Positions 1 through 64,000 of a DNA stretch of 64,000 nucleotides are shown in pieces. Each line of letters opens with the position of its first letter. Position 1 is the stretch's first letter. The notes beneath the pieces are model-generated. The model was not told the DNA's origin. It worked only from the letters and a program-made list of their open reading frames with translations, and did no database searches. The stretch covers positions 11,098-75,097 of the forward strand of contig CAKUGT010000005.1 in NCBI GenBank assembly GCA_934654795.1, written 5' to 3'. The stretch is from an uncultured Collinsella sp. (GTDB lineage Bacteria > Actinomycetota > Coriobacteriia > Coriobacteriales > Coriobacteriaceae). A program made the translations under genes and the position numbers.

Positions 1-1530
1 CGCGGTATGTACGCCTTCGTCATCTGGGACAAGAAGAAGAACAAGCTTTTTGGCGCCCGCGATATCTTTGGCATCAAGCCGCTCTACTACTATCCCATGG
101 CCGATGCGGGCGACGGCGCTCCGGGCGTGCTTTTTGGTTCCGAGATCAAGAGCTTCCTGGACTACCCGCACTTCCACAAGGCGGTCAACAAAAAGGCCCT
201 GCGTCCGTACATGACGCTGCAGTATTCGGCAACCGAGGAGACCTTCTTCGAGGGTGTCTACAAGCTGCCGCCGGCGCATTACTTTACCGTAGACATCCCG
301 ACCGGCAAGATGAACATCGAGCGCTACTGGGATTGCGATTACTCTGCCGTCGAGAAGCCGTTCGAGGAGTACGTCGATGAGCTGGACGAGGTCGTGCACG
401 AGAGCGTCGAGGCCCATCGCATCGCCGACGTCAAGGTCGCGTCGTTCCTCTCCGGCGGCGTCGACTCCAGCTACATCGCCGCTTGCCTCATGCCCGACAA
501 GACCTTCTCGGTGGGCTTTGACTACAAGAACTTCAACGAGACCAACTACGCCAAGGAGCTTTCCGATAAGCTCGGCGTCGAGAACGTTCGCAAGATGATT
601 ACCGCCGACGAGTTCTTCGGTGCGCTCGAGGACATCCAGTATCACATGGACGAGCCGCAGTCCAACCTGTCTTCCGTGCCGCTGTGGTTCTTGGCCGAGA
701 TGGCCCGTAAGGACGTCACCGTCGTGCTTTCGGGCGAAGGTGCCGACGAGCTCTTTGGCGGCTACGCCTACTACGAGGACACGGTCCCGGTCCGCAAGTA
801 CAAAAAGATGGTGCCGCTGCCCATCCGTCGCGCGCTCGGTAACCTGGCGTTGCATATGCCGTACTTCAAGGGACATAACTTCCTGGTCAAGGGTGCCGAG
901 ATCCCTGAGAAGTCGTTCCTGGGACAGGCTCTGGTATGGCCGGAGCGCGAGGTCGACGGCGTGCTCAAGCCCGAGTACAACACCGGCGATGGCGCCTTCG
1001 AGCTTGCCGCTCCCATCTATGCGCGCGTGAAGGGTCAGCCCGAGCTGGTCAAGAAGCAGTACCTGGACATGAACATGTGGCTCCCGGGCGACATTCTGCT
1101 CAAGGCCGACAAGATGTGCATGGCGCACTCGCTGGAGCTGCGCGTGCCCTTCCTGGACCGCAAAGTCATGGAGTTCGCCGAGCACATTCCCGACCGCTAC
1201 CGCATCAACGAGAACGGCAACAAACAGGTACTCCGCCACGCTGCCAACAAGTCGCTGCCCGATGAGTGGGCCACCCGTCCCAAGGTGGGCTTCCCGGTGC
1301 CGATTGTCTACTGGCTGCGCGAGCAAAAGTGGTACGACTATGTCAAGGAGTACTTCACCGCGCCGTGGGCAAGTGAGTTCTTCGATACCGACGAGCTCAT
1401 GCACCTGCTCGATCTGCACTTTGCGGGCAAGGGCGATTTCCAGCGCAAGATCTATACGCCGCTTGTGTTCCTGGTGTGGTACAAGCGCTTCTTTATCGAC
1501 GAGGACCAGCCCGCTGCTCAGGCTGCCTAG
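1..1530 (+). CDS. asnB: Asparagine synthetase B, glutamine-hydrolysing (5' end outside window)
   Basis: Cytoplasmic enzyme making asparagine from aspartate, glutamine and ATP. The frame is open to the left edge, so roughly the first 110 residues, including the N-terminal nucleophile cysteine expected for this family, lie outside; the first ATG at 7 is internal (it sits in GMYAFVIWD, a conserved glutaminase-domain stretch). Visible are the end of the class II glutaminase domain (ARDIFGIKPLYYY) and the whole synthetase domain, with the pyrophosphatase loop SGGVDSS at nt 451-471 and SGEGADELFGGY near nt 740. The C-terminus looks complete and is followed by a terminator. Family assignment is secure; the symbol follows common usage. 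Confidence 0.93.
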   Translation, partial: RGMYAFVIWDKKKNKLFGARDIFGIKPLYYYPMADAGDGAPGVLFGSEIKSFLDYPHFHKAVNKKALRPYMTLQYSATEETFFEGVYKLPPAHYFTVDIPTGKMNIERYWDCDYSAVEKPFEEYVDELDEVVHESVEAHRIADVKVASFLSGGVDSSYIAACLMPDKTFSVGFDYKNFNETNYAKELSDKLGVENVRKMITADEFFGALEDIQYHMDEPQSNLSSVPLWFLAEMARKDVTVVLSGEGADELFGGYAYYEDTVPVRKYKKMVPLPIRRALGNLALHMPYFKGHNFLVKGAEIPEKSFLGQALVWPEREVDGVLKPEYNTGDGAFELAAPIYARVKGQPELVKKQYLDMNMWLPGDILLKADKMCMAHSLELRVPFLDRKVMEFAEHIPDRYRINENGNKQVLRHAANKSLPDEWATRPKVGFPVPIVYWLREQKWYDYVKEYFTAPWASEFFDTDELMHLLDLHFAGKGDFQRKIYTPLVFLVWYKRFFIDEDQPAAQAA

Positions 1531-1555
1531 CCTCGGCTTACGAACGCCTGCGCGT

Positions 1556-1580
1556 AACGGCTCCTCCGGGAGCCGTTTTT
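1556..1580 (+). terminator. Rho-independent terminator of asnB
   Basis: GC-rich hairpin AACGGCTC-CTCC-GGGAGCCGTT running into a short T tract, 26 bases after the asnB stop. Confidence 0.8.
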
Positions 1581-1641
1581 GCGTGGGTGCGTTTCAGTTA
1601 CTATAAAACCGTCCCTGCCAAATGGCTGAGAAAGGTGAAAG

Positions 1642-3204
1642 ATGCACCATTCGGATTCCGCGACCGTGACCACGGTCGATACGCTTGCCAAGCTTCTCGA
1701 CGTGTGCGGCGAGCTGCGCGCATCAGAGCAGGTTGACGAGCGTACCGTGACCGGCTGCTCGTTTGATTCGCGCGCGGTCTCGGCAGGTGACGTGTTCTTT
1801 TGCAAAGGTGCTGCCTTTAAGCCCGCGTTTTTGAGCATGGCGCTCGATGCGGGTGCCGTCGCATTTGTGTGCGAAGAGTCGCTGGTCGAGTCTCTGGAGC
1901 CGCTGGCGCAGGAGAGCGGTGCTGCGATGCTGGTTGTTGATAGCGTTCGCACGGCCATGGCCCTGTTGCCGCCGGAGGTCTACGACCGTCCCGACCACGA
2001 CGTCAAGATCGTGGGCATCACCGGTACCAAGGGAAAGACCACGGCCGCTTTTATGCTTCAGTCCATCATCAAGGCAGCGGGCGAATCCTGCGGCATGATC
2101 GGCTCGGTGAGTACCGACGATGGCATCGAGTGCTACGAGAGCACCAATACTACGCCCGAGGCCCCCGAGGTCTGGCGCCATATCGCCAACTGCCGTGAGT
2201 CCGGTCGCCAGTCCATGGTCATGGAGGTCTCGAGCCAGGCGCTCAAGTACCAACGCGTCGAGAATCTGCCGTTTGACGTGGCGTGCTTCCTCAACATCGG
2301 CCGTGACCACATCTCGCCGATCGAACACCCCACGTTTGAGGATTATTTTGAGAGCAAACTCAGGATCTTTGACCAGGCAAAGACCGCCGTGGTGAATCTG
2401 GGCACCGAAGAGGTTGACCGTGTGCTGGAGGCAGCGTCGACGGCCGAGCGCTTGGTGACCGTTGGCGTCGAGCATCCCGAGGCAAGCCTGTGGGCGAGCG
2501 ATGTGCGCATGGTCGGCTTTAGCATCGAGTTCAACTTGCATGGTCTGTGTGCCGACGAGTCCGAGGCGGGGGAGAAGATCCTGCTGGGTATCGCGGGAGA
2601 CTTTAACGTGGAGAACGCGCTGGTCGCTATCGCCGCTGCGCACGAGATCGGCATCGGTATCGATGCCATCAAGAAGGGCCTCTCCAAGCTTCGTGTGCCG
2701 GGCCGCATGGAGGTCGTGGAGTCGAAGGACGGCCGCGTGATCTGCGTCGTTGACTATGCGCACAACCAGCTTTCGTTCCGTTCGCTTTTCTCGTCGGTCA
2801 AGCGCGCGTTTCCCACTAGCCCCGTCATTGCAGTGTTTGGCGCTGCCGGCGGCAAGGCGCAGGAGCGCCGCGAGCAGCTTCCGCGCGAGGCCGCACCATA
2901 TTCCGACCTGATGATTTTTGCCAACGAGGACCCGGCTCACGAGGACCCGATGAAGGTCTGTCGCGAGCTTGCCGAACATGTTCCCGACGATACGCCGAAC
3001 AAGATCATCCTCGACCGCGAAGCCGCTGTGCATGCGGCGTTCAAGGCGGCGCGCGAGGAGTACGTCAACCCCGATGCTCCCACCATTGTCTTGCTGCTGG
3101 CAAAGGGTGACGAGGAGCTCATGCACGTGGGCGACGAGTTCGTGCCCATCGAGAGCGACCTTTCGTTGGCCAATCGCCTGATCGATGTTACCCAGTTTGA
3201 CTAA
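1642..3204 (+). CDS. murE: MurE-type UDP-N-acetylmuramyl-tripeptide synthetase
   Basis: ATP-dependent Mur ligase that adds the third stem-peptide residue to UDP-MurNAc-L-Ala-D-Glu during cytoplasmic peptidoglycan precursor synthesis. The 520 residues show the three Mur domains: an N-terminal UDP-binding part, a central ATPase with the P-loop GITGTKGKTT around residues 125-134, and a C-terminal ligase domain. Where meso-diaminopimelate enzymes carry DNPR, this protein reads ANEDPAHEDP (about residue 428), closer to the lysine-type DNPANDDP; the substrate is therefore probably a diamino acid other than mDAP. AAAGGTGA precedes the ATG. It stands apart from a dcw cluster, so a MurE-like ligase with another role is possible. 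Confidence 0.82.
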   Translation: MHHSDSATVTTVDTLAKLLDVCGELRASEQVDERTVTGCSFDSRAVSAGDVFFCKGAAFKPAFLSMALDAGAVAFVCEESLVESLEPLAQESGAAMLVVDSVRTAMALLPPEVYDRPDHDVKIVGITGTKGKTTAAFMLQSIIKAAGESCGMIGSVSTDDGIECYESTNTTPEAPEVWRHIANCRESGRQSMVMEVSSQALKYQRVENLPFDVACFLNIGRDHISPIEHPTFEDYFESKLRIFDQAKTAVVNLGTEEVDRVLEAASTAERLVTVGVEHPEASLWASDVRMVGFSIEFNLHGLCADESEAGEKILLGIAGDFNVENALVAIAAAHEIGIGIDAIKKGLSKLRVPGRMEVVESKDGRVICVVDYAHNQLSFRSLFSSVKRAFPTSPVIAVFGAAGGKAQERREQLPREAAPYSDLMIFANEDPAHEDPMKVCRELAEHVPDDTPNKIILDREAAVHAAFKAAREEYVNPDAPTIVLLLAKGDEELMHVGDEFVPIESDLSLANRLIDVTQFD

Positions 3205-3311
3205 TGAACCATGACGGCGGCGGCGCCCTGAGTGCGCTGTCGCCATAAGCGTGTTCCCTCAAGCAAGGCATGCCGTCCAAGTCCAAACCCTTCTACGTAA
3301 ACGGAGTAACC

Positions 3312-4223
3312 ATGTCCCACAACACCCTGCCGACCGTTGCCGAGCTTTCGGGCGAGATGCGCGAGCGCTTGGCCAAGGTCAAGTACGTCTTTACCGACCT
3401 GGATGCCACGATGCTCGCACCCGGCTCGTGCGTGCTGCGCGACAACGACGGCAACCCCTCGACCAAACTCGTCGAGGCCGTCGTGGCACTTGCCCGCGCT
3501 GGTATTCAGGTGGTTCCCACCTCGGGCCGCAACCGCACCATGATCCACGAGGACGCGCGCGTGCTCGGCCTCAACTCCTACATTGGTGAGATGGGCGGCC
3601 TGGTCATGTACGACCTCAAAGCCAACGATTGGGGGTATCTGACCGGCGACATGCCCTACGACCCCTCTTGCGGTCTCACGCCGCACCAGGTGATCGAGCA
3701 GACCGGTGTGTGCGAGAGGATCCTCGCCCGCTGGCCGCACAAGATCGAGTATCACAACGACATGTCGACCGGCTACAAGTACCGCGAGGTCACCGTCGGC
3801 ATGCGCGGCGACATCCCCGATGACGAGGCGCAGGCCATCCTCGACGAGGCCGGCTGCGGCCTGGTGTGGGCCTGTAACGGTCACCTGACGCATCTGTCCA
3901 AGCCGACGACGCTCGAGCTTAATCGCGTCGAGGACGGCCGCGCCTTCAACATCAATCCGGCGGGCCTCAACAAAGGCGTCGCCATTGCGCGCTTCTGCGA
4001 GCACCTAGGGATCGAGCGCGAGGAGACGTTGGCGCTTGGTGACTCCGAGTCCGACTTCTACATGGCCGATCACGTGGGCACGTTCTGCCTGGTCGAGAAT
4101 GGCCTGACGAGCGCCGGCGCGCCCGAGTTCCTGGCTGCTTGCGAGAACGCTTTCGTTACGCGCGGCAAAATTGTCGATGGTTGGGCGGCGACGGCAGAGC
4201 TGCTGGTCGCGGCGCGTTCGTAG
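3312..4223 (+). CDS. HAD-superfamily (Cof/IIB-type) phosphatase
   Basis: 303-residue HAD hydrolase of unknown substrate. It has motif I as FTDLDATML (the usual DxDGT is DLDAT here), motif II PTSGR, and the C-terminal GDSESDFYMAD metal-binding motif, with a IIB-type cap between motifs II and III. The start at 3312 is chosen because GGAG lies six bases upstream; an upstream in-frame ATG at 3270 has no ribosome-binding site. It lies between murE and murI in the same direction, but nothing shows that it works on cell-wall intermediates. Sugar-phosphate or phosphoglycerate phosphatases share this fold. Confidence 0.8.
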   Translation: MSHNTLPTVAELSGEMRERLAKVKYVFTDLDATMLAPGSCVLRDNDGNPSTKLVEAVVALARAGIQVVPTSGRNRTMIHEDARVLGLNSYIGEMGGLVMYDLKANDWGYLTGDMPYDPSCGLTPHQVIEQTGVCERILARWPHKIEYHNDMSTGYKYREVTVGMRGDIPDDEAQAILDEAGCGLVWACNGHLTHLSKPTTLELNRVEDGRAFNINPAGLNKGVAIARFCEHLGIEREETLALGDSESDFYMADHVGTFCLVENGLTSAGAPEFLAACENAFVTRGKIVDGWAATAELLVAARS

Positions 4224-4274
4224 CGCGGCGTCGCCGCACTTGGACATGTCTTTTCGAGAGAGACTGGTGAGGTA

Positions 4275-5159
4275 ATGTCTGATATCGAGAATCCGGCAGG
4301 CGACACGCGCCCGATTGGCGTGTTCGATTCTGGTTTGGGCGGTCTGACGGTTGCGCGCGCGATTGCGACGGCGTTGCCGCACGAGTCCGTCTACTACTTT
4401 GGCGACACCAAGCGCTGCCCCTACGGCACCCGTACCGAGGATGAGGTGCGCTCGTTTGCGTTGCAGGCGGGTCGTTGGCTTTCGAAGCACGACGTCAAGA
4501 TTATGGTCATCGCCTGCAACACGGCGACCGCTGCGGCCTTGCGTCTGGCCCAGCAGGTGCTCGACGTTCCCGTGATCGGCGTGATCGCGCCGGGTGCCCG
4601 TGCGGCAATCAACAGCACCCGCACGCGTCGCGTGGGCGTGCTCGCCACCAACCTCACCATTCGCTCGGGCGCCTACACGCGCGCCATTCAGGATCTAGAT
4701 GCCGGCGTCGATGTATACGGCTGTCCTGCCTCGAGCTTTGTCGAGGTTGTCGAACACGAGCTCGCCTCGGGTGCACATCTGCAGGAACAATGGCTTGAGA
4801 ACGAGGACATCTTCGATACGCCTGCCGTGCGTGCGCTGGTGGGTGCCACGGTTGAGCCGCTGCGCGACCACGGTATCGATACCGTGGTGCTCGGCTGTAC
4901 GCATTTTCCGCTGTTGGTGGGACCTATCCGCCATGCGCTGGGGCCTGGGGTGCGCGTCGTGAGTTCCGCCGAGGAGACCACGCGCGAGCTGACCGATATC
5001 CTCACGCGCCGCGAGCAGCTGGCGGGCGACGCCGCCGAGCCGCAGCATCGTTTTGCCACGACGGCCGATAACATTGCCGAGTTTGCGGTGGCGGGCAGCT
5101 TTATCTTTGGTCAGCCGCTCAAGAGCATCGAACATATCGATATCGATGAGCTGAAGTAG
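4275..5159 (+). CDS. murI: Glutamate racemase
   Basis: Cofactor-independent racemase converting L- to D-glutamate for peptidoglycan. The 294 residues carry both catalytic cysteine regions, VIACNTATAAAL and VVLGCTHFPLL, plus the N-terminal GVFDSGLGGLTVA motif; length is near the family norm of about 270 with a slightly longer N-terminus. The order murI-rph-rdgB that follows is common in Actinobacteria and Firmicutes, which supports the assignment. The start has a GAGG element just upstream. Confidence 0.95.
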   Translation: MSDIENPAGDTRPIGVFDSGLGGLTVARAIATALPHESVYYFGDTKRCPYGTRTEDEVRSFALQAGRWLSKHDVKIMVIACNTATAAALRLAQQVLDVPVIGVIAPGARAAINSTRTRRVGVLATNLTIRSGAYTRAIQDLDAGVDVYGCPASSFVEVVEHELASGAHLQEQWLENEDIFDTPAVRALVGATVEPLRDHGIDTVVLGCTHFPLLVGPIRHALGPGVRVVSSAEETTRELTDILTRREQLAGDAAEPQHRFATTADNIAEFAVAGSFIFGQPLKSIEHIDIDELK

Positions 5160-5213
5160 ATGTAAGGCAGCCGCCAAAGCTTTCGCCACACCTTTTGCCG
5201 AAAGGATTTTTCT

Positions 5214-5939
5214 ATGGAGTACATGCAGGTCAACCGCGCCAACGGTCGCGCCGCCAACGAGTTACGCCCCGTTAAGCTCACCCGTGGCGTCATGAAGCAC
5301 GCCCACGGCTCGTGCCTGGCCGAGTTTGGCGACACGCGCGTGCTGTGCGCCGCCACTATCGAGGAGGGCGTGCCGGGCTGGCGAAAGGGAGCTAAGGCCG
5401 GCTGGGTGACCGCGGAATACGCCATGCTGCCGGCGTCGACCGGTAAGCGCTGCAAGCGCGAGCACGCTAACCGCAAGGGTCGCTCCATGGAGATCGAACG
5501 CCTCATTGGCCGCAGCCTGCGTACTGTCGTCAACATGAAGGCGCTCGGCGAGTACACCGTTACCATCGACTGCGATGTGATCCAGGCCGATGGCGGCACG
5601 CGTACAGCGAGCATCACCGGCGCCTGGGTGGCGCTGCACGACGCCCTCGCCATGTGGGTCGAGGCAGGCAAGATCGAGCGCATCCCGCTTACCGGCCAGG
5701 TGGCTGCCATCTCCATGGGCGTTGTCGACGGCAATACGCTGCTTGACCTCGATTATTCCGAGGACAGCCACGCCGAGGTCGACATGAACCTCGTCGTTAC
5801 CGACACCGGCGAGATGATCGAGCTCCAGGGTACCGGCGAGCAGGCGCCCTTCGACCGTAAGCGCCTCAACGCCTTGCTCGACCTGGGCGACAAAGGCATC
5901 GCCGAGCTCATCGAGCTCCAGCGCCAAGCCCTCGCCTAA
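5214..5939 (+). CDS. rph: Ribonuclease PH
   Basis: Phosphorolytic 3'-5' exoribonuclease that trims tRNA 3' ends. The 241 residues match the family in length, with [18 protein letters not shown] near the N-terminus, a basic RNA-binding stretch ([13 protein letters not shown]) and the C-terminal [15 protein letters not shown] motif that carries the acidic metal and phosphate-site residues. AAAGGA precedes the ATG. It sits between murI and rdgB. The stop codon is followed directly by a small palindrome of a dispersed family. Confidence 0.95.
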
Positions 5940-5972
5940 CCTGCCAAAAAGGGACAGGTTTATTTTGGCAGG
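5940..5972. repeat. Intergenic palindrome, GGGACAG-loop family, copy a
   Basis: Ten-base arms CCTGCCAAAA and TTTTGGCAGG enclose AGGGACAGGTTTA. The left arm starts at the last base after the rph stop. The loop resembles those at 13578, 40686, 43403, 46390 and 53921, while the arm sequence is different. Confidence 0.7.
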
Positions 5973-6082
5973 TTTTATCTGCGGAGACGTCTAGACACAA
6001 GACTGCCGTTGATTGAGAGGGGAGAGGCGGAGGCCCTCGTCGCCCTCGGCGCGGCATTGCTATAGAGACAAGGAGACCACTC

Positions 6083-6724
6083 ATGGCACTTGAGAAGATC
6101 GACATCGACACCCTCGACCCGGCGGCGACCATTGTCGTGGCAACGGGCAACGCCCATAAGCTCACCGAGATCGAGGCCATTTTGGGCAAGGTCATGCCCG
6201 AGGTTCGCTTTGTGGCGCTCGGTCAGCTGGGCGATTTTGAGGACCCCGAGGAAAACGGCACGACGTTTTTGGAGAACGCCATCATCAAGGCGCAGGCTGC
6301 CGTCGAAGAGACGGGGCTCATGGCCATTGCCGACGATTCGGGCCTGGTCGTCGACGCACTGGACGGTGAGCCCGGTGTGTATAGCGCGCGCTACGCGGGC
6401 GTTCACGGCGACGATGCCGCCAACAACGCCAAGCTGCTCGTGAATCTGGAGGGCGTGGCCGACGAGGACCGCACTGCGCGCTTTATGAGCGTCGTCGCGC
6501 TCATCGATACGGACGGCCTGGTCACCTATGGCGAGGGCGCCTGCGAGGGCGTTATCGCGCACGAGGGTCGCGGCGATCACGGCTTTGGCTACGACCCGCT
6601 GTTCCTGCCGGTCGATACGCCGGGCAAGACTATGGCCGAGCTCACGGCGGACGAGAAGAACGCCATCAGCCATCGATTCCATGCGCTCGAGCACCTATCC
6701 GCCAAACTGACGGGCGAGGAGTAA
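6083..6724 (+). CDS. rdgB: XTP/dITP pyrophosphatase (RdgB/HAM1)
   Basis: House-cleaning nucleotidase that hydrolyses dITP and XTP to monophosphates, keeping deaminated purines out of DNA. It has the signature ATGNAHKLTEIEAIL near the N-terminus, the acidic motif IADDSGLVVDALDGEPGVYSAR and a C-terminal KNAISHRFHAL. 213 residues is slightly longer than usual because of an extra short N-terminus. An ACAAGGAG site precedes the start. It is followed by dtd with a three-base gap, so the two are probably co-transcribed. Confidence 0.94.
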   Translation: MALEKIDIDTLDPAATIVVATGNAHKLTEIEAILGKVMPEVRFVALGQLGDFEDPEENGTTFLENAIIKAQAAVEETGLMAIADDSGLVVDALDGEPGVYSARYAGVHGDDAANNAKLLVNLEGVADEDRTARFMSVVALIDTDGLVTYGEGACEGVIAHEGRGDHGFGYDPLFLPVDTPGKTMAELTADEKNAISHRFHALEHLSAKLTGEE

Positions 6725-6727
6725 GCC

Positions 6728-7174
6728 GTGCGTGCGGTGGTGCAGCGCGTACTCAATGCCGGCGTGACAGTCGACGGCGAGTGCGTGGGCAAAATTGGGC
6801 GCGGCTATCTGGTGCTGTTGGGCGTGGGCCACGGCGACACGCGCGCCGAGGCTGATAAGCTGTGGGGCAAGCTCCGCGGTTTGCGTATTAACGAGGACGA
6901 GAACGGCAAGACCAACCTGGCACTTGCCGATGTCGACGGCGAGGTTCTCGTGGTGTCACAGTTCACGCTGTTCGCCGACTGCCGCCACGGCCGCCGTCCG
7001 TCGTTTACCGATGCAGGCGCCCCCGATGTTGCCAACGAGCTCTACGAGTACTTCCTGACGCTCGTTCGCCAAGATGTCGAACACGTGGCGCACGGCATCT
7101 TTGGCGCCGATATGAAAGTCGACTTGGTCAACGACGGCCCATTCACCATCGTCCTCGATACCGACAATCTGTAA
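6728..7174 (+). CDS. dtd: D-aminoacyl-tRNA deacylase
   Basis: Homodimeric deacylase that removes D-amino acids mischarged onto tRNA. GTG start three bases after rdgB. The 148 residues are typical; both family motifs are present, [17 protein letters not shown] and the C-terminal [11 protein letters not shown] (Gly-Pro motif). The rdgB-dtd pairing makes a small quality-control operon. The stop is followed by a short inverted repeat (AAGTAGC...GCTACTT, 7173-7193). Confidence 0.94.
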
Positions 7175-7191
7175 GTAGCCAAATTAGCTAC

Positions 7192-7221
7192 TTGCGCGTG
7201 TTTGTAACAGGGTGCTATAGT
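7192..7221 (+). promoter_or_regulatory. Probable promoter of veg-ispE
   Basis: TTGCGC, an 18-base spacer and TATAGT, 68 bases before the veg start. It fits the sigma-70 pattern except for a weak second half of the -35 box. Confidence 0.5.
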
Positions 7222-7288
7222 ATTAGAGTTTTGTCTATCTTAGGGGTATTATCCCCTTTTTGAATTGCACCTTCTGGAGGCCCTGTTC

Positions 7289-7585
7289 ATGGAAGAGATG
7301 GAAGTCAATCACGTCGACGACATCCACGAGAAGCTGACCGATATGGTGGGCGATCGCGTCAAGGTGAAGGCCAACATGGGCCGCACCCGCGTCGTCGAGC
7401 GCATGGGCACCATCAAGAGCGTCCACCCCGCCGTCTTTATCGTCGAGGTCGACGAGCGCCGCGGCCGCAAGTCGCGTCAGTCCTACCAGTATATCGATGT
7501 CCTCACCGGGCAGGTCGAACTGTTTGACCCCGAGAGCGGCGAGCACATTTTTACCCCGCTCGGCAACCAGCTTGAGGAGCACTAG
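7289..7585 (+). CDS. veg: Veg family protein
   Basis: Small (98 residues) protein matching Veg of Bacillus, with the conserved basic/hydrophobic core VGDRVKVKANMGRTRVVERM. In Bacillus, Veg has been linked to biofilm formation, but the molecular role is unclear. The start at 7289 is chosen over an upstream TTG because GGAGG lies ten bases before it. It sits immediately upstream of ispE, as in Bacillus where veg precedes ispE closely, which supports the call. The C-terminal third (DVLTGQVELFDPESGEHIF) extends past the usual family end. Confidence 0.8.
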   Translation: MEEMEVNHVDDIHEKLTDMVGDRVKVKANMGRTRVVERMGTIKSVHPAVFIVEVDERRGRKSRQSYQYIDVLTGQVELFDPESGEHIFTPLGNQLEEH

Positions 7586-7587
7586 CG

Positions 7588-8484
7588 GTGACCGATCGGT
7601 CCCTCACCCTTACCGCGCCGGCAAAGATTAACCTCTACCTGGGGGTTCATACCGAGCGCGATGACCGCGGCTACCACAGGGTCGATTCCCTGATGGCAGC
7701 CGTCGGTCTTTCCGATACCGTGACGGTTACGCCGGCGCAGGCGTTGACCGTCCAGACGGTTCCGGCATCAGATTTTCCCATGCAAAAGAATACGGCGTAT
7801 CGGGCTGCGGTTGCTATGGCCGAGCATTATGGTCGCGAGGCAAACATCTGCGTGACGATTGAGAAGCGCATTCCTTTGTGCGCCGGCTTGGGCGGTCCCT
7901 CGACGGATGCTGCCGCGGTCATTGTCGCCTTGGCGGAGCTCTGGGGAATTGATCGCACCGATCCCGCGCTGGACAACATCGCGCGCGGTATTGGCGCCGA
8001 CGTTCCCTTCTTTTTGCACGCGAGCCCTGCGTTCTACGTAGGTGGGGGAGACGTGCTGGCAACTGAGTACCCTGCGCTGCCCGCAACGCCCGTCGTGTTG
8101 GTCAAGCCGCGCGAGGCAAGTGTTTCGACAATTGAAGCCTATCGACGTTTTGACGAGGCCCCGGTGCCTGCAGACAAGCCCGGCGCGATAGCTTCTGCCT
8201 TGCGTGCTGGTGATGCCGAGACGGCATATGCGCTCATCCATAACAACCTGGGTGTCATTTCCGCACAGATGGAGCCGCAGATTCAAACGGTTCTCGATTG
8301 GCTGCGTAAACAGGACGGCACCGTTGCTGTAGATGTGTGCGGATCGGGCGCCTGCTCGTTTGCCATTTGCGACACGGCCGTCACGGCCGAAAGGCTTGCC
8401 GACACTGCCCTGCAAAACGGCTGGTGGTCCTGCGCGACGGAGCTCATTCCCAACACGGTTCGCATCGAAGTGCCAAAGAAGTAA
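7588..8484 (+). CDS. ispE: 4-diphosphocytidyl-2-C-methyl-D-erythritol kinase
   Basis: GHMP kinase of the MEP isoprenoid pathway; phosphorylates CDP-ME. N-terminal PAKINLYLGV and the ATP-binding PLCAGLGGPSTDAAAVI identify it; 298 residues is normal. GTG start two bases after the veg stop with GGAG inside the end of veg, so translation is probably coupled. The next two pathway genes, ispD and ispF, are elsewhere in this window (30.7-31.9 kb). Confidence 0.95.
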   Translation: MTDRSLTLTAPAKINLYLGVHTERDDRGYHRVDSLMAAVGLSDTVTVTPAQALTVQTVPASDFPMQKNTAYRAAVAMAEHYGREANICVTIEKRIPLCAGLGGPSTDAAAVIVALAELWGIDRTDPALDNIARGIGADVPFFLHASPAFYVGGGDVLATEYPALPATPVVLVKPREASVSTIEAYRRFDEAPVPADKPGAIASALRAGDAETAYALIHNNLGVISAQMEPQIQTVLDWLRKQDGTVAVDVCGSGACSFAICDTAVTAERLADTALQNGWWSCATELIPNTVRIEVPKK

Positions 8485-8533
8485 AAATTTCTCTAGCACA
8501 CGACGGAAATCTTTGTTACTATAGTCGAGCTAA

Positions 8534-8610
8534 CGGGTTGTGGCTCAGTTTGGTAGAGCACTGCGTTCGGGACGCAGGGGTCGCTGGTTCAAATCCAGTC
8601 AACCCGACCA
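8534..8610 (+). tRNA. tRNA-Pro (CGG anticodon)
   Basis: Full cloverleaf: acceptor CGGGTTG/CAACCCG, anticodon stem CTGCG/CGCAG with loop TTCGGGA (anticodon CGG), T arm GGTTCAAATCC, and encoded CCA. A hairpin terminator follows at 8621. Confidence 0.95.
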
Positions 8611-8620
8611 GAGCATGAGG

Positions 8621-8649
8621 AGGGACCGCTTCTTGCGGTCCCTTTTTTT
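8621..8649 (+). terminator. Terminator after tRNA-Pro
   Basis: AGGGACCGC-TTCTT-GCGGTCCCT hairpin followed by seven Ts. Confidence 0.85.
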
Positions 8650-8722
8650 AGCTATTGTTGTGATACCGCGATACCCGCGGTATACTCATTCGAGCTTGTC
8701 TCGCTGTATTGTGGAGGTCTAC

Positions 8723-8998
8723 ATGTTTGGACTGAGGGCTCCTGAGCTCATCATTATTCTCGTCGTTGTCCTGATTATCTTCGGGCCCAAGAACCTGCCG
8801 AAGCTCGGCAAGTCCCTCGGCTCTACCGTCAAGAATATCCGTGAGGGTATGGAGGGCGACGATAAGGCCGAGACCAAGCAGGCCGAGGAGGTCGTGGTCG
8901 AGCAGTCCGAGGAGGACAAGGAGATCGCAGAGCTCGAGGCCAAGCTCGCTGCTGCCAAGAAGAAGCAGGCAGAGGACAGCGACGCGGACGCAGAGTAG
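8723..8998 (+). CDS. tatA: Sec-independent translocase subunit TatA
   Basis: Pore-forming subunit of the twin-arginine protein export system. One N-terminal membrane helix (ELIIILVVVLIIF), the FGPKNLPKLG hinge and an amphipathic helix, then a charged, Glu/Lys-rich coiled C-terminal tail; 91 residues. GGAGG lies before the ATG at 8723; the longer frame upstream overlaps the tRNA and is not used. No tatC or tatB is adjacent. A Tat-like SRRSLL signal appears in the lipoprotein at 48354-49334. Confidence 0.88.
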   Translation: MFGLRAPELIIILVVVLIIFGPKNLPKLGKSLGSTVKNIREGMEGDDKAETKQAEEVVVEQSEEDKEIAELEAKLAAAKKKQAEDSDADAE

Positions 8999-9023
8999 TC
9001 CCATCCCTTTGGGGTGAGCACCT

Positions 9024-9056
9024 GACCGGCTTGCCCGCAGGCTAGCCGGTCTTTTT
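9024..9056 (+). terminator. Terminator after tatA
   Basis: GACCGGCT...AGCCGGTC hairpin followed by TTTTTC. Confidence 0.8.
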
Positions 9057-9104
9057 CGTTTTGTTGACAGTTGATTGTTTGATCAGAGTTGGAGAGATAT
9101 CCGT

Positions 9105-9575
9105 ATGGACGCAAGCCAGATCGTACTGACCGCTGAGGGCCGCCAGAAGCTCGTCGAGGAGCTCGCTTGGCGTGAGGGCGATTACGCCAAGGAGATCGTC
9201 GAGGACATCAAGGAAGCCCGCGCGTTCGGCGACCTTTCGGAGAACTCCGAGTACGATGCCGCTAAGGACAAGCAGGCCCAGAACGCCGCTCGTATTGCCG
9301 AGATCCAGGCCATCCTTGCCAACGCTCAGGTTGCTGCCACCACGGGCGATCTGACCGTCTCCATCGGTTCCACCGTTTCTCTGATTGATCCCAACGGTGA
9401 GGTCATGGAAGTCACGCTCGTCGGTACCACCGAGACCAACTCGCTCGAGCACAAGATTTCCAACGAGTCTCCGGTCGGTCACGCCATCATCGGTCACGGC
9501 GAGGGCGACTCCGTCGAGGTCGTTACGCCTTCTGGCAAGACTCGCGTCTACACCATCGCCAAGATTGCACGCTAG
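9105..9575 (+). CDS. greA: Transcription elongation factor GreA
   Basis: Binds the RNA polymerase secondary channel and stimulates cleavage of backtracked RNA. 156 residues with the N-terminal coiled coil, including the tip motif ARAFGDLSENSEYDAAK with its acidic residues, and the C-terminal FKBP-like domain ending in GKTRVYTIAKI. The ATG at 9105 has GGAGAG upstream; an in-frame upstream start at 9075 would add a non-homologous tail. lysS follows after a terminator, a common pairing. Confidence 0.95.
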   Translation: MDASQIVLTAEGRQKLVEELAWREGDYAKEIVEDIKEARAFGDLSENSEYDAAKDKQAQNAARIAEIQAILANAQVAATTGDLTVSIGSTVSLIDPNGEVMEVTLVGTTETNSLEHKISNESPVGHAIIGHGEGDSVEVVTPSGKTRVYTIAKIAR

Positions 9576-9603
9576 ACCACGGTCCCGCGTAAAGGTATGT
9601 TTT

Positions 9604-9636
9604 CGCTCCCTGGGACCGAATCCTGGGGAGCGTTTT
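9604..9636 (+). terminator. Terminator between greA and lysS
   Basis: CGCTCCC...GGGAGCG hairpin followed by TTTTAGTTT; it ends 18 bases before the lysS start. Confidence 0.65.
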
Positions 9637-9654
9637 AGTTTGAGGAGCTAACTT

Positions 9655-11619
9655 ATGGCAGAGAACCAGAACGCCGCAGATCAGGCATCGACGCTCAACG
9701 ACGAGCGCGCCACCCGCCTGGCCAAGCGCGCCGCCCTGTTCGAGGCGGGCCAGAACCCCTATCCCGAGCACTCTGAGCTTGAGGACTACGTTGCCGATAT
9801 CGAGGCTAAGTACGCCGAGCTTGCCGATGGCGAGGACACCGAGGACGTCGTGAAGATCGCCGGCCGTGTGGTCGCCAAGCGCGGTCAGGGCAAGATCATG
9901 TTCATCGTCGTGCGCGATGCGACTGCCGAGATTCAGCTGTTCTGCCGCATCAACGACATGGACGAGGCTGCCTGGAATACGCTCAAGGCCCTCGACCTGG
10001 GCGACATCCTGGGCGTGACCGGCGTGGTCGTGCGTACCAAGCGCGGCCAGCTCTCCGTAGCCCCCAAGAGCGCGACCCTGCTTTCCAAGGCCGTTCGCCC
10101 GCTGCCCGAGAAGTTCCACGGCCTTTCCGACAAGGAGACTCGTTATCGTCAGCGCTATGTCGACCTGATCGCCAACGACGACGTTCGTGAGACCTTCCGT
10201 AAGCGTTCGCAGATTCTCTCCACCTTCCGTCGCTTTATGGAGTCCGACGGCTACATGGAGGTCGAGACCCCCATCCTGCAGACCATCCAGGGTGGTGCCA
10301 CGGCCAAGCCGTTCATTACCCACTTCAACGCGCTCGATCAGGAGTGCTACCTGCGCATTGCTACCGAGCTGCACCTCAAGCGCTGCATCGTCGGCGGTTT
10401 TGAGCGCGTCTTCGAGATCGGCCGTATCTTCCGTAACGAGGGCATGGACCTTACCCACAATCCCGAGTTCACCACGATGGAGGCCTACCGTGCCTTCTCC
10501 GACCTCGAGGGTATGAAGGCGCTCGCCCAGGGTGTCATTAAGGCGGCTAACAAGGCCATCGGCAACCCCGAGGTCATCGAGTACCAGGGCCAGACCATCG
10601 ACCTTTCTGGTGAGTGGGCCAGCCGTCCCATGACCGACATCGTCTCCGACGTGCTCGGCAAGCAGGTCACCATCGACACGCCGGTCGAGGAGCTTGCTGC
10701 TGCCGCGCGTGAGAAGGGCCTGGAGATTAAGCCCGAGTGGACCGCCGGCAAGATTATCGCCGAGATCTACGATGAGCTGGGCGAGGACACCATCGTCAAC
10801 CCGACCTTCGTGTGCGATTACCCCATCGAGGTCAGCCCGCTTGCCAAGCGCTTTGAGGACGACCCGCGCCTGACGCACCGCTTTGAGCTGGTTATTGCCG
10901 GTCACGAGTACGCCAATGCGTTCTCCGAGCTCAACGACCCGGTCGACCAGGCCGAGCGCTTCGCTGCCCAGATGGCCGAGAAGGCCGGCGGCGACGACGA
11001 GGCCATGGAGTACGACGAGGATTACGTGCGCGCCCTCGAGTACGGTATGCCTCCCGCGGGCGGCATCGGCATTGGTATCGACCGCGTGGTCATGCTGCTC
11101 ACCAACCAGGCTTCTATCCGCGATGTACTGCTGTTCCCGCACATGAAGCCCGAGAAGGGTTTCCAGTCCGGAGCCGCTGCCGCCAAGGCTGCCGAGGCCG
11201 GCAACGCCGCAAGCCCGTTCGTCAAGCCGCTCAAGCCCACGGTTGATTACTCCAAGATCGCCGTCGAGCCGCTGTTTGAGGAGTTCGTCGACTTTGATAC
11301 CTTCTCCAAGAGCGATTTCCGCGCCGTGAAGGTCAAGGCATGCGAGGCCGTCAAGAAGTCCAAGAAGCTGCTGAACTTTACGCTCGACGACGGCACCGGC
11401 ACCGATCGTACCATCCTCTCCGGCATTCACGGTTATTATGAGCCCGAGGACCTGGTCGGCAAGACCTTGCTCGCCATCACCAACCTGCCTCCGCGCAAGA
11501 TGATGGGCATTCCCAGCTGCGGCATGCTCATCAGCGCTATCCACGAGGAGGATGGTGAGGAGCGTCTCAACCTGATCCAGCTCGACGCCTCCATCCCCGC
11601 CGGCGCAAAGATGTACTAA
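9655..11619 (+). CDS. lysS: Lysyl-tRNA synthetase, class II, with C-terminal tRNA-binding domain
   Basis: Charges tRNA-Lys. At 654 residues it is about 150 longer than a typical bacterial LysS. Order: N-terminal OB-fold anticodon-binding domain (about 60-160), class II catalytic core with motif 2 RIFRNEGMDLTHNPEFT and motif 3 GIGIGIDRVVMLLT (ending about 510), an Ala-rich linker, then an EMAPII/Trbp111-like tRNA-binding domain from about residue 545 (DFRAVKVKACEAVKKSKKLL...KMMGIPSCGMLIS), normally seen at the C-terminus of MetRS. The frame is continuous through the linker, so this is a true fusion. GAGGAG precedes the ATG. Confidence 0.95.
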   Translation: MAENQNAADQASTLNDERATRLAKRAALFEAGQNPYPEHSELEDYVADIEAKYAELADGEDTEDVVKIAGRVVAKRGQGKIMFIVVRDATAEIQLFCRINDMDEAAWNTLKALDLGDILGVTGVVVRTKRGQLSVAPKSATLLSKAVRPLPEKFHGLSDKETRYRQRYVDLIANDDVRETFRKRSQILSTFRRFMESDGYMEVETPILQTIQGGATAKPFITHFNALDQECYLRIATELHLKRCIVGGFERVFEIGRIFRNEGMDLTHNPEFTTMEAYRAFSDLEGMKALAQGVIKAANKAIGNPEVIEYQGQTIDLSGEWASRPMTDIVSDVLGKQVTIDTPVEELAAAAREKGLEIKPEWTAGKIIAEIYDELGEDTIVNPTFVCDYPIEVSPLAKRFEDDPRLTHRFELVIAGHEYANAFSELNDPVDQAERFAAQMAEKAGGDDEAMEYDEDYVRALEYGMPPAGGIGIGIDRVVMLLTNQASIRDVLLFPHMKPEKGFQSGAAAAKAAEAGNAASPFVKPLKPTVDYSKIAVEPLFEEFVDFDTFSKSDFRAVKVKACEAVKKSKKLLNFTLDDGTGTDRTILSGIHGYYEPEDLVGKTLLAITNLPPRKMMGIPSCGMLISAIHEEDGEERLNLIQLDASIPAGAKMY

Positions 11620-11667
11620 TTTGTTGCGCGGTTCTACGAACCGCGCAACGGCTCGACGCTTCCGCGT

Positions 11668-11758
11668 GCCGCATTTGGACAATCTGACGTTCAACTTCAA
11701 GGGCGCGACCAGAAGGTCAGCGCCCTTTCGTTTCACGTCACCTTGTCTCAAATGCGGC
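11668..11758. repeat. Long imperfect palindrome
   Basis: Outer arms GCCGCATTTG-GACAA and TTGTC-TCAAATGCGGC, middle TGACGT/ACGTCA, inner AAGGGCGC/GCGCCCTT, together about 40 bases per arm with a few mismatches and one bulge. Confidence 0.6.
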
Positions 11759-11816
11759 CCGCTCGCTGACTTATGCTCAACCTATGGTGTCATCTCGCCC
11801 CAAAAGGACCTTGCTC

Positions 11817-11866
11817 GCTCTGGCGGGCTTTCGCTGTCGTTGCCAAAACATCGGCGTTGCCTTGGC
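11817..11866. repeat. Dispersed repeat, copy 1 (partner 53861-53910)
   Basis: 41 of 50 bases match 53861-53910 in the same orientation, beginning GCTCTGGCGGGCTTT in both. Both copies lie between genes and are followed by a GGGGAC-loop palindrome. Confidence 0.6.
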
Positions 11867-12008
11867 CGTCAATAGTCATTGGGGACGGTCTTAAACGACT
11901 ACCCAACGGCTATTGTGCACATGGTTCGCATGACAGCCGTCTCTTTTATGTTTCCTTTAGCCGTCGCTGCCTAGGATGGGGGTTAGTCGGCAGGAAGGGA
12001 GCGTCTAT

Positions 12009-13577
12009 ATGGACGACGCGAGCGATCGTGCAATCGAAGAGGACATGCTCGATCAGTTCAACTATTTTGATGATGAGGACGAGGAATTGATCGATCGTCG
12101 CGAGCCGGCGGCGCTCGATGCTTTCGACCTTGTTGATGAAGGGCCCGACGAGGACGAGGTCGAATCGACGGAACCCCCACAGCCTTCGCACCATGATTCG
12201 TTGCTCTCAAGAGTCCCCATGCACCACGGTGTCCGTGCCGGCGCACTCCATATGAAAACTGACTGGCACCAGATCGTGACGGCAGGCGATGAGCTTGCCG
12301 TCGATGCGCCGCTCACCGATAAGTCATCCATCATCTGCCGCACCGGTATGCTTATGCTCGCGAGCGGAACGGGTGCCTGGCGTGTACGCGATACCATGAA
12401 TCGCGTCGCCGCCGTACTCGGTGTCACCGTCCACGTTGACTTAAGTCTTCTGTCGTTTGAGTGCACCTGCATCGAAGATGGCCACTGCTTTAACGAGGTT
12501 GTCAGCCTGCCCACAACGGGAGTCAATACCCATCGCATTTGGATGATGGAGAGCTTCCTAAAGGAAATCGAGACGTATGGGCGCCGGTTTACCGTGCACG
12601 AATACCACGAGATGCTCAAGACCGTTGAGAGTTCAAAACCCGATTACTCTCCCTGGCAACAGGGCCTTGCGGCAGCTTGTGCTTGCGGCGCCTTCGTCTT
12701 TTTGCTCGGCGGCGGCCCTATCGAGATGGCCTGCGCATTCGTAGGCGCTGGTGTTGGCAACTTTGCTCGCTCTCATATTCTCAAGCAGGGTCTTGGCCAG
12801 TTTAGCGCGCTGACGATTGGCGTTGCGCTCGCTTGCGTTTCGTATCTGCTGGCATTGCTCGGCCTTGGCCAGGTCGTACCGGGGGCAATGTCGCACCAAG
12901 AAGGCTATATCGGCGCCATGCTCTTTGTGATTCCCGGCTTTCCCCTCATTACGGCAGGCCTCGACATCGCTAAGCTCGATATGCGAAGCGGCATTGAGCG
13001 TCTTTCGTATGCCGTGTCGATTATTGTGATGGCGACCCTTGTGGGCTGGATGGTTGCCGAGTGTGTGGGGCTGGCGCCGGACGACTTTGCTCCGCTCGGG
13101 CTCTCACCGTTGGCTCTTACACTCTTGCGTGTGGTGATGAGCTTTGTCGGAGTATTTGGCTTCTCGGTTATGTTCAACAGTCCGATAAAGATGGCCGCGG
13201 CGGCAGGGCTCATCGGCGCCGTGTCTAATACCTTGCGCCTTACGCTCGTCGATGCGCCGACGCTGTTTCCCTTCTTGGGCCTGAGTGCAGGCATGCCTCC
13301 CGAGGCGGCTGCGTTTACCGGCGCGCTGGTATCGGGGCTGCTCGCGAGCTTGGCCGAAATCAAGCTCACCTACCCACGTATCGCCCTCACGGTGCCATCG
13401 ATTGTCATTATGGTGCCGGGCTTGTATCTGTATCGCTCGATGTATTACATGTGCACCTTCGACACGGTCAATATGCTCGGCTGGTTTGTGCGCGCGGTGC
13501 TCATCGTGGCGTTTTTGCCCGTTGGCCTGGGCGTGGCGCGTACGCTCACTGACCCTCGCTGGCGCCACACCAGCTAA
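12009..13577 (+). CDS. Threonine/serine exporter family protein (ThrE-like, DUF1212)
   Basis: Predicted inner-membrane amino-acid exporter of the ThrE family. 522 residues: an acidic N-terminal tail of about 80, a soluble DUF1212-type domain (ICRTGMLMLASGTGAWRVRD...), and about ten hydrophobic helices from residue 215 to the end, covering both halves that are separate proteins in some bacteria. The substrate is inferred from family only. The start at 12009 has AGGAAGGGAG upstream. Surrounded by spacers rich in palindromes; transcribed alone. Confidence 0.82.
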   Translation: MDDASDRAIEEDMLDQFNYFDDEDEELIDRREPAALDAFDLVDEGPDEDEVESTEPPQPSHHDSLLSRVPMHHGVRAGALHMKTDWHQIVTAGDELAVDAPLTDKSSIICRTGMLMLASGTGAWRVRDTMNRVAAVLGVTVHVDLSLLSFECTCIEDGHCFNEVVSLPTTGVNTHRIWMMESFLKEIETYGRRFTVHEYHEMLKTVESSKPDYSPWQQGLAAACACGAFVFLLGGGPIEMACAFVGAGVGNFARSHILKQGLGQFSALTIGVALACVSYLLALLGLGQVVPGAMSHQEGYIGAMLFVIPGFPLITAGLDIAKLDMRSGIERLSYAVSIIVMATLVGWMVAECVGLAPDDFAPLGLSPLALTLLRVVMSFVGVFGFSVMFNSPIKMAAAAGLIGAVSNTLRLTLVDAPTLFPFLGLSAGMPPEAAAFTGALVSGLLASLAEIKLTYPRIALTVPSIVIMVPGLYLYRSMYYMCTFDTVNMLGWFVRAVLIVAFLPVGLGVARTLTDPRWRHTS

Positions 13578-13610
13578 TTGGTGCAAGGGGGACAGGTTAC
13601 TTTGCACCAA
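13578..13610. repeat. Intergenic palindrome, GGGGACAG-loop family, copy b
   Basis: Arms TTGGTGCAA and TTTGCACCAA enclose GGGGGACAGGTTAC. It begins one base after the exporter stop. The same sequence in inverted orientation is at 53921-53953. Confidence 0.75.
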
Positions 13611-13613
13611 ATG

Positions 13614-13680
13614 AGTTGCGGTGAAATAGGGACTGAATTGCTGCTTAAAGGGTCAAAACAGTCCGTATTCCACCGCAACT
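13614..13680. repeat. 22-bp-arm palindrome, copy 1
   Basis: Left arm 13614-13635 (AGTTGCGGTGAAATAGGGAC plus TG) and right arm 13659-13680 pair at 20 of 22 positions. A near-identical element with perfect arms is at 57775-57841. Confidence 0.75.
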
Positions 13681-13795
13681 TATGGGGTCGGGGGATTATT
13701 GGTGCCCTGCATCTCCATAAACTCAACGCTTACGAAGCGCGGGGTTTTCGTGCTAGGCTGGTTCCACCACATAAGTAGTCGCAGACGCGCGTACA

Positions 13796-13846
13796 ACGGG
13801 CGGGCGAGATGAAGTCCCAACAGCTCCATCTTGCCCGCCCGTTTTT
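13796..13846 (+). terminator. Hairpin with T tract upstream of the DUF2798-like gene
   Basis: ACGGGCGGGCGAGAT and ATCTTGCCCGCCCGT arms (nearly perfect, 17-base loop) followed by TTTTT, ending 45 bases before the gene at 13891. It could be a leader attenuator rather than a terminator of distant genes. The spacer 13578-13890 otherwise holds only the two palindromes listed. Confidence 0.65.
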
Positions 13847-13890
13847 GTTGCGTGGTGCCGCGGCGTAACACAGAAAGGATTTTGCCCTTT

Positions 13891-14484
13891 ATGCCTATCA
13901 ACAAACGAGAGAGCCTGCTGTTCACCTTTATCATGTGCTTTTGCATGGTGCTTTGGATGAGCATCTACAACGTTGCCCTGCAGCATGGGGCCATCAACGG
14001 CGAGGTTGTTGCCGCCGCGTGGCTCGGCTTCCCCGTTGCCTACGTTTTTGCCATGTGCTGCGACTGGTTTGTTGCCAGCCCCCTTGCCAAGGGTTTCGCC
14101 TTTAAATTCCTGGTCACGCCGGGCAAGAGCTCGCCGCTTGCCATGACGCTCGCCGTCAGCTCCTGCATGGTCGTTCCTATGGTCATCATCATGTCGCTCT
14201 ACGGTGCGTGCGAGGGCCTATTCCACATGCCCGGCGGCCCGCTCGCCAACCTGCAGCTGCTGCCGATGATGTGGCTCGTTAACATTCCGCGCAACTTTAT
14301 CATGGCCCTGCCCTGGAACCTGCTGGTGGCCGGTCCGGTTGCTCGCTTTGTCTTCCGCCGCGCCTTCCCCATGGGCACAGTCTTTGCCGAGCCGCACATG
14401 GAGCTCGTGCGCATGCCGGGCGCTCCCGTTGCCGATGCCGTCAATGACGTTGCCGAGAGCATGGACACCGAGCCCGCCTGCTAG
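13891..14484 (+). CDS. DUF2798-like membrane protein
   Basis: 197-residue protein with about four hydrophobic segments arranged as two similar halves (IMCFCMVLWMSIYNVAL early; SSCMVVPMVIIMSLYGAC later), as in proteins with repeated DUF2798 units. Each half is followed by a segment with a Trp or Pro-rich turn and a basic residue. Function unknown. The ATG at 13891 has AAAGGA upstream. Single gene, with a T-tract hairpin in its leader and another hairpin after it at 14609. Confidence 0.7.
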   Translation: MPINKRESLLFTFIMCFCMVLWMSIYNVALQHGAINGEVVAAAWLGFPVAYVFAMCCDWFVASPLAKGFAFKFLVTPGKSSPLAMTLAVSSCMVVPMVIIMSLYGACEGLFHMPGGPLANLQLLPMMWLVNIPRNFIMALPWNLLVAGPVARFVFRRAFPMGTVFAEPHMELVRMPGAPVADAVNDVAESMDTEPAC

Positions 14485-14608
14485 ACAGCAGCTCAAAACC
14501 AAACCGCCAAACGGACCCGAGCAATTCCTTTTTTGTAGACGTTGTCGCGCGGCTACGGGCGGGAAAGGTCCCAACGGTTAACATATACTCCATATGGGTA
14601 AAGAGACC

Positions 14609-14634
14609 AAAGCGCTGCCGCGGGGCGGCGCTTT
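14609..14634 (+). terminator. Hairpin between the DUF2798-like gene and clpC
   Basis: AAAGCGCTGCC and GGCGGCGCTTT arms followed by GCGTTT; 38 bases before clpC. Either a terminator with a poor T tract or a clpC leader structure. Confidence 0.45.
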
Positions 14635-14672
14635 GCGTTTGAAAAAAACTAGCTCGTCTAAGAGGAACTAGC

Positions 14673-17315
14673 ATGTTAGACCGTTTTACCGATCGCGCGC
14701 GCAAGGTCATGTCCATGGCCAAGCAAGAAGCGCTCGATCTTCACTCAAATAAGGTGGGTACCGAGCACCTGCTGCTCGCACTCGCCAAGGAGGACGAGGG
14801 CATTGCCGCCGAGGCGCTGCGTTCGCTCGACATCTCCTACGATGACATCATGGATACTCTTAAAGAGGTCCAGACCACGGTTCCCGAGCCCAGTGAGGAG
14901 ACCGAGGCGGCCAAGCTCGCCTTTACGCCGCTCGTCATTAGCGTGATGGAGCGTTCATTCCGCGTGGCGCGTGAGAACAACCAGACCTACGTGTCGACCG
15001 AGCACTTGCTGATCGGCATCGTCGAAGAGGGCAACGGCATGGCCATGGACATCCTCATGCGCTTGGGTGTGTCGTCCGCCTCCATCAAAAAGGCTATCGA
15101 GAAACTCACCGCCAAGGACCAGGATAAGAAGCGTCCGCTCGCTGGCGCCGGTGCTGGTCGTCCCGGTACGGGCCTGCCGTTCTTTAGCGGCTCGGATGCC
15201 TCCCAGCAAAAGGGGGGCGGTACCGATACACTTAAGCAGTTCGCGACCAACCTTACGCAGAAGGCGCGCGACGGCGAACTCGATCCGGTGATCGGCCGCG
15301 AAAAGGAAGTCCAGCGTATGATGGAAATTCTTTCGCGTCGCACCAAGAACAACCCGCTCATCCTGGGCGACCCTGGCGTGGGTAAGACGGCCATTGTCGA
15401 GGGTCTGGCCCAGCAGATCGCTGCCGGCAACGTGCCCGAGAACCTCATGAACCAGAATATCTGGACGCTCGACCTGCCGGGTCTCGTTGCGGGCGCCAAG
15501 TATCGCGGTGAGTTCGAGGAGCGCCTCAAGAACGTGATCCAGGAGGCAACCGAGGCCGACGACGTCATCCTGTTTATCGATGAGATGCACACCATCATCG
15601 GTGCCGGTTCCGCCGAGGGCTCCATCGACGCGAGCTCCATGCTCAAGCCGGTGCTCGCGCGCGGCGCCTTCCAGATTATCGGTGCTACCACGGCCGAGGA
15701 GTTCCGCAAGTACCTCACCAAGGACCCGGCCTTCGAGCGTCGCTTCCAGACCATCGATGTCGAGGAGCCGAGTGTCGAGGACACCGTCAAGATCCTGACC
15801 GCGCTCAAGCCGCGTTACGAGGAGCATCACCATGTGCGTTACACACAGGGTGCCATCGAGGCCGCCGCGAACCTCTCCAACCGCTACATCCAGGATCGCT
15901 TCCTGCCCGATAAGGCAATCGACCTCATCGACGAGGCCGGTGCCCGCGCTCGCATCGCCGCGAATCGCGCGCCCGAGCCGGTGCGTGAGGCCGAGCATCG
16001 CATCGAGGAACTCAAGGCCGCCGCGCAGGAGGCCACCGAGAGCGACGACATGAACAAGGCCGCCGAGATCACCGAGCAGCAGAAGGCCGCCGAGATTGAG
16101 CTCGCCGAGGCCAAGGCCGCCTGGACCGCCGAGCTCGACGCCAGCCCGCTCACCATCGATGTGAGTCAGATCGCCGACATCGTGTCCGTGACTTCGGGCG
16201 TGCCGGTGTCCTCGCTTACCGAGAGCGAGAGCCGTCGCCTGCTGCAGGCCGAAAGCGTGCTCAAGACGCGCATCATCGGTCAGGATGAGGCTGTCGAGGC
16301 CGTTGCCAAGGCCGTGCGCCGCAGCCGCTCGCCGCTCAAGGATCCGCGTCGCCCCGGCGGCAGCTTTATCTTCCTGGGTCCCACCGGCACGGGCAAGACC
16401 GAGCTCGCCAAGACGCTCGCCGAGTACCTCTTTGGCAGCAAGGACGCACTCATCAGCTTCGACATGTCCGAGTTCGGTAGCGAGTTCGAGGTCTCCAAGC
16501 TCATCGGCAGCCCTCCGGGTTACGTCGGTCACGATGAGGGCGGCCAGCTCACCAAGGCCGTTCGTCGCCACCCGTACTCGGTCGTGCTGTTCGACGAGAT
16601 CGAGAAGGCGCACCCCGACATCTTCAACATCTTGCTGCAGGTGCTGGAGGAGGGCCGCCTGACCGATAGCCAGGGCAAGACGGTCGACTTCCGCAACACC
16701 GTGATTATCATGACATCCAACGTGGGCGCCCGCGAGATCGCGCAGGATGCGAGCGTGGGCTTTGGCACCACCGGCGAGCAGGGCCTCACGTCGAGTGAGA
16801 TTAAGGGCCGTGCGATGGGCGAGCTCAAGCGCCTGTTCCGCCCCGAGCTGCTCAACCGTATCGACGACATCGTGGTGTTCCAGAAGCTTTCGGGCGAAAA
16901 CTTGACCAAGATCGCGCACCTGCTGGTGGACGACCTGCGTCAGCGCCTGATCGCCAACGGCATGAACATTAAGCTCACCGATGCGGCCTATGACAAGATC
17001 GTGGCCGAGGGTACCGACCTCACCAACGGCGCACGCCCGCTGCGCCGCGCCATCCAAAAGCTCATTGAGGATCCGCTGTCCGAGGAGCTTCTGGCCGGCG
17101 AGTGGGGCGAGGGCGACACCGTCCTGTGCGACGTGGCCGACGGCAAGTTTGTCTTTAGCCACGGCACGGGCGAGATTCCGGCACCGCGTCCGGCGGGTGC
17201 GCTCGGCGGCGATACCGCTCCGGCGGCACCGCACACCGGCAGCGCCGCGCCCGTGAGCGGCGGCGTTACCTCGGGCCCCGGTGGCATGATGCAAGCCGGT
17301 TCCGGCGCGCTGTAG
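14673..17315 (+). CDS. clpC: ClpC-type AAA+ ATPase, Clp protease regulatory subunit
   Basis: Hexameric unfoldase that feeds substrates to ClpP. 880 residues: two N-terminal Clp repeats ([18 protein letters not shown]...), first AAA domain with [18 protein letters not shown] and [13 protein letters not shown], a short middle coil (about residues 430-480, much shorter than in ClpB), second AAA domain with [20 protein letters not shown] and [16 protein letters not shown], and a Gly/Pro/Ala-rich disordered tail of about 50 residues. The short middle domain marks it as ClpC rather than ClpB. No ctsR or mcsAB is adjacent and no obvious heat-shock operator is seen upstream. Confidence 0.92.
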
Positions 17316-17340
17316 GGATTGAGCATAACCTTGCAAGATG

Positions 17341-17376
17341 GGGGCGTTTCCGATGAGGAAGCGCCCCTTTTCTTGT
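17341..17376 (+). terminator. Terminator of clpC
   Basis: GGGGCGTTTCC-GATGA-GGAAGCGCCCC hairpin followed by TTTTCTT. It marks the right border of the high-GC block. Confidence 0.9.
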
Positions 17377-17442
17377 AGAGAAGAGTTTCCGGTAACGATA
17401 AAATAATTGAAAAAGTTCTGCTGGATGGCAAAAGGAGTTACT

Positions 17443-18012
17443 ATGGCGAATAGCGCTCAAAGAATTGAGATGTCGTTCGATAACATGAGAAAAATCGGAA
17501 TGGTTCTTTGTGCCGTGCTGGTACTTATAGCCATCGCTACCATCGCCGTCTTTGGTTCGGCATTTGTTGTTGCATACCAAAGTATTTTGAACGGCGCAGT
17601 GGTAATCGAGGGGGTCGTTGAGCTTGGTAAGGGCGGCAGCATCGCGCTCCCAAACTTGGCGCTATGGGCGGTTTTGCTCCTTGCAGGGGAGTTCACATTG
17701 TTAAGCATCAGCTTCGATGTCGCCCGTCGTCAATCGCCTTTTACTATTCGACATGCACGGATGATCACCGTCATTGCTTGCCTATTTGCAATCAATGCCG
17801 TGATGGGCTCTCTACAGATTGGTAGCGATTTAAAAATAATGATGGGCAATTGTATGTTGAGCTGTCGTATGAATTCCGCTCTCCTTCAGATTGGTGACTC
17901 AGGCATCACTTTGGATGTGGGATCCATCATTGCAATGATGGTCGCTTTCGCTTTGTCAATCTTCTGGCGCTATGGGGCGCTTTTGCAGTCCCAGTCTGAT
18001 GATTTGGTCTAG
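17443..18012 (+). CDS. DUF2975-type membrane protein
   Basis: 189-residue protein with four clear membrane helices (starting about residues 13, 66, 107 and 154). The pairing with a small XRE regulator immediately downstream is typical of DUF2975 proteins, whose function is not established; membrane-linked control of the regulator is possible but unproven. AAAAGGAG lies before the ATG. Base composition drops clearly below that of clpC, and codons such as AAA, ATT and TTT become common, suggesting that a transferred segment starts here. Confidence 0.72.
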   Translation: MANSAQRIEMSFDNMRKIGMVLCAVLVLIAIATIAVFGSAFVVAYQSILNGAVVIEGVVELGKGGSIALPNLALWAVLLLAGEFTLLSISFDVARRQSPFTIRHARMITVIACLFAINAVMGSLQIGSDLKIMMGNCMLSCRMNSALLQIGDSGITLDVGSIIAMMVAFALSIFWRYGALLQSQSDDLV

Positions 18013-18022
18013 GTGATTGACC

Positions 18023-18349
18023 ATGGATTATCTCATTATTGAGGTTGAGACGCTTTTGCTTAAGACTGGGAAAACAAATGCCGATCTAATTAGGGCGACT
18101 GGGCATACGCCAGCTAACATTTCTAAAATCCGAAATGCAAAAATCAAGGCCATACGTTTGAAGACATTGCTCGATATCTGTGTTGAGTTGGATTGTCAGC
18201 CGGGAGATTTGATCCGTCGCGTGAGTGAAAAAGAACTTGAGGAACTTACCATCGCGCGCGCGCGGAACAAGATTTTGCAAAGACACAATCCCGACCCCTC
18301 CGAGACATTGCCCACAGAGGTTTACGTAGTAGATCTTTCTAAGGAATAG
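18023..18349 (+). CDS. XRE-family helix-turn-helix regulator (YozG-like)
   Basis: 108-residue DNA-binding protein. The HTH spans about residues 14-60 (NADLIRATGHTPANISKIRN, then LLDICVELDCQPGDLI, a typical Cro/CI small-regulator ending), with a short charged tail. Start at 18023 chosen because AGGTGA lies six bases upstream, overlapping the stop of the membrane protein gene; the two are translationally linked. It is the only regulator close to the RiPP operon, so it is a candidate, though unproven, for binding the dyad at 18460-18478. Confidence 0.8.
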   Translation: MDYLIIEVETLLLKTGKTNADLIRATGHTPANISKIRNAKIKAIRLKTLLDICVELDCQPGDLIRRVSEKELEELTIARARNKILQRHNPDPSETLPTEVYVVDLSKE

Positions 18350-18390
18350 GAATAACAAAACAGAATAAGAAGACAAACACGTATATATGC

Positions 18391-18424
18391 AAGGCTCCTA
18401 CCGCAAGCGATCGGTAGGAGCCTT
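18391..18424 (+). terminator. Terminator after the XRE regulator
   Basis: AAGGCTCCTACCG and CGGTAGGAGCCTT form a 13-bp stem; followed by AAATTATTT. It separates the regulator pair from the RiPP operon. Confidence 0.85.
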
Positions 18425-18446
18425 AAATTATTTGGAAAAAAAGTTC

Positions 18447-18478
18447 TTGAAATCATAAGGTTATCGATATACGATAAC
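18447..18478 (+). promoter_or_regulatory. Promoter and overlapping dyad operator of the RiPP operon
   Basis: TTGAAA (18447-18452), a 17-base spacer and TACGAT (18470-18475) form a sigma-70-like promoter. A perfect inverted repeat GTTATCG-ATATA-CGATAAC (18460-18478) covers the spacer end and the -10 box, as expected for a repressor site. The precursor start codon is 40 bases downstream. Confidence 0.6.
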
Positions 18479-18517
18479 GGAGTATTAAAACAGACGATAA
18501 ATCGAAAGGGGGTAATT

Positions 18518-18628
18518 ATGAACTGGGTAATCGATCCGTGTAGCAACGTGCAGGGTGGCGGTAGTGGCTGCCGCAATTACCATCCATGTTCGCGCTGTAG
18601 CTGTTTTGGCGTATATGTCCATTTCTAG
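18518..18628 (+). CDS. Cysteine-rich RiPP precursor peptide (36 residues)
   Basis: Probable substrate of the radical SAM maturase encoded 2.4 kb downstream. The frame is 36 codons from ATG 18518 to TAG 18626-18628, with AAAGGGGG six bases before the start and no alternative start upstream in frame. It begins MNWVIDP; cysteines are at 8, 18, 24, 27 and 29, with a Gly-rich GGGSG (13-17) before the second and an aromatic tail ending YVHF. The close C-x2-C-x-C spacing near the C-terminus and small size fit sactipeptide/ranthipeptide precursors; the start resembles, from memory, the MKYIVKP start of Clo7bot-type Cys-rich peptides. Followed by an attenuator and transporter genes. The assignment rests on context, length and composition; no homology search was possible. 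Confidence 0.75.
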   Translation: MNWVIDPCSNVQGGGSGCRNYHPCSRCSCFGVYVHF

Positions 18629-18668
18629 CAAGACGAACGTTAATGCTGGCTAAGACAGCAGAGGGCAA

Positions 18669-18712
18669 GCAGCGTGGTCGATAACTGCCATCCATCGGCC
18701 GCGCTGCCTTTT
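18669..18712 (+). terminator. Attenuator between precursor and transporter genes
   Basis: GCAGCGTGGTCG (18669-18680) pairs along 12 positions with CGGCCGCGCTGC (18696-18707), two being G-U pairs, with a 15-base loop and then CTTTT. It ends 17 bases before the ATPase start, so it probably lowers expression of the downstream genes relative to the peptide. Confidence 0.65.
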
Positions 18713-18729
18713 AATGAGGTTCATGAAAC

Positions 18730-19458
18730 ATGGGTAATGTGATTTCAGTCAAGGATCTATCAAAACGCTACGGCAAAAGTTGGGCGTTGTCTGATGTTTC
18801 ATTTGATATAGATGAGGGCGAAGTTTGCGCTCTCGTTGGGGAGAACGGCGCGGGGAAGAGTACGTTGATTGATATTCTCCTCGGTTTGCTTAAGGCAACG
18901 AAAGGCTCAATCAGTATTTTCGGTGAGTCTGGGGGAACAAGTCTGACAAGAGCACGCAGAAATATCGGATTCGTCCCCGACGGCTGTGGGGCATTCTTGA
19001 ACTTAACCGGTCGAGAAAACTTGATCTCACGCTGTATCGAGTGGGGGCTGCCGAAAAGTGAAGTTAATCGAGTGCTCGCTGCTGTTGGCCTAGAAAATGC
19101 GGCGGATGCATCGGTAAAACAATACTCGCTCGGCATGAAGCGTCGTCTGGATATCGGAACGGCGCTTCTGGGCAACCCGCAACTACTCATCATGGATGAA
19201 CCCATAAACGGGCTCGATCCAGTGGGTGTGATTGAGGTGCGTGATCTCCTGCTGTCGTTGAAGGACAAACGGGATAAAACGGTGCTCATTTCAAGCCATA
19301 ACCTAGATGAATTGGAGAAAGTTGCGACATCTTTTGCTTTTCTCCATCAAGGCAGACTTCTCGTTAAGGAAGAAAACTCCTACAAAGACAGAAGTCTGGA
19401 AAAGCGGTTTTTGGATTTGATCGGGGAGGCAGATAATGCAACTTCTGCGACTGATTAG
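18730..19458 (+). CDS. ABC transporter ATP-binding protein (BcrA-like, RiPP operon)
   Basis: 242-residue ATPase energising the two permeases that follow. Walker A GENGAGKST, signature YSLGMKRRLDIG, Walker B LLIMDEPINGLDP and the H-loop ISSHNL are all intact. Its class (single ATPase with two ABC-2 permeases) is common for self-immunity in bacteriocin and lantibiotic operons (BcrA/LanF type), which I infer here; peptide export is the alternative. The start at 18730 follows the attenuator and has only a weak GAGG upstream. The 3' end overlaps the next gene by 23 bases. Confidence 0.85.
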   Translation: MGNVISVKDLSKRYGKSWALSDVSFDIDEGEVCALVGENGAGKSTLIDILLGLLKATKGSISIFGESGGTSLTRARRNIGFVPDGCGAFLNLTGRENLISRCIEWGLPKSEVNRVLAAVGLENAADASVKQYSLGMKRRLDIGTALLGNPQLLIMDEPINGLDPVGVIEVRDLLLSLKDKRDKTVLISSHNLDELEKVATSFAFLHQGRLLVKEENSYKDRSLEKRFLDLIGEADNATSATD

Positions 19459-20239
19459 ATGCGAAGCCCGTCGGTTGCTCAGAAATCCAGCCTTTTTCGT
19501 GTTGTTGATCTGGGGAGCTTGGATTGTTAAAGATGTCTGTAATCCAAATATGTATGGGACTTATGGAACATCTGATTTAGGGGGAGTCGGCAAACAGATT
19601 GGTTTCTTTGCAAACATCCTCGACAAGACTGACCCGGCTGGTTCGGCGGTTCGGACGGCACTATTCATGACCTACGAGTGGTTTTTCGTTCTAGTCGGAT
19701 GCGTTGTTCTTTCCTGCGCCATGGATTATCAAAGCAGGTCTTCTGAAGTGACGTATGCAAAAGGGACGGGTGTAGCAAAGGCCGTTGTCGCAAAGTGGCT
19801 TGTTCTGGCGATTGCAACTTCAACAGCGTTCAACCTGTTTTCGGGATTCGCTCTCTTCAAATCTCCGCTTGGCTGCTATGTGGATGGGCGGGTGTTTCTT
19901 GATAGATACCTACCCGTGTTGCTTTTGATTGATGCTATTTTGGCTGCATTAGTAGCTCAGTCGATGGCAGTTTTCTATTTACTTAGAAATGCACCGCTTA
20001 GCATTATGTTGGTGTTGGTCGGGACGCTGCTCGCCTCCGATGAATATACGCTGGTGGTCTTTTCCAATCACGCGTCGACGCAAATTCCCTGGTGGCTCTC
20101 AGTCGGACCATACTTACGCCATCTTGGAAATCTGTGCTTTCAAGGCCTAGCCATTAATCAGATCATTCTTTTCTCTGTTATTTGCACCGTTGTTTCGTTG
20201 CGGCTCGGGGTCATGGGAATCAAAGCGAGGAGGGGGTAG
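19436..20239 (+). CDS. ABC-2-type permease 1 (RiPP operon)
   Basis: 267-residue membrane protein with about six helices, starting inside the ATPase gene (GGGGAGG ten bases before the ATG). Between helices 1 and 2, on the predicted outer face, it carries NMYGTYGTSDLGGVGKQIGF; the second permease has a similar YGTSD-x-x-G motif in the same place, so the two are probably divergent paralogues forming a heterodimer. No close family is recognised beyond ABC-2 permeases. Role inferred as immunity or export of the RiPP product. Confidence 0.75.
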   Translation: MQLLRLIRCEARRLLRNPAFFVLLIWGAWIVKDVCNPNMYGTYGTSDLGGVGKQIGFFANILDKTDPAGSAVRTALFMTYEWFFVLVGCVVLSCAMDYQSRSSEVTYAKGTGVAKAVVAKWLVLAIATSTAFNLFSGFALFKSPLGCYVDGRVFLDRYLPVLLLIDAILAALVAQSMAVFYLLRNAPLSIMLVLVGTLLASDEYTLVVFSNHASTQIPWWLSVGPYLRHLGNLCFQGLAINQIILFSVICTVVSLRLGVMGIKARRG

Positions 20240-20241
20240 AA

Positions 20242-21051
20242 ATGCGCTACGAAGATATGATGAAGGCTGAAGCCTATCGAGTTATGAAGAGCAAAGCGCC
20301 TCTTCTGCTGATTGCGGCAGGTTTCGTGCTCGCATTGCTTTATTCTGTGTCTTATGAACCATGGAGAGCCTACGGAACGAGCGATTGGCTTGGCGACGGT
20401 GTTATGGGCTTCTTTCCAAACCCACAATATGGTTTCGGGGGAATTCCGGGAGACCTCGTTAAAGATGGAGCTCGCTACCTTTCCGCTGTGGCACCGCTTG
20501 CCCATTCTCTGTTCTTTCCTATTGTTGCTGTTCTCGTCATCGGCTATGCGTTTCGAGCTCCGATAACGGGATCTCAATGGCTTGTTTCCTATGCAAGGGG
20601 AATGAAAACAGTACAGTTGTTGGTTGCAAGGACTCTTGTCTCGATTGTCACGCTTGTCGGTGGTTTTGTTCTCTTTTCGATACTCGTTGGTGCGGTCCAA
20701 AGCGCGAGTGGCACAGGAATGACGATGGATATGATCGGAGAGTTTCTTCATCGGCTGTTTCTTGCTGCCTTGATTTGCGCAACGTTATGCCTGCTGCTCG
20801 TCCTGGCCATCTCGCTCTTTGGAAATGGCGCGTTTGTTCTATCGTTCATCATCCTGCTGCTTTATTTGGGGTACGGGAATGCAAATATGCCACTGCACTT
20901 GACATGGCTGGCGACCATTGCGTCCCCGCGGCCAATTCAATTCATCGTGCCGGGGACGTTGCTATTTGTAGCGCTGGCAACAGTCGTTCCCATTGTCATC
21001 CTCGGGCTTTGTTGGGCTATCAAGGGTGCTATCAGAAAACGGAGCATATAA
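20242..21051 (+). CDS. ABC-2-type permease 2 (RiPP operon)
   Basis: 269-residue membrane protein, about six helices, starting two bases after permease 1 with GAGGAGGGGG upstream; a longer in-frame start at 20182 overlaps permease 1 and lacks a site. It contains AYGTSDWLGDGVMGFF after the first helix, parallel to permease 1. The stop overlaps the ATG of the maturase gene (taaatg), so the operon is tightly coupled. Substrate unknown; see the ATPase entry for the two possible roles. Confidence 0.75.
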   Translation: MRYEDMMKAEAYRVMKSKAPLLLIAAGFVLALLYSVSYEPWRAYGTSDWLGDGVMGFFPNPQYGFGGIPGDLVKDGARYLSAVAPLAHSLFFPIVAVLVIGYAFRAPITGSQWLVSYARGMKTVQLLVARTLVSIVTLVGGFVLFSILVGAVQSASGTGMTMDMIGEFLHRLFLAALICATLCLLLVLAISLFGNGAFVLSFIILLLYLGYGNANMPLHLTWLATIASPRPIQFIVPGTLLFVALATVVPIVILGLCWAIKGAIRKRSI

Positions 21052-22338
21052 ATGAAAGAGTCTGAATTTAACGTTATTGAAGAGAATGATGTGAACGGTA
21101 TCACTATCTACAATACCCAGTCTGGTGGCGTTCTCGACCTTGACGCTGCGCACACGAATGAGCTGAATTTATATCGCAAGGGTGCCGCCGCCTTGGATGG
21201 TGATTTCGAAGAGGCCCTTAAGATAGGCGGCATGTTGGTAGATGACGATGTTGACGAGCGGCGACTGTTGATGCTCGAGAGCCTGTCAGCAAGGTTTGCA
21301 AATGACTATTTAGGACTGACGATTGCTCCAACGCTGGCGTGCAACTTTAGGTGCCCCTACTGCTATGAAAAGGGCTGCTCGCACCCCACTATGTCAGAGG
21401 AAACAATGACGGATGTCGCAACGTTTGTGCGTTCCGGCTATTCCGGGATCAACGATCTTCACGTTGACTGGTATGGAGGCGAGCCCTTACTTTGCGTGGA
21501 TATGATTGAGCGGCTGACAAAAGAACTGAGAGGAGCGATTAGGCCAGGCGCCACTTATTCTGCCGGAATGGTAACGAACGGATATCTCTTGACGCGAGAA
21601 ATTGCTCAAAAGCTTGCTGATTGTCAGGTCGGTTCGGTTCAAATCACTATCGATGGCTCAAAGAGGGATCATGATTCGCGGAGGGTCCCAGCTGACGGTC
21701 GCCCGACATATGACGCCATTATCGACAATATCATCTCATGTGCCGACGTTCTTCAGATTACCATTCGCGTGAATGTTGATGAATCCAATAGCAAAGAGGT
21801 TGATGCGTTGATCGATGAGCTTGAAGCTAGGGGGCTTCGCGGTAAAGTCGCGATTTATCTTGCGGCGGTCGACAATGTTAACGATACCTGCTCAAATGAC
21901 ATTCATTGTTTCTCGCAGCGTGGGTTCTCTCAAGTTGAAACATTCTTTATGGATAAAGCTAGCGAGCGCGGATTCAACGTTATTCCGTTTACGCCGTATG
22001 AACCAGGTGTCTGCTGTGCGGTTTCCCTTAATTCGTTTGTCATCGATCCGCTTGGTAGACTTTTTAAATGTTGGGATGAGGTTGGCAAGGGCGAGTGCGC
22101 CGTTGGAAATGTTCGAGAAGGTGTGAAAGCTAATTCGAACTATTTGAAATGGATGGAGTATTTACCAAACGACCCAGTATGTGGCGAGTGTGTAATGTTT
22201 CCGGCTTGTATGGGCGGATGTCCCCACGCCGCGATGGAGGGTCAGAGAAAATGCGCGAGCGTTAAATTCAATGCCAGGCAGAGAATGCGATTGGCTTGTA
22301 ATTATCAGTATTCGCATGAGGCAAATCACGATGTTTAG
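21052..22338 (+). CDS. Radical SAM/SPASM peptide maturase
   Basis: 428-residue radical SAM enzyme predicted to modify the Cys-rich precursor, for example by thioether formation. The radical SAM cluster is CNFRCPYC (C97, C101, C104), followed by the SAM-binding YGGEPLL motif. The C-terminal SPASM region shows C-x2-C-x5-C-x3-C (CGECVMFPACMGGC) plus flanking cysteines for auxiliary Fe-S clusters. The N-terminal ~85 residues (ITIYNTQSGGVLDLD...) could be the peptide-recognition part; no canonical RRE is evident by eye. Starts right at the stop of permease 2 and overlaps the exporter gene by eight bases. Clo7bot/CcpM-type maturases are the likely relatives. Confidence 0.88.
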   Translation: MKESEFNVIEENDVNGITIYNTQSGGVLDLDAAHTNELNLYRKGAAALDGDFEEALKIGGMLVDDDVDERRLLMLESLSARFANDYLGLTIAPTLACNFRCPYCYEKGCSHPTMSEETMTDVATFVRSGYSGINDLHVDWYGGEPLLCVDMIERLTKELRGAIRPGATYSAGMVTNGYLLTREIAQKLADCQVGSVQITIDGSKRDHDSRRVPADGRPTYDAIIDNIISCADVLQITIRVNVDESNSKEVDALIDELEARGLRGKVAIYLAAVDNVNDTCSNDIHCFSQRGFSQVETFFMDKASERGFNVIPFTPYEPGVCCAVSLNSFVIDPLGRLFKCWDEVGKGECAVGNVREGVKANSNYLKWMEYLPNDPVCGECVMFPACMGGCPHAAMEGQRKCASVKFNARQRMRLACNYQYSHEANHDV

Positions 22339-23962
22339 ATTTTGGAAGATATATCTCCTCCATAAGCCAAGGCTTTATGTCTATCTGCTTCTCGATGTTT
22401 TGTCTCAGCTGTGCAGCCTTGCTGAACCATATCTGTTGGGACTGACTGTAAATATGCTGGCGGCAAAAAATGTCCTCGGTATTAGTTCGCGGACACTAGT
22501 CTTATGTATTATGGCGATTGGCGTGGTCGCCATTGTGAGGTCGGTGTTGACCTATTGGACTTCCCTAATCTATGTCGACCTTCAAGCGCATGCAGGATAT
22601 CAACTTAACGCTGACACACTTGAACATGTCAAGCGCTTGCCCCGGAAGTTTTTCATCGGATTTGATGCTGGCTATTATAATCAACAAATCAATCACGATT
22701 CAAACGATCTCATAGTATTCGGAATAACATCGGCGTCAAATATTATTGGCGGTGTTGCAACGATAATATGTTCCTTGATTATGTTGATGAATATAAACAC
22801 TGCGATGGCGATTGCCTGTTTAGCCTGCATCGTTGCGGGGGCAGTAGTTTATCGATTGTTTAGCGGGCTGCTGTTCAATCGAGGCTTTGAGTTTCAAGAA
22901 AAGACCGCTACTTTCTTTGGGACTCTTCAGAGTCAACTGGAGAGCGTCTCCTTTCTACGTCGCCATTCGTTATTTGATTTCTATTCTTTGAGGCTGCAGA
23001 AGGCTTTCGATGGTCTTTATCCAGCTATATTGGCTAACCAAAAAGCCGGATCAAGGTTCGAACTTGCGAATCAGTTGATTTTTTCCTTTGCGCAGTTCTG
23101 TTTGCTCGCGATTGGAGGCTGTGAGATTGTCGCAGGCAAAATGCCGGTTGGTTTTCTGCTGACGGCATTGAGCTATTATTCGAGCGCCAATTCTGCTCTG
23201 GTGAACTTGCTTTCTTGGGGCAAAAGCTACCAGGCGAGCAAGGTGAGCGCCCAACGCCTTAAGCGCCTTTGGGCAATGGATGAAGAGGCGAACGGCTCTG
23301 TCCGCATTGGTTCTCCTGTTTCACTTGTGTGCAAGGGCCTGTCGATTTGTCGTCCTGATACCGATCGAATCATAGATTATCCAGAGCTCATCTCGCTTAA
23401 TCGAGGAGTCTTATACGGCGTGTCGGGCGCAAACGGAAGCGGGAAAAGCACGCTTCTCGATGGCATAGCTGGTCTATATCCCGATGATTGCGTTGGGACT
23501 ATTGCTTATGACGAGGTTGATTTGAGCCAGATTGATTCTATAAATCTACGCTCGCATGTCGTTGGTATTGCCGAGCAAGAACCCGATGTCGTTAACGGAA
23601 CACTCAGAGAGAATCTGACGCTACTCGCGGGCGATAATTGTCCAATTCTTGAAGTCGGGCGACTTGTAGACCAGTTTGGTCTGACCAAACTGGTCTCAAC
23701 ACTTCCCAATGGTCTTGATGGGGTGCTGGACGAGCAAAACCATAATATATCGGGTGGTGAGAAGCAGAAGATTGCGATTATTCGTGTATTGCTCAAGGAC
23801 TCGCCCGTCATGTTATTCGATGAACCGACGTCGGCTCTTGACGGAGCGAGTAGGTCAGCGTTCATTGATATTCTGCAACAGAAGAAAGAAGATCATATAG
23901 TGGTTGTTGTCTCGCATGATCCCGAGTTGCTTGAGGCTTGCGACGAAGTGATTGAACTGTAA
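22331..23962 (+). CDS. Type-1 ABC exporter, fused membrane and ATPase domains (RiPP operon)
   Basis: 543-residue half-transporter predicted to export the modified peptide as a dimer. An N-terminal six-helix domain (about residues 15-310) is followed by an ATPase with GVSGANGSGKST, signature ISGGEKQKI and Walker B VMLFDEPTSALDG. No N-terminal C39 peptidase is present, so it cannot cleave a leader itself. Start at 22331 chosen from GAGG about ten bases upstream; it overlaps the maturase gene by eight bases. Last gene of the operon; an unremarkable 215-base spacer follows. Confidence 0.85.
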   Translation: MFRFWKIYLLHKPRLYVYLLLDVLSQLCSLAEPYLLGLTVNMLAAKNVLGISSRTLVLCIMAIGVVAIVRSVLTYWTSLIYVDLQAHAGYQLNADTLEHVKRLPRKFFIGFDAGYYNQQINHDSNDLIVFGITSASNIIGGVATIICSLIMLMNINTAMAIACLACIVAGAVVYRLFSGLLFNRGFEFQEKTATFFGTLQSQLESVSFLRRHSLFDFYSLRLQKAFDGLYPAILANQKAGSRFELANQLIFSFAQFCLLAIGGCEIVAGKMPVGFLLTALSYYSSANSALVNLLSWGKSYQASKVSAQRLKRLWAMDEEANGSVRIGSPVSLVCKGLSICRPDTDRIIDYPELISLNRGVLYGVSGANGSGKSTLLDGIAGLYPDDCVGTIAYDEVDLSQIDSINLRSHVVGIAEQEPDVVNGTLRENLTLLAGDNCPILEVGRLVDQFGLTKLVSTLPNGLDGVLDEQNHNISGGEKQKIAIIRVLLKDSPVMLFDEPTSALDGASRSAFIDILQQKKEDHIVVVVSHDPELLEACDEVIEL

Positions 23963-24177
23963 AAGCTTGTGCATGGCGCTTCGTTGCGGGACTCATTGCC
24001 TGTGGATAGCGAATTGCAGCTGATGTGGGCATTTATCTCAAACATGTATCAGCTTCTTTTATTGACTAATCCCACAACGGCAAACCCGGTCAAACGAACG
24101 CTTCAGTACTGAGGCGTCTGTCTGTCTGACAAATTGCTATACTTAATAAAGGAAAGCGTGTAGCAAAAGGAGCCAAC

Positions 24178-24537
24178 ATGTCTATGTCGATACTAGACTC
24201 ACGGCCGGTTCAGATGAACGTGCGTATAGATCGTCAGCTCAAAGAGGCGGGAGACGCCGTCCTGACTCATATTGGCATGACGCCGTCGCAAGCCGTTCGG
24301 GCGCTTTGGGAGTATCTGGTCGTTAACGGACGAATGCCCTCGAAGGGGGACACAGCGGCTCCGGTTTCTGACGGAGTGGAGCCCCGGCGCATGGAGTCAA
24401 GGGCCGCGCAAGGCAGTCATATCGTTCGCGATTCGTGCCTCAAATACGGCATCCCCATCCCTGACTTCTCGGGAGACTATGACGACCTCTATGCGGAGGC
24501 CATGGCGGAGCGCTATCCCGAGTGGGTGGAACTATGA
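24178..24537 (+). CDS. RelB/DinJ-family antitoxin
   Basis: 119-residue protein whose N-terminus, MNVRIDRQLKEAGDAVLTHIGMTPSQAVRALWEYLV, is a ribbon-helix-helix domain of RelB/DinJ type, with a longer, probably disordered, toxin-binding tail. AAGGAG lies six bases before the ATG. Its stop overlaps the toxin start (ATGA). It probably neutralises the PIN protein and represses its own promoter; a TATACT -10 (24140-24145) and a palindrome (ACGCTTCAGT/ACTGAGGCGT, about 24100-24119) lie upstream. The usual partner of this family is RelE/YafQ, not PIN. Confidence 0.8.
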   Translation: MSMSILDSRPVQMNVRIDRQLKEAGDAVLTHIGMTPSQAVRALWEYLVVNGRMPSKGDTAAPVSDGVEPRRMESRAAQGSHIVRDSCLKYGIPIPDFSGDYDDLYAEAMAERYPEWVEL

Positions 24538-25055
24538 GTGCGGGCGGAATCCTCAAGTTGCTCATCGATACCAATGTATGGATGGATTATTTTTCTGGCA
24601 GGTCTGACCGTACGGCAAACGTCGTCCATCTGATCGAGATTGCCGACGCCTCGGAGCGGATTGCCCTGTTTGCCTCGTCGCTTTCGGTCAAAGACGTTTC
24701 ATATCTTGTCTCGGCGGCAATCAAGCAGGAGTGTCGAAGAAAGACTGGCTCACTGAGCGATAACGCCATTGCGGCGGCAGACGAAACGGCCTGGGCATGC
24801 GTTCGACAGATGCGCGAGCTGGCCCTCATTGCCCCGGTCGGTGCAGACGAGGTCTTCGACTCCTTTGTGTTCAAGTATCATCACAACGACTTTGAGGACG
24901 ACCTGATGCTGGGCGTCGCCAATCGCATTGATGCCGATTACGTCGTGACGGAGGACAAGAACCTCATTAAACATACCAATGGCGTATGCATAGACGTTGA
25001 TCAAGCGTTGAGGTTGGTTGGAGAGGTCAACAGCTCATCCGCCCTGCCCATCTAG
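24534..25055 (+). CDS. PIN-domain toxin (VapC-like ribonuclease)
   Basis: 173-residue PIN protein: acidic catalytic residues in LLIDTNVWMDYFSG at the start and DDLMLGVANRIDADYVVTEDKNL near the C-terminus, the usual PIN metal site. Predicted Mg-dependent RNase acting as the toxin of this pair. The ATG at 24534 gives the four-base ATGA overlap with the antitoxin; a GTG twelve bases upstream is possible. The target RNA cannot be read from sequence. Confidence 0.8.
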   Translation: MSAGGILKLLIDTNVWMDYFSGRSDRTANVVHLIEIADASERIALFASSLSVKDVSYLVSAAIKQECRRKTGSLSDNAIAAADETAWACVRQMRELALIAPVGADEVFDSFVFKYHHNDFEDDLMLGVANRIDADYVVTEDKNLIKHTNGVCIDVDQALRLVGEVNSSSALPI

Positions 25056-25202
25056 CCTGCTCCATCTTGATAAAGTGACGTTTCCTCGCCGTTAGCCGAT
25101 GATGCGAGGGCGCTCGGCGTTTTCGACTGGTTTATGCACGCAAAGTCTGGGAATATACAAGTCGCATGTCTTACTGTCTAACCGTTGCGCCAAGGAGGCA
25201 CC

Positions 25203-26660
25203 ATGGACTACAAGATTACCGGCTACGAGCCCGCCCAGCTGTTCCATTTCTTTGAGGATATCAGCGCGATTCCCCGCGAGTCCGGCAACGAGAAGGGCAT
25301 CAGCGATTTCCTGGTCGCGTTTGCCAAGGAGCGCGGCCTCGACGTGTATCAGGACGAGGTCTACAACGTCATCATTCGCAAGCCCGCTTCTGCCGGCGCC
25401 GAGAATGCCCCGGCCGTCATGCTACAGGGCCACATCGACATGGTGTGCGACAAGCTGGGCTCCGTTGAGCACGACTTTACGACCGACGGTATCGACCTGG
25501 TCGTAAAGGACGGCGTCCTCACCGCTAACGGCACTACCCTGGGTGCCGACAACGGTATCGCCGTCGCTCTGATGCTCACTGTTCTCGATGACGATTCGAT
25601 CGTTCACCCCGCCCTCGAGTGCGTATTCACCACCGACGAGGAGACTGGCCTGGTCGGCGCCGAGACGCTCGACAAGTCCCAGATTAGCGCCCGCACCATG
25701 ATCAACCTCGATTCCGAGGAGGAGGGCGTGGCCACCGTCAGCTGCGCCGGCGGCGTCGTCGTTACCTACACCTGCCCCATCGTGCGCGAGCACAAGACCG
25801 GTAGCACCCTCACGCTCGACATCTCCGGCCTGCTGGGCGGTCACTCCGGCAGCGATATCCATCTGGAGCGCGGCAACGGCAACCTCATCATGGCTCGCAT
25901 CATCGACCGTCTGATGGTCGCCGGCGAGCCTGCCATCGTCAGCTTTAACGGTGGCACCAAGGACAACGCCATCAACCGCGAGTGCAAAGCCGAGCTGATT
26001 TACGCCGACCATGCTGCCGCCGAGGCGGCGGCCGAGATCGCCCGTGGCATCATCGCCGACGTCGCCGCCGAGCTCGAGGTCTTCGACCCCGGCTTTACCT
26101 GCACCGTCGAGATTGCCGACAATGCAGAGGTCGAGGCCATGGACGAGAAGTCCGCGCTCGCCCTCATCCGCGCCCTGCGCCTTGCCCCCAACGGCGTGAT
26201 TCGCCGCAACGTCGCCATCGACGGCTCCGTCGAGGTTTCCTCCAACATCGGTGTGGTTGCCACCTCTGACGATGAGGTCAAGATCATGCTGTCCCCGCGC
26301 TCCTCGATCACCTCGCTGCAGAACGAGTTCAAGGATCGCCTCCAGACGCTGGCCGATGTCTTGGGCTTCGACGCCAAGTTCGAGTTCGAGTATCCCGGCT
26401 GGAGCTATGCCGAGCATTCGCCGGTCCGCGACGTCTTTGTCGAGAGCTATCGCGAGCTCTTTGGCTCCGAGCTGCGCATCGAGTCCATTCACGCCGGCCT
26501 TGAGTGCGGCCTGTTTGCCGAGGCCCTGCACGGCCTGGACGCCATCGCCGTGGGCCCGACGCTCTCCGATGTCCACACCCCGGACGAGAGCATGGAGCTC
26601 GCTTCTGCTGAGCGCTTCTACGAGCTGCTCATCGACGTGCTCAAGCGCCTCGCTGCGTAA
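25203..26660 (+). CDS. pepD: Aminoacyl-histidine dipeptidase (PepD, M20 family)
   Basis: Cytosolic zinc dipeptidase. 485 residues with the M20 metal-site motifs LQGHIDMVCDK, LGADNGIAVALML and TTDEETGLVGAE, and the C-terminal HAGLECGLFAE. AAGGAGG lies before the ATG at 25203. Codon use is again high-GC and housekeeping-like, so the transferred segment has ended by here. A strong terminator shared with the convergent hipA gene follows. Confidence 0.93.
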   Translation: MDYKITGYEPAQLFHFFEDISAIPRESGNEKGISDFLVAFAKERGLDVYQDEVYNVIIRKPASAGAENAPAVMLQGHIDMVCDKLGSVEHDFTTDGIDLVVKDGVLTANGTTLGADNGIAVALMLTVLDDDSIVHPALECVFTTDEETGLVGAETLDKSQISARTMINLDSEEEGVATVSCAGGVVVTYTCPIVREHKTGSTLTLDISGLLGGHSGSDIHLERGNGNLIMARIIDRLMVAGEPAIVSFNGGTKDNAINRECKAELIYADHAAAEAAAEIARGIIADVAAELEVFDPGFTCTVEIADNAEVEAMDEKSALALIRALRLAPNGVIRRNVAIDGSVEVSSNIGVVATSDDEVKIMLSPRSSITSLQNEFKDRLQTLADVLGFDAKFEFEYPGWSYAEHSPVRDVFVESYRELFGSELRIESIHAGLECGLFAEALHGLDAIAVGPTLSDVHTPDESMELASAERFYELLIDVLKRLAA

Positions 26661-26715
26661 AGGTTGCGCTGACGGCAGTCCGAGCAACGTGCTAGCGGAT
26701 TGCAAATGACATTAC

Positions 26716-26760
26716 GAGAGGGGGCACCCAGTCTTTTGCGACGGGTGCCCCCTCTCTTTT
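26716..26760. terminator. Bidirectional terminator between pepD and hipA
   Basis: GAGAGGGGGCACCC and GGGTGCCCCCTCTC form a 14-bp perfect stem, followed by TTTT; the two flanking genes converge on it. Confidence 0.9.
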
Positions 26761-26787
26761 GTTTGTTAATTGCGAAATTGCGGGCGT

Positions 26788-28092
26788 CTAGTCCATATCT
26801 GCCCTGATGAGGTCGAGGGTGCGCTGGCAGTTTTCGCGGACGGGGCCGAGCATATGCTCGCGCAGGTCCGCCATGCCGGGCAGGTCGGCGTATTCGTCCA
26901 TGACCTCTTCCATGCAAATGGGTACCTCGTAGGCGAGGTCCATCATGGTCGCAAAGCAAAACTTCTCGGTCAGCCCGGCATCGGTGAGCGCCGCCTCTAG
27001 GGCGGGGTCGCCCATACCGTGGTATCGGCGGATAGCACCTGGACCGATGCGCCCAACGCGGTTCTCGCCGCCAACGCTCATGGCAAGGCGCGCTTTTCGC
27101 CGCATGCGTTCGTATGCCAAACCCGACGCGACATCGTACATTCGAGCCATCATGGCTGCGCCGTCGTTTCCAAGGAGCAGGGAATAGTTTTTCGCATGCG
27201 CATCTGGTGCGCCGATAATGGCGTTGAAGAACAGTATCTGCGTAAACAGATACAGGTTAAGTTGATGGTGACTCGTGTTTACGAGGAGCTCTTGAATGTC
27301 GCGTGTGGTCGGGCCGCCGTCTGCCGTGTACTTTTGGGCGGGCATCACCCCAAGTGCCTGACAGAGGTCTTCTTGATGTAGGCGCCTGATCGTTCCGTCT
27401 TCGACTTTCACGCGGTCATAGCGCTCAACAATGAGGGCAGGTTCGTCCTCAAACATACGATATTCGACGTTTGCCGTTGCGATACCGGCGCGCTGGGCGC
27501 TTTTCATGCAGACAAACTCATTGAGAGCCTCAAGTTTAAATCCGATAACGCCATTTTTGAAAATGTGCGTCGTGGGCGAGGAGCCCATGCATTCGCACCA
27601 GCGGCCGTTTATGAACGCGAGCGCGAACTTGCCCTGGTTGCCTCCAAGTGACCAACTTTCATCTAGACCCATCCATGATGCATCGCGGTCATCTCTGATC
27701 GACTTGAGGCGTAGGGCAATCTCGTGGTCGTCTATAGGACGGTATTCGCCGGTGCGATGCAGGACGGAAGCGATATCTTCTTCGGCGCAAAATTGCACTC
27801 CGCCCGGACAGTCGAGTCCAATATGGCTGAGCAGCGCAACAGGATTGTTGGGTCTAACGTCGAATTCGGCGGCAATCGCTTTTCGTTGGTCCTCGCTGTC
27901 GGGTAGAAGGCCAAACAGGTACGGATTCATGACCTGTTGTCCGTATGTACGATTCGATACGGGTATGTTGGTCGATAGGGCTGGCCCGTCATAGTCATGA
28001 TCGTAGGTAAAGCTGATAAGACCGTTCTCATCTTGCATGAGCGTTCCCGCAGGTACGTCGCAAATAATGGTCCGAAGTGATGTTCTGGCCAT
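26788..28092 (-). CDS. hipA: HipA-type serine/threonine kinase toxin
   Basis: 434 residues. HipA kinases phosphorylate glutamyl-tRNA synthetase or other targets and cause growth arrest. The N-terminal subdomain (LISFTYDHDYDGPALSTNIPVS), the catalytic DAHAKNYSLLL around residue 296 and the metal-binding MYDVASG are all present, so the kinase looks active. It starts three bases after hipB ends, so the two are co-transcribed. Length and order match E. coli-type hipBA. Confidence 0.88.
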   Translation of the reverse strand: MARTSLRTIICDVPAGTLMQDENGLISFTYDHDYDGPALSTNIPVSNRTYGQQVMNPYLFGLLPDSEDQRKAIAAEFDVRPNNPVALLSHIGLDCPGGVQFCAEEDIASVLHRTGEYRPIDDHEIALRLKSIRDDRDASWMGLDESWSLGGNQGKFALAFINGRWCECMGSSPTTHIFKNGVIGFKLEALNEFVCMKSAQRAGIATANVEYRMFEDEPALIVERYDRVKVEDGTIRRLHQEDLCQALGVMPAQKYTADGGPTTRDIQELLVNTSHHQLNLYLFTQILFFNAIIGAPDAHAKNYSLLLGNDGAAMMARMYDVASGLAYERMRRKARLAMSVGGENRVGRIGPGAIRRYHGMGDPALEAALTDAGLTEKFCFATMMDLAYEVPICMEEVMDEYADLPGMADLREHMLGPVRENCQRTLDLIRADMD

Positions 28093-28095
28093 TGG

Positions 28096-28566
28096 CTATT
28101 TCCCTTCGGGCTTGGTTTGGTTAGATGCGTTTGCGGCAATCGAGACTCCGAGATTAGACTTGGCGAAATCTGCGAAGACCTCATCGTAGAGTGTGGATGT
28201 AAAGGGGGCATCTGCAAGAGCCGGAATGGCGGTACTACGACGGTTGCGATGATGAGGACGTTGAGTGTGATGGCGCCTGGGGATGCTGCGAGACAGCGGA
28301 TTGGCATGCGGGGCGTCGACTGGTCGCTCGTTTTTCGCTTCGCCGATATCCCCTTGAGCGGCGAGCGCCAGTCCAAGAGCATTGAAAATCGTCAACAGCT
28401 TGTCGAGTCGAATACCTGTGGCATCTCCTAGCTCGAGCGATGCGAGCAGACGCTCCGAAACGCCGGCTTTTTTAGCAAGGACGGCACGGGTGATTCCTTG
28501 CGCCTCGCGCGCCTGGCGCACGTAGACGCCAGCTTGGCGCGGTGTGGTGATGGGAAGGGTATCCAT
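28096..28566 (-). CDS. hipB: HipB-like XRE antitoxin and repressor
   Basis: 156-residue protein with a Cro/CI HTH (QAREAQGITRAVLAKKAGVS, residues about 17-50) that should bind the three repeated operator sites immediately upstream and neutralise HipA. It is longer than E. coli HipB (88), with a basic RRHHTQRPHHRNRR stretch and a separate C-terminal part. The start at 28566 has GGAG upstream; longer starts would run through operator 1. Confidence 0.82.
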   Translation of the reverse strand: MDTLPITTPRQAGVYVRQAREAQGITRAVLAKKAGVSERLLASLELGDATGIRLDKLLTIFNALGLALAAQGDIGEAKNERPVDAPHANPLSRSIPRRHHTQRPHHRNRRSTAIPALADAPFTSTLYDEVFADFAKSNLGVSIAANASNQTKPEGK

Positions 28567-28580
28567 GACGATCTCCAAAC

Positions 28581-28650
28581 ATGCAGACTTCTGCATATTA
28601 GTATGACATGCAAAAGTCTGCACGAAAAGGTCTCATGCAAAACTCTGCAT
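28581..28650. promoter_or_regulatory. Three evenly spaced operator palindromes upstream of hipBA
   Basis: ATGCAGACTTCTGCAT (28581-28596), ATGCAAAAGTCTGCAC (28608-28623) and ATGCAAAACTCTGCAT (28635-28650) share TGCA-N4-TCTGCA or close to it. Each starts exactly 27 bases after the previous one. Site 1 lies 14 bases upstream of the hipB start codon; site 3 is also part of a hairpin (28631-28656). Confidence 0.75.
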
Positions 28651-28696
28651 GAGGCCTTTCTATTGGCATTGAGTTTTGAGCGATTGAGTTTGGGCG

Positions 28697-29281
28697 CTAC
28701 AGCATCAAAATCCCCAGGTGCTCCAGCAGGATCTTGAGGCCGATGAGGATGAGCACGACGCCGCCCACGATGGTGGCGGGTTTTTCGTAACGTGCGCCAA
28801 AGGTGCGGCCGATCGCTACGCCGGCGACGGAGAAGATAAACGTTGTGACGCCGATGAGCGACACGGCAGGCACGATGTCGACCGAGAGCGCGGCAAACGA
28901 GATGCCCACGGCCAGGGCGTCGATTGAGGTAGCAATGGCCAGAATCAAGTATTCACCCAGGTCAATCTTCTCGGCATCCTTGCCGTCGCCTTCATCCTCG
29001 TTCTCGTTCTCGGTAAAGGCCTCCCACAGCATTTTGCCGCCGATAAAGGCGAGCAGGATAAAGGCGATCCAGTGGTCGATGGGACCGATAATTCCTAGGA
29101 ATTGGCTACCGAGCGCCCAACCGATCACGGGCATGCCGGCCTGGAAGCCGCCAAAGAACAGGCCGAGCACTACGGCGACCTTCAGGTTGATCTTCTTCAT
29201 GCCAAGGCCTTTACAGATGGATACGGCAAAGGCGTCCATCGAAAGGCCGATGGCGAGCAATGCGAGCTCGGCGAGTCCCAT
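28697..29281 (-). CDS. mntP: Manganese efflux pump MntP
   Basis: 194-residue, six-helix membrane protein exporting Mn(II). The duplicated Asp motifs SMDAFAVSICKGLG and SIDALAVGISFAALS are characteristic. The start at 29281 is the first of the conserved part (MGLAELALLAIG); an open frame extends upstream but through the riboswitch. Expression should be switched on by manganese through the yybP-ykoY element directly upstream. Confidence 0.93.
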   Translation of the reverse strand: MGLAELALLAIGLSMDAFAVSICKGLGMKKINLKVAVVLGLFFGGFQAGMPVIGWALGSQFLGIIGPIDHWIAFILLAFIGGKMLWEAFTENENEDEGDGKDAEKIDLGEYLILAIATSIDALAVGISFAALSVDIVPAVSLIGVTTFIFSVAGVAIGRTFGARYEKPATIVGGVVLILIGLKILLEHLGILML

Positions 29282-29334
29282 AGTCTGGCTCCCTCTCTGC
29301 GGGCGAACCCGCGTGTACCTCTTGGAGGAGCAAC

Positions 29335-29468
29335 AAAAAAGACCCGTGGCGTACGCGTTGCGCGCACAGCCACGAGTCTCGTTCATTAAGGCAAGCCAGG
29401 CCGCATCGGCCAGTGTGTTGACTTGCCGCGCCACCGGAGGCGAACCCGATCACGCGACTACTCCCTCA
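29335..29468 (-). ncRNA. yybP-ykoY (manganese) riboswitch with intrinsic terminator
   Basis: Read on the minus strand, the leader contains GGGAGTAG, GTCAACACACTGG, GGCCTGGCTTGCC and AACGAGACTC in the order of the yybP-ykoY consensus (aptamer about 29374-29468). GACTCGTGGC then pairs with GCCACGGGTC to form a terminator stem (29341-29378) followed by TTTTTT (29335-29340); its 5' arm overlaps the aptamer's closing strand, so metal binding should prevent termination. The rest of the mntP-disA spacer (29469-29628) shows nothing else clear. Confidence 0.88.
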
Positions 29469-29628
29469 TTTATGCGAATCCCGATGCTACCACATAAGCA
29501 GCTCATTTGGATTGGGGCTCTCAGCTGTGTTCGCTCATTCTGTAAGCATCGGATTTTGCGGGCGTCACAGGGGCAAACCGTGAGAAACTTATTGACGTTT
29601 ATGGAGCGTATACGATGGGAGCGATGCC

Positions 29629-30696
29629 TTGGATAAGAACGAGCTGCAAAAGCGTATGGAACAGGCTATTCGCCTGACTGCCCCCGGTCAGCCGATTCGC
29701 ACCGCCCTCGACATGATCATTGCCGGTCACCTGGGCGCCCTTATCTGCGTCGGCGACACCGAAAACGTGCTTGCTGCCGGTAACGACGGCTTCCCGCTCA
29801 ACATTTCGTTCACCTCGAACCGCCTGTTCGAGCTTTCCAAGATGGACGGCGCTATCGTCATCGATGGCGACCTTACCCAGATTCTGCGCGCCAACTTCCA
29901 CCTCAACCCCGATCCCTCGCTCGCTACGAGCGAGACGGGTATGCGTCACCGCACCGCCGCTCGCATGTCGGTGCTCACCGACGCCATCGTGATCTCGGTC
30001 TCGGCCCGCCGTGCCGTCGTCAACGTGTACGTCCACGGCAAGAGCTACGAGATTCAGCCCGTCACCACCATCATGAGCTCGGTCAACCAGCTCGTCGCTA
30101 CGCTTCAGACCACCCGCCAGTCGCTCGATCGCTCCCTGTTGCGCCTGACGGCCCTCGAGCTCGACGACTATGTCACCCTTGCCGACATCACCGGCATCTT
30201 CTCGAGCTTCGAGATCATGCAGCAGGCAAAGACCGAGCTTAAGGATTGCATCGTCAAGCTGGGTAACCAGGGCAAGCTCGTGCAGATGCAGCTCGAGCAG
30301 CTCGCAGGCTCCAGCATGGATACCGAATACGACCTGATGATTCGCGACTATGCGAGCGACTCCTCCGAGACCAACGCCGAGAAGATCCGCGCCGAGCTCA
30401 GCCGCATGACACCCAAGGACCTGTCCGACCCGCAGCACGTGGCGGCGGTTCTGGGCTACGACGATCTGGACGAGGATTCCGTCATGACGCCGCTGGGCCT
30501 GCGCACACTTTCGCGCGTGTCTGTCGTTCGCGACGGCGTGGCCGAGAAGATCGTCGACGAGTACGGCTCGCTCCAGGAGCTCATGGACGACATCAGCGAG
30601 GACCCGGAGCGCCTAGGCGACTTTGGCGTCAACAACCCTGCCATTCTTGCGGACTCGCTGTACCGCATGAAGGGCACCAAACAGGGGAACGCATAA
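29629..30696 (+). CDS. disA: DNA integrity scanning diadenylate cyclase DisA
   Basis: Makes the second messenger c-di-AMP from two ATP and scans DNA for branched structures. 355 residues: N-terminal DAC domain with KMDGAIVID and MRHRTAARMS active-site motifs, a helical spine, and a C-terminal helix-hairpin-helix domain (LGLRTLSRVSVVRDGVAEKI). The start is a TTG at 29629 with GGGAG eight bases before it. It overlaps ispD by one base; the disA-ispD-ispF-cysS-rlmB-yacP order parallels Bacillus. Confidence 0.94.
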   Translation: MDKNELQKRMEQAIRLTAPGQPIRTALDMIIAGHLGALICVGDTENVLAAGNDGFPLNISFTSNRLFELSKMDGAIVIDGDLTQILRANFHLNPDPSLATSETGMRHRTAARMSVLTDAIVISVSARRAVVNVYVHGKSYEIQPVTTIMSSVNQLVATLQTTRQSLDRSLLRLTALELDDYVTLADITGIFSSFEIMQQAKTELKDCIVKLGNQGKLVQMQLEQLAGSSMDTEYDLMIRDYASDSSETNAEKIRAELSRMTPKDLSDPQHVAAVLGYDDLDEDSVMTPLGLRTLSRVSVVRDGVAEKIVDEYGSLQELMDDISEDPERLGDFGVNNPAILADSLYRMKGTKQGNA

Positions 30697-31424
30697 TGGC
30701 GCCCGTATGCGCCGTGGTCGTTGCCGGCGGCAGCGGCCAGCGCTTTGGAAATCCCGGCGGCAAGCAGCTCGTTAACGTGGCGGGCCGTCCGCTCATGAGC
30801 TGGTCCATCCGCGCGTTCGACCGTAGCGACAAAGTCGGCCACATTGTGGTGGTGTGTCCTGCCGAGCGCCGTGCCGAGATGCGCCGCCTGGCCATCGACC
30901 CGTTTGACTACGACACGCCCATCAGCTTTGCCGATGCCGGCGATACCCGTCAGGATTCCACCCGTGCCGGCGTGCACGCGGTGCCGGCGGGCTTTGAATA
31001 TGTCGCCATCCACGACGGCGCCCGTCCTCTCATTACCACCGAGGCCATCGATCATGCCATCGACGTGCTTGTGGGCGATCGCTCACTCGACGGTGTCGTG
31101 TGCGGTCAGCCCGCGATCGACACGCTCAAGATCGTCGACGGCGATAACATCGTCGAGACGCCGCCGCGCGAGCTCTACTGGGCTGCGCAGACGCCGCAGA
31201 TCTTTAGCGTCGACGCCATGAAGCGCGCCCATGCCGAGGCAATTGCCGAGGGCTTTATCGGCACTGATGATTCGTCGCTGGTCGAGCGCATGGGCGGACG
31301 CGTCCGCTGCGTCCAGAGCCCGCGCGACAACCTTAAGGTGACGGTGCCCGAGGACCTGCGTCCCGTAACCGCGATTCTGCTTGGCCGTATGGCCGAGGGA
31401 GAGGACCTTCCCCATGTTCAGTAA
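30696..31424 (+). CDS. ispD: 2-C-methyl-D-erythritol 4-phosphate cytidylyltransferase
   Basis: MEP-pathway enzyme joining CTP to MEP. 242 residues with the nucleotide-binding VVAGGSGQRFGNPGGKQ at the N-terminus and IHDGARPLITTEAID. The start overlaps the disA stop (TAATG); the 3' end overlaps ispF by 11 bases. The product feeds IspE (7.6 kb) and IspF (next gene). Confidence 0.95.
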   Translation: MAPVCAVVVAGGSGQRFGNPGGKQLVNVAGRPLMSWSIRAFDRSDKVGHIVVVCPAERRAEMRRLAIDPFDYDTPISFADAGDTRQDSTRAGVHAVPAGFEYVAIHDGARPLITTEAIDHAIDVLVGDRSLDGVVCGQPAIDTLKIVDGDNIVETPPRELYWAAQTPQIFSVDAMKRAHAEAIAEGFIGTDDSSLVERMGGRVRCVQSPRDNLKVTVPEDLRPVTAILLGRMAEGEDLPHVQ

Positions 31425-31908
31425 CCTGCGCATTGGCCACGGCTACGACGTCCACCGTTTGGTGGAGGGGCGTCGATGTATCATCGGCGGAGTCGACATC
31501 CCCTACGAGCGCGGCCTGCTGGGCCACTCGGATGCCGATGTGCTCGCGCACGCGTTGGCCGACGCCATTTTGGGCGCCTGCCGCGGGGGAGATATCGGCA
31601 AGCTATTCCCCGACACCGATCCTGCCTACGAGGGTGCCGACTCGATGGTGCTGCTCGCCCGCGTAATGGACTACGCGCGCGAGCTGGGTTTTGAGTTTGT
31701 CGATGCCGACTGCACCATTGCCTGCCAGCAGCCCAAGATCACCCCGCACCGCGATGCCATGCGCGCCAACCTGGCTCATGCCCTGGGCGTTGACGTCGAA
31801 AACGTTGGTGTCGCCGCCACCACGACCGAAAAGCTCGGTTGGGAAGGCCAGGGCGAGGGAATTGGCGCCTGGGCCGTCTGCCTGCTACAGAAAACCGTTA
31901 AGGAGTAA
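31414..31908 (+). CDS. ispF: 2-C-methyl-D-erythritol 2,4-cyclodiphosphate synthase
   Basis: Zinc-dependent trimeric enzyme forming MEcPP. 164 residues with GHGYDVHRLVEG (metal ligands D and H) and GHSDADVLAHALADAILGA. GGGAGAGGA precedes the ATG within the end of ispD. Only three bases separate it from cysS. Confidence 0.95.
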   Translation: MFSNLRIGHGYDVHRLVEGRRCIIGGVDIPYERGLLGHSDADVLAHALADAILGACRGGDIGKLFPDTDPAYEGADSMVLLARVMDYARELGFEFVDADCTIACQQPKITPHRDAMRANLAHALGVDVENVGVAATTTEKLGWEGQGEGIGAWAVCLLQKTVKE

Positions 31909-31911
31909 CGA

Positions 31912-33378
31912 ATGCGTATCTACAACAGCGCTACCCATAAAAAGGAAGAGTTCCAGCCCATCGAGTCCGGCAAGGTCCGCATGTACGTGTGCGGCCCCAC
32001 GGTCTACGACAACATCCACATCGGCAACGCCCGCACGTTCATCAGCTTCGATGTGATCCGCCGCTGGCTCATCGCGAGTGGCTACGAGGTCACGTTTGCC
32101 CAGAACCTCACCGATGTCGACGACAAGATCATCAAGCGCGCCAACGAGCAGGGCCGCACGGCTGCCGAGGTCGCCACGGAGTTTTCCGACAAGTTCATCG
32201 GCGTCATGCGCGCCGCCAACGTGCTCGATCCCGATGTGCGCCCCCGCGCCACCAAGGAGATCGGCCCCATGATCGCCATGATCAAGACGCTTATCGAGCA
32301 GGGCCATGCCTATGCTGCCGATAACGGCGACGTGTACTTTGCCGTGCGCAGCGATCCCAACTACGGTCAGGTCTCGGGCCGCAACATCGACGACCTGATG
32401 GTGGGTGCGCGCATCGAGGAGAACGAGGACAAGAACGACCCGCTCGACTTTGCCCTGTGGAAGGCCGCCAAGCCCGGCGAGCCCAGCTGGCCGAGCCCCT
32501 GGGGCGAGGGCCGTCCCGGTTGGCACACCGAGTGTGCCGCCATGGTGCATCGCTACCTGGGCACTCCGATCGACATTCACGGCGGCGGCTCCGACCTTGC
32601 CTTCCCGCATCACGAGAACGAGTGCGCCCAGGCCACCTGCGCCTGGCACCAGGGCTTCTCCAACACCTGGATGCACACGGGCATGCTGCTGGTAGACGGC
32701 GAGAAGATGTCCAAGTCGCTCGGCAACTTCTTTACGCTGGCCGAGGTGCTCGAACAGCACTCCGCTGCCGCCCTGCGCCTGCTGATGCTGCAGACGAGCT
32801 ATCGCTCGCCGCTCGACTTTTCTTGGGAGCGCCTGGAGGGTGCCGAGAACTCGCTCACGCGTATCGTCGGTACGGTCGAGAACCTTCGCTGGGCCGCGAA
32901 CCATGCGACGGCCGATGCCGATGAGGCAGCATCCGAGGCGTTTGCCGCCAAGGCCGCCGAGACCCGTGCCACCTTTAAGGAGTGCATGGACGACGACTTT
33001 AACACCGCTGGTGCCATGGGTGCCGTCTTTGGCTTTGTGACCGAGTGCAACCAGTACCTGGAGCAGGCGGGCGACGCTGCCGACAAGGCCGCCGCGCTTG
33101 CCGCCGCCGACACGCTGGCCGAGCTGCTCGATACGTTTGGTGTTGAGCTTCCCGAGCCCAAGGTCGAGCTGCCGCTGGGTCTGCTGGGTGTTGCCGCCGG
33201 CCTGGTCGCCTATACGGGCGACGACGTGGACGAGGCTGCTGCCAAGATTCTCGAGGCCCGCGCCGAGGCCCGCGCCGCCAAGAACTGGGATCTGGCCGAC
33301 GCCATCCGCGACCAGCTCAAGGACCTCGGGCTGACGATTGAAGATACAGCCGCTGGCACTCGCATCAAGACTCTCTAG
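31912..33378 (+). CDS. cysS: Cysteinyl-tRNA synthetase
   Basis: 488-residue class I synthetase charging tRNA-Cys. CGPTVYDNIHIGNAR carries a zinc ligand and the HIGH-type motif (HIGN), HGGGSDLAFPHHENE the other zinc ligands, and KMSKSLGN the KMSKS loop. AAGGAG precedes the ATG. Part of the disA-ispD-ispF operon. The next 143 bases hold no intact gene but a short open stretch ending in VVMPDD and a stop at about 33457. Confidence 0.96.
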   Translation: MRIYNSATHKKEEFQPIESGKVRMYVCGPTVYDNIHIGNARTFISFDVIRRWLIASGYEVTFAQNLTDVDDKIIKRANEQGRTAAEVATEFSDKFIGVMRAANVLDPDVRPRATKEIGPMIAMIKTLIEQGHAYAADNGDVYFAVRSDPNYGQVSGRNIDDLMVGARIEENEDKNDPLDFALWKAAKPGEPSWPSPWGEGRPGWHTECAAMVHRYLGTPIDIHGGGSDLAFPHHENECAQATCAWHQGFSNTWMHTGMLLVDGEKMSKSLGNFFTLAEVLEQHSAAALRLLMLQTSYRSPLDFSWERLEGAENSLTRIVGTVENLRWAANHATADADEAASEAFAAKAAETRATFKECMDDDFNTAGAMGAVFGFVTECNQYLEQAGDAADKAAALAAADTLAELLDTFGVELPEPKVELPLGLLGVAAGLVAYTGDDVDEAAAKILEARAEARAAKNWDLADAIRDQLKDLGLTIEDTAAGTRIKTL

Positions 33379-33521
33379 TATTTGTCGACCGTTCGAGGTG
33401 CGGCAGATTGCCTTGAAAGAGGAGGGCATAGACCTGGTGGTCATGCCCGACGATTGAAAGGCAAGGTGCCGTGGCTCGGACGGTCGATTCTTGTTCGTTA
33501 TCTATTTAAGGAGGCCGTTTT

Positions 33522-34442
33522 ATGGCCGACAACCGCAAGCGTGCACCGCGTGGAGGCAAGCAGGCTGCTTCTGGCTCGCGTCCGATTCGCCGCAACGACC
33601 GCGCTGCCACTCCCAAGGGCCAGCGCGAGCGCTCCCAAGCCCAGGCTGCGCGTCCGCAGCGCGATCGCAACCGCGACAACGTTCAGGTCCCCAAGGGCGA
33701 GTTTATCGAAGGTCGCCGTGCTGCCGCCGAGGCCCTGCGCACCGGCTTTCCCGTCAAGTGCGCGCTCATCGCCGAGGGCGGGGAGCGCGATGCCGCCTTG
33801 TCGCGCCTGGTCGACGACCTCAACGCCGCGGGTGTCCGCATTAAGTATGTGCCGCGCGCGCAGCTTGATGCGCTGTCGAGCCATGGCGCTCACCAGGGCA
33901 TTGCGCTCGAGGTGGGTAATTTCCCCTATGCTGATGTCGCCGATATCCTCGATCGTGCGGGTGACGGACCGGCGCTCGTCGTCGTGCTCGACCATGTGAC
34001 CGACGATGGCAACTTTGGTGCGATCGTGCGCTCCGCCGAGGTCGTGGGCGCGGCGGGCGTCATCATCGCCAACAAGCGCGCCGCCGGTGTGACCGTGGGC
34101 AGCTACAAAACCTCTGCCGGTGCCGTCATGCACCTGCCCATCGCGCAGGTTCCCAACATCGCTCGAGCGCTCGACGACCTCAAGGCCGCTGGCTTTTGGG
34201 TGGGCGGTGCTTCCGAGCATGCCGAGGGCAGCTGCTGGGATGCTCCCTTCGAGGGCCGCGTGGCGCTCGTTATGGGCTCCGAGGGCGACGGCATCTCGCG
34301 CCTGGTGCTCGAGAAATGCGACTTTTTGACCAAGCTTCCCCAGCGCGGCATGACCGAGAGTCTCAACGTGGCCCAGGCGACCACCGCGCTGTGCTTTGAG
34401 TGGCTGCGCCGCAATGCCGGCGAGCTCATGGGGGAGGAGTAG
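33522..34442 (+). CDS. rlmB: 23S rRNA 2'-O-ribose methyltransferase (RlmB, SpoU family)
   Basis: 306 residues: an Arg/Lys-rich N-terminal extension of about 55, a substrate-binding domain (GEFIEGRRAAAEALRTGFPV) and the SPOUT knot domain with NFGAIVRSAEVVGAAGVI, MGSEGDGISRL and SLNVAQATTALCFEW. In E. coli, RlmB methylates G2251 of 23S rRNA; same role inferred. AAGGAGG before the ATG. Followed by yacP at a three-base gap. Confidence 0.93.
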   Translation: MADNRKRAPRGGKQAASGSRPIRRNDRAATPKGQRERSQAQAARPQRDRNRDNVQVPKGEFIEGRRAAAEALRTGFPVKCALIAEGGERDAALSRLVDDLNAAGVRIKYVPRAQLDALSSHGAHQGIALEVGNFPYADVADILDRAGDGPALVVVLDHVTDDGNFGAIVRSAEVVGAAGVIIANKRAAGVTVGSYKTSAGAVMHLPIAQVPNIARALDDLKAAGFWVGGASEHAEGSCWDAPFEGRVALVMGSEGDGISRLVLEKCDFLTKLPQRGMTESLNVAQATTALCFEWLRRNAGELMGEE

Positions 34443-34445
34443 CGC

Positions 34446-35123
34446 ATGTCCAAGAAGAACCGCGCCAAGTCCAAGGCCAAGCGCTTTGGCGAAGGCTCGG
34501 CCAAGCCGATTGTTTCGGCCGCGACCTACGGCGTGGGCAGCAATGCGTTTGCGCAGGCTATCGCCGATCCAGTCTCGACAGTGCATTCCAACAAACCCGA
34601 GCTGTTGGTGGTCGACGGCTACAACGTGATCCACTGCACGCCGCGCTACGAAAAGCTCGTGTACGACCATTCCGACGATCCGTATTCCAGCGACGTTCAC
34701 GATATGGCGCGCACCGCCCTCATTAACGACGTGGCGGCGTTTGCCCAGGGTCGCTACGAGGCCGTGATCGTGTTCGACGGCGCGGGCAATATCTCCAACG
34801 AGCGCCCCAACCTGCCGGCCCGCGGTGTGCGCATCGAGTTTTCGCCGACGGGCGTCTCTGCCGATACCGTGGTGCAGAAGCTCTGCATCGAGGCACGCGA
34901 GGAAGGCCGCGCGTGCTCCGTGGTATCGAGTGACGGCACGATCCAGGCCGTTGTCATGGGGAAGGGCGTTACGCGCATCTCGAGCCGTATGCTGGTGGAC
35001 GAGATCAAACAGATCGATAACGACGTTCACGAGGCCGAGGAGGCCCCGCAGATCAAGATGACCCTGGGCAGCCGCTTGAGCCCCGATGCCCTGGCCAAGC
35101 TCAAGGCCCTGCGCGGGAGGTAG
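34446..35123 (+). CDS. yacP: NYN-domain ribonuclease (YacP/Rae1-like)
   Basis: 225 residues. The PIN/NYN-type domain begins at ELLVVDGYNVIHCTPRYEKL and has the acidic VIVFDGAG and VVSSDGTIQ motifs. In Bacillus the homologue Rae1 cleaves mRNA in the ribosomal A site; that function is inferred. The first ~45 residues are basic (KKNRAKSKAKRFG), fitting RNA or ribosome binding. Position downstream of rlmB matches Bacillus. In Bacillus sigH and rpmG come next; here a palindrome- and tRNA-rich stretch intervenes and sigH is absent. Confidence 0.85.
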   Translation: MSKKNRAKSKAKRFGEGSAKPIVSAATYGVGSNAFAQAIADPVSTVHSNKPELLVVDGYNVIHCTPRYEKLVYDHSDDPYSSDVHDMARTALINDVAAFAQGRYEAVIVFDGAGNISNERPNLPARGVRIEFSPTGVSADTVVQKLCIEAREEGRACSVVSSDGTIQAVVMGKGVTRISSRMLVDEIKQIDNDVHEAEEAPQIKMTLGSRLSPDALAKLKALRGR

Positions 35124-35162
35124 GAAACCTTCTATGGGGAGCTGCTTTCTCGATTGACCAAC

Positions 35163-35195
35163 CAACTAGTTTGTAATCAATGAGTTGCGGCTTGG
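35163..35195. other. tRNA-Thr-like fragment (anticodon arm)
   Basis: 33 bases match 26 of 33 positions of the anticodon-to-T-arm part of the tRNA-Thr(TGT) gene at 35371-35403, including TTTGTAATCA. No acceptor or D arm flanks it, so it is a remnant or chance similarity, not a tRNA. Confidence 0.4.
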
Positions 35196-35198
35196 CAT

Positions 35199-35254
35199 CG
35201 TCAAAACGAATAGTTTTTGGTTTTGGCGAACGGATAAAACTATTCGTTCTGACG
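35199..35254. repeat. 19-bp-arm palindrome
   Basis: CGTCAAAACGAATAGTTTT (35199-35217) and its inverted partner (35236-35254) pair at 18 of 19 positions around an 18-base loop. Confidence 0.65.
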
Positions 35255-35347
35255 AAGGGTTTTGAGATGTGGTCGGTCAAAGGGTCTGTTGCACCCCGTC
35301 CGCAATTCCTTTATTCTTAACTGGCTTCGCGCGAAAGCGCCAAGTGT

Positions 35348-35422
35348 GCCAGTGTGGCGCAACGGTAGCGCAACTGATTTGTAATCAGTGGGTTGCAGGT
35401 TCGATTCCTGTCACTGGCTCCA
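35348..35422 (+). tRNA. tRNA-Thr (TGT anticodon)
   Basis: Acceptor GCCAGTG/CACTGGC, anticodon stem ACTGA/TCAGT with loop TTTGTAA, T arm GGTTCGATTCC, encoded CCA. Confidence 0.95.
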
Positions 35423-35433
35423 TGAGAGTTTCG

Positions 35434-35470
35434 GGTTCTGTTCCCTTGTGGGACAGGGCCCGTTTCTTTT
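35434..35470 (+). terminator. Probable terminator after tRNA-Thr (TGT)
   Basis: CTGTTCCC-TTGT-GGGACAG hairpin with flanking GGG/CCC, followed by GTTTCTTTT. Confidence 0.6.
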
Positions 35471-35515
35471 ATGTCGATAAGTCAGCGTGTTTAGCGCCAA
35501 CCAAGCTTCAGGTTT

Positions 35516-35733
35516 GTCTCGATCCGTAACACGAGTGGGCTGAAGACCCTCCTTATAGTTACAGATCGAGACATTGCCAAGGGACGGCCGATAACATCTC
35601 GATTTGTAACACGAAGAGGCTGAAAACCGTTCTAGCTGTTACGGATTGAGACGTTAAGACGGGTTGAGCGGGAAACATCTCGATCTGTAACAGATAGGGG
35701 AGGAATAACCCTCTTACTGATACAGATCGAGAC
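35516..35733. repeat. Three tandem 57-base palindromes
   Basis: Copies at 35516-35572, 35596-35652 and 35677-35733, each exactly 57 bases, start-to-start 80 and 81. All have arms of about 15 related to TCTCGATCTGTAAC and GTTACAGATCGAGA; inner sequences differ but keep a purine-rich left and a CCCT/CCGT-type right part. Confidence 0.8.
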
Positions 35734-35764
35734 GGAAGCCGGGGTGGGGCTGATCGCCCTCATC

Positions 35765-35906
35765 GGGCGTGGATTTTCGGACGTACGAGCGTGGAAAAAC
35801 TCCCGCTTAGTGAATGAGCGTGGATAATCTGCCACTTTGGATTCGATGGCACGGCAAAGTGGGAGATTATCCACGCTCGATTTCAAACGGAAGAAAATCC
35901 ACGCTC
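35765..35906. repeat. Nested palindrome array with GAGCGTGGA cores
   Basis: Inner palindrome: 24-base arms at 35816-35839 and 35855-35878, 23 of 24 paired, beginning GAGCGTGGATAATCT. Outer pair: GGGCGTGGATTTTC (35765-35778) and GAAAATCCACGCTC (35893-35906). A further direct copy, GAGCGTGGAAAAACTCCC, starts at 35788. Confidence 0.75.
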
Positions 35907-36121
35907 GAATCTGCCGCGGAAGCCCGATCTCGACCTATATATAGGTGCAAATAAGCCGTTATCGAAGTTCGATCCTGAAGGTGTACTCCACTAAACCAAA
36001 GTGTTATCTCGGGAAACGTCACCTCAGTATCCAAAGCTATCGACCTTCATATCCAAACTCAACAAAACCGCAGGTCAAAAGCATATAGATACGCCCGGAA
36101 CCGTGTATCTAGAGGTTTTCG

Positions 36122-36151
36122 TTGACAGCCCCCAAGGTTGCATCGTATTAT
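36122..36151 (+). promoter_or_regulatory. Promoter of the tRNA-Tyr/Thr/Met-tuf transcript
   Basis: TTGACA (36122-36127), 18-base spacer, TATTAT (36146-36151), 63 bases before tRNA-Tyr. Confidence 0.7.
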
Positions 36152-36213
36152 CTTCTTCGTTCGCGGGGGCGGCGGTCCAAAAGACCAAAGAACCTGCGGA
36201 TACTTGAACGATT

Positions 36214-36295
36214 GGGAGTTTGCCCGAGTGGTTAATGGGGACGGGCTGTAAACCCGTTGGCTCTGCCTACATAGGTTCGAATCCTATAGCTCCCA
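36214..36295 (+). tRNA. tRNA-Tyr (GTA anticodon)
   Basis: Type II tRNA: acceptor GGGAGTT/AGCTCCC, anticodon stem ACGGG/CCCGT with loop CTGTAAA, a long variable arm, T arm AGGTTCGAATCCT. CCA not encoded (ACCC follows). Confidence 0.93.
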
Positions 36296-36305
36296 CCCGT
36301 CAAGT

Positions 36306-36381
36306 GCCTGTATAGCTCAGTCGGTAGAGCACTTCGTTGGTAACGAAGAGGTCACCAGTTCAAGTCTGGTTGCAGGCTCCA
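36306..36381 (+). tRNA. tRNA-Thr (GGT anticodon)
   Basis: Acceptor GCCTGTA/TGCAGGC, anticodon stem CTTCG/CGAAG with loop TTGGTAA, encoded CCA. Ten bases after tRNA-Tyr. Confidence 0.95.
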
Positions 36382-36384
36382 TCC

Positions 36385-36461
36385 GGCGGTGTAGCTCAGT
36401 TGGTTAGAGCACACGGTTCATACCCGTGGCGTCACTGGTTCGAATCCAGTCACCGCTACCA
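36385..36461 (+). tRNA. tRNA-Met (CAT anticodon)
   Basis: Acceptor GGCGGTG/CACCGCT, anticodon stem CACGG/CCGTG with loop TTCATAC, encoded CCA. It lacks initiator features (the first base pair is G-U, and there are no three G-C pairs in the anticodon stem base), so elongator Met is likely; a lysidine-modified Ile tRNA cannot be excluded. Confidence 0.9.
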
Positions 36462-36557
36462 TAGGTAACACGGTGGCTTCTCAATAGTATGTTGAGAGGC
36501 CACTATGGTATAAAGGCAAAGTCCCGTCCGGGGACGACCTGTTTAGAGGAGGGCTTT

Positions 36558-37748
36558 ATGGCCAAAGAGAAGTTTGAGCGCACTAAGCCGCATGTTAACA
36601 TCGGCACCATTGGTCACGTCGACCACGGCAAGACCACGCTGACCGCTGCCATCACCAAGGTTCTCTCCGAGACCGAGGGCTGCAAGGCTGACTTCACTGC
36701 GTTCGAGAACATCGACAAGGCTCCCGAGGAGCGCGAGCGCGGCATTACGATTTCCGTCTCCCACGTCGAGTACGAGACTGCTGCCCGTCACTACGCTCAC
36801 GTTGACTGCCCGGGCCACGCTGACTACGTCAAGAACATGATCTCCGGTGCTGCTCAGATGGACGGCGCTATCCTGGTCATCGCCGCTACCGACGGCCCCA
36901 TGGCTCAGACCCGCGAGCACATCCTGCTCGCCCGTCAGGTCGGCGTTCCCTACATCGTCGTCTTCCTGAACAAGTGCGACATGGTCGACGATGACGAGCT
37001 CATCGACCTCGTCGAGATGGAGACCCGTGAGCTCCTCTCCGAGTACGATTTCCCCGGCGACGACATCCCCGTCATCCGTGGTTCCGCTCTGGGCGCTCTC
37101 GAGGGCGACGCCAAGTGGATGGACGCCATTCGCGAGCTCATGAACGCTGTCGACGAGTACATCCCTACGCCTGCTCGTAACAACGACCTCCCGTTCCTGA
37201 TGGCCGTTGAGGACGTTATGACCATCTCCGGCCGTGGTACCGTTGCTACCGGCCGTGTCGAGCGCGGTGAGCTCAAGCTCAACGAGCCCGTCGAGATCGT
37301 CGGCATCAAGGATACCCAGAACACCGTCTGCACCGGTATCGAGATGTTCCGTAAGTCCATGGACTTCTGCGAGGCTGGCGACAACGTCGGTCTGCTGCTC
37401 CGCGGCATCAAGCGCGAGGACATCGAGCGCGGCCAGGTTCTCTGCAAGCCCGGTTCGGTTACCCCGCACACCAAGTTCACCGGCGAGATCTACGTTCTGA
37501 CCAAGGAGGAGGGCGGCCGTCACACCCCGTTCTTCGATGGTTATCGTCCTCAGTTCTACTTCCGTACCACCGACGTTACCGGTACGGTCAAGCTCCCCGA
37601 GGGCACCGAGATGGCTATGCCTGGTGACCACATCACCATCGAGGGCGACCTCATCCACCCGATCGCCATGGAGGAGGGCCTGCGCTTCGCTATCCGCGAG
37701 GGTGGCCACACCGTCGGTTCGGGCATCGTCTCCACGATCATTGAGTAA
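36558..37748 (+). CDS. tuf: Elongation factor Tu
   Basis: GTPase delivering aminoacyl-tRNA to the ribosome. 396 residues; G1 [11 protein letters not shown]3 [13 protein letters not shown]4 NKCDMVDD. Start at 36558 with GAGGAGGG upstream and [19 protein letters not shown] as in all EF-Tu. The tRNA-Tyr-Thr-Met-tuf order resembles the E. coli tyrU-glyT-thrT-tufB unit. The 96-base leader has a hairpin (GTGGCTTCTCAA/TTGAGAGGCCAC, about 36471-36501). Codons are those of a highly expressed gene (GCT, GTC, CGT rich). Confidence 0.98.
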
Positions 37749-37776
37749 ATTAGCTCTTTGATATAGCTGACTTAGA

Positions 37777-37810
37777 GAACCCGGCACTTATATGGGTGCC
37801 GGGTTCTTTT
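37777..37810 (+). terminator. Terminator of tuf
   Basis: GAACCCGGCAC and GTGCCGGGTTC form an 11-bp stem followed by TTTT. Confidence 0.9.
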
Positions 37811-37952
37811 CTGCAATGGATATTGAGCCGTTGCTGGTGTCGAGAGGATCGATAATGGTCCTGGATGCACCGTCGATTAGCTCTCGATGGCTTCATTGAT
37901 GTGTTCCAAATATGAATGGATCCACCGAGAACCAATTGACTCGAGGTTTTCA

Positions 37953-37982
37953 TTGACAGCACTTACGTGGAGCTGATAAAGT
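37953..37982 (+). promoter_or_regulatory. Promoter of rpmG and downstream genes
   Basis: TTGACA (37953-37958), 18-base spacer, TAAAGT (37977-37982), 45 bases before rpmG. Confidence 0.6.
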
Positions 37983-38027
37983 AACAACTCGTGCCCGTAC
38001 GGGGCGGAAATGAAAGGTTCAGGATAC

Positions 38028-38177
38028 ATGCGTACTCTAGTTACTCTTGCGTGCACTGAGTGCAAGCGCCGCAACTATACGACCACCAAGAACAAGTCGA
38101 CCATGCCTGATCGTATGGAGATCAAGAAGTATTGCCCCTGGTGCCGTCACCACACGCTGCACAAAGAGACTCGCTAG
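38028..38177 (+). CDS. rpmG: 50S ribosomal protein L33
   Basis: 49 residues starting [17 protein letters not shown]. Both CxxC pairs are present (CTEC and CPWC), so this is the zinc-binding form. ATG at 38028 after a GGTTCAGGA stretch. Order rpmG-(tRNA-Trp)-secE-nusG is conserved in many Gram-positive bacteria. Confidence 0.95.
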
Positions 38178-38190
38178 TCTCTAGTCACAT

Positions 38191-38266
38191 ACGCCAGTAG
38201 TTCAATTGGTAGAGCATCGGTCTCCAAAACCGAGTGTTGAGGGTTCGAGTCCTTCCTGGCGTGCCA
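38191..38266 (+). tRNA. tRNA-Trp (CCA anticodon)
   Basis: Acceptor ACGCCAG/CTGGCGT, anticodon stem TCGGT/ACCGA with loop CTCCAAA, T arm GGGTTCGAGTCCT, encoded CCA. Confidence 0.95.
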
Positions 38267-38275
38267 GTCATTATT

Positions 38276-38306
38276 CCGTAAGCTCCCATTTGGGGGCTTA
38301 CGGTTT
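38276..38306 (+). terminator. Hairpin between tRNA-Trp and secE
   Basis: CCGTAAGCTCCC-ATTT-GGGGGCTTACGG followed by TTT; a partial terminator or processing hairpin within the rpmG-secE transcript. Confidence 0.6.
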
Positions 38307-38342
38307 ACTCATGTATAAGCGCATTGCGCGGAGGTAACCCAA

Positions 38343-38681
38343 ATGGCCAACAAGAAGAACAAGAAGAAGGCTCAGCAGCAGGCGCCTGCCAACAACGCTG
38401 CCGCCAACTCCAAGGTTGAGGCCAAGAAGGCCGTTGCCAAGAAGAACGAGAAGGCTGCGAAGTCCAAGAAGAACGAGAAGCCTGGTTTCTTCGCCCGCAC
38501 CAAGAAGTATTTCGCTTCGGTCAAGTCCGAGATGAAGCGTGTCACGTGGCCCGACAAGAAGGAGCTCGTGAACTACTCGGTTGTCGTTTGCGCTTCTCTG
38601 ATCGTCGTCGGCGTCGTCATCGCTCTGCTCGATGCTGGCTTTGGCGAGGCTCTTGCTCTGTTCTCTGGATTGAGGGGCTAA
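38343..38681 (+). CDS. secE: Preprotein translocase subunit SecE
   Basis: 112 residues: a Lys/Ala-rich cytoplasmic extension of about 40, then the conserved amphipathic helix (FFARTKKYFASVKSEMKRVTWPDKKELVNY) and one membrane helix (SVVVCASLIVVGVVIALL). Single-helix SecE is typical outside Proteobacteria. Stabilises SecY in the export channel. GAGG precedes the ATG; nusG follows at a three-base gap. Confidence 0.94.
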   Translation: MANKKNKKKAQQQAPANNAAANSKVEAKKAVAKKNEKAAKSKKNEKPGFFARTKKYFASVKSEMKRVTWPDKKELVNYSVVVCASLIVVGVVIALLDAGFGEALALFSGLRG

Positions 38682-38684
38682 ACC

Positions 38685-39221
38685 ATGTCTAAGCGTTGGT
38701 ACGTCGTTCACACTTACTCCGGATACGAGAACCGCGTAAAGTCCGATCTCGAGCATCGTATCGAGACCATGGGCATGCAGGACCGTATCTTTGATATCGA
38801 GATTCCTATGGAGCGCGTCACTGAGATCAAAGAGGGTGGCAAGCGCGAGACCAAGGATTCCAAAATCTTCCCGGGTTATGTCCTGGTCCGCATGGAGATG
38901 GATGACGATGCTTGGACGTGTGTTCGCAACACGCCCGGCGTCACCGGTTTCCTGGGCGGCAACGGTAAGCCCGCACCGCTTTCCCGCGATGAGTACAATA
39001 AGATGACTCGTCGTCCCGGTAAGGGCGATTCGCCCAAGCGCACCTCGGTTGATATTCAGGTCGGCACGTCCGTCCGCGTCACCGATGGCCCGCTTACCGA
39101 CTTTGATGGCAAGGTCTCCGAGGTTAACACCGAGGCTGGCAAGCTCAAGGTCACGCTGATGATCTTTGGCCGCGAGACGCCGGTCGAGCTCGACTTTAAC
39201 CAGGTCGCTGTCATCGCTTAA
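38685..39221 (+). CDS. nusG: Transcription termination/antitermination protein NusG
   Basis: 178 residues. NGN domain at the N-terminus (KRWYVVHTYSGYENRVKSDL, FPGYVLVRMEMDDDAW) and the C-terminal KOW domain (GTSVRVTDGPLTDFDGKVSEV), joined by a linker of ordinary length. Binds RNA polymerase and modulates pausing and termination. Co-transcribed with secE. Confidence 0.96.
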   Translation: MSKRWYVVHTYSGYENRVKSDLEHRIETMGMQDRIFDIEIPMERVTEIKEGGKRETKDSKIFPGYVLVRMEMDDDAWTCVRNTPGVTGFLGGNGKPAPLSRDEYNKMTRRPGKGDSPKRTSVDIQVGTSVRVTDGPLTDFDGKVSEVNTEAGKLKVTLMIFGRETPVELDFNQVAVIA

Positions 39222-39341
39222 GTTTTCGTCCGTTCGCGCGAGCGTGCTTCTTCTGTGACTGCTCATCTCAGGAGTGCTTCTAACACGTGCGTGCTTACGA
39301 TATAGCAAGTACTTCACACTCGTGATTCGAAAGGAATGACC

Positions 39342-39770
39342 ATGGCTGAGAAGAAGGTTGCCAACGTCATTAAGCTCCAGATTCCCGCTGGTGCCGCTAA
39401 CCCCGCTCCTCCCGTCGGCCCCGCCCTGGGCGCTGCTGGCGTGAACATCATGCAGTTCTGCCAGGCCTTTAACGCCGAGACGCAGGACAAGAAGGGCGAC
39501 ATCATCCCCGTTGAGATTTCTGTCTACGAGGATAAGTCCTTCTCCTTCATCACCAAGACCCCGCCGGCGGCTCACCTCATCAAGAAGGAGCTGAACCTCA
39601 AGTCTGGTTCCGCTAAGCCCCAGGCCGACAAGGTCGGTCAGCTCTCCCAGGAGCAGCTCACCAAGATCGCCGAGATCAAGATGCCGGACCTCAATGCCAA
39701 CGACATTGACGCCGCCAAGAAGATCATCGCCGGTACCGCCCGTTCCATGGGCGTCACCATCGCTGAGTAG
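39342..39770 (+). CDS. rplK: 50S ribosomal protein L11
   Basis: 142 residues with the [20 protein letters not shown] signature; binds 23S rRNA at the GTPase-associated centre. The start at 39342 is preferred to the ATG at 39336 because AAAGGA (39330-39335) directly abuts the latter. A 117-base gap with a hairpin leads to rplA. Confidence 0.97.
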
Positions 39771-39788
39771 CGATTTCTTTAGGTAATG

Positions 39789-39816
39789 ACGGGTGCTCCG
39801 ACCGGGGCGCCCGTTA
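39789..39816 (+). terminator. Hairpin between rplK and rplA
   Basis: ACGGGTGCTCC-GACC-GGGGCGCCCGT with only TTA after it; a partial terminator or a regulatory structure of the rplA leader. Confidence 0.45.
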
Positions 39817-39887
39817 TATGTGTGCAATAGGGCACACGATACGATGTGGGAGGGCATAAGCCCGTTTAACCACAGGAGGTAATGCAC

Positions 39888-40595
39888 ATGGCTAAGCATG
39901 GTAAGAGCTATAAGGCCGCTGCCGAGAAGATCGACCGCGCCACGCTCTACACCCCCCTTCAGGCTGCCAAGCTCATCAAGGAGCTCGACACCGCCAAGTT
40001 CGACGAGACCGTCGAGGCCCACTTCCGTCTGGGTATCGATACTCGTAAGGCTGACCAGAACATCCGTGGTTCCATCTCCCTGCCCCACGGCACCGGCAAG
40101 ACCGTTCGTGTTGCCGTCTTCGCCGAGGGCGAGAAGGCCCGCGAGGCCGAGGCTGCCGGCGCCGACATCATCGGCTCCGACGAGCTCGTCGCCCAGATCC
40201 AGAAGGGCGAGATCAACTTCGACGCCGCTATCGCTACGCCGAACATGATGGCCAAGGTTGGCCGCATCGGTAAGATCCTTGGTCCCCGTGGCCTCATGCC
40301 GAACCCCAAGCTCGGCACCGTGACCATGGACGTCGCCAAGATGGTCTCCGAGCTCAAGGCTGGCCGCGTTGAGTACCGCGCCGACCGTTACGGCATCTGC
40401 CACGTGCCCCTGGGCAAGAAGTCCTTCTCCGAGCAGCAGCTCGTTGAGAACTACGCTGCCCTGTACACCGAGATCCTGCGCGTCAAGCCCTCTTCTGCTA
40501 AGGGCAAGTACGTCAAGTCCATCTCTGTGTCTTCCACCATGGGCCCTGGCGTCAAGGTCGATCCCGCTGTCCAGCGTGACTTCCTGGCTGAGTAA
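39888..40595 (+). CDS. rplA: 50S ribosomal protein L1
   Basis: 235 residues, with the typical [20 protein letters not shown] segment. L1 lies at the E-site stalk and usually represses its own operon by binding the leader mRNA. Start at 39888 chosen: AGGAGG is eight bases away but only two from the ATG at 39882. rplJ and rplL, which normally follow, are 22 kb downstream here. Confidence 0.97.
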
Positions 40596-40635
40596 CTGTT
40601 AGTTACTGCCTGAGCAAAGCAAGCATTGCTAAAGG

Positions 40636-40670
40636 AACCCGGTTCTGCCTCGCGCAGGACCGGGTTTCTT
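40636..40670 (+). terminator. Terminator of rplA
   Basis: AACCCGGT...ACCGGGTT hairpin followed by TCTT; ends the ribosomal-protein transcript. Confidence 0.75.
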
Positions 40671-40685
40671 GCTAGCTCGGGGTAA

Positions 40686-40724
40686 AACCACCTCAAAGGG
40701 GACAGTGTCCCCTTTGAGGTGGTT
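40686..40724. repeat. Intergenic palindrome, GGGGACAG-loop family, copy c
   Basis: Perfect 19-base arms AACCACCTCAAAGGGGACA and its complement around a single G. It overlaps the stop codon of the minus-strand gene by two bases. Confidence 0.8.
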
Positions 40725-41433
40725 ACCAGGGTGTTCTGGCGGTAGAGGACTCGATGGCCTCGTGGCGCTTGAGCTCGCGGCGCATGGTTTGCGAGTTGAG
40801 CCAGGCTGCCTGCCATCCGCGGATGGGGTAGCGCGTCTGGTCGAGCTCAAACTGCGTATAGCCGCAGGCGTTGATGATCGTCGTTCCACACACATGCTGC
40901 CGCTCGCGCTGAAAATCGTAACCGTAGCTTTGGTGTACATGCCCATGCACCATATAGTCGGCCCCCCAGGACTCAAGTGCTGTGTTAAAGCACTCAAACC
41001 CTCGATGCGGCAGATCATCCAGATCACCCATACCGGCGGCGGGTGCATGGGTAAGCAGAATGTCGCACCCGCCGACCATCCTAACCTTACGCGACAGCTT
41101 ACGCATGCGCTTGGACATCTCGCGTTCGGTGTACATGTTGGCGCCGTCGCGATAACGCATAGACCCGCCAAGGCCCGCAATGCGAATCCCTCGGTACGTG
41201 TACACGCTGTCTTCCACGCAGATACATCCGCCCGGTGCATGACGTGCGTAGCGGTCGTCGTGGTTGCCGCGAACGTAGATGAGCGGTTTGTTGATGACGG
41301 TGACCAAAAACTCAAGATAGTCCGGGTCCAGATCGCCGGCAGACAGAATCAGGTCGACACCCTCAAAGCGCTCCTTGTGAAAGCACTCCCAAAGGCATCG
41401 TTCTTCGGTATCTGCTATGGCAAGGATCTTCAT
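40723..41433 (-). CDS. Calcineurin-like metallophosphoesterase
   Basis: 236 residues with the usual dimetal motifs: IADTEE (a variant of the D-x-H first motif, with His replaced), SAGDLD, VRGNHDDRYA, THAPAAG and HGHVHQSYG. Substrate unknown. The missing first-motif histidine may alter the metal site. Its ATG overlaps the stop of the upstream ParB-like/BMP gene (CTATGA), so the two are translationally coupled. Confidence 0.8.
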   Translation of the reverse strand: MKILAIADTEERCLWECFHKERFEGVDLILSAGDLDPDYLEFLVTVINKPLIYVRGNHDDRYARHAPGGCICVEDSVYTYRGIRIAGLGGSMRYRDGANMYTEREMSKRMRKLSRKVRMVGGCDILLTHAPAAGMGDLDDLPHRGFECFNTALESWGADYMVHGHVHQSYGYDFQRERQHVCGTTIINACGYTQFELDQTRYPIRGWQAAWLNSQTMRRELKRHEAIESSTARTPW

Positions 41434-43346
41434 AGGGCGGTAACTCCCGGCTCATCGTCGAGCTGCGGAATGGTGCCTACCACGTTGTCCGCCAGCCAAT
41501 TCATCTCGACAATCTGCGCGCTCGGCAGTGGGGGAAAGCCCTCGATCTGCACCACGCCGTCTTGGCTATGAAGCTCGCCGCCAAATGGATTGATGGAGCC
41601 CTCGACGATGCCATTGCGGAGCAGCTGCACCAGTTTGCGCGTCTGATAGGGCAGGCCCGGAGCGTAGCGAATGTCGATGACGCCCGAGCTCATGCCATAC
41701 CAGTAGTTGACGGCGCGAACCTGGCTGTCGTCACTGGTCTCATCCCAGGTGCCATGCAGCAGGCTTCGCACGATAAGCTCGTAGTATCGGCCCCAGTTCC
41801 AGACCGGCATGGCGATGCCGACGACCTTGCCATCGACCAGGCGGTGGAGTCCGTAGGCCGTAGGGTCTACGAGCGACTTTGACATGTCAGCGCCGGTCAT
41901 GACGCTCACGCCTTCGCGGCACATGGCCTCGGCAAGACCGCCGGCGGGCACATCGCCCCAGGTGAGGATAATTTGCGCGCGGGGGTCGAGCAGCGAGGCA
42001 CCGATGGCAAAGGCATTGATCTCGCTGAGCGCGCCGGATGCGAAGACCGACGCGTGGTAGCCGATGCGATGGTTGTCCGCCATGCTGGCGGCAAGGGCGC
42101 CCAGGAGGAACTTGGCCTCGTACATCTTGCCAAAGTACGAACGGACGCTTTGGTGGGGAAGGCCGATAGAGCAGTTAAGGAACCGAACCTGGGGATACTC
42201 AACGGCAGCTCTGAGCGTGTATTCCATCAGGCGGTGCGAGGTCGAGAAGATGACGTTGTCTCCATGTTTGACAGCCGTTTCCACGGCGGCGTAGAACACG
42301 TCCGGATCGTGACAGTCCTCGAACGCCTCGGTGCGCACGATACCGTCAAAGTGCTCATCGAGATACTGACGTCCTTGGTCGTGCAGACTGTCCCAGCTCG
42401 ATGTCGCACAGGGGAACTCATGGATAAAGGCGATACGCAGGGGGTTGGCCGCCGAATAGACGGTCTTGCCCATAAAGAAGTTGAGCACGCCGGAGGTGGA
42501 CTTGGCGGGCGCCTCTTCCTCATCGACACTCGGTGCCTCGACAAGATCGACCTTGTCCTCGTCATTTTTGCCGGCAATGACCAGCTCGCGCCAGATCTTG
42601 CACAGGCGGTTTACGACGATATCCGTCGGCGTATCCAGCAGGCGGTCCTGGTTGTACACATTGAGGTAGACGAGCATGGCGTCGGCGGGCGTAATGTCCA
42701 GGTGGTCGCCGCCCGCGCGCAGGTAGGCGCGCTTAAAGAGTAGGAAGGTGTGGCGCAGGTAGTCGACCTTTTTCTGTGGCCACTTTTCGCCAAGGTCCTG
42801 GCCGAGCATCTTGGCGAGCGTTTCGTAGCTTCCCTCACGCGAGAACTCGATCTCGTATAGGGGGCAGACGCGCCAAAACGCGCAGAACTCGCCATAGAGG
42901 CGGCTTTCGACGGAATCCCATTTTCCAGGATAGAGGCGGGTGACCTTGGCCGAAACCGTCGGGGCGTCCAGGAATTTGAGGACACTGACGCGCTTGTTGC
43001 CCTCTTGGACGTAAAACCGATGCATAAACTCGGTGACGATGATGGGGTCGCGATAGCCCTCGGTCACCTGGATGTCGTAGAGGTTGGACCACTTGCGGGC
43101 GAACTCGGTGTTAAACGGCAGCAGGGGCATAAAGTTGCACGAAAAGGCAGACTGACGGCCCTTAGTAACCGTGCCGACGACCATTTCGAGCGGAATATCC
43201 CGCAGGCCGACATTCTCTCGCTGACCTAAGGGGAGCTGGGCAACCAAGCTGTCGAGGTCCGTGAGGTACGGGTGCTCGCTTTGGCTGATGGCGCGACGGC
43301 GTCCCTGCTCGCCGCGCTTGCGTGCTTGACGATAGGCCTCTTCCAT
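41430..43346 (-). CDS. ParB-like domain fused to a BMP/PnrA-type ligand-binding domain
   Basis: 638 residues without a signal peptide or lipobox. The N-terminal part (about residues 45-130) resembles a ParB N-terminal domain (IPLEMVVGTVTKGRQ... DPIIVTEFMHRFYVQEGNKRVSVLKFL). The C-terminal half, from NPLRIAFIHEFPC (about residue 305) to the end, is a BMP/PnrA periplasmic-binding fold, with GYHASVFASGALSEINAFAIGA and ILTWGDVPAGGLAEAM. Secreted BMP proteins bind nucleosides or similar small ligands; here the fold is cytoplasmic, suggesting an intracellular sensor. GGGAG lies before the ATG at 43346. Confidence 0.75.
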   Translation of the reverse strand: MEEAYRQARKRGEQGRRRAISQSEHPYLTDLDSLVAQLPLGQRENVGLRDIPLEMVVGTVTKGRQSAFSCNFMPLLPFNTEFARKWSNLYDIQVTEGYRDPIIVTEFMHRFYVQEGNKRVSVLKFLDAPTVSAKVTRLYPGKWDSVESRLYGEFCAFWRVCPLYEIEFSREGSYETLAKMLGQDLGEKWPQKKVDYLRHTFLLFKRAYLRAGGDHLDITPADAMLVYLNVYNQDRLLDTPTDIVVNRLCKIWRELVIAGKNDEDKVDLVEAPSVDEEEAPAKSTSGVLNFFMGKTVYSAANPLRIAFIHEFPCATSSWDSLHDQGRQYLDEHFDGIVRTEAFEDCHDPDVFYAAVETAVKHGDNVIFSTSHRLMEYTLRAAVEYPQVRFLNCSIGLPHQSVRSYFGKMYEAKFLLGALAASMADNHRIGYHASVFASGALSEINAFAIGASLLDPRAQIILTWGDVPAGGLAEAMCREGVSVMTGADMSKSLVDPTAYGLHRLVDGKVVGIAMPVWNWGRYYELIVRSLLHGTWDETSDDSQVRAVNYWYGMSSGVIDIRYAPGLPYQTRKLVQLLRNGIVEGSINPFGGELHSQDGVVQIEGFPPLPSAQIVEMNWLADNVVGTIPQLDDEPGVTAL

Positions 43347-43402
43347 GGTGTCTACTCCCTTAGTCGTTTAAACAACGATATGAACCATGGTACCACGATG
43401 CG

Positions 43403-43441
43403 AAACCACCACAAAGGTGCCTGTCCCCTTTGTTGTGGTTT
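43403..43441. repeat. Intergenic palindrome, GGGGACAG-loop family, copy d
   Basis: Arms AAACCACCACAAAG and CTTTGTTGTGGTTT (one mismatch) around GTGCCTGTCCC, which is the inverted loop. Closely related to the copy at 46390-46430; it overlaps the stop of the MscS gene. Confidence 0.75.
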
Positions 43442-44207
43442 AGGCGATGATGGGGGCGATGGCACGAATGCAGGCGTCGGCTGCCGTAAAAGTGGTGCTA
43501 TCGTCGCTGACGATAAAGATGATTTTTCCCTTGATGCCAAAGTCGCCGATCTCGCTAAAGAGCACGTACGGCTCCTTGTCAAAGCCAGAGATGGGCGAGA
43601 CGGCCGTTTTGGTTGCGCTCGTGAGCTCGTCTGCCAGCGCGTCAAGGGAAGCCCACTTAGACGTGTCCTTTACGGCAACGGGCACGGCCACGCGCCCAAA
43701 GGGCATCAGATGCACGAGCGTGTTCTTGGAGATGTTGGAGTTGGGCACAATGATGGTCTGCCCGCAGGCGTCCTCGATGGTCGTGTGACGCCAGGTGATA
43801 TCTTGGACCACGCCTGACACGCCGCCGACCTCGATATTGTCGCCGGGTTTGATAATGCCCATAAAGGTCACCTGCATACCGCCGATAAGGTTCGACAGCG
43901 TGTCCTGAAAGCCGAGCGAGATGGCGATGCCGCCGACGCCAAGAGCGGCGACGAGGGCGTTTGCGTTGATGCCAAAACAGTTGTCGAGGATAAAGCTGCC
44001 GCCGATCATCCAGATGACGGCGCGCGCGATGTTGATGAAGATGCTCGATGCTGGGAGCGGGTTATCGTCGCGGTTAAGCAGGTGGTGCAGGGTCTTGGAC
44101 GCGACTTTGGCGGCAACGGCGGTGCCGATGGCCAAGATACCGGCCCAGATGATGTTGTGGACCCATCGTTGTGCAAAGAAATGAAGAATTGGCTCAAACA
44201 ATTCCAT
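43440..44207 (-). CDS. Small mechanosensitive channel (MscS family)
   Basis: 255-residue membrane channel opening under hypo-osmotic stress. Membrane helices at about residues 18-40 and 55-80, a pore helix rich in Ala/Gly (ALVAALGVGGIAISLGFQDTLSNLIGG), then the beta domain (GDNIEVGGVSGVVQDITWRHTTI, IIVPNSNISKNTL). The start at 44207 gives the conserved N-terminus, with GAGGAGG nine bases upstream. Shorter than E. coli MscS (286). Transcribed alone. Confidence 0.9.
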   Translation of the reverse strand: MELFEPILHFFAQRWVHNIIWAGILAIGTAVAAKVASKTLHHLLNRDDNPLPASSIFINIARAVIWMIGGSFILDNCFGINANALVAALGVGGIAISLGFQDTLSNLIGGMQVTFMGIIKPGDNIEVGGVSGVVQDITWRHTTIEDACGQTIIVPNSNISKNTLVHLMPFGRVAVPVAVKDTSKWASLDALADELTSATKTAVSPISGFDKEPYVLFSEIGDFGIKGKIIFIVSDDSTTFTAADACIRAIAPIIA

Positions 44208-44249
44208 GTAGGTAAACCTCCTCATGATCATCCAACCATGATACCCACC

Positions 44250-44284
44250 AAGAAGCCCGTCCGATCAAATTCGGACGGGCTTCT
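44250..44284 (-). terminator. Terminator of the 5'-nucleotidase gene
   Basis: AGAAGCCCGTCCGA and TCGGACGGGCTTCT form a 14-bp stem, followed on the minus strand by TGG and T-rich sequence. Confidence 0.75.
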
Positions 44285-44335
44285 GTGCTCGATATAAGGT
44301 TTGCGAGGCGGGGCTGCAAGGCCCGGCGGTGTAGC

Positions 44336-46366
44336 TTAGCGTCGACGTTTCCAGATGATGCCGAGGATGATGATGACGATGCCGCCGATGAGGCATGCGC
44401 CGATCACGGCTAGCGTGCGGTCTCCCGTTGCGGCGAGCTTGCCGGCCGTCTTCTTGGTGATGACCTTCGTGGTCGTCGCGTCCGTCTTAGGCGAGGGCTC
44501 AGGCGTCGGGGCCGGTGTGGGCGTGGGGTCCACGGCAGCGGAGCCAAAGCTGATGGTGCCCGCGAGCGAGGCCATCTTGCTCTCCCAGTCGCTCTTCCCG
44601 ATCAATGCTCTGATCGCCGCCTCGCAGGTACCCCACTCGGTGTGCTTGGTGGCGTTTGCGAAGGTGGGGAAGTCAGTCGTGTTGGTGATGATGTAGTTGT
44701 TAGTGGCGACGGTATAGTCCTTGGCGGGATCAAGTGCCGTGCCGTCCTTGGTGAGCGTGGCGCTCACGATGCGCTTGCCCTCGGTCTGTGTCCAGTCGAT
44801 GGTCACGTTGATGCCGCCAAAGGAAAGGACGCTGCCGGAGTCGTTGGGCATCGTGTACTTGTCTTGCGCCTCCTGCTCGGTGTGACCGGCCGCCACATAA
44901 GCCTGCTGAAGCTCGTAGCTGTCGTTGCAATCATCGCTGATCTGCAGCGAGTGCTCGAGCGCTGCCAGGAAGTCCGCACCGGTCATGGTCCAGGTCTCCA
45001 CGGTGTTGCCGTAGGGCGAGATAGCGATGACGTTGCCGGCGGTCACATCGCCCGCAGCGATGCCGCCGCGGATGCCGCCCGCGTTCTCGATGGCAAGGTC
45101 CGCGCCCGTCAGGTCAAGATAGGAGCCGCAGATCACATGTCCGATGGTCTGGGCCTTGGTGGTGTCGCCCTCCTTGCTGGGGCGGAAATCGGTGGTGCGC
45201 ACCATCTCCCAGCCGTGCGTGCCAGATGCGTTCTCGCCGTAGAAATAATTGGTAGAGCTCGTGCCGAGCACCTCGCTCGATGCGGAGCTAAAGGCATCGT
45301 CGAGCGGCTTGATCTTGTTGCCGTGGACCTCATCAAGGATGCTCTGATAGGTGGAGCCCTTGTTGGGATCGGTCAAAAGAACGTTTACATCCTTGGCGGT
45401 ATAGAGCTTCTCGTCGCTTTTGTCTTCGTATACCGCCGCCGTGTCATCGTCGGTGCTTTCGGTGCCCTTGGTGTCGTACTGGTACGGAATGGAGAGCAGC
45501 CCCACCTCGGCAAAGGCGCTGCCCGCCTCGACAACGTGGATTGTCTTGTCGTCGGCCCCCGTCACCTTCTCGTTAAGGTTGATGTGCTCATGGCCTGCGA
45601 TAAGGGCATCGACGCCACGGAGCCGCGTGGCAAAGGTCTTGGCGTCGAGCGTGTGCGCGATACACACAACAACATCGCAGCCCTCCTTGCGCAGCTGCTC
45701 TGCCTCGGCATTGATGGCGTTCGCGGCACTCGAGAAGCTGGTGCCCGCGACCAGGTCCGCGCGCAGCGAGGAGCCTAGCGACTCATCCATGGCTCCGACG
45801 ACGCCGACCTTGATCTGGTAGGCGAACGTTGAGTGACCTTCACTGTCCCTCCAGGTGCGGTTGAGCGTCTTCGTGATGCTCGAGCTCCATACGCCGTTCG
45901 AGGACGTTGCATTCGCGCAAAGCATAGCGAAGGGTGTGCTGGTGGTGCTGGAGCCGGTCATGGTGCGAAGCTTGTCCGCGCCATAGCTCCAGTCGTGGTT
46001 GCCTGGCGTGGTCGCGTCGTAGCCATCGGCGTAGAAGGTGTCCATGAGCTCGGCGATGCTCTTGCCCTCGCTCATGGTGGCGAAGGACTGTCCGTGGAAG
46101 GTATCACCCGCATCGAGCAAAAGATCGGGGGCGTTGCCCTGGGCGCTATAGAGAACCGCCAGTCCGTCAAAGCCGACGGTGCCGGTGCCCTTGCTTTCGT
46201 TGTAGCTGTACTTGTAGCTGCCGTGGATGTCGTTGGTGTGCATGACGGTCACGGTGCCGTCAATAGCGGCGGGCAGGTTCCCCGCGAAAGCGAGGCTTGG
46301 GATGCCTGCGAGCGCGCCGGCAAACAACGAGACGGTTAACGCAAGGCGGGGGACGAGTCTTTTCAT
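44336..46366 (-). CDS. Cell-wall-anchored 5'-nucleotidase family protein
   Basis: 676-residue extracellular nucleotidase. Signal peptide at residues 1-28 (MKRLVPRLALTVSLFAGALA), metallophosphoesterase domain with HTNDIHGSYKY, DAGDTFHGQSF and GNHDWSYG, then the C-terminal 5'-nucleotidase domain (ADLAIENAGGIRGGI, SPYGNTVETWTMTG). The C-terminus has a Thr/Pro-rich spacer, the sorting-like signal KLAATGD, a membrane helix and a KRRR tail, as for sortase substrates. It probably releases nucleosides outside the cell for uptake. Start at 46366 with GGAGA upstream. Confidence 0.88.
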   Translation of the reverse strand: MKRLVPRLALTVSLFAGALAGIPSLAFAGNLPAAIDGTVTVMHTNDIHGSYKYSYNESKGTGTVGFDGLAVLYSAQGNAPDLLLDAGDTFHGQSFATMSEGKSIAELMDTFYADGYDATTPGNHDWSYGADKLRTMTGSSTTSTPFAMLCANATSSNGVWSSSITKTLNRTWRDSEGHSTFAYQIKVGVVGAMDESLGSSLRADLVAGTSFSSAANAINAEAEQLRKEGCDVVVCIAHTLDAKTFATRLRGVDALIAGHEHINLNEKVTGADDKTIHVVEAGSAFAEVGLLSIPYQYDTKGTESTDDDTAAVYEDKSDEKLYTAKDVNVLLTDPNKGSTYQSILDEVHGNKIKPLDDAFSSASSEVLGTSSTNYFYGENASGTHGWEMVRTTDFRPSKEGDTTKAQTIGHVICGSYLDLTGADLAIENAGGIRGGIAAGDVTAGNVIAISPYGNTVETWTMTGADFLAALEHSLQISDDCNDSYELQQAYVAAGHTEQEAQDKYTMPNDSGSVLSFGGINVTIDWTQTEGKRIVSATLTKDGTALDPAKDYTVATNNYIITNTTDFPTFANATKHTEWGTCEAAIRALIGKSDWESKMASLAGTISFGSAAVDPTPTPAPTPEPSPKTDATTTKVITKKTAGKLAATGDRTLAVIGACLIGGIVIIILGIIWKRRR

Positions 46367-46389
46367 GGCAGTCTCCTTAGTCCTTAACA

Positions 46390-46430
46390 AAAACCACCAC
46401 AAAGGTGCCTTTCCCCTTTGTGGTGGTTTT
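46390..46430. repeat. Intergenic palindrome, GGGGACAG-loop family, copy e
   Basis: Perfect 16-base arms AAAACCACCACAAAGG and CCTTTGTGGTGGTTTT around TGCCTTTCC. It lies just before the ABC ATPase stop at 46439, and so may also act as its terminator. Confidence 0.75.
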
Positions 46431-46438
46431 CTAAGTCG

Positions 46439-47233
46439 TTAGCTTAGTAGCATGCGGTCGTTGGCGAGCTCGCCGCCCGAGACCTCCTCAAACTTCTGAA
46501 GCAGGTCGGCCACGGTGAGCGACTTCTTCTCGTCGCCGGCCACGTCGTAGATCACATGGCCCTCGTGCATCATGATCAGGCGATTACCCAGACGGATGGC
46601 GTCGTTCATGTTGTGCGTGACCATGAGCGTGGTCAGGCGGTTCTCGTCGACGATCTCCTCGGTCAGGTTGAGCACCTTAGAGGCCGTCTTGGGGTCGAGG
46701 GCCGCCGTGTGCTCGTCGAGCAGCAGCAGGCGCGGCTTGGTGAGCGTGGCCATCAGCAGGGTGAGTGCCTGGCGCTGGCCGCCCGAGAGCAGGCCGACCT
46801 TGGCGTTGAGACGCGTGTCCAGACCGAGGTCCAGGCGCTTGAGCAGTTCAACGTACTCGTCCTTCTCGGCCTTGGTGACGCCCCATGAAAGGCCGCGACG
46901 CTGGCCGCGGCGCTTGGCGAGGGCCAGGTTCTCGGCAATTTGCATGTCGGCTGCGGTGCCGCGCATGGGATCCTGGAACACACGGCCCAGGTACTTGGCG
47001 CGTTGCGACTCGCTCAGACGCGAGATGTCGGTGCCGTCGAGCTCAATAACACCCGAATCGAGCGGATACACGCCGGCGATCATATTGAGCAGCGTGGACT
47101 TGCCGGCGCCGTTGCCGCCAATCACGGTTACAAAGTCGCCATCGTTGAGGGTGAGGTCGACGCCGGTGAGCGCGCGCTTCTCGGTGACGGTGCCCTTGTT
47201 AAAGGTCTTCTTGACGTGCGAGAGCTTAAGCAT
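46439..47233 (-). CDS. ABC transporter ATP-binding protein
   Basis: 264-residue ATPase of the three-gene uptake system. Walker A IGGNGAGKST, signature LLSGGQRQALT, Walker B LLLLDEHTAALDP; note EH in place of the usual EP/ET, and a conserved H-loop (VTHNMN). The start at 47233 is preferred because GGGAG then lies nine bases upstream; an earlier ATG at 47242 directly abuts that site. The gene starts inside the permease gene, so the two are coupled. Confidence 0.88.
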   Translation of the reverse strand: MLKLSHVKKTFNKGTVTEKRALTGVDLTLNDGDFVTVIGGNGAGKSTLLNMIAGVYPLDSGVIELDGTDISRLSESQRAKYLGRVFQDPMRGTAADMQIAENLALAKRRGQRRGLSWGVTKAEKDEYVELLKRLDLGLDTRLNAKVGLLSGGQRQALTLLMATLTKPRLLLLDEHTAALDPKTASKVLNLTEEIVDENRLTTLMVTHNMNDAIRLGNRLIMMHEGHVIYDVAGDEKKSLTVADLLQKFEEVSGGELANDRMLLS

Positions 47234-48149
47234 CTGCCTCATCTCCCTTCGTGTAGGAGCTGCGGAGCTTATAGCGCTCCCAAACCACGGGCACGCACAG
47301 GGCCACGGCGACGATCACGGCGGAGAGCAGCTTCATGTCGTTGGCGTCCATGCCCAGCTGCAGCACGATGGCGCGGATAAGGAAGTACACCACGGAGCCA
47401 AAGACGGCGGAGGCAAGACGGACGCTAAACTGCGTGAGGCCGCCGGGCAGCAGGCGACCGAGCACCTCGCCGATGACGATGGCGGCAAGACCGATAACGA
47501 TGGCGCCGGTGCCCATGCCAATGTCGGCATACTTCTGGCTCTGGCAGATGAGCGCACCCGAAAGGCCAATGAGGGCGTTGGAGAGCACGAGGGCGATCAT
47601 TTTGGTGGTGTTGGTGTTAACGCCTAGGGCGCGGATCATGTACTCGTTGTTGCCGGTGGCACGCAGCGCCGAGCCGATCTCGGTGCCAAAGAACCAGTAC
47701 AGGATGGCAACGATCGCGACGGCCAAAATGATGCCCAGGATAATGGCAACGGTGGACTGCGGCAGGCCCGTCATGTTGCTGACGGACGAGAAGATGGTGC
47801 CCTTGGCGAGGATGGGCGTGTTGGACTTGCCCATGATGCGCAGGTTGATGGACCACAGACTGATCTGCGTAAGAATTCCGGCGAGGATCGCGGGGATCTC
47901 GAAGACCGTAGTCAGAATACCCGTGACGGCGCCGGCGATGGCACCGGCGCACATGCCGGCCAGCACGGCGAGCAGCGGGTCGACATTGTTATTGACGATG
48001 AGCACGGCGCAGACGCAGCCGCCGAGGGCAAAGCTGCCGTCGCAGGTCATATCGGGGATGTCGAGCAGGCGGAACGTGATAAACACGCCAAGCACCATAA
48101 TGCCCCAGAGGACGCCCTGCGAAACGGCGCCCTGCAATGCAATGAGCAT
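47226..48149 (-). CDS. ABC transporter permease (branched-chain/simple-sugar type)
   Basis: 307 residues, about eight helices, of the type found with ABC_sub_bind-class lipoproteins (similar to TrpY in the trpXYZ system). Conserved DIPDMTCDGSFALGGCVCAVL near the N-terminus. AGGAGG eight bases before ATG 48149. The stop overlaps the ATPase start region. Substrate unknown; tryptophan or another aromatic compound is suggested for some relatives, but nothing here shows it. Confidence 0.85.
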   Translation of the reverse strand: MLIALQGAVSQGVLWGIMVLGVFITFRLLDIPDMTCDGSFALGGCVCAVLIVNNNVDPLLAVLAGMCAGAIAGAVTGILTTVFEIPAILAGILTQISLWSINLRIMGKSNTPILAKGTIFSSVSNMTGLPQSTVAIILGIILAVAIVAILYWFFGTEIGSALRATGNNEYMIRALGVNTNTTKMIALVLSNALIGLSGALICQSQKYADIGMGTGAIVIGLAAIVIGEVLGRLLPGGLTQFSVRLASAVFGSVVYFLIRAIVLQLGMDANDMKLLSAVIVAVALCVPVVWERYKLRSSYTKGDEADA

Positions 48150-48253
48150 GCTTCATACCTCCTAGGATAGGGTGGACACGTGAGTCACCATGATAGCGGT
48201 AACAATGCATAAAAGAGTTGCGGACGGATGTTTTGTCTCATCCGAAACAAGCA

Positions 48254-48282
48254 GGGCGAACGCCGGTCTTTGGCGTTCGCCC
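48254..48282 (-). terminator. Hairpin between substrate-binding protein and permease genes
   Basis: GGGCGAACGCC and GGCGTTCGCCC form an 11-bp stem; on the minus strand TGCTTGTTT follows. It probably causes partial termination so that the binding protein exceeds the membrane subunits. Confidence 0.65.
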
Positions 48283-48353
48283 CAAGGACTCAGATATTGA
48301 ATAACGCGGCTGTGGCGCGCGTGCGGGCCCTAGACGCGTTACCGCGCATGGCG

Positions 48354-49334
48354 CTACTCGTCCAGAGCGGAAAGGTCGATGCCTAGGGCCTCGGCCATCT
48401 CGTCGTTCTTGACGACGACCAGGTCCTTGCTCGAGAGGTGCTTGATCGGCATATCCTCGGGCTTGGCCTCGCCCTTCAGGATCTTAACGGCCATCTCGCC
48501 CGCGGCGTAGCCCAGGTCCTTATAGTTGATGGAGAGGGTGAACAGGCCGCCGGCCATGCACATACCCTCCTCGCCGGTCACGAAGGGGAGCTTATTCTCC
48601 TTGCAGATCTGGCCGACCTGCGAAGCGCCCGCGGCGATGGTGTTGTCAGTGGGGGAGTACAGCGCGTCGACCTTGCCCACGGCAGACTCGACGACGGACT
48701 GAATCTCGTTGGAGCTCGAGACGGTGAAGTCAGTGTACTCGAGGCCTAGCTTGTCGAGCTCCTTCTTGGCGGCCTTGATCTGGACGTCGGAGTTGGACTC
48801 GGCGGTGCAGTAGAGCAGGCCGACCTTCTTTACGTCGGGCAGGACCTTCTGCATCATCTCGAGCTGCTCGGCGACCGGGGTGAGGTCGGAGGCGCCGGTG
48901 ACGTTGGTGCCGGGCTTGTCGTTGTCCTGGACCAGGCCGGAGGCGGCGTAATCGGTGATGGCGCAGCCCACGATGGGGATATCGGCGGTGGCGCCGGCGG
49001 CAGCCTGCGCGGCGGGCGTGGCGATGGCATAGATCAGGTCGACGCCGTCGCCCACGAACTTGTCGGCAATGGACTTACACGTGGACTGGTCGTTCTGGGC
49101 GTTCTTCTGGTCGATCTTGACCTTAAGGCCGCTCCTCTTGATGGCCTTGACAAAGCCATCGTTGGCGGCATCGAGTGCGGAGTGCTCGGTGAGCTGCAGA
49201 ACGCCGATGGTGTAGTCGGAACCGGCGGCAGCGGAGCCGGAACCAGAGTTGCCGCCGCATCCGGCGAGCGGAGCGAGCGCGAGCAGGCCAGCGGAGACCA
49301 GAAGGCTCCTGCGGCTGATGGTGATGTCCTTCAT
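48354..49334 (-). CDS. ABC transporter substrate-binding lipoprotein
   Basis: 326 residues. N-terminal signal with lipobox LAPLAGC (Cys at about 26) preceded by SRRSLLVSAG, which resembles a Tat motif. The mature part is an ABC_sub_bind (TrpX-like) domain: YTIGVLQLTEHSALDAANDGF, VDLIYAIATPAAQAA, VGLLYCTAESNSDVQ. First gene of the operon, with the permease and ATPase downstream. Start at 49334, from GGGGGTAATGAT upstream. Ligand not deducible. Confidence 0.88.
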   Translation of the reverse strand: MKDITISRRSLLVSAGLLALAPLAGCGGNSGSGSAAAGSDYTIGVLQLTEHSALDAANDGFVKAIKRSGLKVKIDQKNAQNDQSTCKSIADKFVGDGVDLIYAIATPAAQAAAGATADIPIVGCAITDYAASGLVQDNDKPGTNVTGASDLTPVAEQLEMMQKVLPDVKKVGLLYCTAESNSDVQIKAAKKELDKLGLEYTDFTVSSSNEIQSVVESAVGKVDALYSPTDNTIAAGASQVGQICKENKLPFVTGEEGMCMAGGLFTLSINYKDLGYAAGEMAVKILKGEAKPEDMPIKHLSSKDLVVVKNDEMAEALGIDLSALDE

Positions 49335-49494
49335 ATCATTACCCCCAGTATAAAAATGGCTGGAAACACTGCACTGGGACAAAGTGCAAGTGGAACTATA
49401 GTAGCGCTGATGTCCATTTTTACAACAGCCTGGCGGGTTTTTTAATACAGAATCGGATGGGCGGTACGGGTAGTCGAATGGGCGGCGGAGGGTC

Positions 49495-50280
49495 TTATGC
49501 GGCGGAGGAGGCGTCGTCCTCGTCCAGGGCGGCGAAGAGCTTCTTGCCGTCGAGGAGACGTGTGGTGACGTTTCTCATGCGGCCGATCTCAACGGTGCGC
49601 AGCGTGTCGTCGGCGCCTCGCGCGTCATAGACCGTTCCCAGCAAATACGAGATGCCGTCTCGTTGCTTGATGGCAAAGGGCCGGAGTGTCATCCGTGCCA
49701 CTTCGACCTCTCCGCGTGCCGTGACACTCGAAATATCAAAACTCACTGTGGTTCCGTGGTCGATGGCCTGCTCGATGAGCTCGCAGGCATCGATGCGCTT
49801 GACGGGCGTGCGTGTGGCCTTGGTGGATTTGCCGCCTGCGCTTGGAGCAGGCTCGGGTGCATCGAGGTAGCCGCGAACGTCGGCACTCGCCATGGCGACC
49901 AGGTGCTGCGCCATGCTTTTTCGAATGGCGATGGGCGTAGAGCGGTTGCGCATGACCATGCCGTGGAGTCGGATGATCTCTTCGTCGGTGAGCGGACGGG
50001 TCAAGAGCCGATACCCCACGCCGCGCTTGTACTCAATTTCGTATCCGGCATGGCGAAGTGCGGAGATGGCGGTGTAGATGCTGCGCCGCGCCGCCGAGAT
50101 GGGCATGCGGGCGGGGTCGTCGGGATGGGCGAGGCGCCGGATCAACTCATCGGAAAGCATGGCCTTGTCCTCACCGGTGTTTTCGCTTAATAGTTGCAGG
50201 ATGCGAACGGCGCGATAGGCTGCCATCGAGGCGGCGCCCCTCGTCGTGGTCTCGTAAGTTTCAACAGCGGTTTCGGTCAT
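49495..50280 (-). CDS. WYL-domain transcriptional regulator
   Basis: 261 residues. N-terminal winged HTH of DeoR type (AYRAVRILQLLSENTGEDKAMLSDELIRRL, about residues 20-90), a middle segment, and a WYL domain (SYLLGTVYDARGADDTLRTVEIGRM), the ligand-sensing module of many bacterial regulators. Lies directly upstream of the ABC operon on the same strand with no terminator between, so it may regulate it; this is inference. Start at 50280 with GGAAAGGA upstream. Confidence 0.8.
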   Translation of the reverse strand: MTETAVETYETTTRGAASMAAYRAVRILQLLSENTGEDKAMLSDELIRRLAHPDDPARMPISAARRSIYTAISALRHAGYEIEYKRGVGYRLLTRPLTDEEIIRLHGMVMRNRSTPIAIRKSMAQHLVAMASADVRGYLDAPEPAPSAGGKSTKATRTPVKRIDACELIEQAIDHGTTVSFDISSVTARGEVEVARMTLRPFAIKQRDGISYLLGTVYDARGADDTLRTVEIGRMRNVTTRLLDGKKLFAALDEDDASSAA

Positions 50281-50456
50281 GGCGCCCACGTCCTTTCCGT
50301 TTTGGGTGGCGACGGTATGGAGCCTAGGACGCGGGGCTTTCCCGGGGGTGCAGGACGCCCTGGGCGGTCGGTAGCCGTCGGCAAGCGGCGGGTCGAGTTT
50401 TCAACAGCTCTGCCCAACTGACCAAAAACTTGCCAAAAGCTTGACGGATGCTGTTG

Positions 50457-50489
50457 AAAAAAGCGCCCCTCGGCTTGCCGAGAGGCGCT
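50457..50489 (-). terminator. Terminator of asnS
   Basis: On the minus strand, AGCGCCTCTCGG-CAAG-CCGAGGGGCGCT followed by TTTTTT. Confidence 0.9.
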
Positions 50490-50529
50490 GGCGTGATGCG
50501 CTGGAACGCGTTTGGTGGCGCTGTGGCGA

Positions 50530-51933
50530 TTAGAAGTCGGCGTTGCCCACGGTGCGCGGGTGCGGCAGGACGTCGCGGATGTTGCCCACGCCGGTCAGAT
50601 ACATGACCAAGCGCTCGAAGCCCAGACCGTAGCCGGCGTGCTTGCAGGAACCGTAGCGGCGCAGGTCAAGGTAGTACTTGTACTGCTCGGGATTCATGCC
50701 CAGGTCCTTGATGCGGGCCTCGAGCAGATCCAGGCGCTCCTCGCGCTGGGAGCCGCCGATAATCTCGCCGATACCGGGAACCAGGCAGTCGGCGGCGGCG
50801 ACGGTCTTGCCGTCCTCGTTCATGCGCATGTAGAACGCCTTGATCTCGGCCGGGTAGTCGGTTACGAAGGTCGGGCGCTTAAAGTGCTCCTCGGTCAGGA
50901 AGCGCTCGTGCTCGGTCTGCAGGTCGATGCCCCAGCTGACGGGGTAATCAAACTGGTGGCCAGCAGCGACTGCCTGCTCCAGGATCTCGACGGCCTCGGT
51001 GTAGGTGACGCGGGCAAAGTCGGAGTTTGCCACGTGGTCCAGGCGCTCGATCAGACCCTTGTCCACAAACTTGTTGAGCATGTTGAGCTCGTCGGGGCAG
51101 GTGGCCATAACGTCCTTAAGGACGTACTTGAGCATGGCCTCGGCGTTATCCATGTAGTCGTTAAGGTCGGCAAAGGCCATCTCGGGCTCGATCATCCAAA
51201 ACTCGGCGGCGTGGCGCGTGGTGTTGGAGTTTTCGGCGCGGAAGGTGGGGCCAAAGGTGTACACGTCGCCAAAGGCCATGGCGAAGTTCTCGGCATTGAG
51301 CTGGCCGGACACGGTAAGGCTCGCGTGCTTGCCAAAGAAGTCCTGGCTCCAGTCGACCTCGCCGGACTCGGTGAGGGGCGGATTTTTGGGGTCGAGCGTG
51401 GTTACGCGGAACATTTCGCCGGCGCCCTCGCAGTCACTCGTGGTGATGATGGGGGTGTTGACGTAGACAAAGCCCTGCTCCTGGAAGAAGCGGTGGATGG
51501 CGGCAGCCGCGACAGAACGGATGCGGAACACGGCGCGGAACAGGTTGGTGCGCGGGCGCAGGTGCTGTTGGGTGCGCAGGAACTCGACGGTTGCGCGCTT
51601 CTTCTGCAGCGGGTAATCCGGGGCGCTGACGCCCTCGACCTCGATGGAAGTGGCAGAAAGCTCGAAAGGCTGGGGCGCATCGGGGGTCAGCTTGACGGTG
51701 CCGGTGCAAATGAGTGCGGCCGAGACGTTTTGATGGGCGATCTCGTCGTAGTTGTCGAGTGCCTCGCGGTTCATGACGACCTGCAAGTCTCGGAAGCAGC
51801 TGCCGTCGTTGAGCGTGACAAAGCCAAAGTTCTTCATGTCGCGGACGGACTTGACCCAGCCGGCGACGGTGACGGTCTGGCCGCCGAGCGACTCGGCATC
51901 GGCATAGAGCTGCGCGATTTTGGTGCGGTTCAC
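50530..51933 (-). CDS. asnS: Asparaginyl-tRNA synthetase
   Basis: 467-residue class IIb synthetase: N-terminal OB-fold ([25 protein letters not shown]), catalytic core with motif 2 [21 protein letters not shown] and motif 3 [18 protein letters not shown] start at 51933 chosen because GGGAGG lies five bases upstream; an ATG at 51945 has no site and adds MGGY. With asnB at the left edge, both routes to asparagine use are present. Confidence 0.95.
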
Positions 51934-52045
51934 GTATCCTCCCATAACGGTTGAATGATAGTTATCCATACAGTTCGATATTCTAGCAGCTCGGCTCATT
52001 TGGGCTATACAGATAAGGCATTGGCGGGATGGTTTTTCAAACGAA

Positions 52046-52077
52046 AAGCGCCCGCGGCCAAATGGTCGCGAGCGCTT
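52046..52077 (-). terminator. Terminator of the PTS IIA gene
   Basis: AAGCGCTCGCGACC-ATT-TGGCCGCGGGCGCTT on the minus strand, followed by TTCG. Confidence 0.7.
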
Positions 52078-52114
52078 GACGAGGTGCCTTTTGGCTGTGT
52101 GGCGCGGGGCCTGG

Positions 52115-52678
52115 CTACTTGGTCTTGGCAACCAGCAGCGGGTCGCCCAGCTTGACGAGCGGGTTGCCGCCGATAAGCGTTCCGGACTCGCCGACATGGT
52201 CGATGCTCTTAAGACGATCGAGCTCGGAGACGATGACGGTCACGATGTCCTCGTGGCCGGCGGCCTTGATGGCCTCGCGATCGAAGCTGATGAGCGGCTG
52301 GCCTGCCTTGACCGTGTCACCCATCTCGACAAAGCGGGCAAAACCCTTGCCGTTCATTTCCACGGTGCCCAGGCCGACATGGATGAACACGCGAAGACCG
52401 TCCTCGGTAATCATGCCGATGGAGTGGTTGGTGACGGTGGTGGCACCGATGCGGCCGTTGGCGGGCGCATAGATGGTGCCGGTAATGGGCTCGATGCCAT
52501 AGCCCTGGCCAAGCATGCCCGAGGCGATCGTCTCGTCAGGAACCTCGTCCAGGTTGACGAGCACGCCGTTGACGGGGGCATAGATGACGCCTTCGCGGGT
52601 GGCGAAGCTTGCTGCGGGCGGAACGGACGCCTCGCCGGTCGAGGTGAAGGTGGACTTAAGCGAATCGAGCAGACCCAT
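52115..52678 (-). CDS. PTS glucose-type EIIA protein
   Basis: 187-residue cytoplasmic phosphocarrier of the glucose/sucrose PTS family. Contains [25 protein letters not shown], a [12 protein letters not shown] segment with the auxiliary histidine and [17 protein letters not shown] with the phosphorylated histidine. No EIIBC is nearby, so it probably serves one encoded elsewhere and may take part in carbon regulation as Crr-type proteins do. Start at 52678 with GGAGG upstream. Flanked by a clear terminator. Confidence 0.88.
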
Positions 52679-52922
52679 AGTTGCCTCCAACTTAAATAGG
52701 CGCATATCGCGCGTTTGGTTTGCCGGAAACGTTTCATATCTGTTTCGCGGCTTGGTCAACACCCCCTATTCTACGCTGCTCAGCGATACCTCTGAGCTGG
52801 GATTATGTGATATATCAGTTGAAGGGAAACTTATTGCTGGCGTGTTTCTGCGTCACGGGTTCAAGTGGGGTACGCTTGAAGGCGAAAAACAAGGGCGCCT
52901 AATTTGCGCGAAGGGAGCACAT

Positions 52923-53825
52923 ATGATTGTCGAGAACCATGCACTGTGGGGCGAGGAGCCGACCGAGGAATATCCGGCGACGTTTACGTATTTGGGTGCC
53001 GAGCCGCTGCCTGATAAACCGAATGGCCGCCGCCCTGCCGTGATTATCTGCGGCGGAGGTGCGTTTACGCATATCGCTCCGCATGAGCAGGATCCCGTGG
53101 CGTTTGCGTTTTTGGATCACGGTTACCAGGCCTTTGTGCTCAACTATGTCACGAGTTCTACGGGTGACGTGAGCTTTCCGCACCCCCAGGCAGATCTCGC
53201 CAAGATGGTCGCCACGGTGCGTGCGAATGCCGACGAGTGGCATGTCGATCCCAAGCGCGTGTGCGTCGTGGGCTTTTCTGCTGGCGGCATGATTTGCGCC
53301 TCGCTGGCAACACAGTGGAAGACCGGCCCCTTTGCGGCACTTGCCGGGGCGTGTCCGGACGACATTCGTCCCGATGCCGTGGTGCTGGGCTATCCATTGC
53401 TCGACTTTGCCTATGTGCGCGACATGCAGACGCGCGATCCGCGCATTGACTTGCGTGTGCCCAAGACGGGCGGCAAGACGGGGCGCGATCTGCTCAACGA
53501 CTACCTGTCGATGGTGACGGGTGGCGAGGCAACTGACGAGCATTTGGCCGATATCTGCCCCACCACGCATGTTTCGCGTCAGATGCCGCCGACCTTTGTG
53601 TGGGGCGTGTCCGACGACAAGACGGCGCCGATCGCGCAGGTCTATCCGTTTGCGCAGCGCATGGCCGAGGAGGGCGTCGCTTGCGAGATGCACGTCTTTG
53701 ACCAAGGTGGTCACGGGCTTTCGCTCGGCAACGCCAACACCGCGGTCGATAACGAGGACAAACAGGTGGCAGTCCGCCCTTGGATCCGCCTGGCTTTCCG
53801 CTTCCTGGAGCGCCACGGGTTTTAG
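52923..53825 (+). CDS. Alpha/beta hydrolase (esterase-like)
   Basis: 300 residues. Oxyanion-hole motif VIICGGGAFTHIAPHEQDP, nucleophile VGFSAGGMIC, acidic VWGVSDDKTAP and catalytic histidine in DQGGHGLS, as in xylan-acetylesterase-like serine hydrolases of gut bacteria. No signal peptide, so it probably acts on imported acylated compounds. GCGAAGGGAG lies before the ATG at 52923; a longer frame open upstream overlaps the minus-strand PTS gene and is ignored. Confidence 0.82.
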   Translation: MIVENHALWGEEPTEEYPATFTYLGAEPLPDKPNGRRPAVIICGGGAFTHIAPHEQDPVAFAFLDHGYQAFVLNYVTSSTGDVSFPHPQADLAKMVATVRANADEWHVDPKRVCVVGFSAGGMICASLATQWKTGPFAALAGACPDDIRPDAVVLGYPLLDFAYVRDMQTRDPRIDLRVPKTGGKTGRDLLNDYLSMVTGGEATDEHLADICPTTHVSRQMPPTFVWGVSDDKTAPIAQVYPFAQRMAEEGVACEMHVFDQGGHGLSLGNANTAVDNEDKQVAVRPWIRLAFRFLERHGF

Positions 53826-53860
53826 TTACGGCGTTTTACCAAACGCCGTAACCACTTGCC

Positions 53861-53910
53861 GCTCTGGCGGGCTTTTGCTGTCGGTCCCAAGACATCGGCA
53901 TCGTCCTAGC
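53861..53910. repeat. Dispersed repeat, copy 2 (partner 11817-11866)
   Basis: 82% identical over 50 bases to the spacer downstream of lysS. Preceded by a perfect 11-bp hairpin (53826-53852, GTTACGGCGTT/AACGCCGTAAC) that may terminate the esterase gene. Confidence 0.6.
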
Positions 53911-53920
53911 TCTCAAGGGC

Positions 53921-53953
53921 TTGGCGCAAAGTAATCCGTCCCCCTTGCACCAA
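53921..53953. repeat. Intergenic palindrome, GGGGACAG-loop family, copy f (inverted)
   Basis: Read on the minus strand it is TTGGTGCAAGGGGGACGGAT followed by TACTTTGCGCCAA, almost the same as copy b at 13578-13610. Confidence 0.75.
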
Positions 53954-54005
53954 TCTGTTGATTGAACGTCGTTGCGTGTTCGCGCTATGATGCATGGTTA
54001 CAATT

Positions 54006-54039
54006 GGTTAGCCATGGCAAACGGTTAGCCAAGGTAAAC
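54006..54039 (+). promoter_or_regulatory. Tandem 17-base repeat upstream of feoB, possible iron-regulator site
   Basis: GGTTAGCCATGGCAAAC (54006-54022) is followed without gap by GGTTAGCCAAGGTAAAC (54023-54039), 15 of 17 identical. GGTTAGCC resembles half of a DtxR/IdeR iron box (TTAGGTTAGSCTAACCTAA). It lies 42 bases before the feoB start. Confidence 0.5.
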
Positions 54040-54080
54040 AAAATGCAACGCCCTGTGGGCGCCGGGGGAGGAACACGGAC

Positions 54081-56441
54081 GTGAAGCTCGATACACTCGA
54101 GATCGGAAAGGACGCCGTTGTCGCATCGGTGGCATCGGACGATCAGGCACTCCGACAGCATATTTTGGACATGGGTCTAACGCCGGGCACCGAAGTCACC
54201 ATGATGAAGTACGCCCCCATGGGCGACCCGCTCGAGATTCGCCTGCGCGGCTATGAGCTGACGCTACGTAAGGACGATGCCGCCCGCATTGAGCTCGAGG
54301 GCATTCACGATACCGACATGGGTCCGCGCGCTAACGCTGCAATCGGCACGACGGAGCATCCGGCCCTGGGCGAGGGGACGTATTCGCCCCGTGCGGCAAA
54401 GACGGCCGTGCCCGAGGGCGCGCCGCTGCACTTTGCCCTCGCCGGCAACCAAAACTGCGGCAAGACCACGTTATTCAACCAGCTGACGGGCTCCAACCAG
54501 CATGTCGGTAACTTTCCCGGCGTGACGGTCGACCGCAAGGACGGCACTATCCGTAACCACCCCGAGGCGAGCGTTACCGACTTGCCCGGTATTTACTCGT
54601 TGTCGCCGTACACGGGCGAAGAGGTCGTGAGCCGTCAGTTCATCTTGGACGAAAACCCCGACGCTATCATCGATATCATCGATGCCACCAACATCGAGCG
54701 TAACCTGTACCTGACGCTGCAGCTCATGGAGCTCGACCGCCCCATGGTCATCGCGCTCAACATGATGGACGAGGTGACTGCCAATGGCGGCGCCGTAGAC
54801 GTCAACCTGCTCGAGAGCCTGCTGGGCGTGCCTGTTGTTCCCATTAGCGCTGCCCGCAACGAGGGTATTGGCGAGTTGGTGGATCATGCCTTGCACGTGG
54901 CGCGGTTCCGCGAGCGCCCCGGTCGCCTGGACTTCTGCGCGCCCGATGGCCCAGACGGCGGCGCGCTGCATCGCTGCATTCACGGCATCGCCAACCTTAT
55001 CGAGGACCATGCCGCGACGGCGCATATCCCGGTGCGTTTTGCGGCGACCAAGCTGGTTGAGGGCGACGAGCTGGTGACCGAGGCACTTCATCTGGACCGT
55101 AACGAACTTGACGCCATCGAGCACATCATTACCCAGATGGAGGGTGAGGCCGGTACCGACCGTCTATCAGCACTGGCTGACATGCGCTTCGGCTTTATCG
55201 GCGATGTGTGTGGGCGCTGCGTTGTCAAGCCGCACGAGAGCCGCGAGCACGTGCGTTCCGTCAAGATCGACCGCATCCTGACGGGTCGCTACACGGCCAT
55301 TCCGGCGTTTCTGGTGATCATGGGCCTCGTCTTTTGGCTGACGTTTGGCGTGATCGGCGCGGCGTTGCAGGGACTTATGGAGGACGGCATCGCTGCCATC
55401 ATCGCCTCGGCCGATGCGGGCCTCAAGGCGTTCGGCACCAACGACGTGGTGCGCTCGCTGGCTGTCGACGGCGTGCTTACGGGCGTGGGCAGCGTACTGA
55501 CCTTCCTGCCGATTATCGTCGTGCTCTTCTTGTTCCTCTCCATTCTGGAAGACTCCGGCTACATGGCGCGCGTGGCCTTTGTCATGGATAAAGTGCTGCG
55601 TCGCTTTGGCCTGTCGGGCCGCAGCTTCGTGCCCATGCTCGTCGGTTTTGGCTGCACCGTGCCGGCTATCATGTCGACCCGTACGCTCCCATCCGAGCAC
55701 GACCGCAAGATGACGGTCATGCTCACGCCGTTCATGAGCTGTTCGGCCAAGTTGCCGGTCTACGGTCTGCTGTGCGGAGCATTCTTCCCGCAGGCGACGG
55801 TCCCCGCCATGGTCTCGCTCTATCTGATTGGCATTGCGGTCGGTTGCATCGCGGCTTTGGTGCTCAATCGCACGGCATTTAAGGGCGACCCGGTGCCGTT
55901 TATCATGGAGCTTCCCAATTACCGCCTGCCGAGTGTCAAGACGACGGTGATGCTGGCATGGGATAAGGCCAAGGACTTTATTACCAAGGCCTTTACCATT
56001 ATCTTTGCCGCTACCGTGGTCATCTGGTTCCTTCAGACGTTCGACATCCGCTTTAATGTGGTCGCCGATCAGTCGCAGAGTCTGCTTGCAGGTCTGGGCA
56101 GCATTATCGCGCCGGCGCTGGCACCGCTTGGGTTTGGCGACTGGCGTGCATCCACGGCGCTCGTCACCGGACTTATCGCCAAGGAGAGCGTCATCTCGAC
56201 CCTCACGGTGCTTTTGGGTGCAACGTCACCCGCGGCACTGTCGACCATGTTTTCGCCGTTCACCGCCTATGTGTTCCTGGTCTTTACGCTGCTGTACCCG
56301 CCCTGCGTGGCTGCCATCGGTGCCGTTAAGAGCGAGCTAGGCGCGCGCTATGCCGTTGCCGTGTTCGCGTTTCAGGTGACGGTCGCCTGGATCGTGGCGT
56401 TTGTCGTGCATTCGGCTGGTATATTGCTGGGGCTGGCTTAG
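54081..56441 (+). CDS. feoB: Ferrous iron transporter FeoB with fused FeoA domain
   Basis: 786-residue Fe(II) uptake protein. Residues 1-75 are a FeoA (SH3-like) domain (LGLTPG-type MGLTPGTEVTMMKYAPMGD), then a linker, a GTPase domain from about residue 118 (GNQNCGKTT, DLPGIYSL, NMMDEV), and the membrane part with the two Gate motifs (GFGCTVPAIMSTRTL among them) and about eight helices. GTG start at 54081 with GGGGGAGG nine bases upstream. No feoC is adjacent. Probably derepressed under low iron through the tandem sites upstream. Confidence 0.94.
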   Translation: MKLDTLEIGKDAVVASVASDDQALRQHILDMGLTPGTEVTMMKYAPMGDPLEIRLRGYELTLRKDDAARIELEGIHDTDMGPRANAAIGTTEHPALGEGTYSPRAAKTAVPEGAPLHFALAGNQNCGKTTLFNQLTGSNQHVGNFPGVTVDRKDGTIRNHPEASVTDLPGIYSLSPYTGEEVVSRQFILDENPDAIIDIIDATNIERNLYLTLQLMELDRPMVIALNMMDEVTANGGAVDVNLLESLLGVPVVPISAARNEGIGELVDHALHVARFRERPGRLDFCAPDGPDGGALHRCIHGIANLIEDHAATAHIPVRFAATKLVEGDELVTEALHLDRNELDAIEHIITQMEGEAGTDRLSALADMRFGFIGDVCGRCVVKPHESREHVRSVKIDRILTGRYTAIPAFLVIMGLVFWLTFGVIGAALQGLMEDGIAAIIASADAGLKAFGTNDVVRSLAVDGVLTGVGSVLTFLPIIVVLFLFLSILEDSGYMARVAFVMDKVLRRFGLSGRSFVPMLVGFGCTVPAIMSTRTLPSEHDRKMTVMLTPFMSCSAKLPVYGLLCGAFFPQATVPAMVSLYLIGIAVGCIAALVLNRTAFKGDPVPFIMELPNYRLPSVKTTVMLAWDKAKDFITKAFTIIFAATVVIWFLQTFDIRFNVVADQSQSLLAGLGSIIAPALAPLGFGDWRASTALVTGLIAKESVISTLTVLLGATSPAALSTMFSPFTAYVFLVFTLLYPPCVAAIGAVKSELGARYAVAVFAFQVTVAWIVAFVVHSAGILLGLA

Positions 56442-56482
56442 TTATTTATTGACGGCGCAACCTCTATGTACCGAATTGTTTT

Positions 56483-56519
56483 CGGCCCCGCATCTGTTAC
56501 TGACGGATGCGGGGCCGTT
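56483..56519 (+). terminator. Terminator of feoB
   Basis: CGGCCCCGCATC and GATGCGGGGCCG form a perfect 12-bp stem; the T tract is weak. Confidence 0.75.
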
Positions 56520-56562
56520 GCTATATAATCGCCTCCGCTCAAAATGATTGGAGACGTTATAT

Positions 56563-57759
56563 ATGAGTCAGGCAAGGCAAGACGGTATCGCGCTCAAGCA
56601 GTGGCTCCCGCTTATCGGGCTCGCCTGTTGCGCGTTCGTGTTCAACACGTCGGAGTTTATGCCCATCGGCCTTCTGACTGATATTGCCGCGTCGTTCTCG
56701 CTTACCGAGGCCCAGGCAGGCATCATGATTTCGGTCTACGCCTGGGGCGTCATGCTGCTGTCACTGCCGCTTATGGTGTTTGCCTCGCGTTTTGAATTCA
56801 AGCGGATGCTGCTCGGCGTGCTTGCCGTGTTTTCGCTGGGCCAGTTCCTGTCCGCTGTGGCACCGACATATCCCATCCTGGTCTGTGCGCGCCTGGTGGT
56901 CGCCTGCGCGCATGCCGTGTTCTGGTCAGTCGCCTCGATTATGGCCTCGCGCCTGGTCGACACCCGTCACGGGGCGCTCGCCATCAGCATGATCGCCACG
57001 GGCTCGTCCATCGCACAGATCTTTGGCCTGCCGATCGGCCGCGCCATCGGCCTGGCCGTGGGCTGGCGCATGACGTTTGCCGTGGTCGGGGCTTTTTCTG
57101 CCGTCGCGGTGGTGTACCAGGCCGCCGTGTTCCCGGCCATGCCGGCGGGCGAGCGCTTTACCGTCAAACAGCTGCCCGAGCTGCTCAAGAACCCGTTCCT
57201 GATCGCGCTCTACGCGGTCACGGTTTTTATGGCGACCGGCTACTACGCGGGTTACAGCTATATCGAGCCGTTCCTGGCACAGGTCGCGCACGTCGACGCA
57301 AGCGCTATTACCATGACGTTGACGGCGTTTGGCTGTTCCGGCCTGGTGGGCAGCTGGCTGTTTGGTCGCCTGTTCGACGGGCACCGGTTCCCGTTCTTGG
57401 CTATCACGCTCTCCGGCGTGCCGGTGGCTCTGCTGCTCATGGGTCCGGCCGCATCGTCGCTCGCTGCGGTTCTCGCTGTTTGCGCGCTATGGGGTTGCTG
57501 CGCCACGGCCTTTAACGTGGCGTTTCAGGCCGAGCTCATCGAGTACACGCCGGCGGACTCGTCGGCCGTCGCCATGTCGATCTTCTCGGGCCTGTTCAAT
57601 CTGGGTATCGGCACGGGTACCGCAATCGGTGGCGCCGTGGTTTCGGGCCCCGGTATCGCCTGGATCGGCTTTGCGGGCGGGGCGATCACCGTCGTGGGCG
57701 TCATCCTCGCCATCACCGTGCTGTTCCCGGCCATACACCGCGCAAAGCCCGTCGCCTAA
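56563..57759 (+). CDS. MFS efflux transporter (SotB/AraJ-like)
   Basis: 398 residues, 12 predicted membrane helices of the major facilitator superfamily. The N-terminus WLPLIGLACCAFVFNTSEFMPIGLLTDIA and following segment resemble sugar-efflux (SotB) and related drug:H+ antiporters. Substrate cannot be read from sequence. Start at 56563 with GGAG nine bases upstream. Monocistronic; a 22-bp-arm palindrome follows the stop. Confidence 0.85.
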   Translation: MSQARQDGIALKQWLPLIGLACCAFVFNTSEFMPIGLLTDIAASFSLTEAQAGIMISVYAWGVMLLSLPLMVFASRFEFKRMLLGVLAVFSLGQFLSAVAPTYPILVCARLVVACAHAVFWSVASIMASRLVDTRHGALAISMIATGSSIAQIFGLPIGRAIGLAVGWRMTFAVVGAFSAVAVVYQAAVFPAMPAGERFTVKQLPELLKNPFLIALYAVTVFMATGYYAGYSYIEPFLAQVAHVDASAITMTLTAFGCSGLVGSWLFGRLFDGHRFPFLAITLSGVPVALLLMGPAASSLAAVLAVCALWGCCATAFNVAFQAELIEYTPADSSAVAMSIFSGLFNLGIGTGTAIGGAVVSGPGIAWIGFAGGAITVVGVILAITVLFPAIHRAKPVA

Positions 57760-57774
57760 TCACGTCCCCTCATC

Positions 57775-57841
57775 AGTTGCGGTGAAATACGGACTGCTGA
57801 GCCCAATAAACCCGGCAAACAGTCCGTATTTCACCGCAACT
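57775..57841. repeat. 22-bp-arm palindrome, copy 2
   Basis: Arms at 57775-57796 and 57820-57841 pair perfectly over 22 bases and match the element at 13614-13680. Followed by another short inverted repeat, GGGTAGCT...AGCTACCC (about 57853-57890). Confidence 0.8.
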
Positions 57842-57941
57842 TAGAAAGGGGCTGGGGTAGCTAAAAGAGCCCCGTCCCAAATTAGCTACCCTGCTGGGCA
57901 TACAATGGATGTCGTTGTGTTGAGCTTACCGGGAGGTTGCT

Positions 57942-59318
57942 ATGTGGGCATACGAGACGACGTTCTACCAGATCTATCCGCTGGGCTTTTGTGGAGCTCC
58001 GCGCGAAAACGCCGCACCCGTTGCCGAGGATGAGCTTGCCCAAGCTGCCGGCACCGCGCCCAACCCCGATGCGCCCATCATGAAAATCGCCCAATGGGCT
58101 GACTACCTGCAGGAACTCGGCGTTGGCGCTGTGTTGATCAACCCGCCGCTCGAGTCTGATAGCCACGGCTACGACACGCGCAGCCTGCGCCATATCGACC
58201 GTCGCTTGGGTGGGGATGCCGACTTTGCCGCCGTGTGCGAGACACTGCATGCCCACGGCATCCGCGTGGTGCTCGACGCCGTCTTCAACCACGTCGGTCG
58301 CGGCTTTTGGGCCTTCCGCGATGTGCAGGAGCGTAAGTGGGACTCGCCGTACAAGGACTGGTTCCACATTAGCTTTGACGGCGACTCCTGCTATGGCGAC
58401 GGCTTTTGGTACGAGGGCTGGGAAGGCCATTTTGAGCTCGTGAAGCTCAACCTGCAAAACCCCGCCGTGGTCGATTACCTGCTCGAGTCCGTGCGCCGTT
58501 GGGCCGACGTCTTTGGCGTCGACGGCCTGCGCCTGGACGTTGCCTATATGCTCGACCGCGACTTTATGCGCCGCCTGCACGCCTTTGCCCGTGAGCTCAA
58601 GCCCGACTTTGTGCTGATCGGCGAGACGCTCCACGGCGACTACAACCAGATCGTCAACGATGAGATGCTCGACTCCTGCACCAACTACGAGTGCTACAAG
58701 GGCCTGTATTCCAGCTTTAATTCGGTCAACATGTTCGAGATTGCCCACTCGCTGCATCGCCAGTTTGGCGGTGACCCGTGGTGCATTTATCGCGGCAAGC
58801 ATCTGCTGTCGTTTGTCGACAACCACGATGTGCCGCGCCTGGCGAGCATTCTTACCGACAAGTCCTGTCTGCGCCCCGCTTATGGCATGCTCTTTGGCAT
58901 GCCGGGCATTCCGTGCGTCTACTATGGCAGCGAGTGGGGAATCGCCGGCGAAAAGGGCGGCCCCGATGGTGACTGGGCGCTGCGGCCTGCGCTCGATGAG
59001 CCTGCGCCCAACGAGCTGACGGCCTTCATCAAGCAGCTTGCACGCCTGCGCTCGGCCGACGACGCGGCGGCCCGTGCTCTCAACTACGGCGCGTACCGTA
59101 ACGTGGTGATCCAGAACAAGCAGCTACTGTTCGAGCGCGCCTGCGACGACGCGACGGTGCTCGTGGCGGTCAATGCCGTGAACGAGCCCTATACCTTTGG
59201 AGCCGGCGAGCTCAACGGCTCCTTTGCCGACCTACTTGCCGACGGCGCGCCCACAGTCGAGCTAACGGGTGCCCTTGAGCTTGCACCCTACGAGGTGCGC
59301 TATCTGTTGAGAGCCTAG
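57942..59318 (+). CDS. GH13 alpha-amylase-family glycosidase
   Basis: 458 residues, cytoplasmic (no signal). The family's catalytic residues are present: nucleophile Asp in DGLRLDVAYML, acid/base Glu in LIGETLHG, and the third Asp in FVDNHDVPRL; also DAVFNHVGRGFW. The length fits cyclomaltodextrinase or neopullulanase-like enzymes lacking extra domains, so it may degrade imported maltodextrin. The substrate is inferred from family. GGGAGG lies before the ATG. Confidence 0.85.
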   Translation: MWAYETTFYQIYPLGFCGAPRENAAPVAEDELAQAAGTAPNPDAPIMKIAQWADYLQELGVGAVLINPPLESDSHGYDTRSLRHIDRRLGGDADFAAVCETLHAHGIRVVLDAVFNHVGRGFWAFRDVQERKWDSPYKDWFHISFDGDSCYGDGFWYEGWEGHFELVKLNLQNPAVVDYLLESVRRWADVFGVDGLRLDVAYMLDRDFMRRLHAFARELKPDFVLIGETLHGDYNQIVNDEMLDSCTNYECYKGLYSSFNSVNMFEIAHSLHRQFGGDPWCIYRGKHLLSFVDNHDVPRLASILTDKSCLRPAYGMLFGMPGIPCVYYGSEWGIAGEKGGPDGDWALRPALDEPAPNELTAFIKQLARLRSADDAAARALNYGAYRNVVIQNKQLLFERACDDATVLVAVNAVNEPYTFGAGELNGSFADLLADGAPTVELTGALELAPYEVRYLLRA

Positions 59319-59321
59319 GCC

Positions 59322-59531
59322 ATGGCTGCGTCCGACGAGAGCTATCAACATATTGAGCATGGGTTTGAGCCCGTGTTTGACGAGTGTTCGCGCGTTTTGG
59401 TGCTCGGGTCGTTTCCTTCGGTGCTTTCGCGCGCCAATGCCTTTTATTACGGTAACCCCCAGAACCGCTTTTGGCGCGTGATGGCCGCGTGCCTCGGTGC
59501 GCCCGTGCCGCCCAACGAGGGCGAACCTTAA
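59322..59531 (+). pseudogene. DNA-deoxyinosine/uracil glycosylase, 5' fragment
   Basis: 69 codons starting three bases after the GH13 gene: HIEHGFEPVFDECSRVLVLG then SFPSVLSRANAFYYGNPQNRFW, the N-terminal motifs of UDG-superfamily DNA-deoxyinosine glycosylases, then a stop at 59529-59531 exactly where the sequence turns AT-rich. Intact relatives are about 160-200 residues. The C-terminal remnant is at 60526-60591. The gene is broken by the insert between them. Confidence 0.75.
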
Positions 59532-60525
59532 AACGGAGTATTTGAGCATGAAATAGAAAGCCTGGTCAGTCCAGATAGTGAGAAGTTGAAGCTGAAGACC
59601 ATCGCAGAATTGACAAATCGAAATTTGTGGAGAGGAGAAGTATCGATGGAGTGGACAAGTGAAAAGTATAAAAACAACCTACTGGAGTATGAAAAAAAAG
59701 ATGGTATAAAAGCAATTACCGTATATTGCCTCATAATGGGCAGTGCATTTTTTCATGGCTGGCTTTATACAACAAATACAAGCGTGCTCATATTAAATCT
59801 GTCACAAGTTTGGATTCCTCTTGTCTTGATTTTACTTTTCGCATGCTTTTTCCATTACAACAAACAGAAAATAGACAGTGTTGGAATTAACACCGATAAG
59901 CTAAAAAACAGCATTATTCTAGGTGTTATTGGTGGAATTTTTCTGCTTGCTATACAAACGGTGCTGTTTAAGGCACAAGGGAAATCCATATCGTTTATGG
60001 AGCCCTTATTGATAAACTGGATCATTTTCTTCTTCGCTGCTCTCGAAGAAGAAATTATATTTAGGGGATACATTCAAACAAGATTGTCAGGATTGATAAG
60101 AAACCAGTGGATAGTTGGTATTATCAATTCGGTTCTTTTTCTTTCGATACATTACCCGGTAAGATGGGTAATTATTGGAAAGCTATATTTTGATGTGTTG
60201 CCGGTAGAGTATGTGATCTCCCTTCTGGCTTTGCACTTTTTTTGTGATGCAGTGTATAAAAGAACAAATTGTTTATGGGGCTCAGTTGTGCTCCATATTA
60301 TCTATAACGCAGTAGGGGCGATGATTGCTGTTTAATAACTTCCAGCTTGTAGCGATGACATGAACAAGTGAAGTTTAAGGAACAGAGCTTTACCCTCTTT
60401 ACCTATACAAATATATAGGGCAATTCAAGGTTTCACATGCTCGAAACCCTGGGTTTTAAGGGAAAAGGTGCGCTCCACCATTGCCTTGTACAATAGGGGT
60501 TGAGTATGTTTTTCCTTGAACAATC
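59532..60525. mobile_element. AT-rich insert carrying a CPBP-family gene
   Basis: About 1 kb of clearly lower GC placed between two parts of a high-GC glycosylase gene. It holds one intact gene (59646-60335) and, at its left end, a short in-frame stretch (HEIESLVSPDSEKLKLKTIA) that looks like the tail of another gene. No transposase and no clear terminal inverted repeats or target duplication are visible, so the mechanism is unknown; part of the host gene has been lost. Confidence 0.6.
59646..60335 (+). CDS. CPBP-family intramembrane metalloprotease
   Basis: 229 residues, about seven membrane helices, with the catalytic EEEIIFRGYIQTRL (Glu-Glu and Arg) at about residues 136-150, a HYPVRW histidine motif and a final HIIYNAVGA. 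CPBP proteases include CAAX-processing-like and bacteriocin-immunity proteins. AGGAGA lies before the ATG at 59646. AAA/ATT/TTA codons dominate, unlike the neighbours: the gene came from a low-GC donor. Confidence 0.82.
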   Translation: MEWTSEKYKNNLLEYEKKDGIKAITVYCLIMGSAFFHGWLYTTNTSVLILNLSQVWIPLVLILLFACFFHYNKQKIDSVGINTDKLKNSIILGVIGGIFLLAIQTVLFKAQGKSISFMEPLLINWIIFFFAALEEEIIFRGYIQTRLSGLIRNQWIVGIINSVLFLSIHYPVRWVIIGKLYFDVLPVEYVISLLALHFFCDAVYKRTNCLWGSVVLHIIYNAVGAMIAV

Positions 60526-60591
60526 GAGTCATGGCACCTGGAGCGCCTTATTGAGCGCTGGCGCGAAGCCGTTGACTGGACCGCTCTCTAA
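60526..60591 (+). pseudogene. DNA-deoxyinosine/uracil glycosylase, 3' fragment
   Basis: High-GC frame reading ESWHLERLIERWREAVDWT and ending AL-stop, resembling the SLERLIEAW tail of the glycosylase family whose N-terminus is at 59322-59531. No start codon; a stop lies at 60517-60519 just upstream in frame. Confidence 0.6.
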
Positions 60592-60592
60592 T

Positions 60593-61252
60593 TTAGATAT
60601 TTGATTGAGCATGGGCGCCGAGGCGTTTGATGATGGCGCGCCAGATTGGTGCGGGCACGGCGGGCTTGACGTGCACCATGCCGTCGGTGTCGACGCTACT
60701 GGCATTTCCGCCGCCGAGCAGCTGCGCATGTTCAACCGAGCACCCCATGCGCACGGCGCCCACCAGCTTATCCGTCGCTTCGGAAAAAGGCCGACGCAGG
60801 AGTCCCATGCGCGGGGAATGGCGAAGCGCCGCGATGCCGCTGCCGGTGCAGGCGATAACGCCGCCGCACCACGTTAGCCTACGGAGTTCGCAAGCTTGGC
60901 GCAAGCGCTCGATGAGCATGCACGCCCCCTCGGTTCGCTCGCAGGCGGCTTGAACGACGACATAGACGCGCGTTCCCGTATCGCCAAAGCGATCGAGCGC
61001 TTTGGCGATGTCTGCCACTGCCTCGTCAACGGGCGTATCCTCAACGGCGAGCACGATGCCGTCGGCAGTATCGGCGCTATTCGCCTTCAAGTCGACTGGA
61101 TGGGGGAGTGCGGTGCCGGAAAGCTGCGCGTAGGCTGCGATGGCATCCTGAAGGTCCCAGAGCAAAAACTCAAGATCGGTGCTATCGGGAATACTGACGT
61201 ATGCGATCTTCTGCAGCGTTTTTGGCTTATTGGCCTGCTGGTTCGCCTCCAT
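60593..61252 (-). CDS. Hypothetical protein
   Basis: 219 residues, high-GC codons, convergent with the broken glycosylase gene. Alternating hydrophobic and charged segments suggest an alpha/beta Rossmann-like fold (IAYVSIPDSTDLEFLLWDLQDAI, GTRVYVVVQAACERTEGACMLIERL, LTWCGGVIACTGSGIAALRHSP). The last two patterns recall NADPH-dependent FMN reductase-like or flavodoxin-like proteins (Gly-rich segment after a beta strand), but no motif decides this. An AAAGGAGA site lies before the ATG. Possibly membrane-free and cytoplasmic. Confidence 0.6.
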   Translation of the reverse strand: MEANQQANKPKTLQKIAYVSIPDSTDLEFLLWDLQDAIAAYAQLSGTALPHPVDLKANSADTADGIVLAVEDTPVDEAVADIAKALDRFGDTGTRVYVVVQAACERTEGACMLIERLRQACELRRLTWCGGVIACTGSGIAALRHSPRMGLLRRPFSEATDKLVGAVRMGCSVEHAQLLGGGNASSVDTDGMVHVKPAVPAPIWRAIIKRLGAHAQSNI

Positions 61253-61345
61253 GCCATCTCCTTTCCAGTCCGTTTCCGTTTAGGTTACACCGTCTGGCGG
61301 CGCCCCGCCGCGCTATCCTAGTGCAACCCTTACGAAAGGAACGCC

Positions 61346-62482
61346 ATGCGACTGCCCATGAATACCTCGCTTGCCACGCTCAAGCCCTCCGGTATCCGCC
61401 GAATCAACGCGCTCGCCGCCCAGCACCCGGGGTGCATCGCGCTTGCGCTTGGCGAGCCCGATTTTCCCACGCCCGATGTGATTAGCGCCGAGGTGACCGC
61501 CGCACTGGACCGCGGTGACACGCACTATCCGCCCAACAACGGGCGCCCCGCCCTGCGTGAGGCGTTATCTGCCTACATGGGGGACGCGGGCCTTACGTTT
61601 TCCGCCGATGAGGTCATCCTGACCGACGGTGCGACCGAGGCCCTGTCGGCAGCATTCATGGCTATGCTCAACCCAGGCGACGAGGTCATTATTCCCACGC
61701 CGGCCTTTGGCCTGTACGAGAGCATCGTCGTGGCCAATCACGCCAAGGCGGTCTTTTTGGATACGGAGCCTGCGCAATTCCAGATTGACGAAGACGCACT
61801 TCGTGCTTACGTGACGCCGGCGACCAAGGCCATCGTCATCTGCTCGCCCAACAATCCTACGGGTTGCATCCTCAACACGGCGTCGCTCGACGCCGTGGCG
61901 CGCGTGGCGGAGGAGGCGGGCATCTACGTGGTCTGCGACGACGTATACAACCGCCTGGTTTATGTGGATGGCTACGAGCGCTTTGCCCAGCGTCACCCGG
62001 AGCTGCGTGAGCAGACGGTCGTCATCGAGAGCTTCTCCAAGCCCTGGGCTATGACCGGCTGGCGCCTGGGCTGGCTCGCAGCAGCGGCACCCGTCATCGC
62101 CGAGATCGCAAAAGCTCACCAATACCTAGTATCGAGTGCCGTCTCCTTCGAGATGGACGCCGCGGCCCGAGCCCTGACCGTCGACCCAACCCCCATGCTC
62201 AAAGTCTACCGAGCCCGCCGCGAACGCGTACTCGCAGCCTTAGACGCCATGGGCCTCGACGTAGTGGAACCGGCAGGCGCCTTCTACGCCTTCCCCAGCA
62301 TCAAACAATTCGGCCTGACAAGCGAAGACTTCTGCATCAAAGCCATCAAAGAAGCAAACGTAGCCCTAGTCCCGGGCGACTGTTTCGGAACCGAAGGCCA
62401 CATCCGCCTCAGCTACTGCGTTTCCGACCAAGATTTGGACGAAGGCCTCCGCCGCCTGTCCACCTTCATTTCAACCTTGTAG
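61346..62482 (+). CDS. Pyridoxal-phosphate aminotransferase (class I/II)
   Basis: 378 residues of the aspartate aminotransferase superfamily: substrate arm ALALGEPDFPTPD, ICSPNNPTGCIL, the active-site lysine in ESFSKPWAMTGWRLGW, and the C-terminal RLSYCVSD carrying the carboxylate-binding Arg. The substrate is not decided by sequence. AAAGGA before the ATG. Codon use changes inside the gene: Glu is almost always GAG and Lys AAG up to about nt 62105, but after that every Glu is GAA except one near 62147 and every Lys is AAA. The frame itself is intact. Confidence 0.88.
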   Translation: MRLPMNTSLATLKPSGIRRINALAAQHPGCIALALGEPDFPTPDVISAEVTAALDRGDTHYPPNNGRPALREALSAYMGDAGLTFSADEVILTDGATEALSAAFMAMLNPGDEVIIPTPAFGLYESIVVANHAKAVFLDTEPAQFQIDEDALRAYVTPATKAIVICSPNNPTGCILNTASLDAVARVAEEAGIYVVCDDVYNRLVYVDGYERFAQRHPELREQTVVIESFSKPWAMTGWRLGWLAAAAPVIAEIAKAHQYLVSSAVSFEMDAAARALTVDPTPMLKVYRARRERVLAALDAMGLDVVEPAGAFYAFPSIKQFGLTSEDFCIKAIKEANVALVPGDCFGTEGHIRLSYCVSDQDLDEGLRRLSTFISTL

Positions 62483-62537
62483 CCCTCAGGGATGCAACAC
62501 ATCAGCCCACCGACATAAGGGTTATGCGTGGGGCGCG

Positions 62538-62752
62538 CCGGCCAACGGTAACCCTGGCTGCCCCAAAGTCAACACAGGTCGCGCCGCCAAAGGCCAGGCG
62601 CAAGCTTTTCGTAGATTCCGCACGAGCCGAAGAGCACTAAATGTGCTCTTCGTGCGAGCCCAGGACCTGACCGAGCGAAAAGCTTGCGCCTGGCCTTTGG
62701 CGGCGCGACCGAGATGGTGGAATTGTGTGCAGCCAGTGTTGCCGTTGACCGA
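62538..62752. repeat. Very large palindrome overlapping the rplJ promoter
   Basis: Perfect 35-base inner arms at 62577-62611 and 62676-62710, an inner 9-bp hairpin at 62629-62651, and imperfect outer arms (62539-62563 with 62727-62751, beginning GGCCAACGGTAACCCTGGCT) extending the pairing to about 215 bases. Confidence 0.85.
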
Positions 62753-62773
62753 CGCCGGGGTCCCCGCCATAAT
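62745..62773 (+). promoter_or_regulatory. Promoter of rplJ-rplL
   Basis: TTGACC (62745-62750), 17-base spacer, CATAAT (62768-62773). The -35 box lies in the right outer arm of the large palindrome. Confidence 0.65.
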
Positions 62774-62790
62774 ACTTCAGGTTCACGCAC

Positions 62791-62867
62791 GAATCCGCTG
62801 CCAGAGACAGCCGGCGCAAACGGGTCTTACCCGAGAGCTTAATGGGACTTCCCGCCAGCCGAGGTGG
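62791..62867 (+). ncRNA. L10 leader (autoregulatory mRNA element)
   Basis: TGCCAGAGACAGCCGGCGC...GAGCTTAATGGGACTTCCCGCCAGCCGAGG follows the pattern of the ribosomal L10 leader, where L10(L7/L12) binds and represses the rplJL message. It is between the promoter and rplJ, as expected. Confidence 0.8.
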
Positions 62868-62887
62868 TCGAGTAGATATGTCTTCTC

Positions 62888-62924
62888 GCCCCCGTCGCTC
62901 ATGCAGCGCGGGGGCTTTCTTTTT
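62888..62924 (+). terminator. Attenuator after the L10 leader
   Basis: GCCCCCGTCGCT-CATGC-AGCGCGGGGGC (one bulge) followed by a T-rich tract, 65 bases before rplJ. Fits a leader-controlled attenuator. The spacer 62483-62989 contains nothing beyond this, the leader, the promoter and the palindrome. Confidence 0.75.
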
Positions 62925-62989
62925 GGACATGCCCCCGTCACGTCCTTGTGGCGGACCGTGCCCGGAAAGAATTCGAGGAGGTGTAATTC

Positions 62990-63511
62990 ATGCCCCAGCA
63001 GTACAAAATCGACAAGGTTGCAGAGATCGAGTCCCGTATCGCCGAGAACGCCGGTCTGTTCGTCGTCAACTACAACGGTCTGACGGTTAAGCAGGCTCAG
63101 GAGCTGCGTCATCAGCTTCGCGAGTGCGGCGCCGAGATGAAGGTCTACAAGAACAACCTGGTCAAGATCGCTCTCAAGAACCAGGAGCAGCCCGAGCTCG
63201 ACGAGATCCTCGCCGGCCCCGTCGCTTATGTGTTCTACGAGACCGAGCCGGTCGAGGCCGCTAAGGCCCTTAAGGACTTCTCCGCTAAGTCCAAGGGCGT
63301 CCTTGAGATCAAGGGCGGTATCTCCGACGGCAAGGCCGTTTCCGCTGATGATGTTAAGGCTATCGCCGAGCTGCCCACCAAGGATCAGCTTCTCGGCCAG
63401 ATCGCCGGTCTCATCTCCGGTTTCGCTCGCGACATCGCTGTCTGCGTCAACGGCGTTTCCTCTGGTCTCGCTCGTTCGATCCAGCAGGTCTCCGAGCAGA
63501 AGGCAGCCTAG
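62990..63511 (+). CDS. rplJ: 50S ribosomal protein L10
   Basis: 173 residues. Anchors the L7/L12 dimers on the ribosome stalk and represses its own mRNA through the L10 leader upstream. VVNYNGLTVKQAQELRHQLR and KVYKNNLVKIAL are typical. GAGGAGG precedes the ATG. Confidence 0.97.
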   Translation: MPQQYKIDKVAEIESRIAENAGLFVVNYNGLTVKQAQELRHQLRECGAEMKVYKNNLVKIALKNQEQPELDEILAGPVAYVFYETEPVEAAKALKDFSAKSKGVLEIKGGISDGKAVSADDVKAIAELPTKDQLLGQIAGLISGFARDIAVCVNGVSSGLARSIQQVSEQKAA

Positions 63512-63613
63512 TCGCTGTTTTCACCCGCGGCGGCAACGCCGCACCCCTGGCGCATTCGCGCCGTGTTTTAACTGATCTCCGTGCATCCGCACGGAAACCG
63601 AAAGGACTTAGAA

Positions 63614-63991
63614 ATGGCTAAGCTTACCACCGATGAGATCATCGATGCTCTTAAGGAAATGACCCTTCTCGAGGCTTCCGAGCTCGTCAAGGCTATCGAG
63701 GACACCTTCGGCGTTTCCGCCGCTGCTCCTGCCGCTGTTGTCGCCGCTCCCGCTGCTGGCGCTGCTGAGGCCGAGGAGAAGACCGAGTTTGACGTCGTGC
63801 TCGAGGGCTTCGGCGACAACAAGATCCAGGTCATCAAGGCCGTCCGTGAGCTCACCAACCTTGGCCTGAAGGAGGCCAAGGAGGTCGTCGAGGGCGCTCC
63901 CAAGGCCGTTCTCGAGGGTGCCAAGAAGGAGGACGCCGAGGCTGCCAAGGAGAAGCTCGAGGCTGCTGGCGCTGCTGTCACCCTCAAGTAA
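63614..63991 (+). CDS. rplL: 50S ribosomal protein L7/L12
   Basis: 125 residues; an N-terminal dimerisation domain ([20 protein letters not shown]), an Ala/Val-rich hinge and the C-terminal factor-binding domain ([20 protein letters not shown]). AAAGGA lies upstream of the ATG at 63614. Co-transcribed with rplJ. The window ends ten bases later. Confidence 0.98.
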
Positions 63992-64000
63992 TCAGGCTTT

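Follow-up and report, generated by a model that had tools for sequence, protein, structure and literature searches.

Clo7bot (TIGR04333 peptides and the TIGR04334 maturase CtpM, represented here by a Paraclostridium plasmid, L075) is our reference system for the locus described below; its short Cys-rich precursors, SPASM maturase and ABC exporter lie in one cluster, and nine of nine precursor frames in L075 carry the leader MKFIKKP or close forms of it. Three further systems bear comparison, i.e. the TIGR04463 maturase family, of which an annotated example (L077) adjoins a large CefA-type precursor, the SCIFF maturase CteB (PDB entries 5wgg and 5why), and the LanFEG lantibiotic immunity transporter, in which a peptide cluster supplies an ATPase and two small permeases. 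RiPP models cover gut Actinomycetota poorly. Our searches of the open-licence literature gave no paper on Clo7bot or on TIGR04463, TIGR04334 and TIGR04333, nothing on coriobacterial radical SAM enzymes with a precursor peptide and nothing related on Collinsella radical SAM RiPPs. For Collinsella bacteriocins and precursor peptides, the same literature describes SCIFF-type clusters in pig isolates. A 2026 rumen-isolate survey that calls ranthipeptides by the SCIFF model TIGR03973 lists none for Actinomycetota (PMC13289728), and a comparison of 197 C. aerofaciens genomes is available (PMC10039858).

We analysed a window of 64,000 nucleotides (the whole stretch of DNA under study) from an uncultured Collinsella sp. 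and found in it a low-GC cassette of ~6.8 kb, from 17374 to about 24150. With a probability of about 0.7, we read this cassette as a strain-variable RiPP cluster in which a Cys-rich peptide would be cross-linked and exported, with LanFEG-like self-protection and a probably bacteriocin-like product. A gut Collinsella with such a self-contained cassette would most likely make, export and protect itself against a tiny Cys-rich modified peptide. The features are as follows.

17374..24157, strand not assigned: whole cassette, delimited by its absence as one piece from the nearest genome compared (G001) and by GC
17407..18012, plus strand: membrane protein, 201 aa from the first TTG, about 5 hydrophobic segments, no Pfam family
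18026..18349, plus strand: HTH regulator (PF13443, 56.9 bits, cut-off 22)
18391..18424, plus strand: terminator-like hairpin 3' of the HTH gene (-24.1 kcal/mol, z -5.25)
18447..18475, plus strand: promoter-like TTGAAA-17-TACGAT (9/12), on weak evidence
18460..18478, strand not assigned: palindrome GTTATCGATATACGATAAC, overlapping the promoter-like -10, from sequence comparison
18518..18628, plus strand: very probable RiPP precursor, 36 aa, leader MNWVIDP, Cys 8, 18, 24, 27 and 29, from its sequence and the recurring leader
18660..18720, plus strand: hairpin between the precursor and ATPase genes (-26.1 kcal/mol, z -2.87, 3 of 200 shuffles as good)
18730..19458, plus strand: ABC ATPase, best NCBIfam model TIGR03740 (lantibiotic protection), 191.8 bits against a cut-off of 309.75
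19436..20239, plus strand: permease A, about 5 hydrophobic segments, sub-threshold ABC2_membrane_3 (E 0.012)
20242..21051, plus strand: permease B, about 6 hydrophobic segments, no Pfam or NCBIfam family
21052..22338, plus strand: radical SAM/SPASM maturase, 428 aa, with an RRE-like N-terminal domain, from motifs, profiles and fold comparison
22331..23962, plus strand: ABC exporter (membrane domain and ATPase), from profile search

The preliminary description had proposed an apparently complete RiPP operon whose small precursor had gone unnoticed, a 36-codon frame followed by an ABC-2 transporter, a radical SAM/SPASM enzyme and an exporter, and this is well supported: all of these genes were located on the plus strand, and a small precursor gene adjoins a peptide-modifying enzyme and an exporter, as in RiPP clusters. 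Its single direction of transcription stood, whereas its gaps of a few bases did not hold between the precursor and ATPase genes, which are separated by 101 nt containing a hairpin, and its start of the unit at 18447 has to be moved to near 17374 to include the membrane protein and HTH regulator (17407-18349). That account included neither the regulator pair nor the cassette boundaries, and it mentioned neither an immunity-like role for the ABC-2 genes nor the immunity-only haplotypes described below. The lower GC that it noted was borne out, with 0.477 for 17374-24157 against 0.600 in the rest of the window, in which two more low-GC stretches (about 0.51) lie at 35001-36000 and 59001-61000.

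The boundaries come from G001, the nearest genome compared (44% of the window's sampled words shared), in which the counterparts of window positions 16500-17373 and 24135 or 24158 to 26500 are only some 24-47 bases apart. The block from 17374 to about 24150, containing the membrane protein, HTH gene, precursor, ABC-2 genes, maturase and exporter, is therefore missing there as a single piece, with a right edge between about 24135 and 24158. It is flanked on one side by the clpC terminator, common to the window and G001, and on the other by a RelB/PIN pair kept in G001. This pair (a RelB-like antitoxin, PF04221, and a PIN-domain gene, PF13470, at 24178-25055) follows the cassette directly and is placed outside it because the G001 DNA matches it too; a HipA-like gene (PF07804, PF13657) lies on the minus strand at 26788-28092. 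A search for insertion-scar repeats at the cassette ends gave only a 10-base CAAAAGGAG-type match to a ribosome-binding site, and G001 may have lost the window-type cassette or never have had it. The proteins of a Collinsella aerofaciens locus (L015) are 96-98% identical to those of the window over the cassette genes. Origins on a plasmid (at least 41 matching records, all below 60% identity) or a phage (at least 30 viral loci, 20-36% identity) were rejected, there being no close relative among the matches listed in either case.

The precursor frame reads MNWVIDPCSNVQGGGSGCRNYHPCSRCSCFGVYVHF from the ATG at 18518 to the stop at 18628, and a strong ribosome-binding site, AAAGGGGG, ends 5 nt before the ATG; the codon count, the five cysteines and the ribosome-binding site originally described were all verified. 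Neither NCBIfam nor Pfam gave a family match. This frame is very probably a real precursor because such frames recur in the maturase's own clade of 14 rows, where small frames with the ultra-short leader M-x-W-[IV]-x-x-P were found at five of the six loci of known context (the window, L048, L017, L019 and L051), the sixth, L050, beginning at a contig end. Relatives of the maturase were sought in 43 Collinsella genomes (8 with one at 1e-60 or better) and 395 genomes of the order (71 at 1e-40), and 25 of these loci were studied with wide flanks. L017 and L018 (48% maturase identity) have two peptides, MDWINEPEEGVAPACGNCFFYAHGGCTKRCPNQSCTFRF and MEWITEPSAGAEPMCNNCFFYAHGSCSTKCSSQECTIRF, between the HTH and ATPase genes, and L019 (45%) has MSWIVKPSYVDPGGGCNGYCKTFCGARTCVNNCSKNFCLVNL in the same position; L021 and L049 (38%) carry two longer peptides ahead of the maturase, one with a GTG start, L051 and L053 a 28-aa peptide, MEWIIKPVEDEDVLGRCHVMSPCKRGLD, and L173 (G002, at a contig end) has MNIYKPTYVDPGGGCNGLCSGNNCNMRYCGSYSPCFIKNSCIVRGRG ahead of an ATPase and permease. 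Candidates of looser form were found in the more distant L055, L059 and L060, and none was recognized in L054, L056 and L058; L023, L057 and L061-L065 were covered by a pattern scan only (an aromatic leader residue and three Cys), so that absence there means little. The precursors of these clusters span 28-56 aa and are matched by no precursor model.

As a control, 14 records yielded 335 ATG frames of 20-60 aa that carry an RBS-like sequence, nested starts included. Eleven match M.[WYF][IV]..?P, a pattern drawn up after the peptides were seen and with near copies among the records (L017/L018, L021/L049 and L051/L053), and every one of the 11 is located in the maturase's cluster, upstream of that gene. 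The five records without a match are L020 and L050, which reach contig ends, L022 and L052, which have 28-aa frames with the looser leaders MEIVVKA and MDVVISP, and L054, in which no precursor was recognized here either. The outcome named beforehand as refuting the operon, a lack of conserved small frames next to this maturase in other genomes, was not observed.

Comparison of the window with L015 suggests translation: the precursor frame has four substitutions, three of them synonymous, and no indel, too few for a test alone, as against 12 changes in 162 columns with 14 gap columns in the upstream spacer and 7 changes in 112 columns with 3 gap columns downstream. The L019 and L172 precursors agree in their first 21 residues and in all six Cys; of the 10 base changes that separate them, 8 fall in residue-changing codons, all in the core, a pattern that reads as a diversifying core and not as constraint overall. 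Searching the 395 genomes with the precursor gave matches at E 1 or better in 188, of which one was clear (G061, 9.4e-23) and the remainder had E 0.0037 or weaker. As this search missed peptides of the L017-L019 type, plain similarity does not link the cores. The 28-aa cousin matched in 74 of the 395 at E 1 or better, being identical in G117 and G181, with 0.005 in G002 and 0.03 or weaker in the rest.

The maturase displays the motifs CNFRCPYC, C321-x13-G-x4-C340, C377-x2-C-x5-C-x3-C390 and C401, confirming the two reported previously, and its RRE-like N-terminal domain has three strands and three helices. Its full radical SAM and SPASM Cys set is invariant over 92 aligned sequences. Like the SCIFF maturase CteB, it combines an RRE-like N-terminus with radical SAM and SPASM domains and a Cys-rich substrate; these structures (5wgg/5why), of a thioether-forming RiPP enzyme, are its nearest solved relative by both profile and Foldseek, at about 19% identity over the fold, although it scores only 70.6 bits against the SCIFF cut-off of 425 (TIGR03974). 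Thioether chemistry is plausible. The families suggested in the preliminary description proved to be near misses, with 260.9 bits against 600 for the Clo7bot maturase TIGR04334 and 82.1 against 500 for CcpM, and the best NCBIfam model, TIGR04463, reached 281.9 bits against 525. In a tree of 35 rows (gaps stripped, seven distant rows left out), the maturase falls in a separate clade of 14 rows, which a 42-row version also gave and which excludes the annotated Clo7bot enzyme.

The leader layout is similar to that of Clo7bot, MNWVIDP against MKFIKKP, without lysine in the window and with the clade form W-[IV]-x-x-P. No match of the window precursor to TIGR04333 (cut-off 31) was reported, and the L019 precursor scored 9.8 bits (E 0.7) compared with 36.8 for a true Clo7bot peptide of L075; this model matched nothing in 21 relatives, and nothing in 14 controls either. 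Unlike Clo7bot, the window cluster adds the HTH/membrane pair and the LanFEG-like genes. Despite the similar leader layout, filing as Clo7bot or TIGR04463 was ruled out by scores far below the cut-offs.

The membrane protein likelier starts near 17443 than at the first TTG. It precedes the HTH gene in L017, L018 and L019 too, where HTH homologues of 69-76% identity occupy the same place; homologues of both also lie 3' of the exporter at L050:3430-4334, perhaps the start of a second cluster. The stretch contains 5 promoter-like sites compared with 2.2 in shuffles. The palindrome GTTATCGATATACGATAAC is a probable operator, to which the HTH protein may bind. Allowing up to 3 mismatches, the form TTATCGATATACGATAA has no second match in the window, and 19 of 100 shuffles give at least one. 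Forms with at most 2 mismatches precede the precursor or ATPase gene in L048, L019, L073 and L074, and TTATCGTTTTACAATAA lies ahead of the L173 precursor; weaker forms (3 mismatches) were found upstream of the membrane-protein gene in L019, L073 and L074, another at an unrelated place in L019, and none in L017, L018 and L050. The hairpin in the precursor-ATPase gap, a possible attenuator, has counterparts at the same place in L015, L019 and L018.

The ABC-2 genes resemble LanFEG in their composition and in the best model for the ATPase, TIGR03740, whereas that score stays below its cut-off and the permeases matched no NCBIfam model at E 1; the ATPase may nevertheless work alike. L021, L049 and L051 showed no ABC-2 ATPase in the vicinity of the maturase, which counts against a strict two-module rule.

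A second homologous locus separates these genes from the others. G003 holds a full locus (L019) at another chromosomal site, and its permease B was found in 11 of the 43 Collinsella genomes, all 11 sites of which were compared. The maturase and exporter are present in two (G003 and G010, the latter joined by inference across two contigs) and absent, at one and the same junction, in nine. The precursor is present in G003, G010 and G028 and absent in seven of the ten resolved sites, G064 reaching a contig end; six of these seven have a common junction that can be read as deletion between a pair of AGC triplets, and that of G061 differs. G028 is intermediate, with the precursor kept and the maturase and exporter gone. 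The seven genomes without precursor, maturase and exporter retain the other five genes, and 34 of these 35 copies have an uninterrupted full-length frame; only the G060 ATPase is cut short, at 220 of 241 residues. Mean dN/dS, some of the underlying divergence perhaps predating the deletions, was low, at 0.04 for the HTH gene, 0.12 for the ATPase (6 genomes), 0.27-0.28 for the permeases and 0.29 for the membrane protein. The ABC-2 genes are kept without maturase and exporter in 9 of 11 genomes, as expected of a LanFEG-type immunity transporter, a count that includes the shortened G060 ATPase and that of G064, which runs off its contig. G061 has both a full window-type cassette and an immunity-only second locus.

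This distribution supports, as its simplest reading, a product that comes from precursor, maturase and exporter and against which the ABC-2 genes confer protection; a production module and a separable immunity module make a bacteriocin-like RiPP the probable product. The HTH protein and its membrane partner would gate a promoter whose -10 lies inside TTATCGATATACGATAA, and the precursor would be made, perhaps in excess owing to the hairpin 3' of it. The RRE-like domain of the SPASM enzyme would grip the leader of roughly seven residues, and the enzyme would cross-link the core, the likeliest links being thioethers that involve some of its five Cys. The ABC exporter would then secrete the product, its leader being presumably kept or trimmed by a general protease because the cassette has no peptidase gene; profile search matched no peptidase domain in the exporter. 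The ATPase and two permeases would form a LanFEG-like self-protection module, which again makes a bacteriocin-like product probable.

Other radical chemistry by the maturase, such as C-C bonds or cyclopropyl formation, with the Cys forming disulfides or binding metal, is unlikely: cysteines are what recurs in the cores, repeats of a TIG or TVG-like motif were not seen and the nearest solved enzyme comes from a study of thioethers. We consider it a little less likely still that the product is a signalling peptide, with the ABC-2 transporter serving sensing or uptake and not immunity. L017, L018 and L019 all have the HTH and membrane-protein genes linked to the cluster, and regulator and transporter persist without a precursor, as they would in listeners, but the best ATPase model is lantibiotic protection and the cores differ strongly between loci, unlike a shared signal. 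That the 36-codon frame is untranslated and the substrate is another peptide would fit its lack of a family match and its single clear hit by plain search, yet start, ribosome-binding site, leader, cluster position and absence of indels all recur, and we regard this as very improbable.

Returning to the bacteriocin-like reading, stepwise gain could also have produced the second-locus pattern. We more tentatively propose, as a possibility that we hold to be somewhat against the odds, a class of Cys-rich coriobacterial bacteriocins with minimal leaders and, at one chromosomal site, a natural polymorphism between producer and immune-only forms; Collinsella lineages would first have lost the maturase and exporter and later the precursor, while immunity transporter and regulator were kept under selection. 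If true, gut Collinsella would really compete by means of this peptide. Because parts are naturally missing at one site, it can readily be tested which genes produce the peptide and which confer protection, and whether peptides of this kind drive gut competition.

The 28-aa frames beside related maturases (L051:7648-7734, L053:9040-9126, L022:7436-7522 and L052:2205-2291, oriented loci) are among the smallest precursor candidates seen, and those of L051 and L053 are identical in sequence though from different genera. A literature search for the core string PCKRG gave none. All four frames have C-x3-[HS]-P-C-K-R in common, similar to the C-x4-P-C-S-R of the window precursor core.
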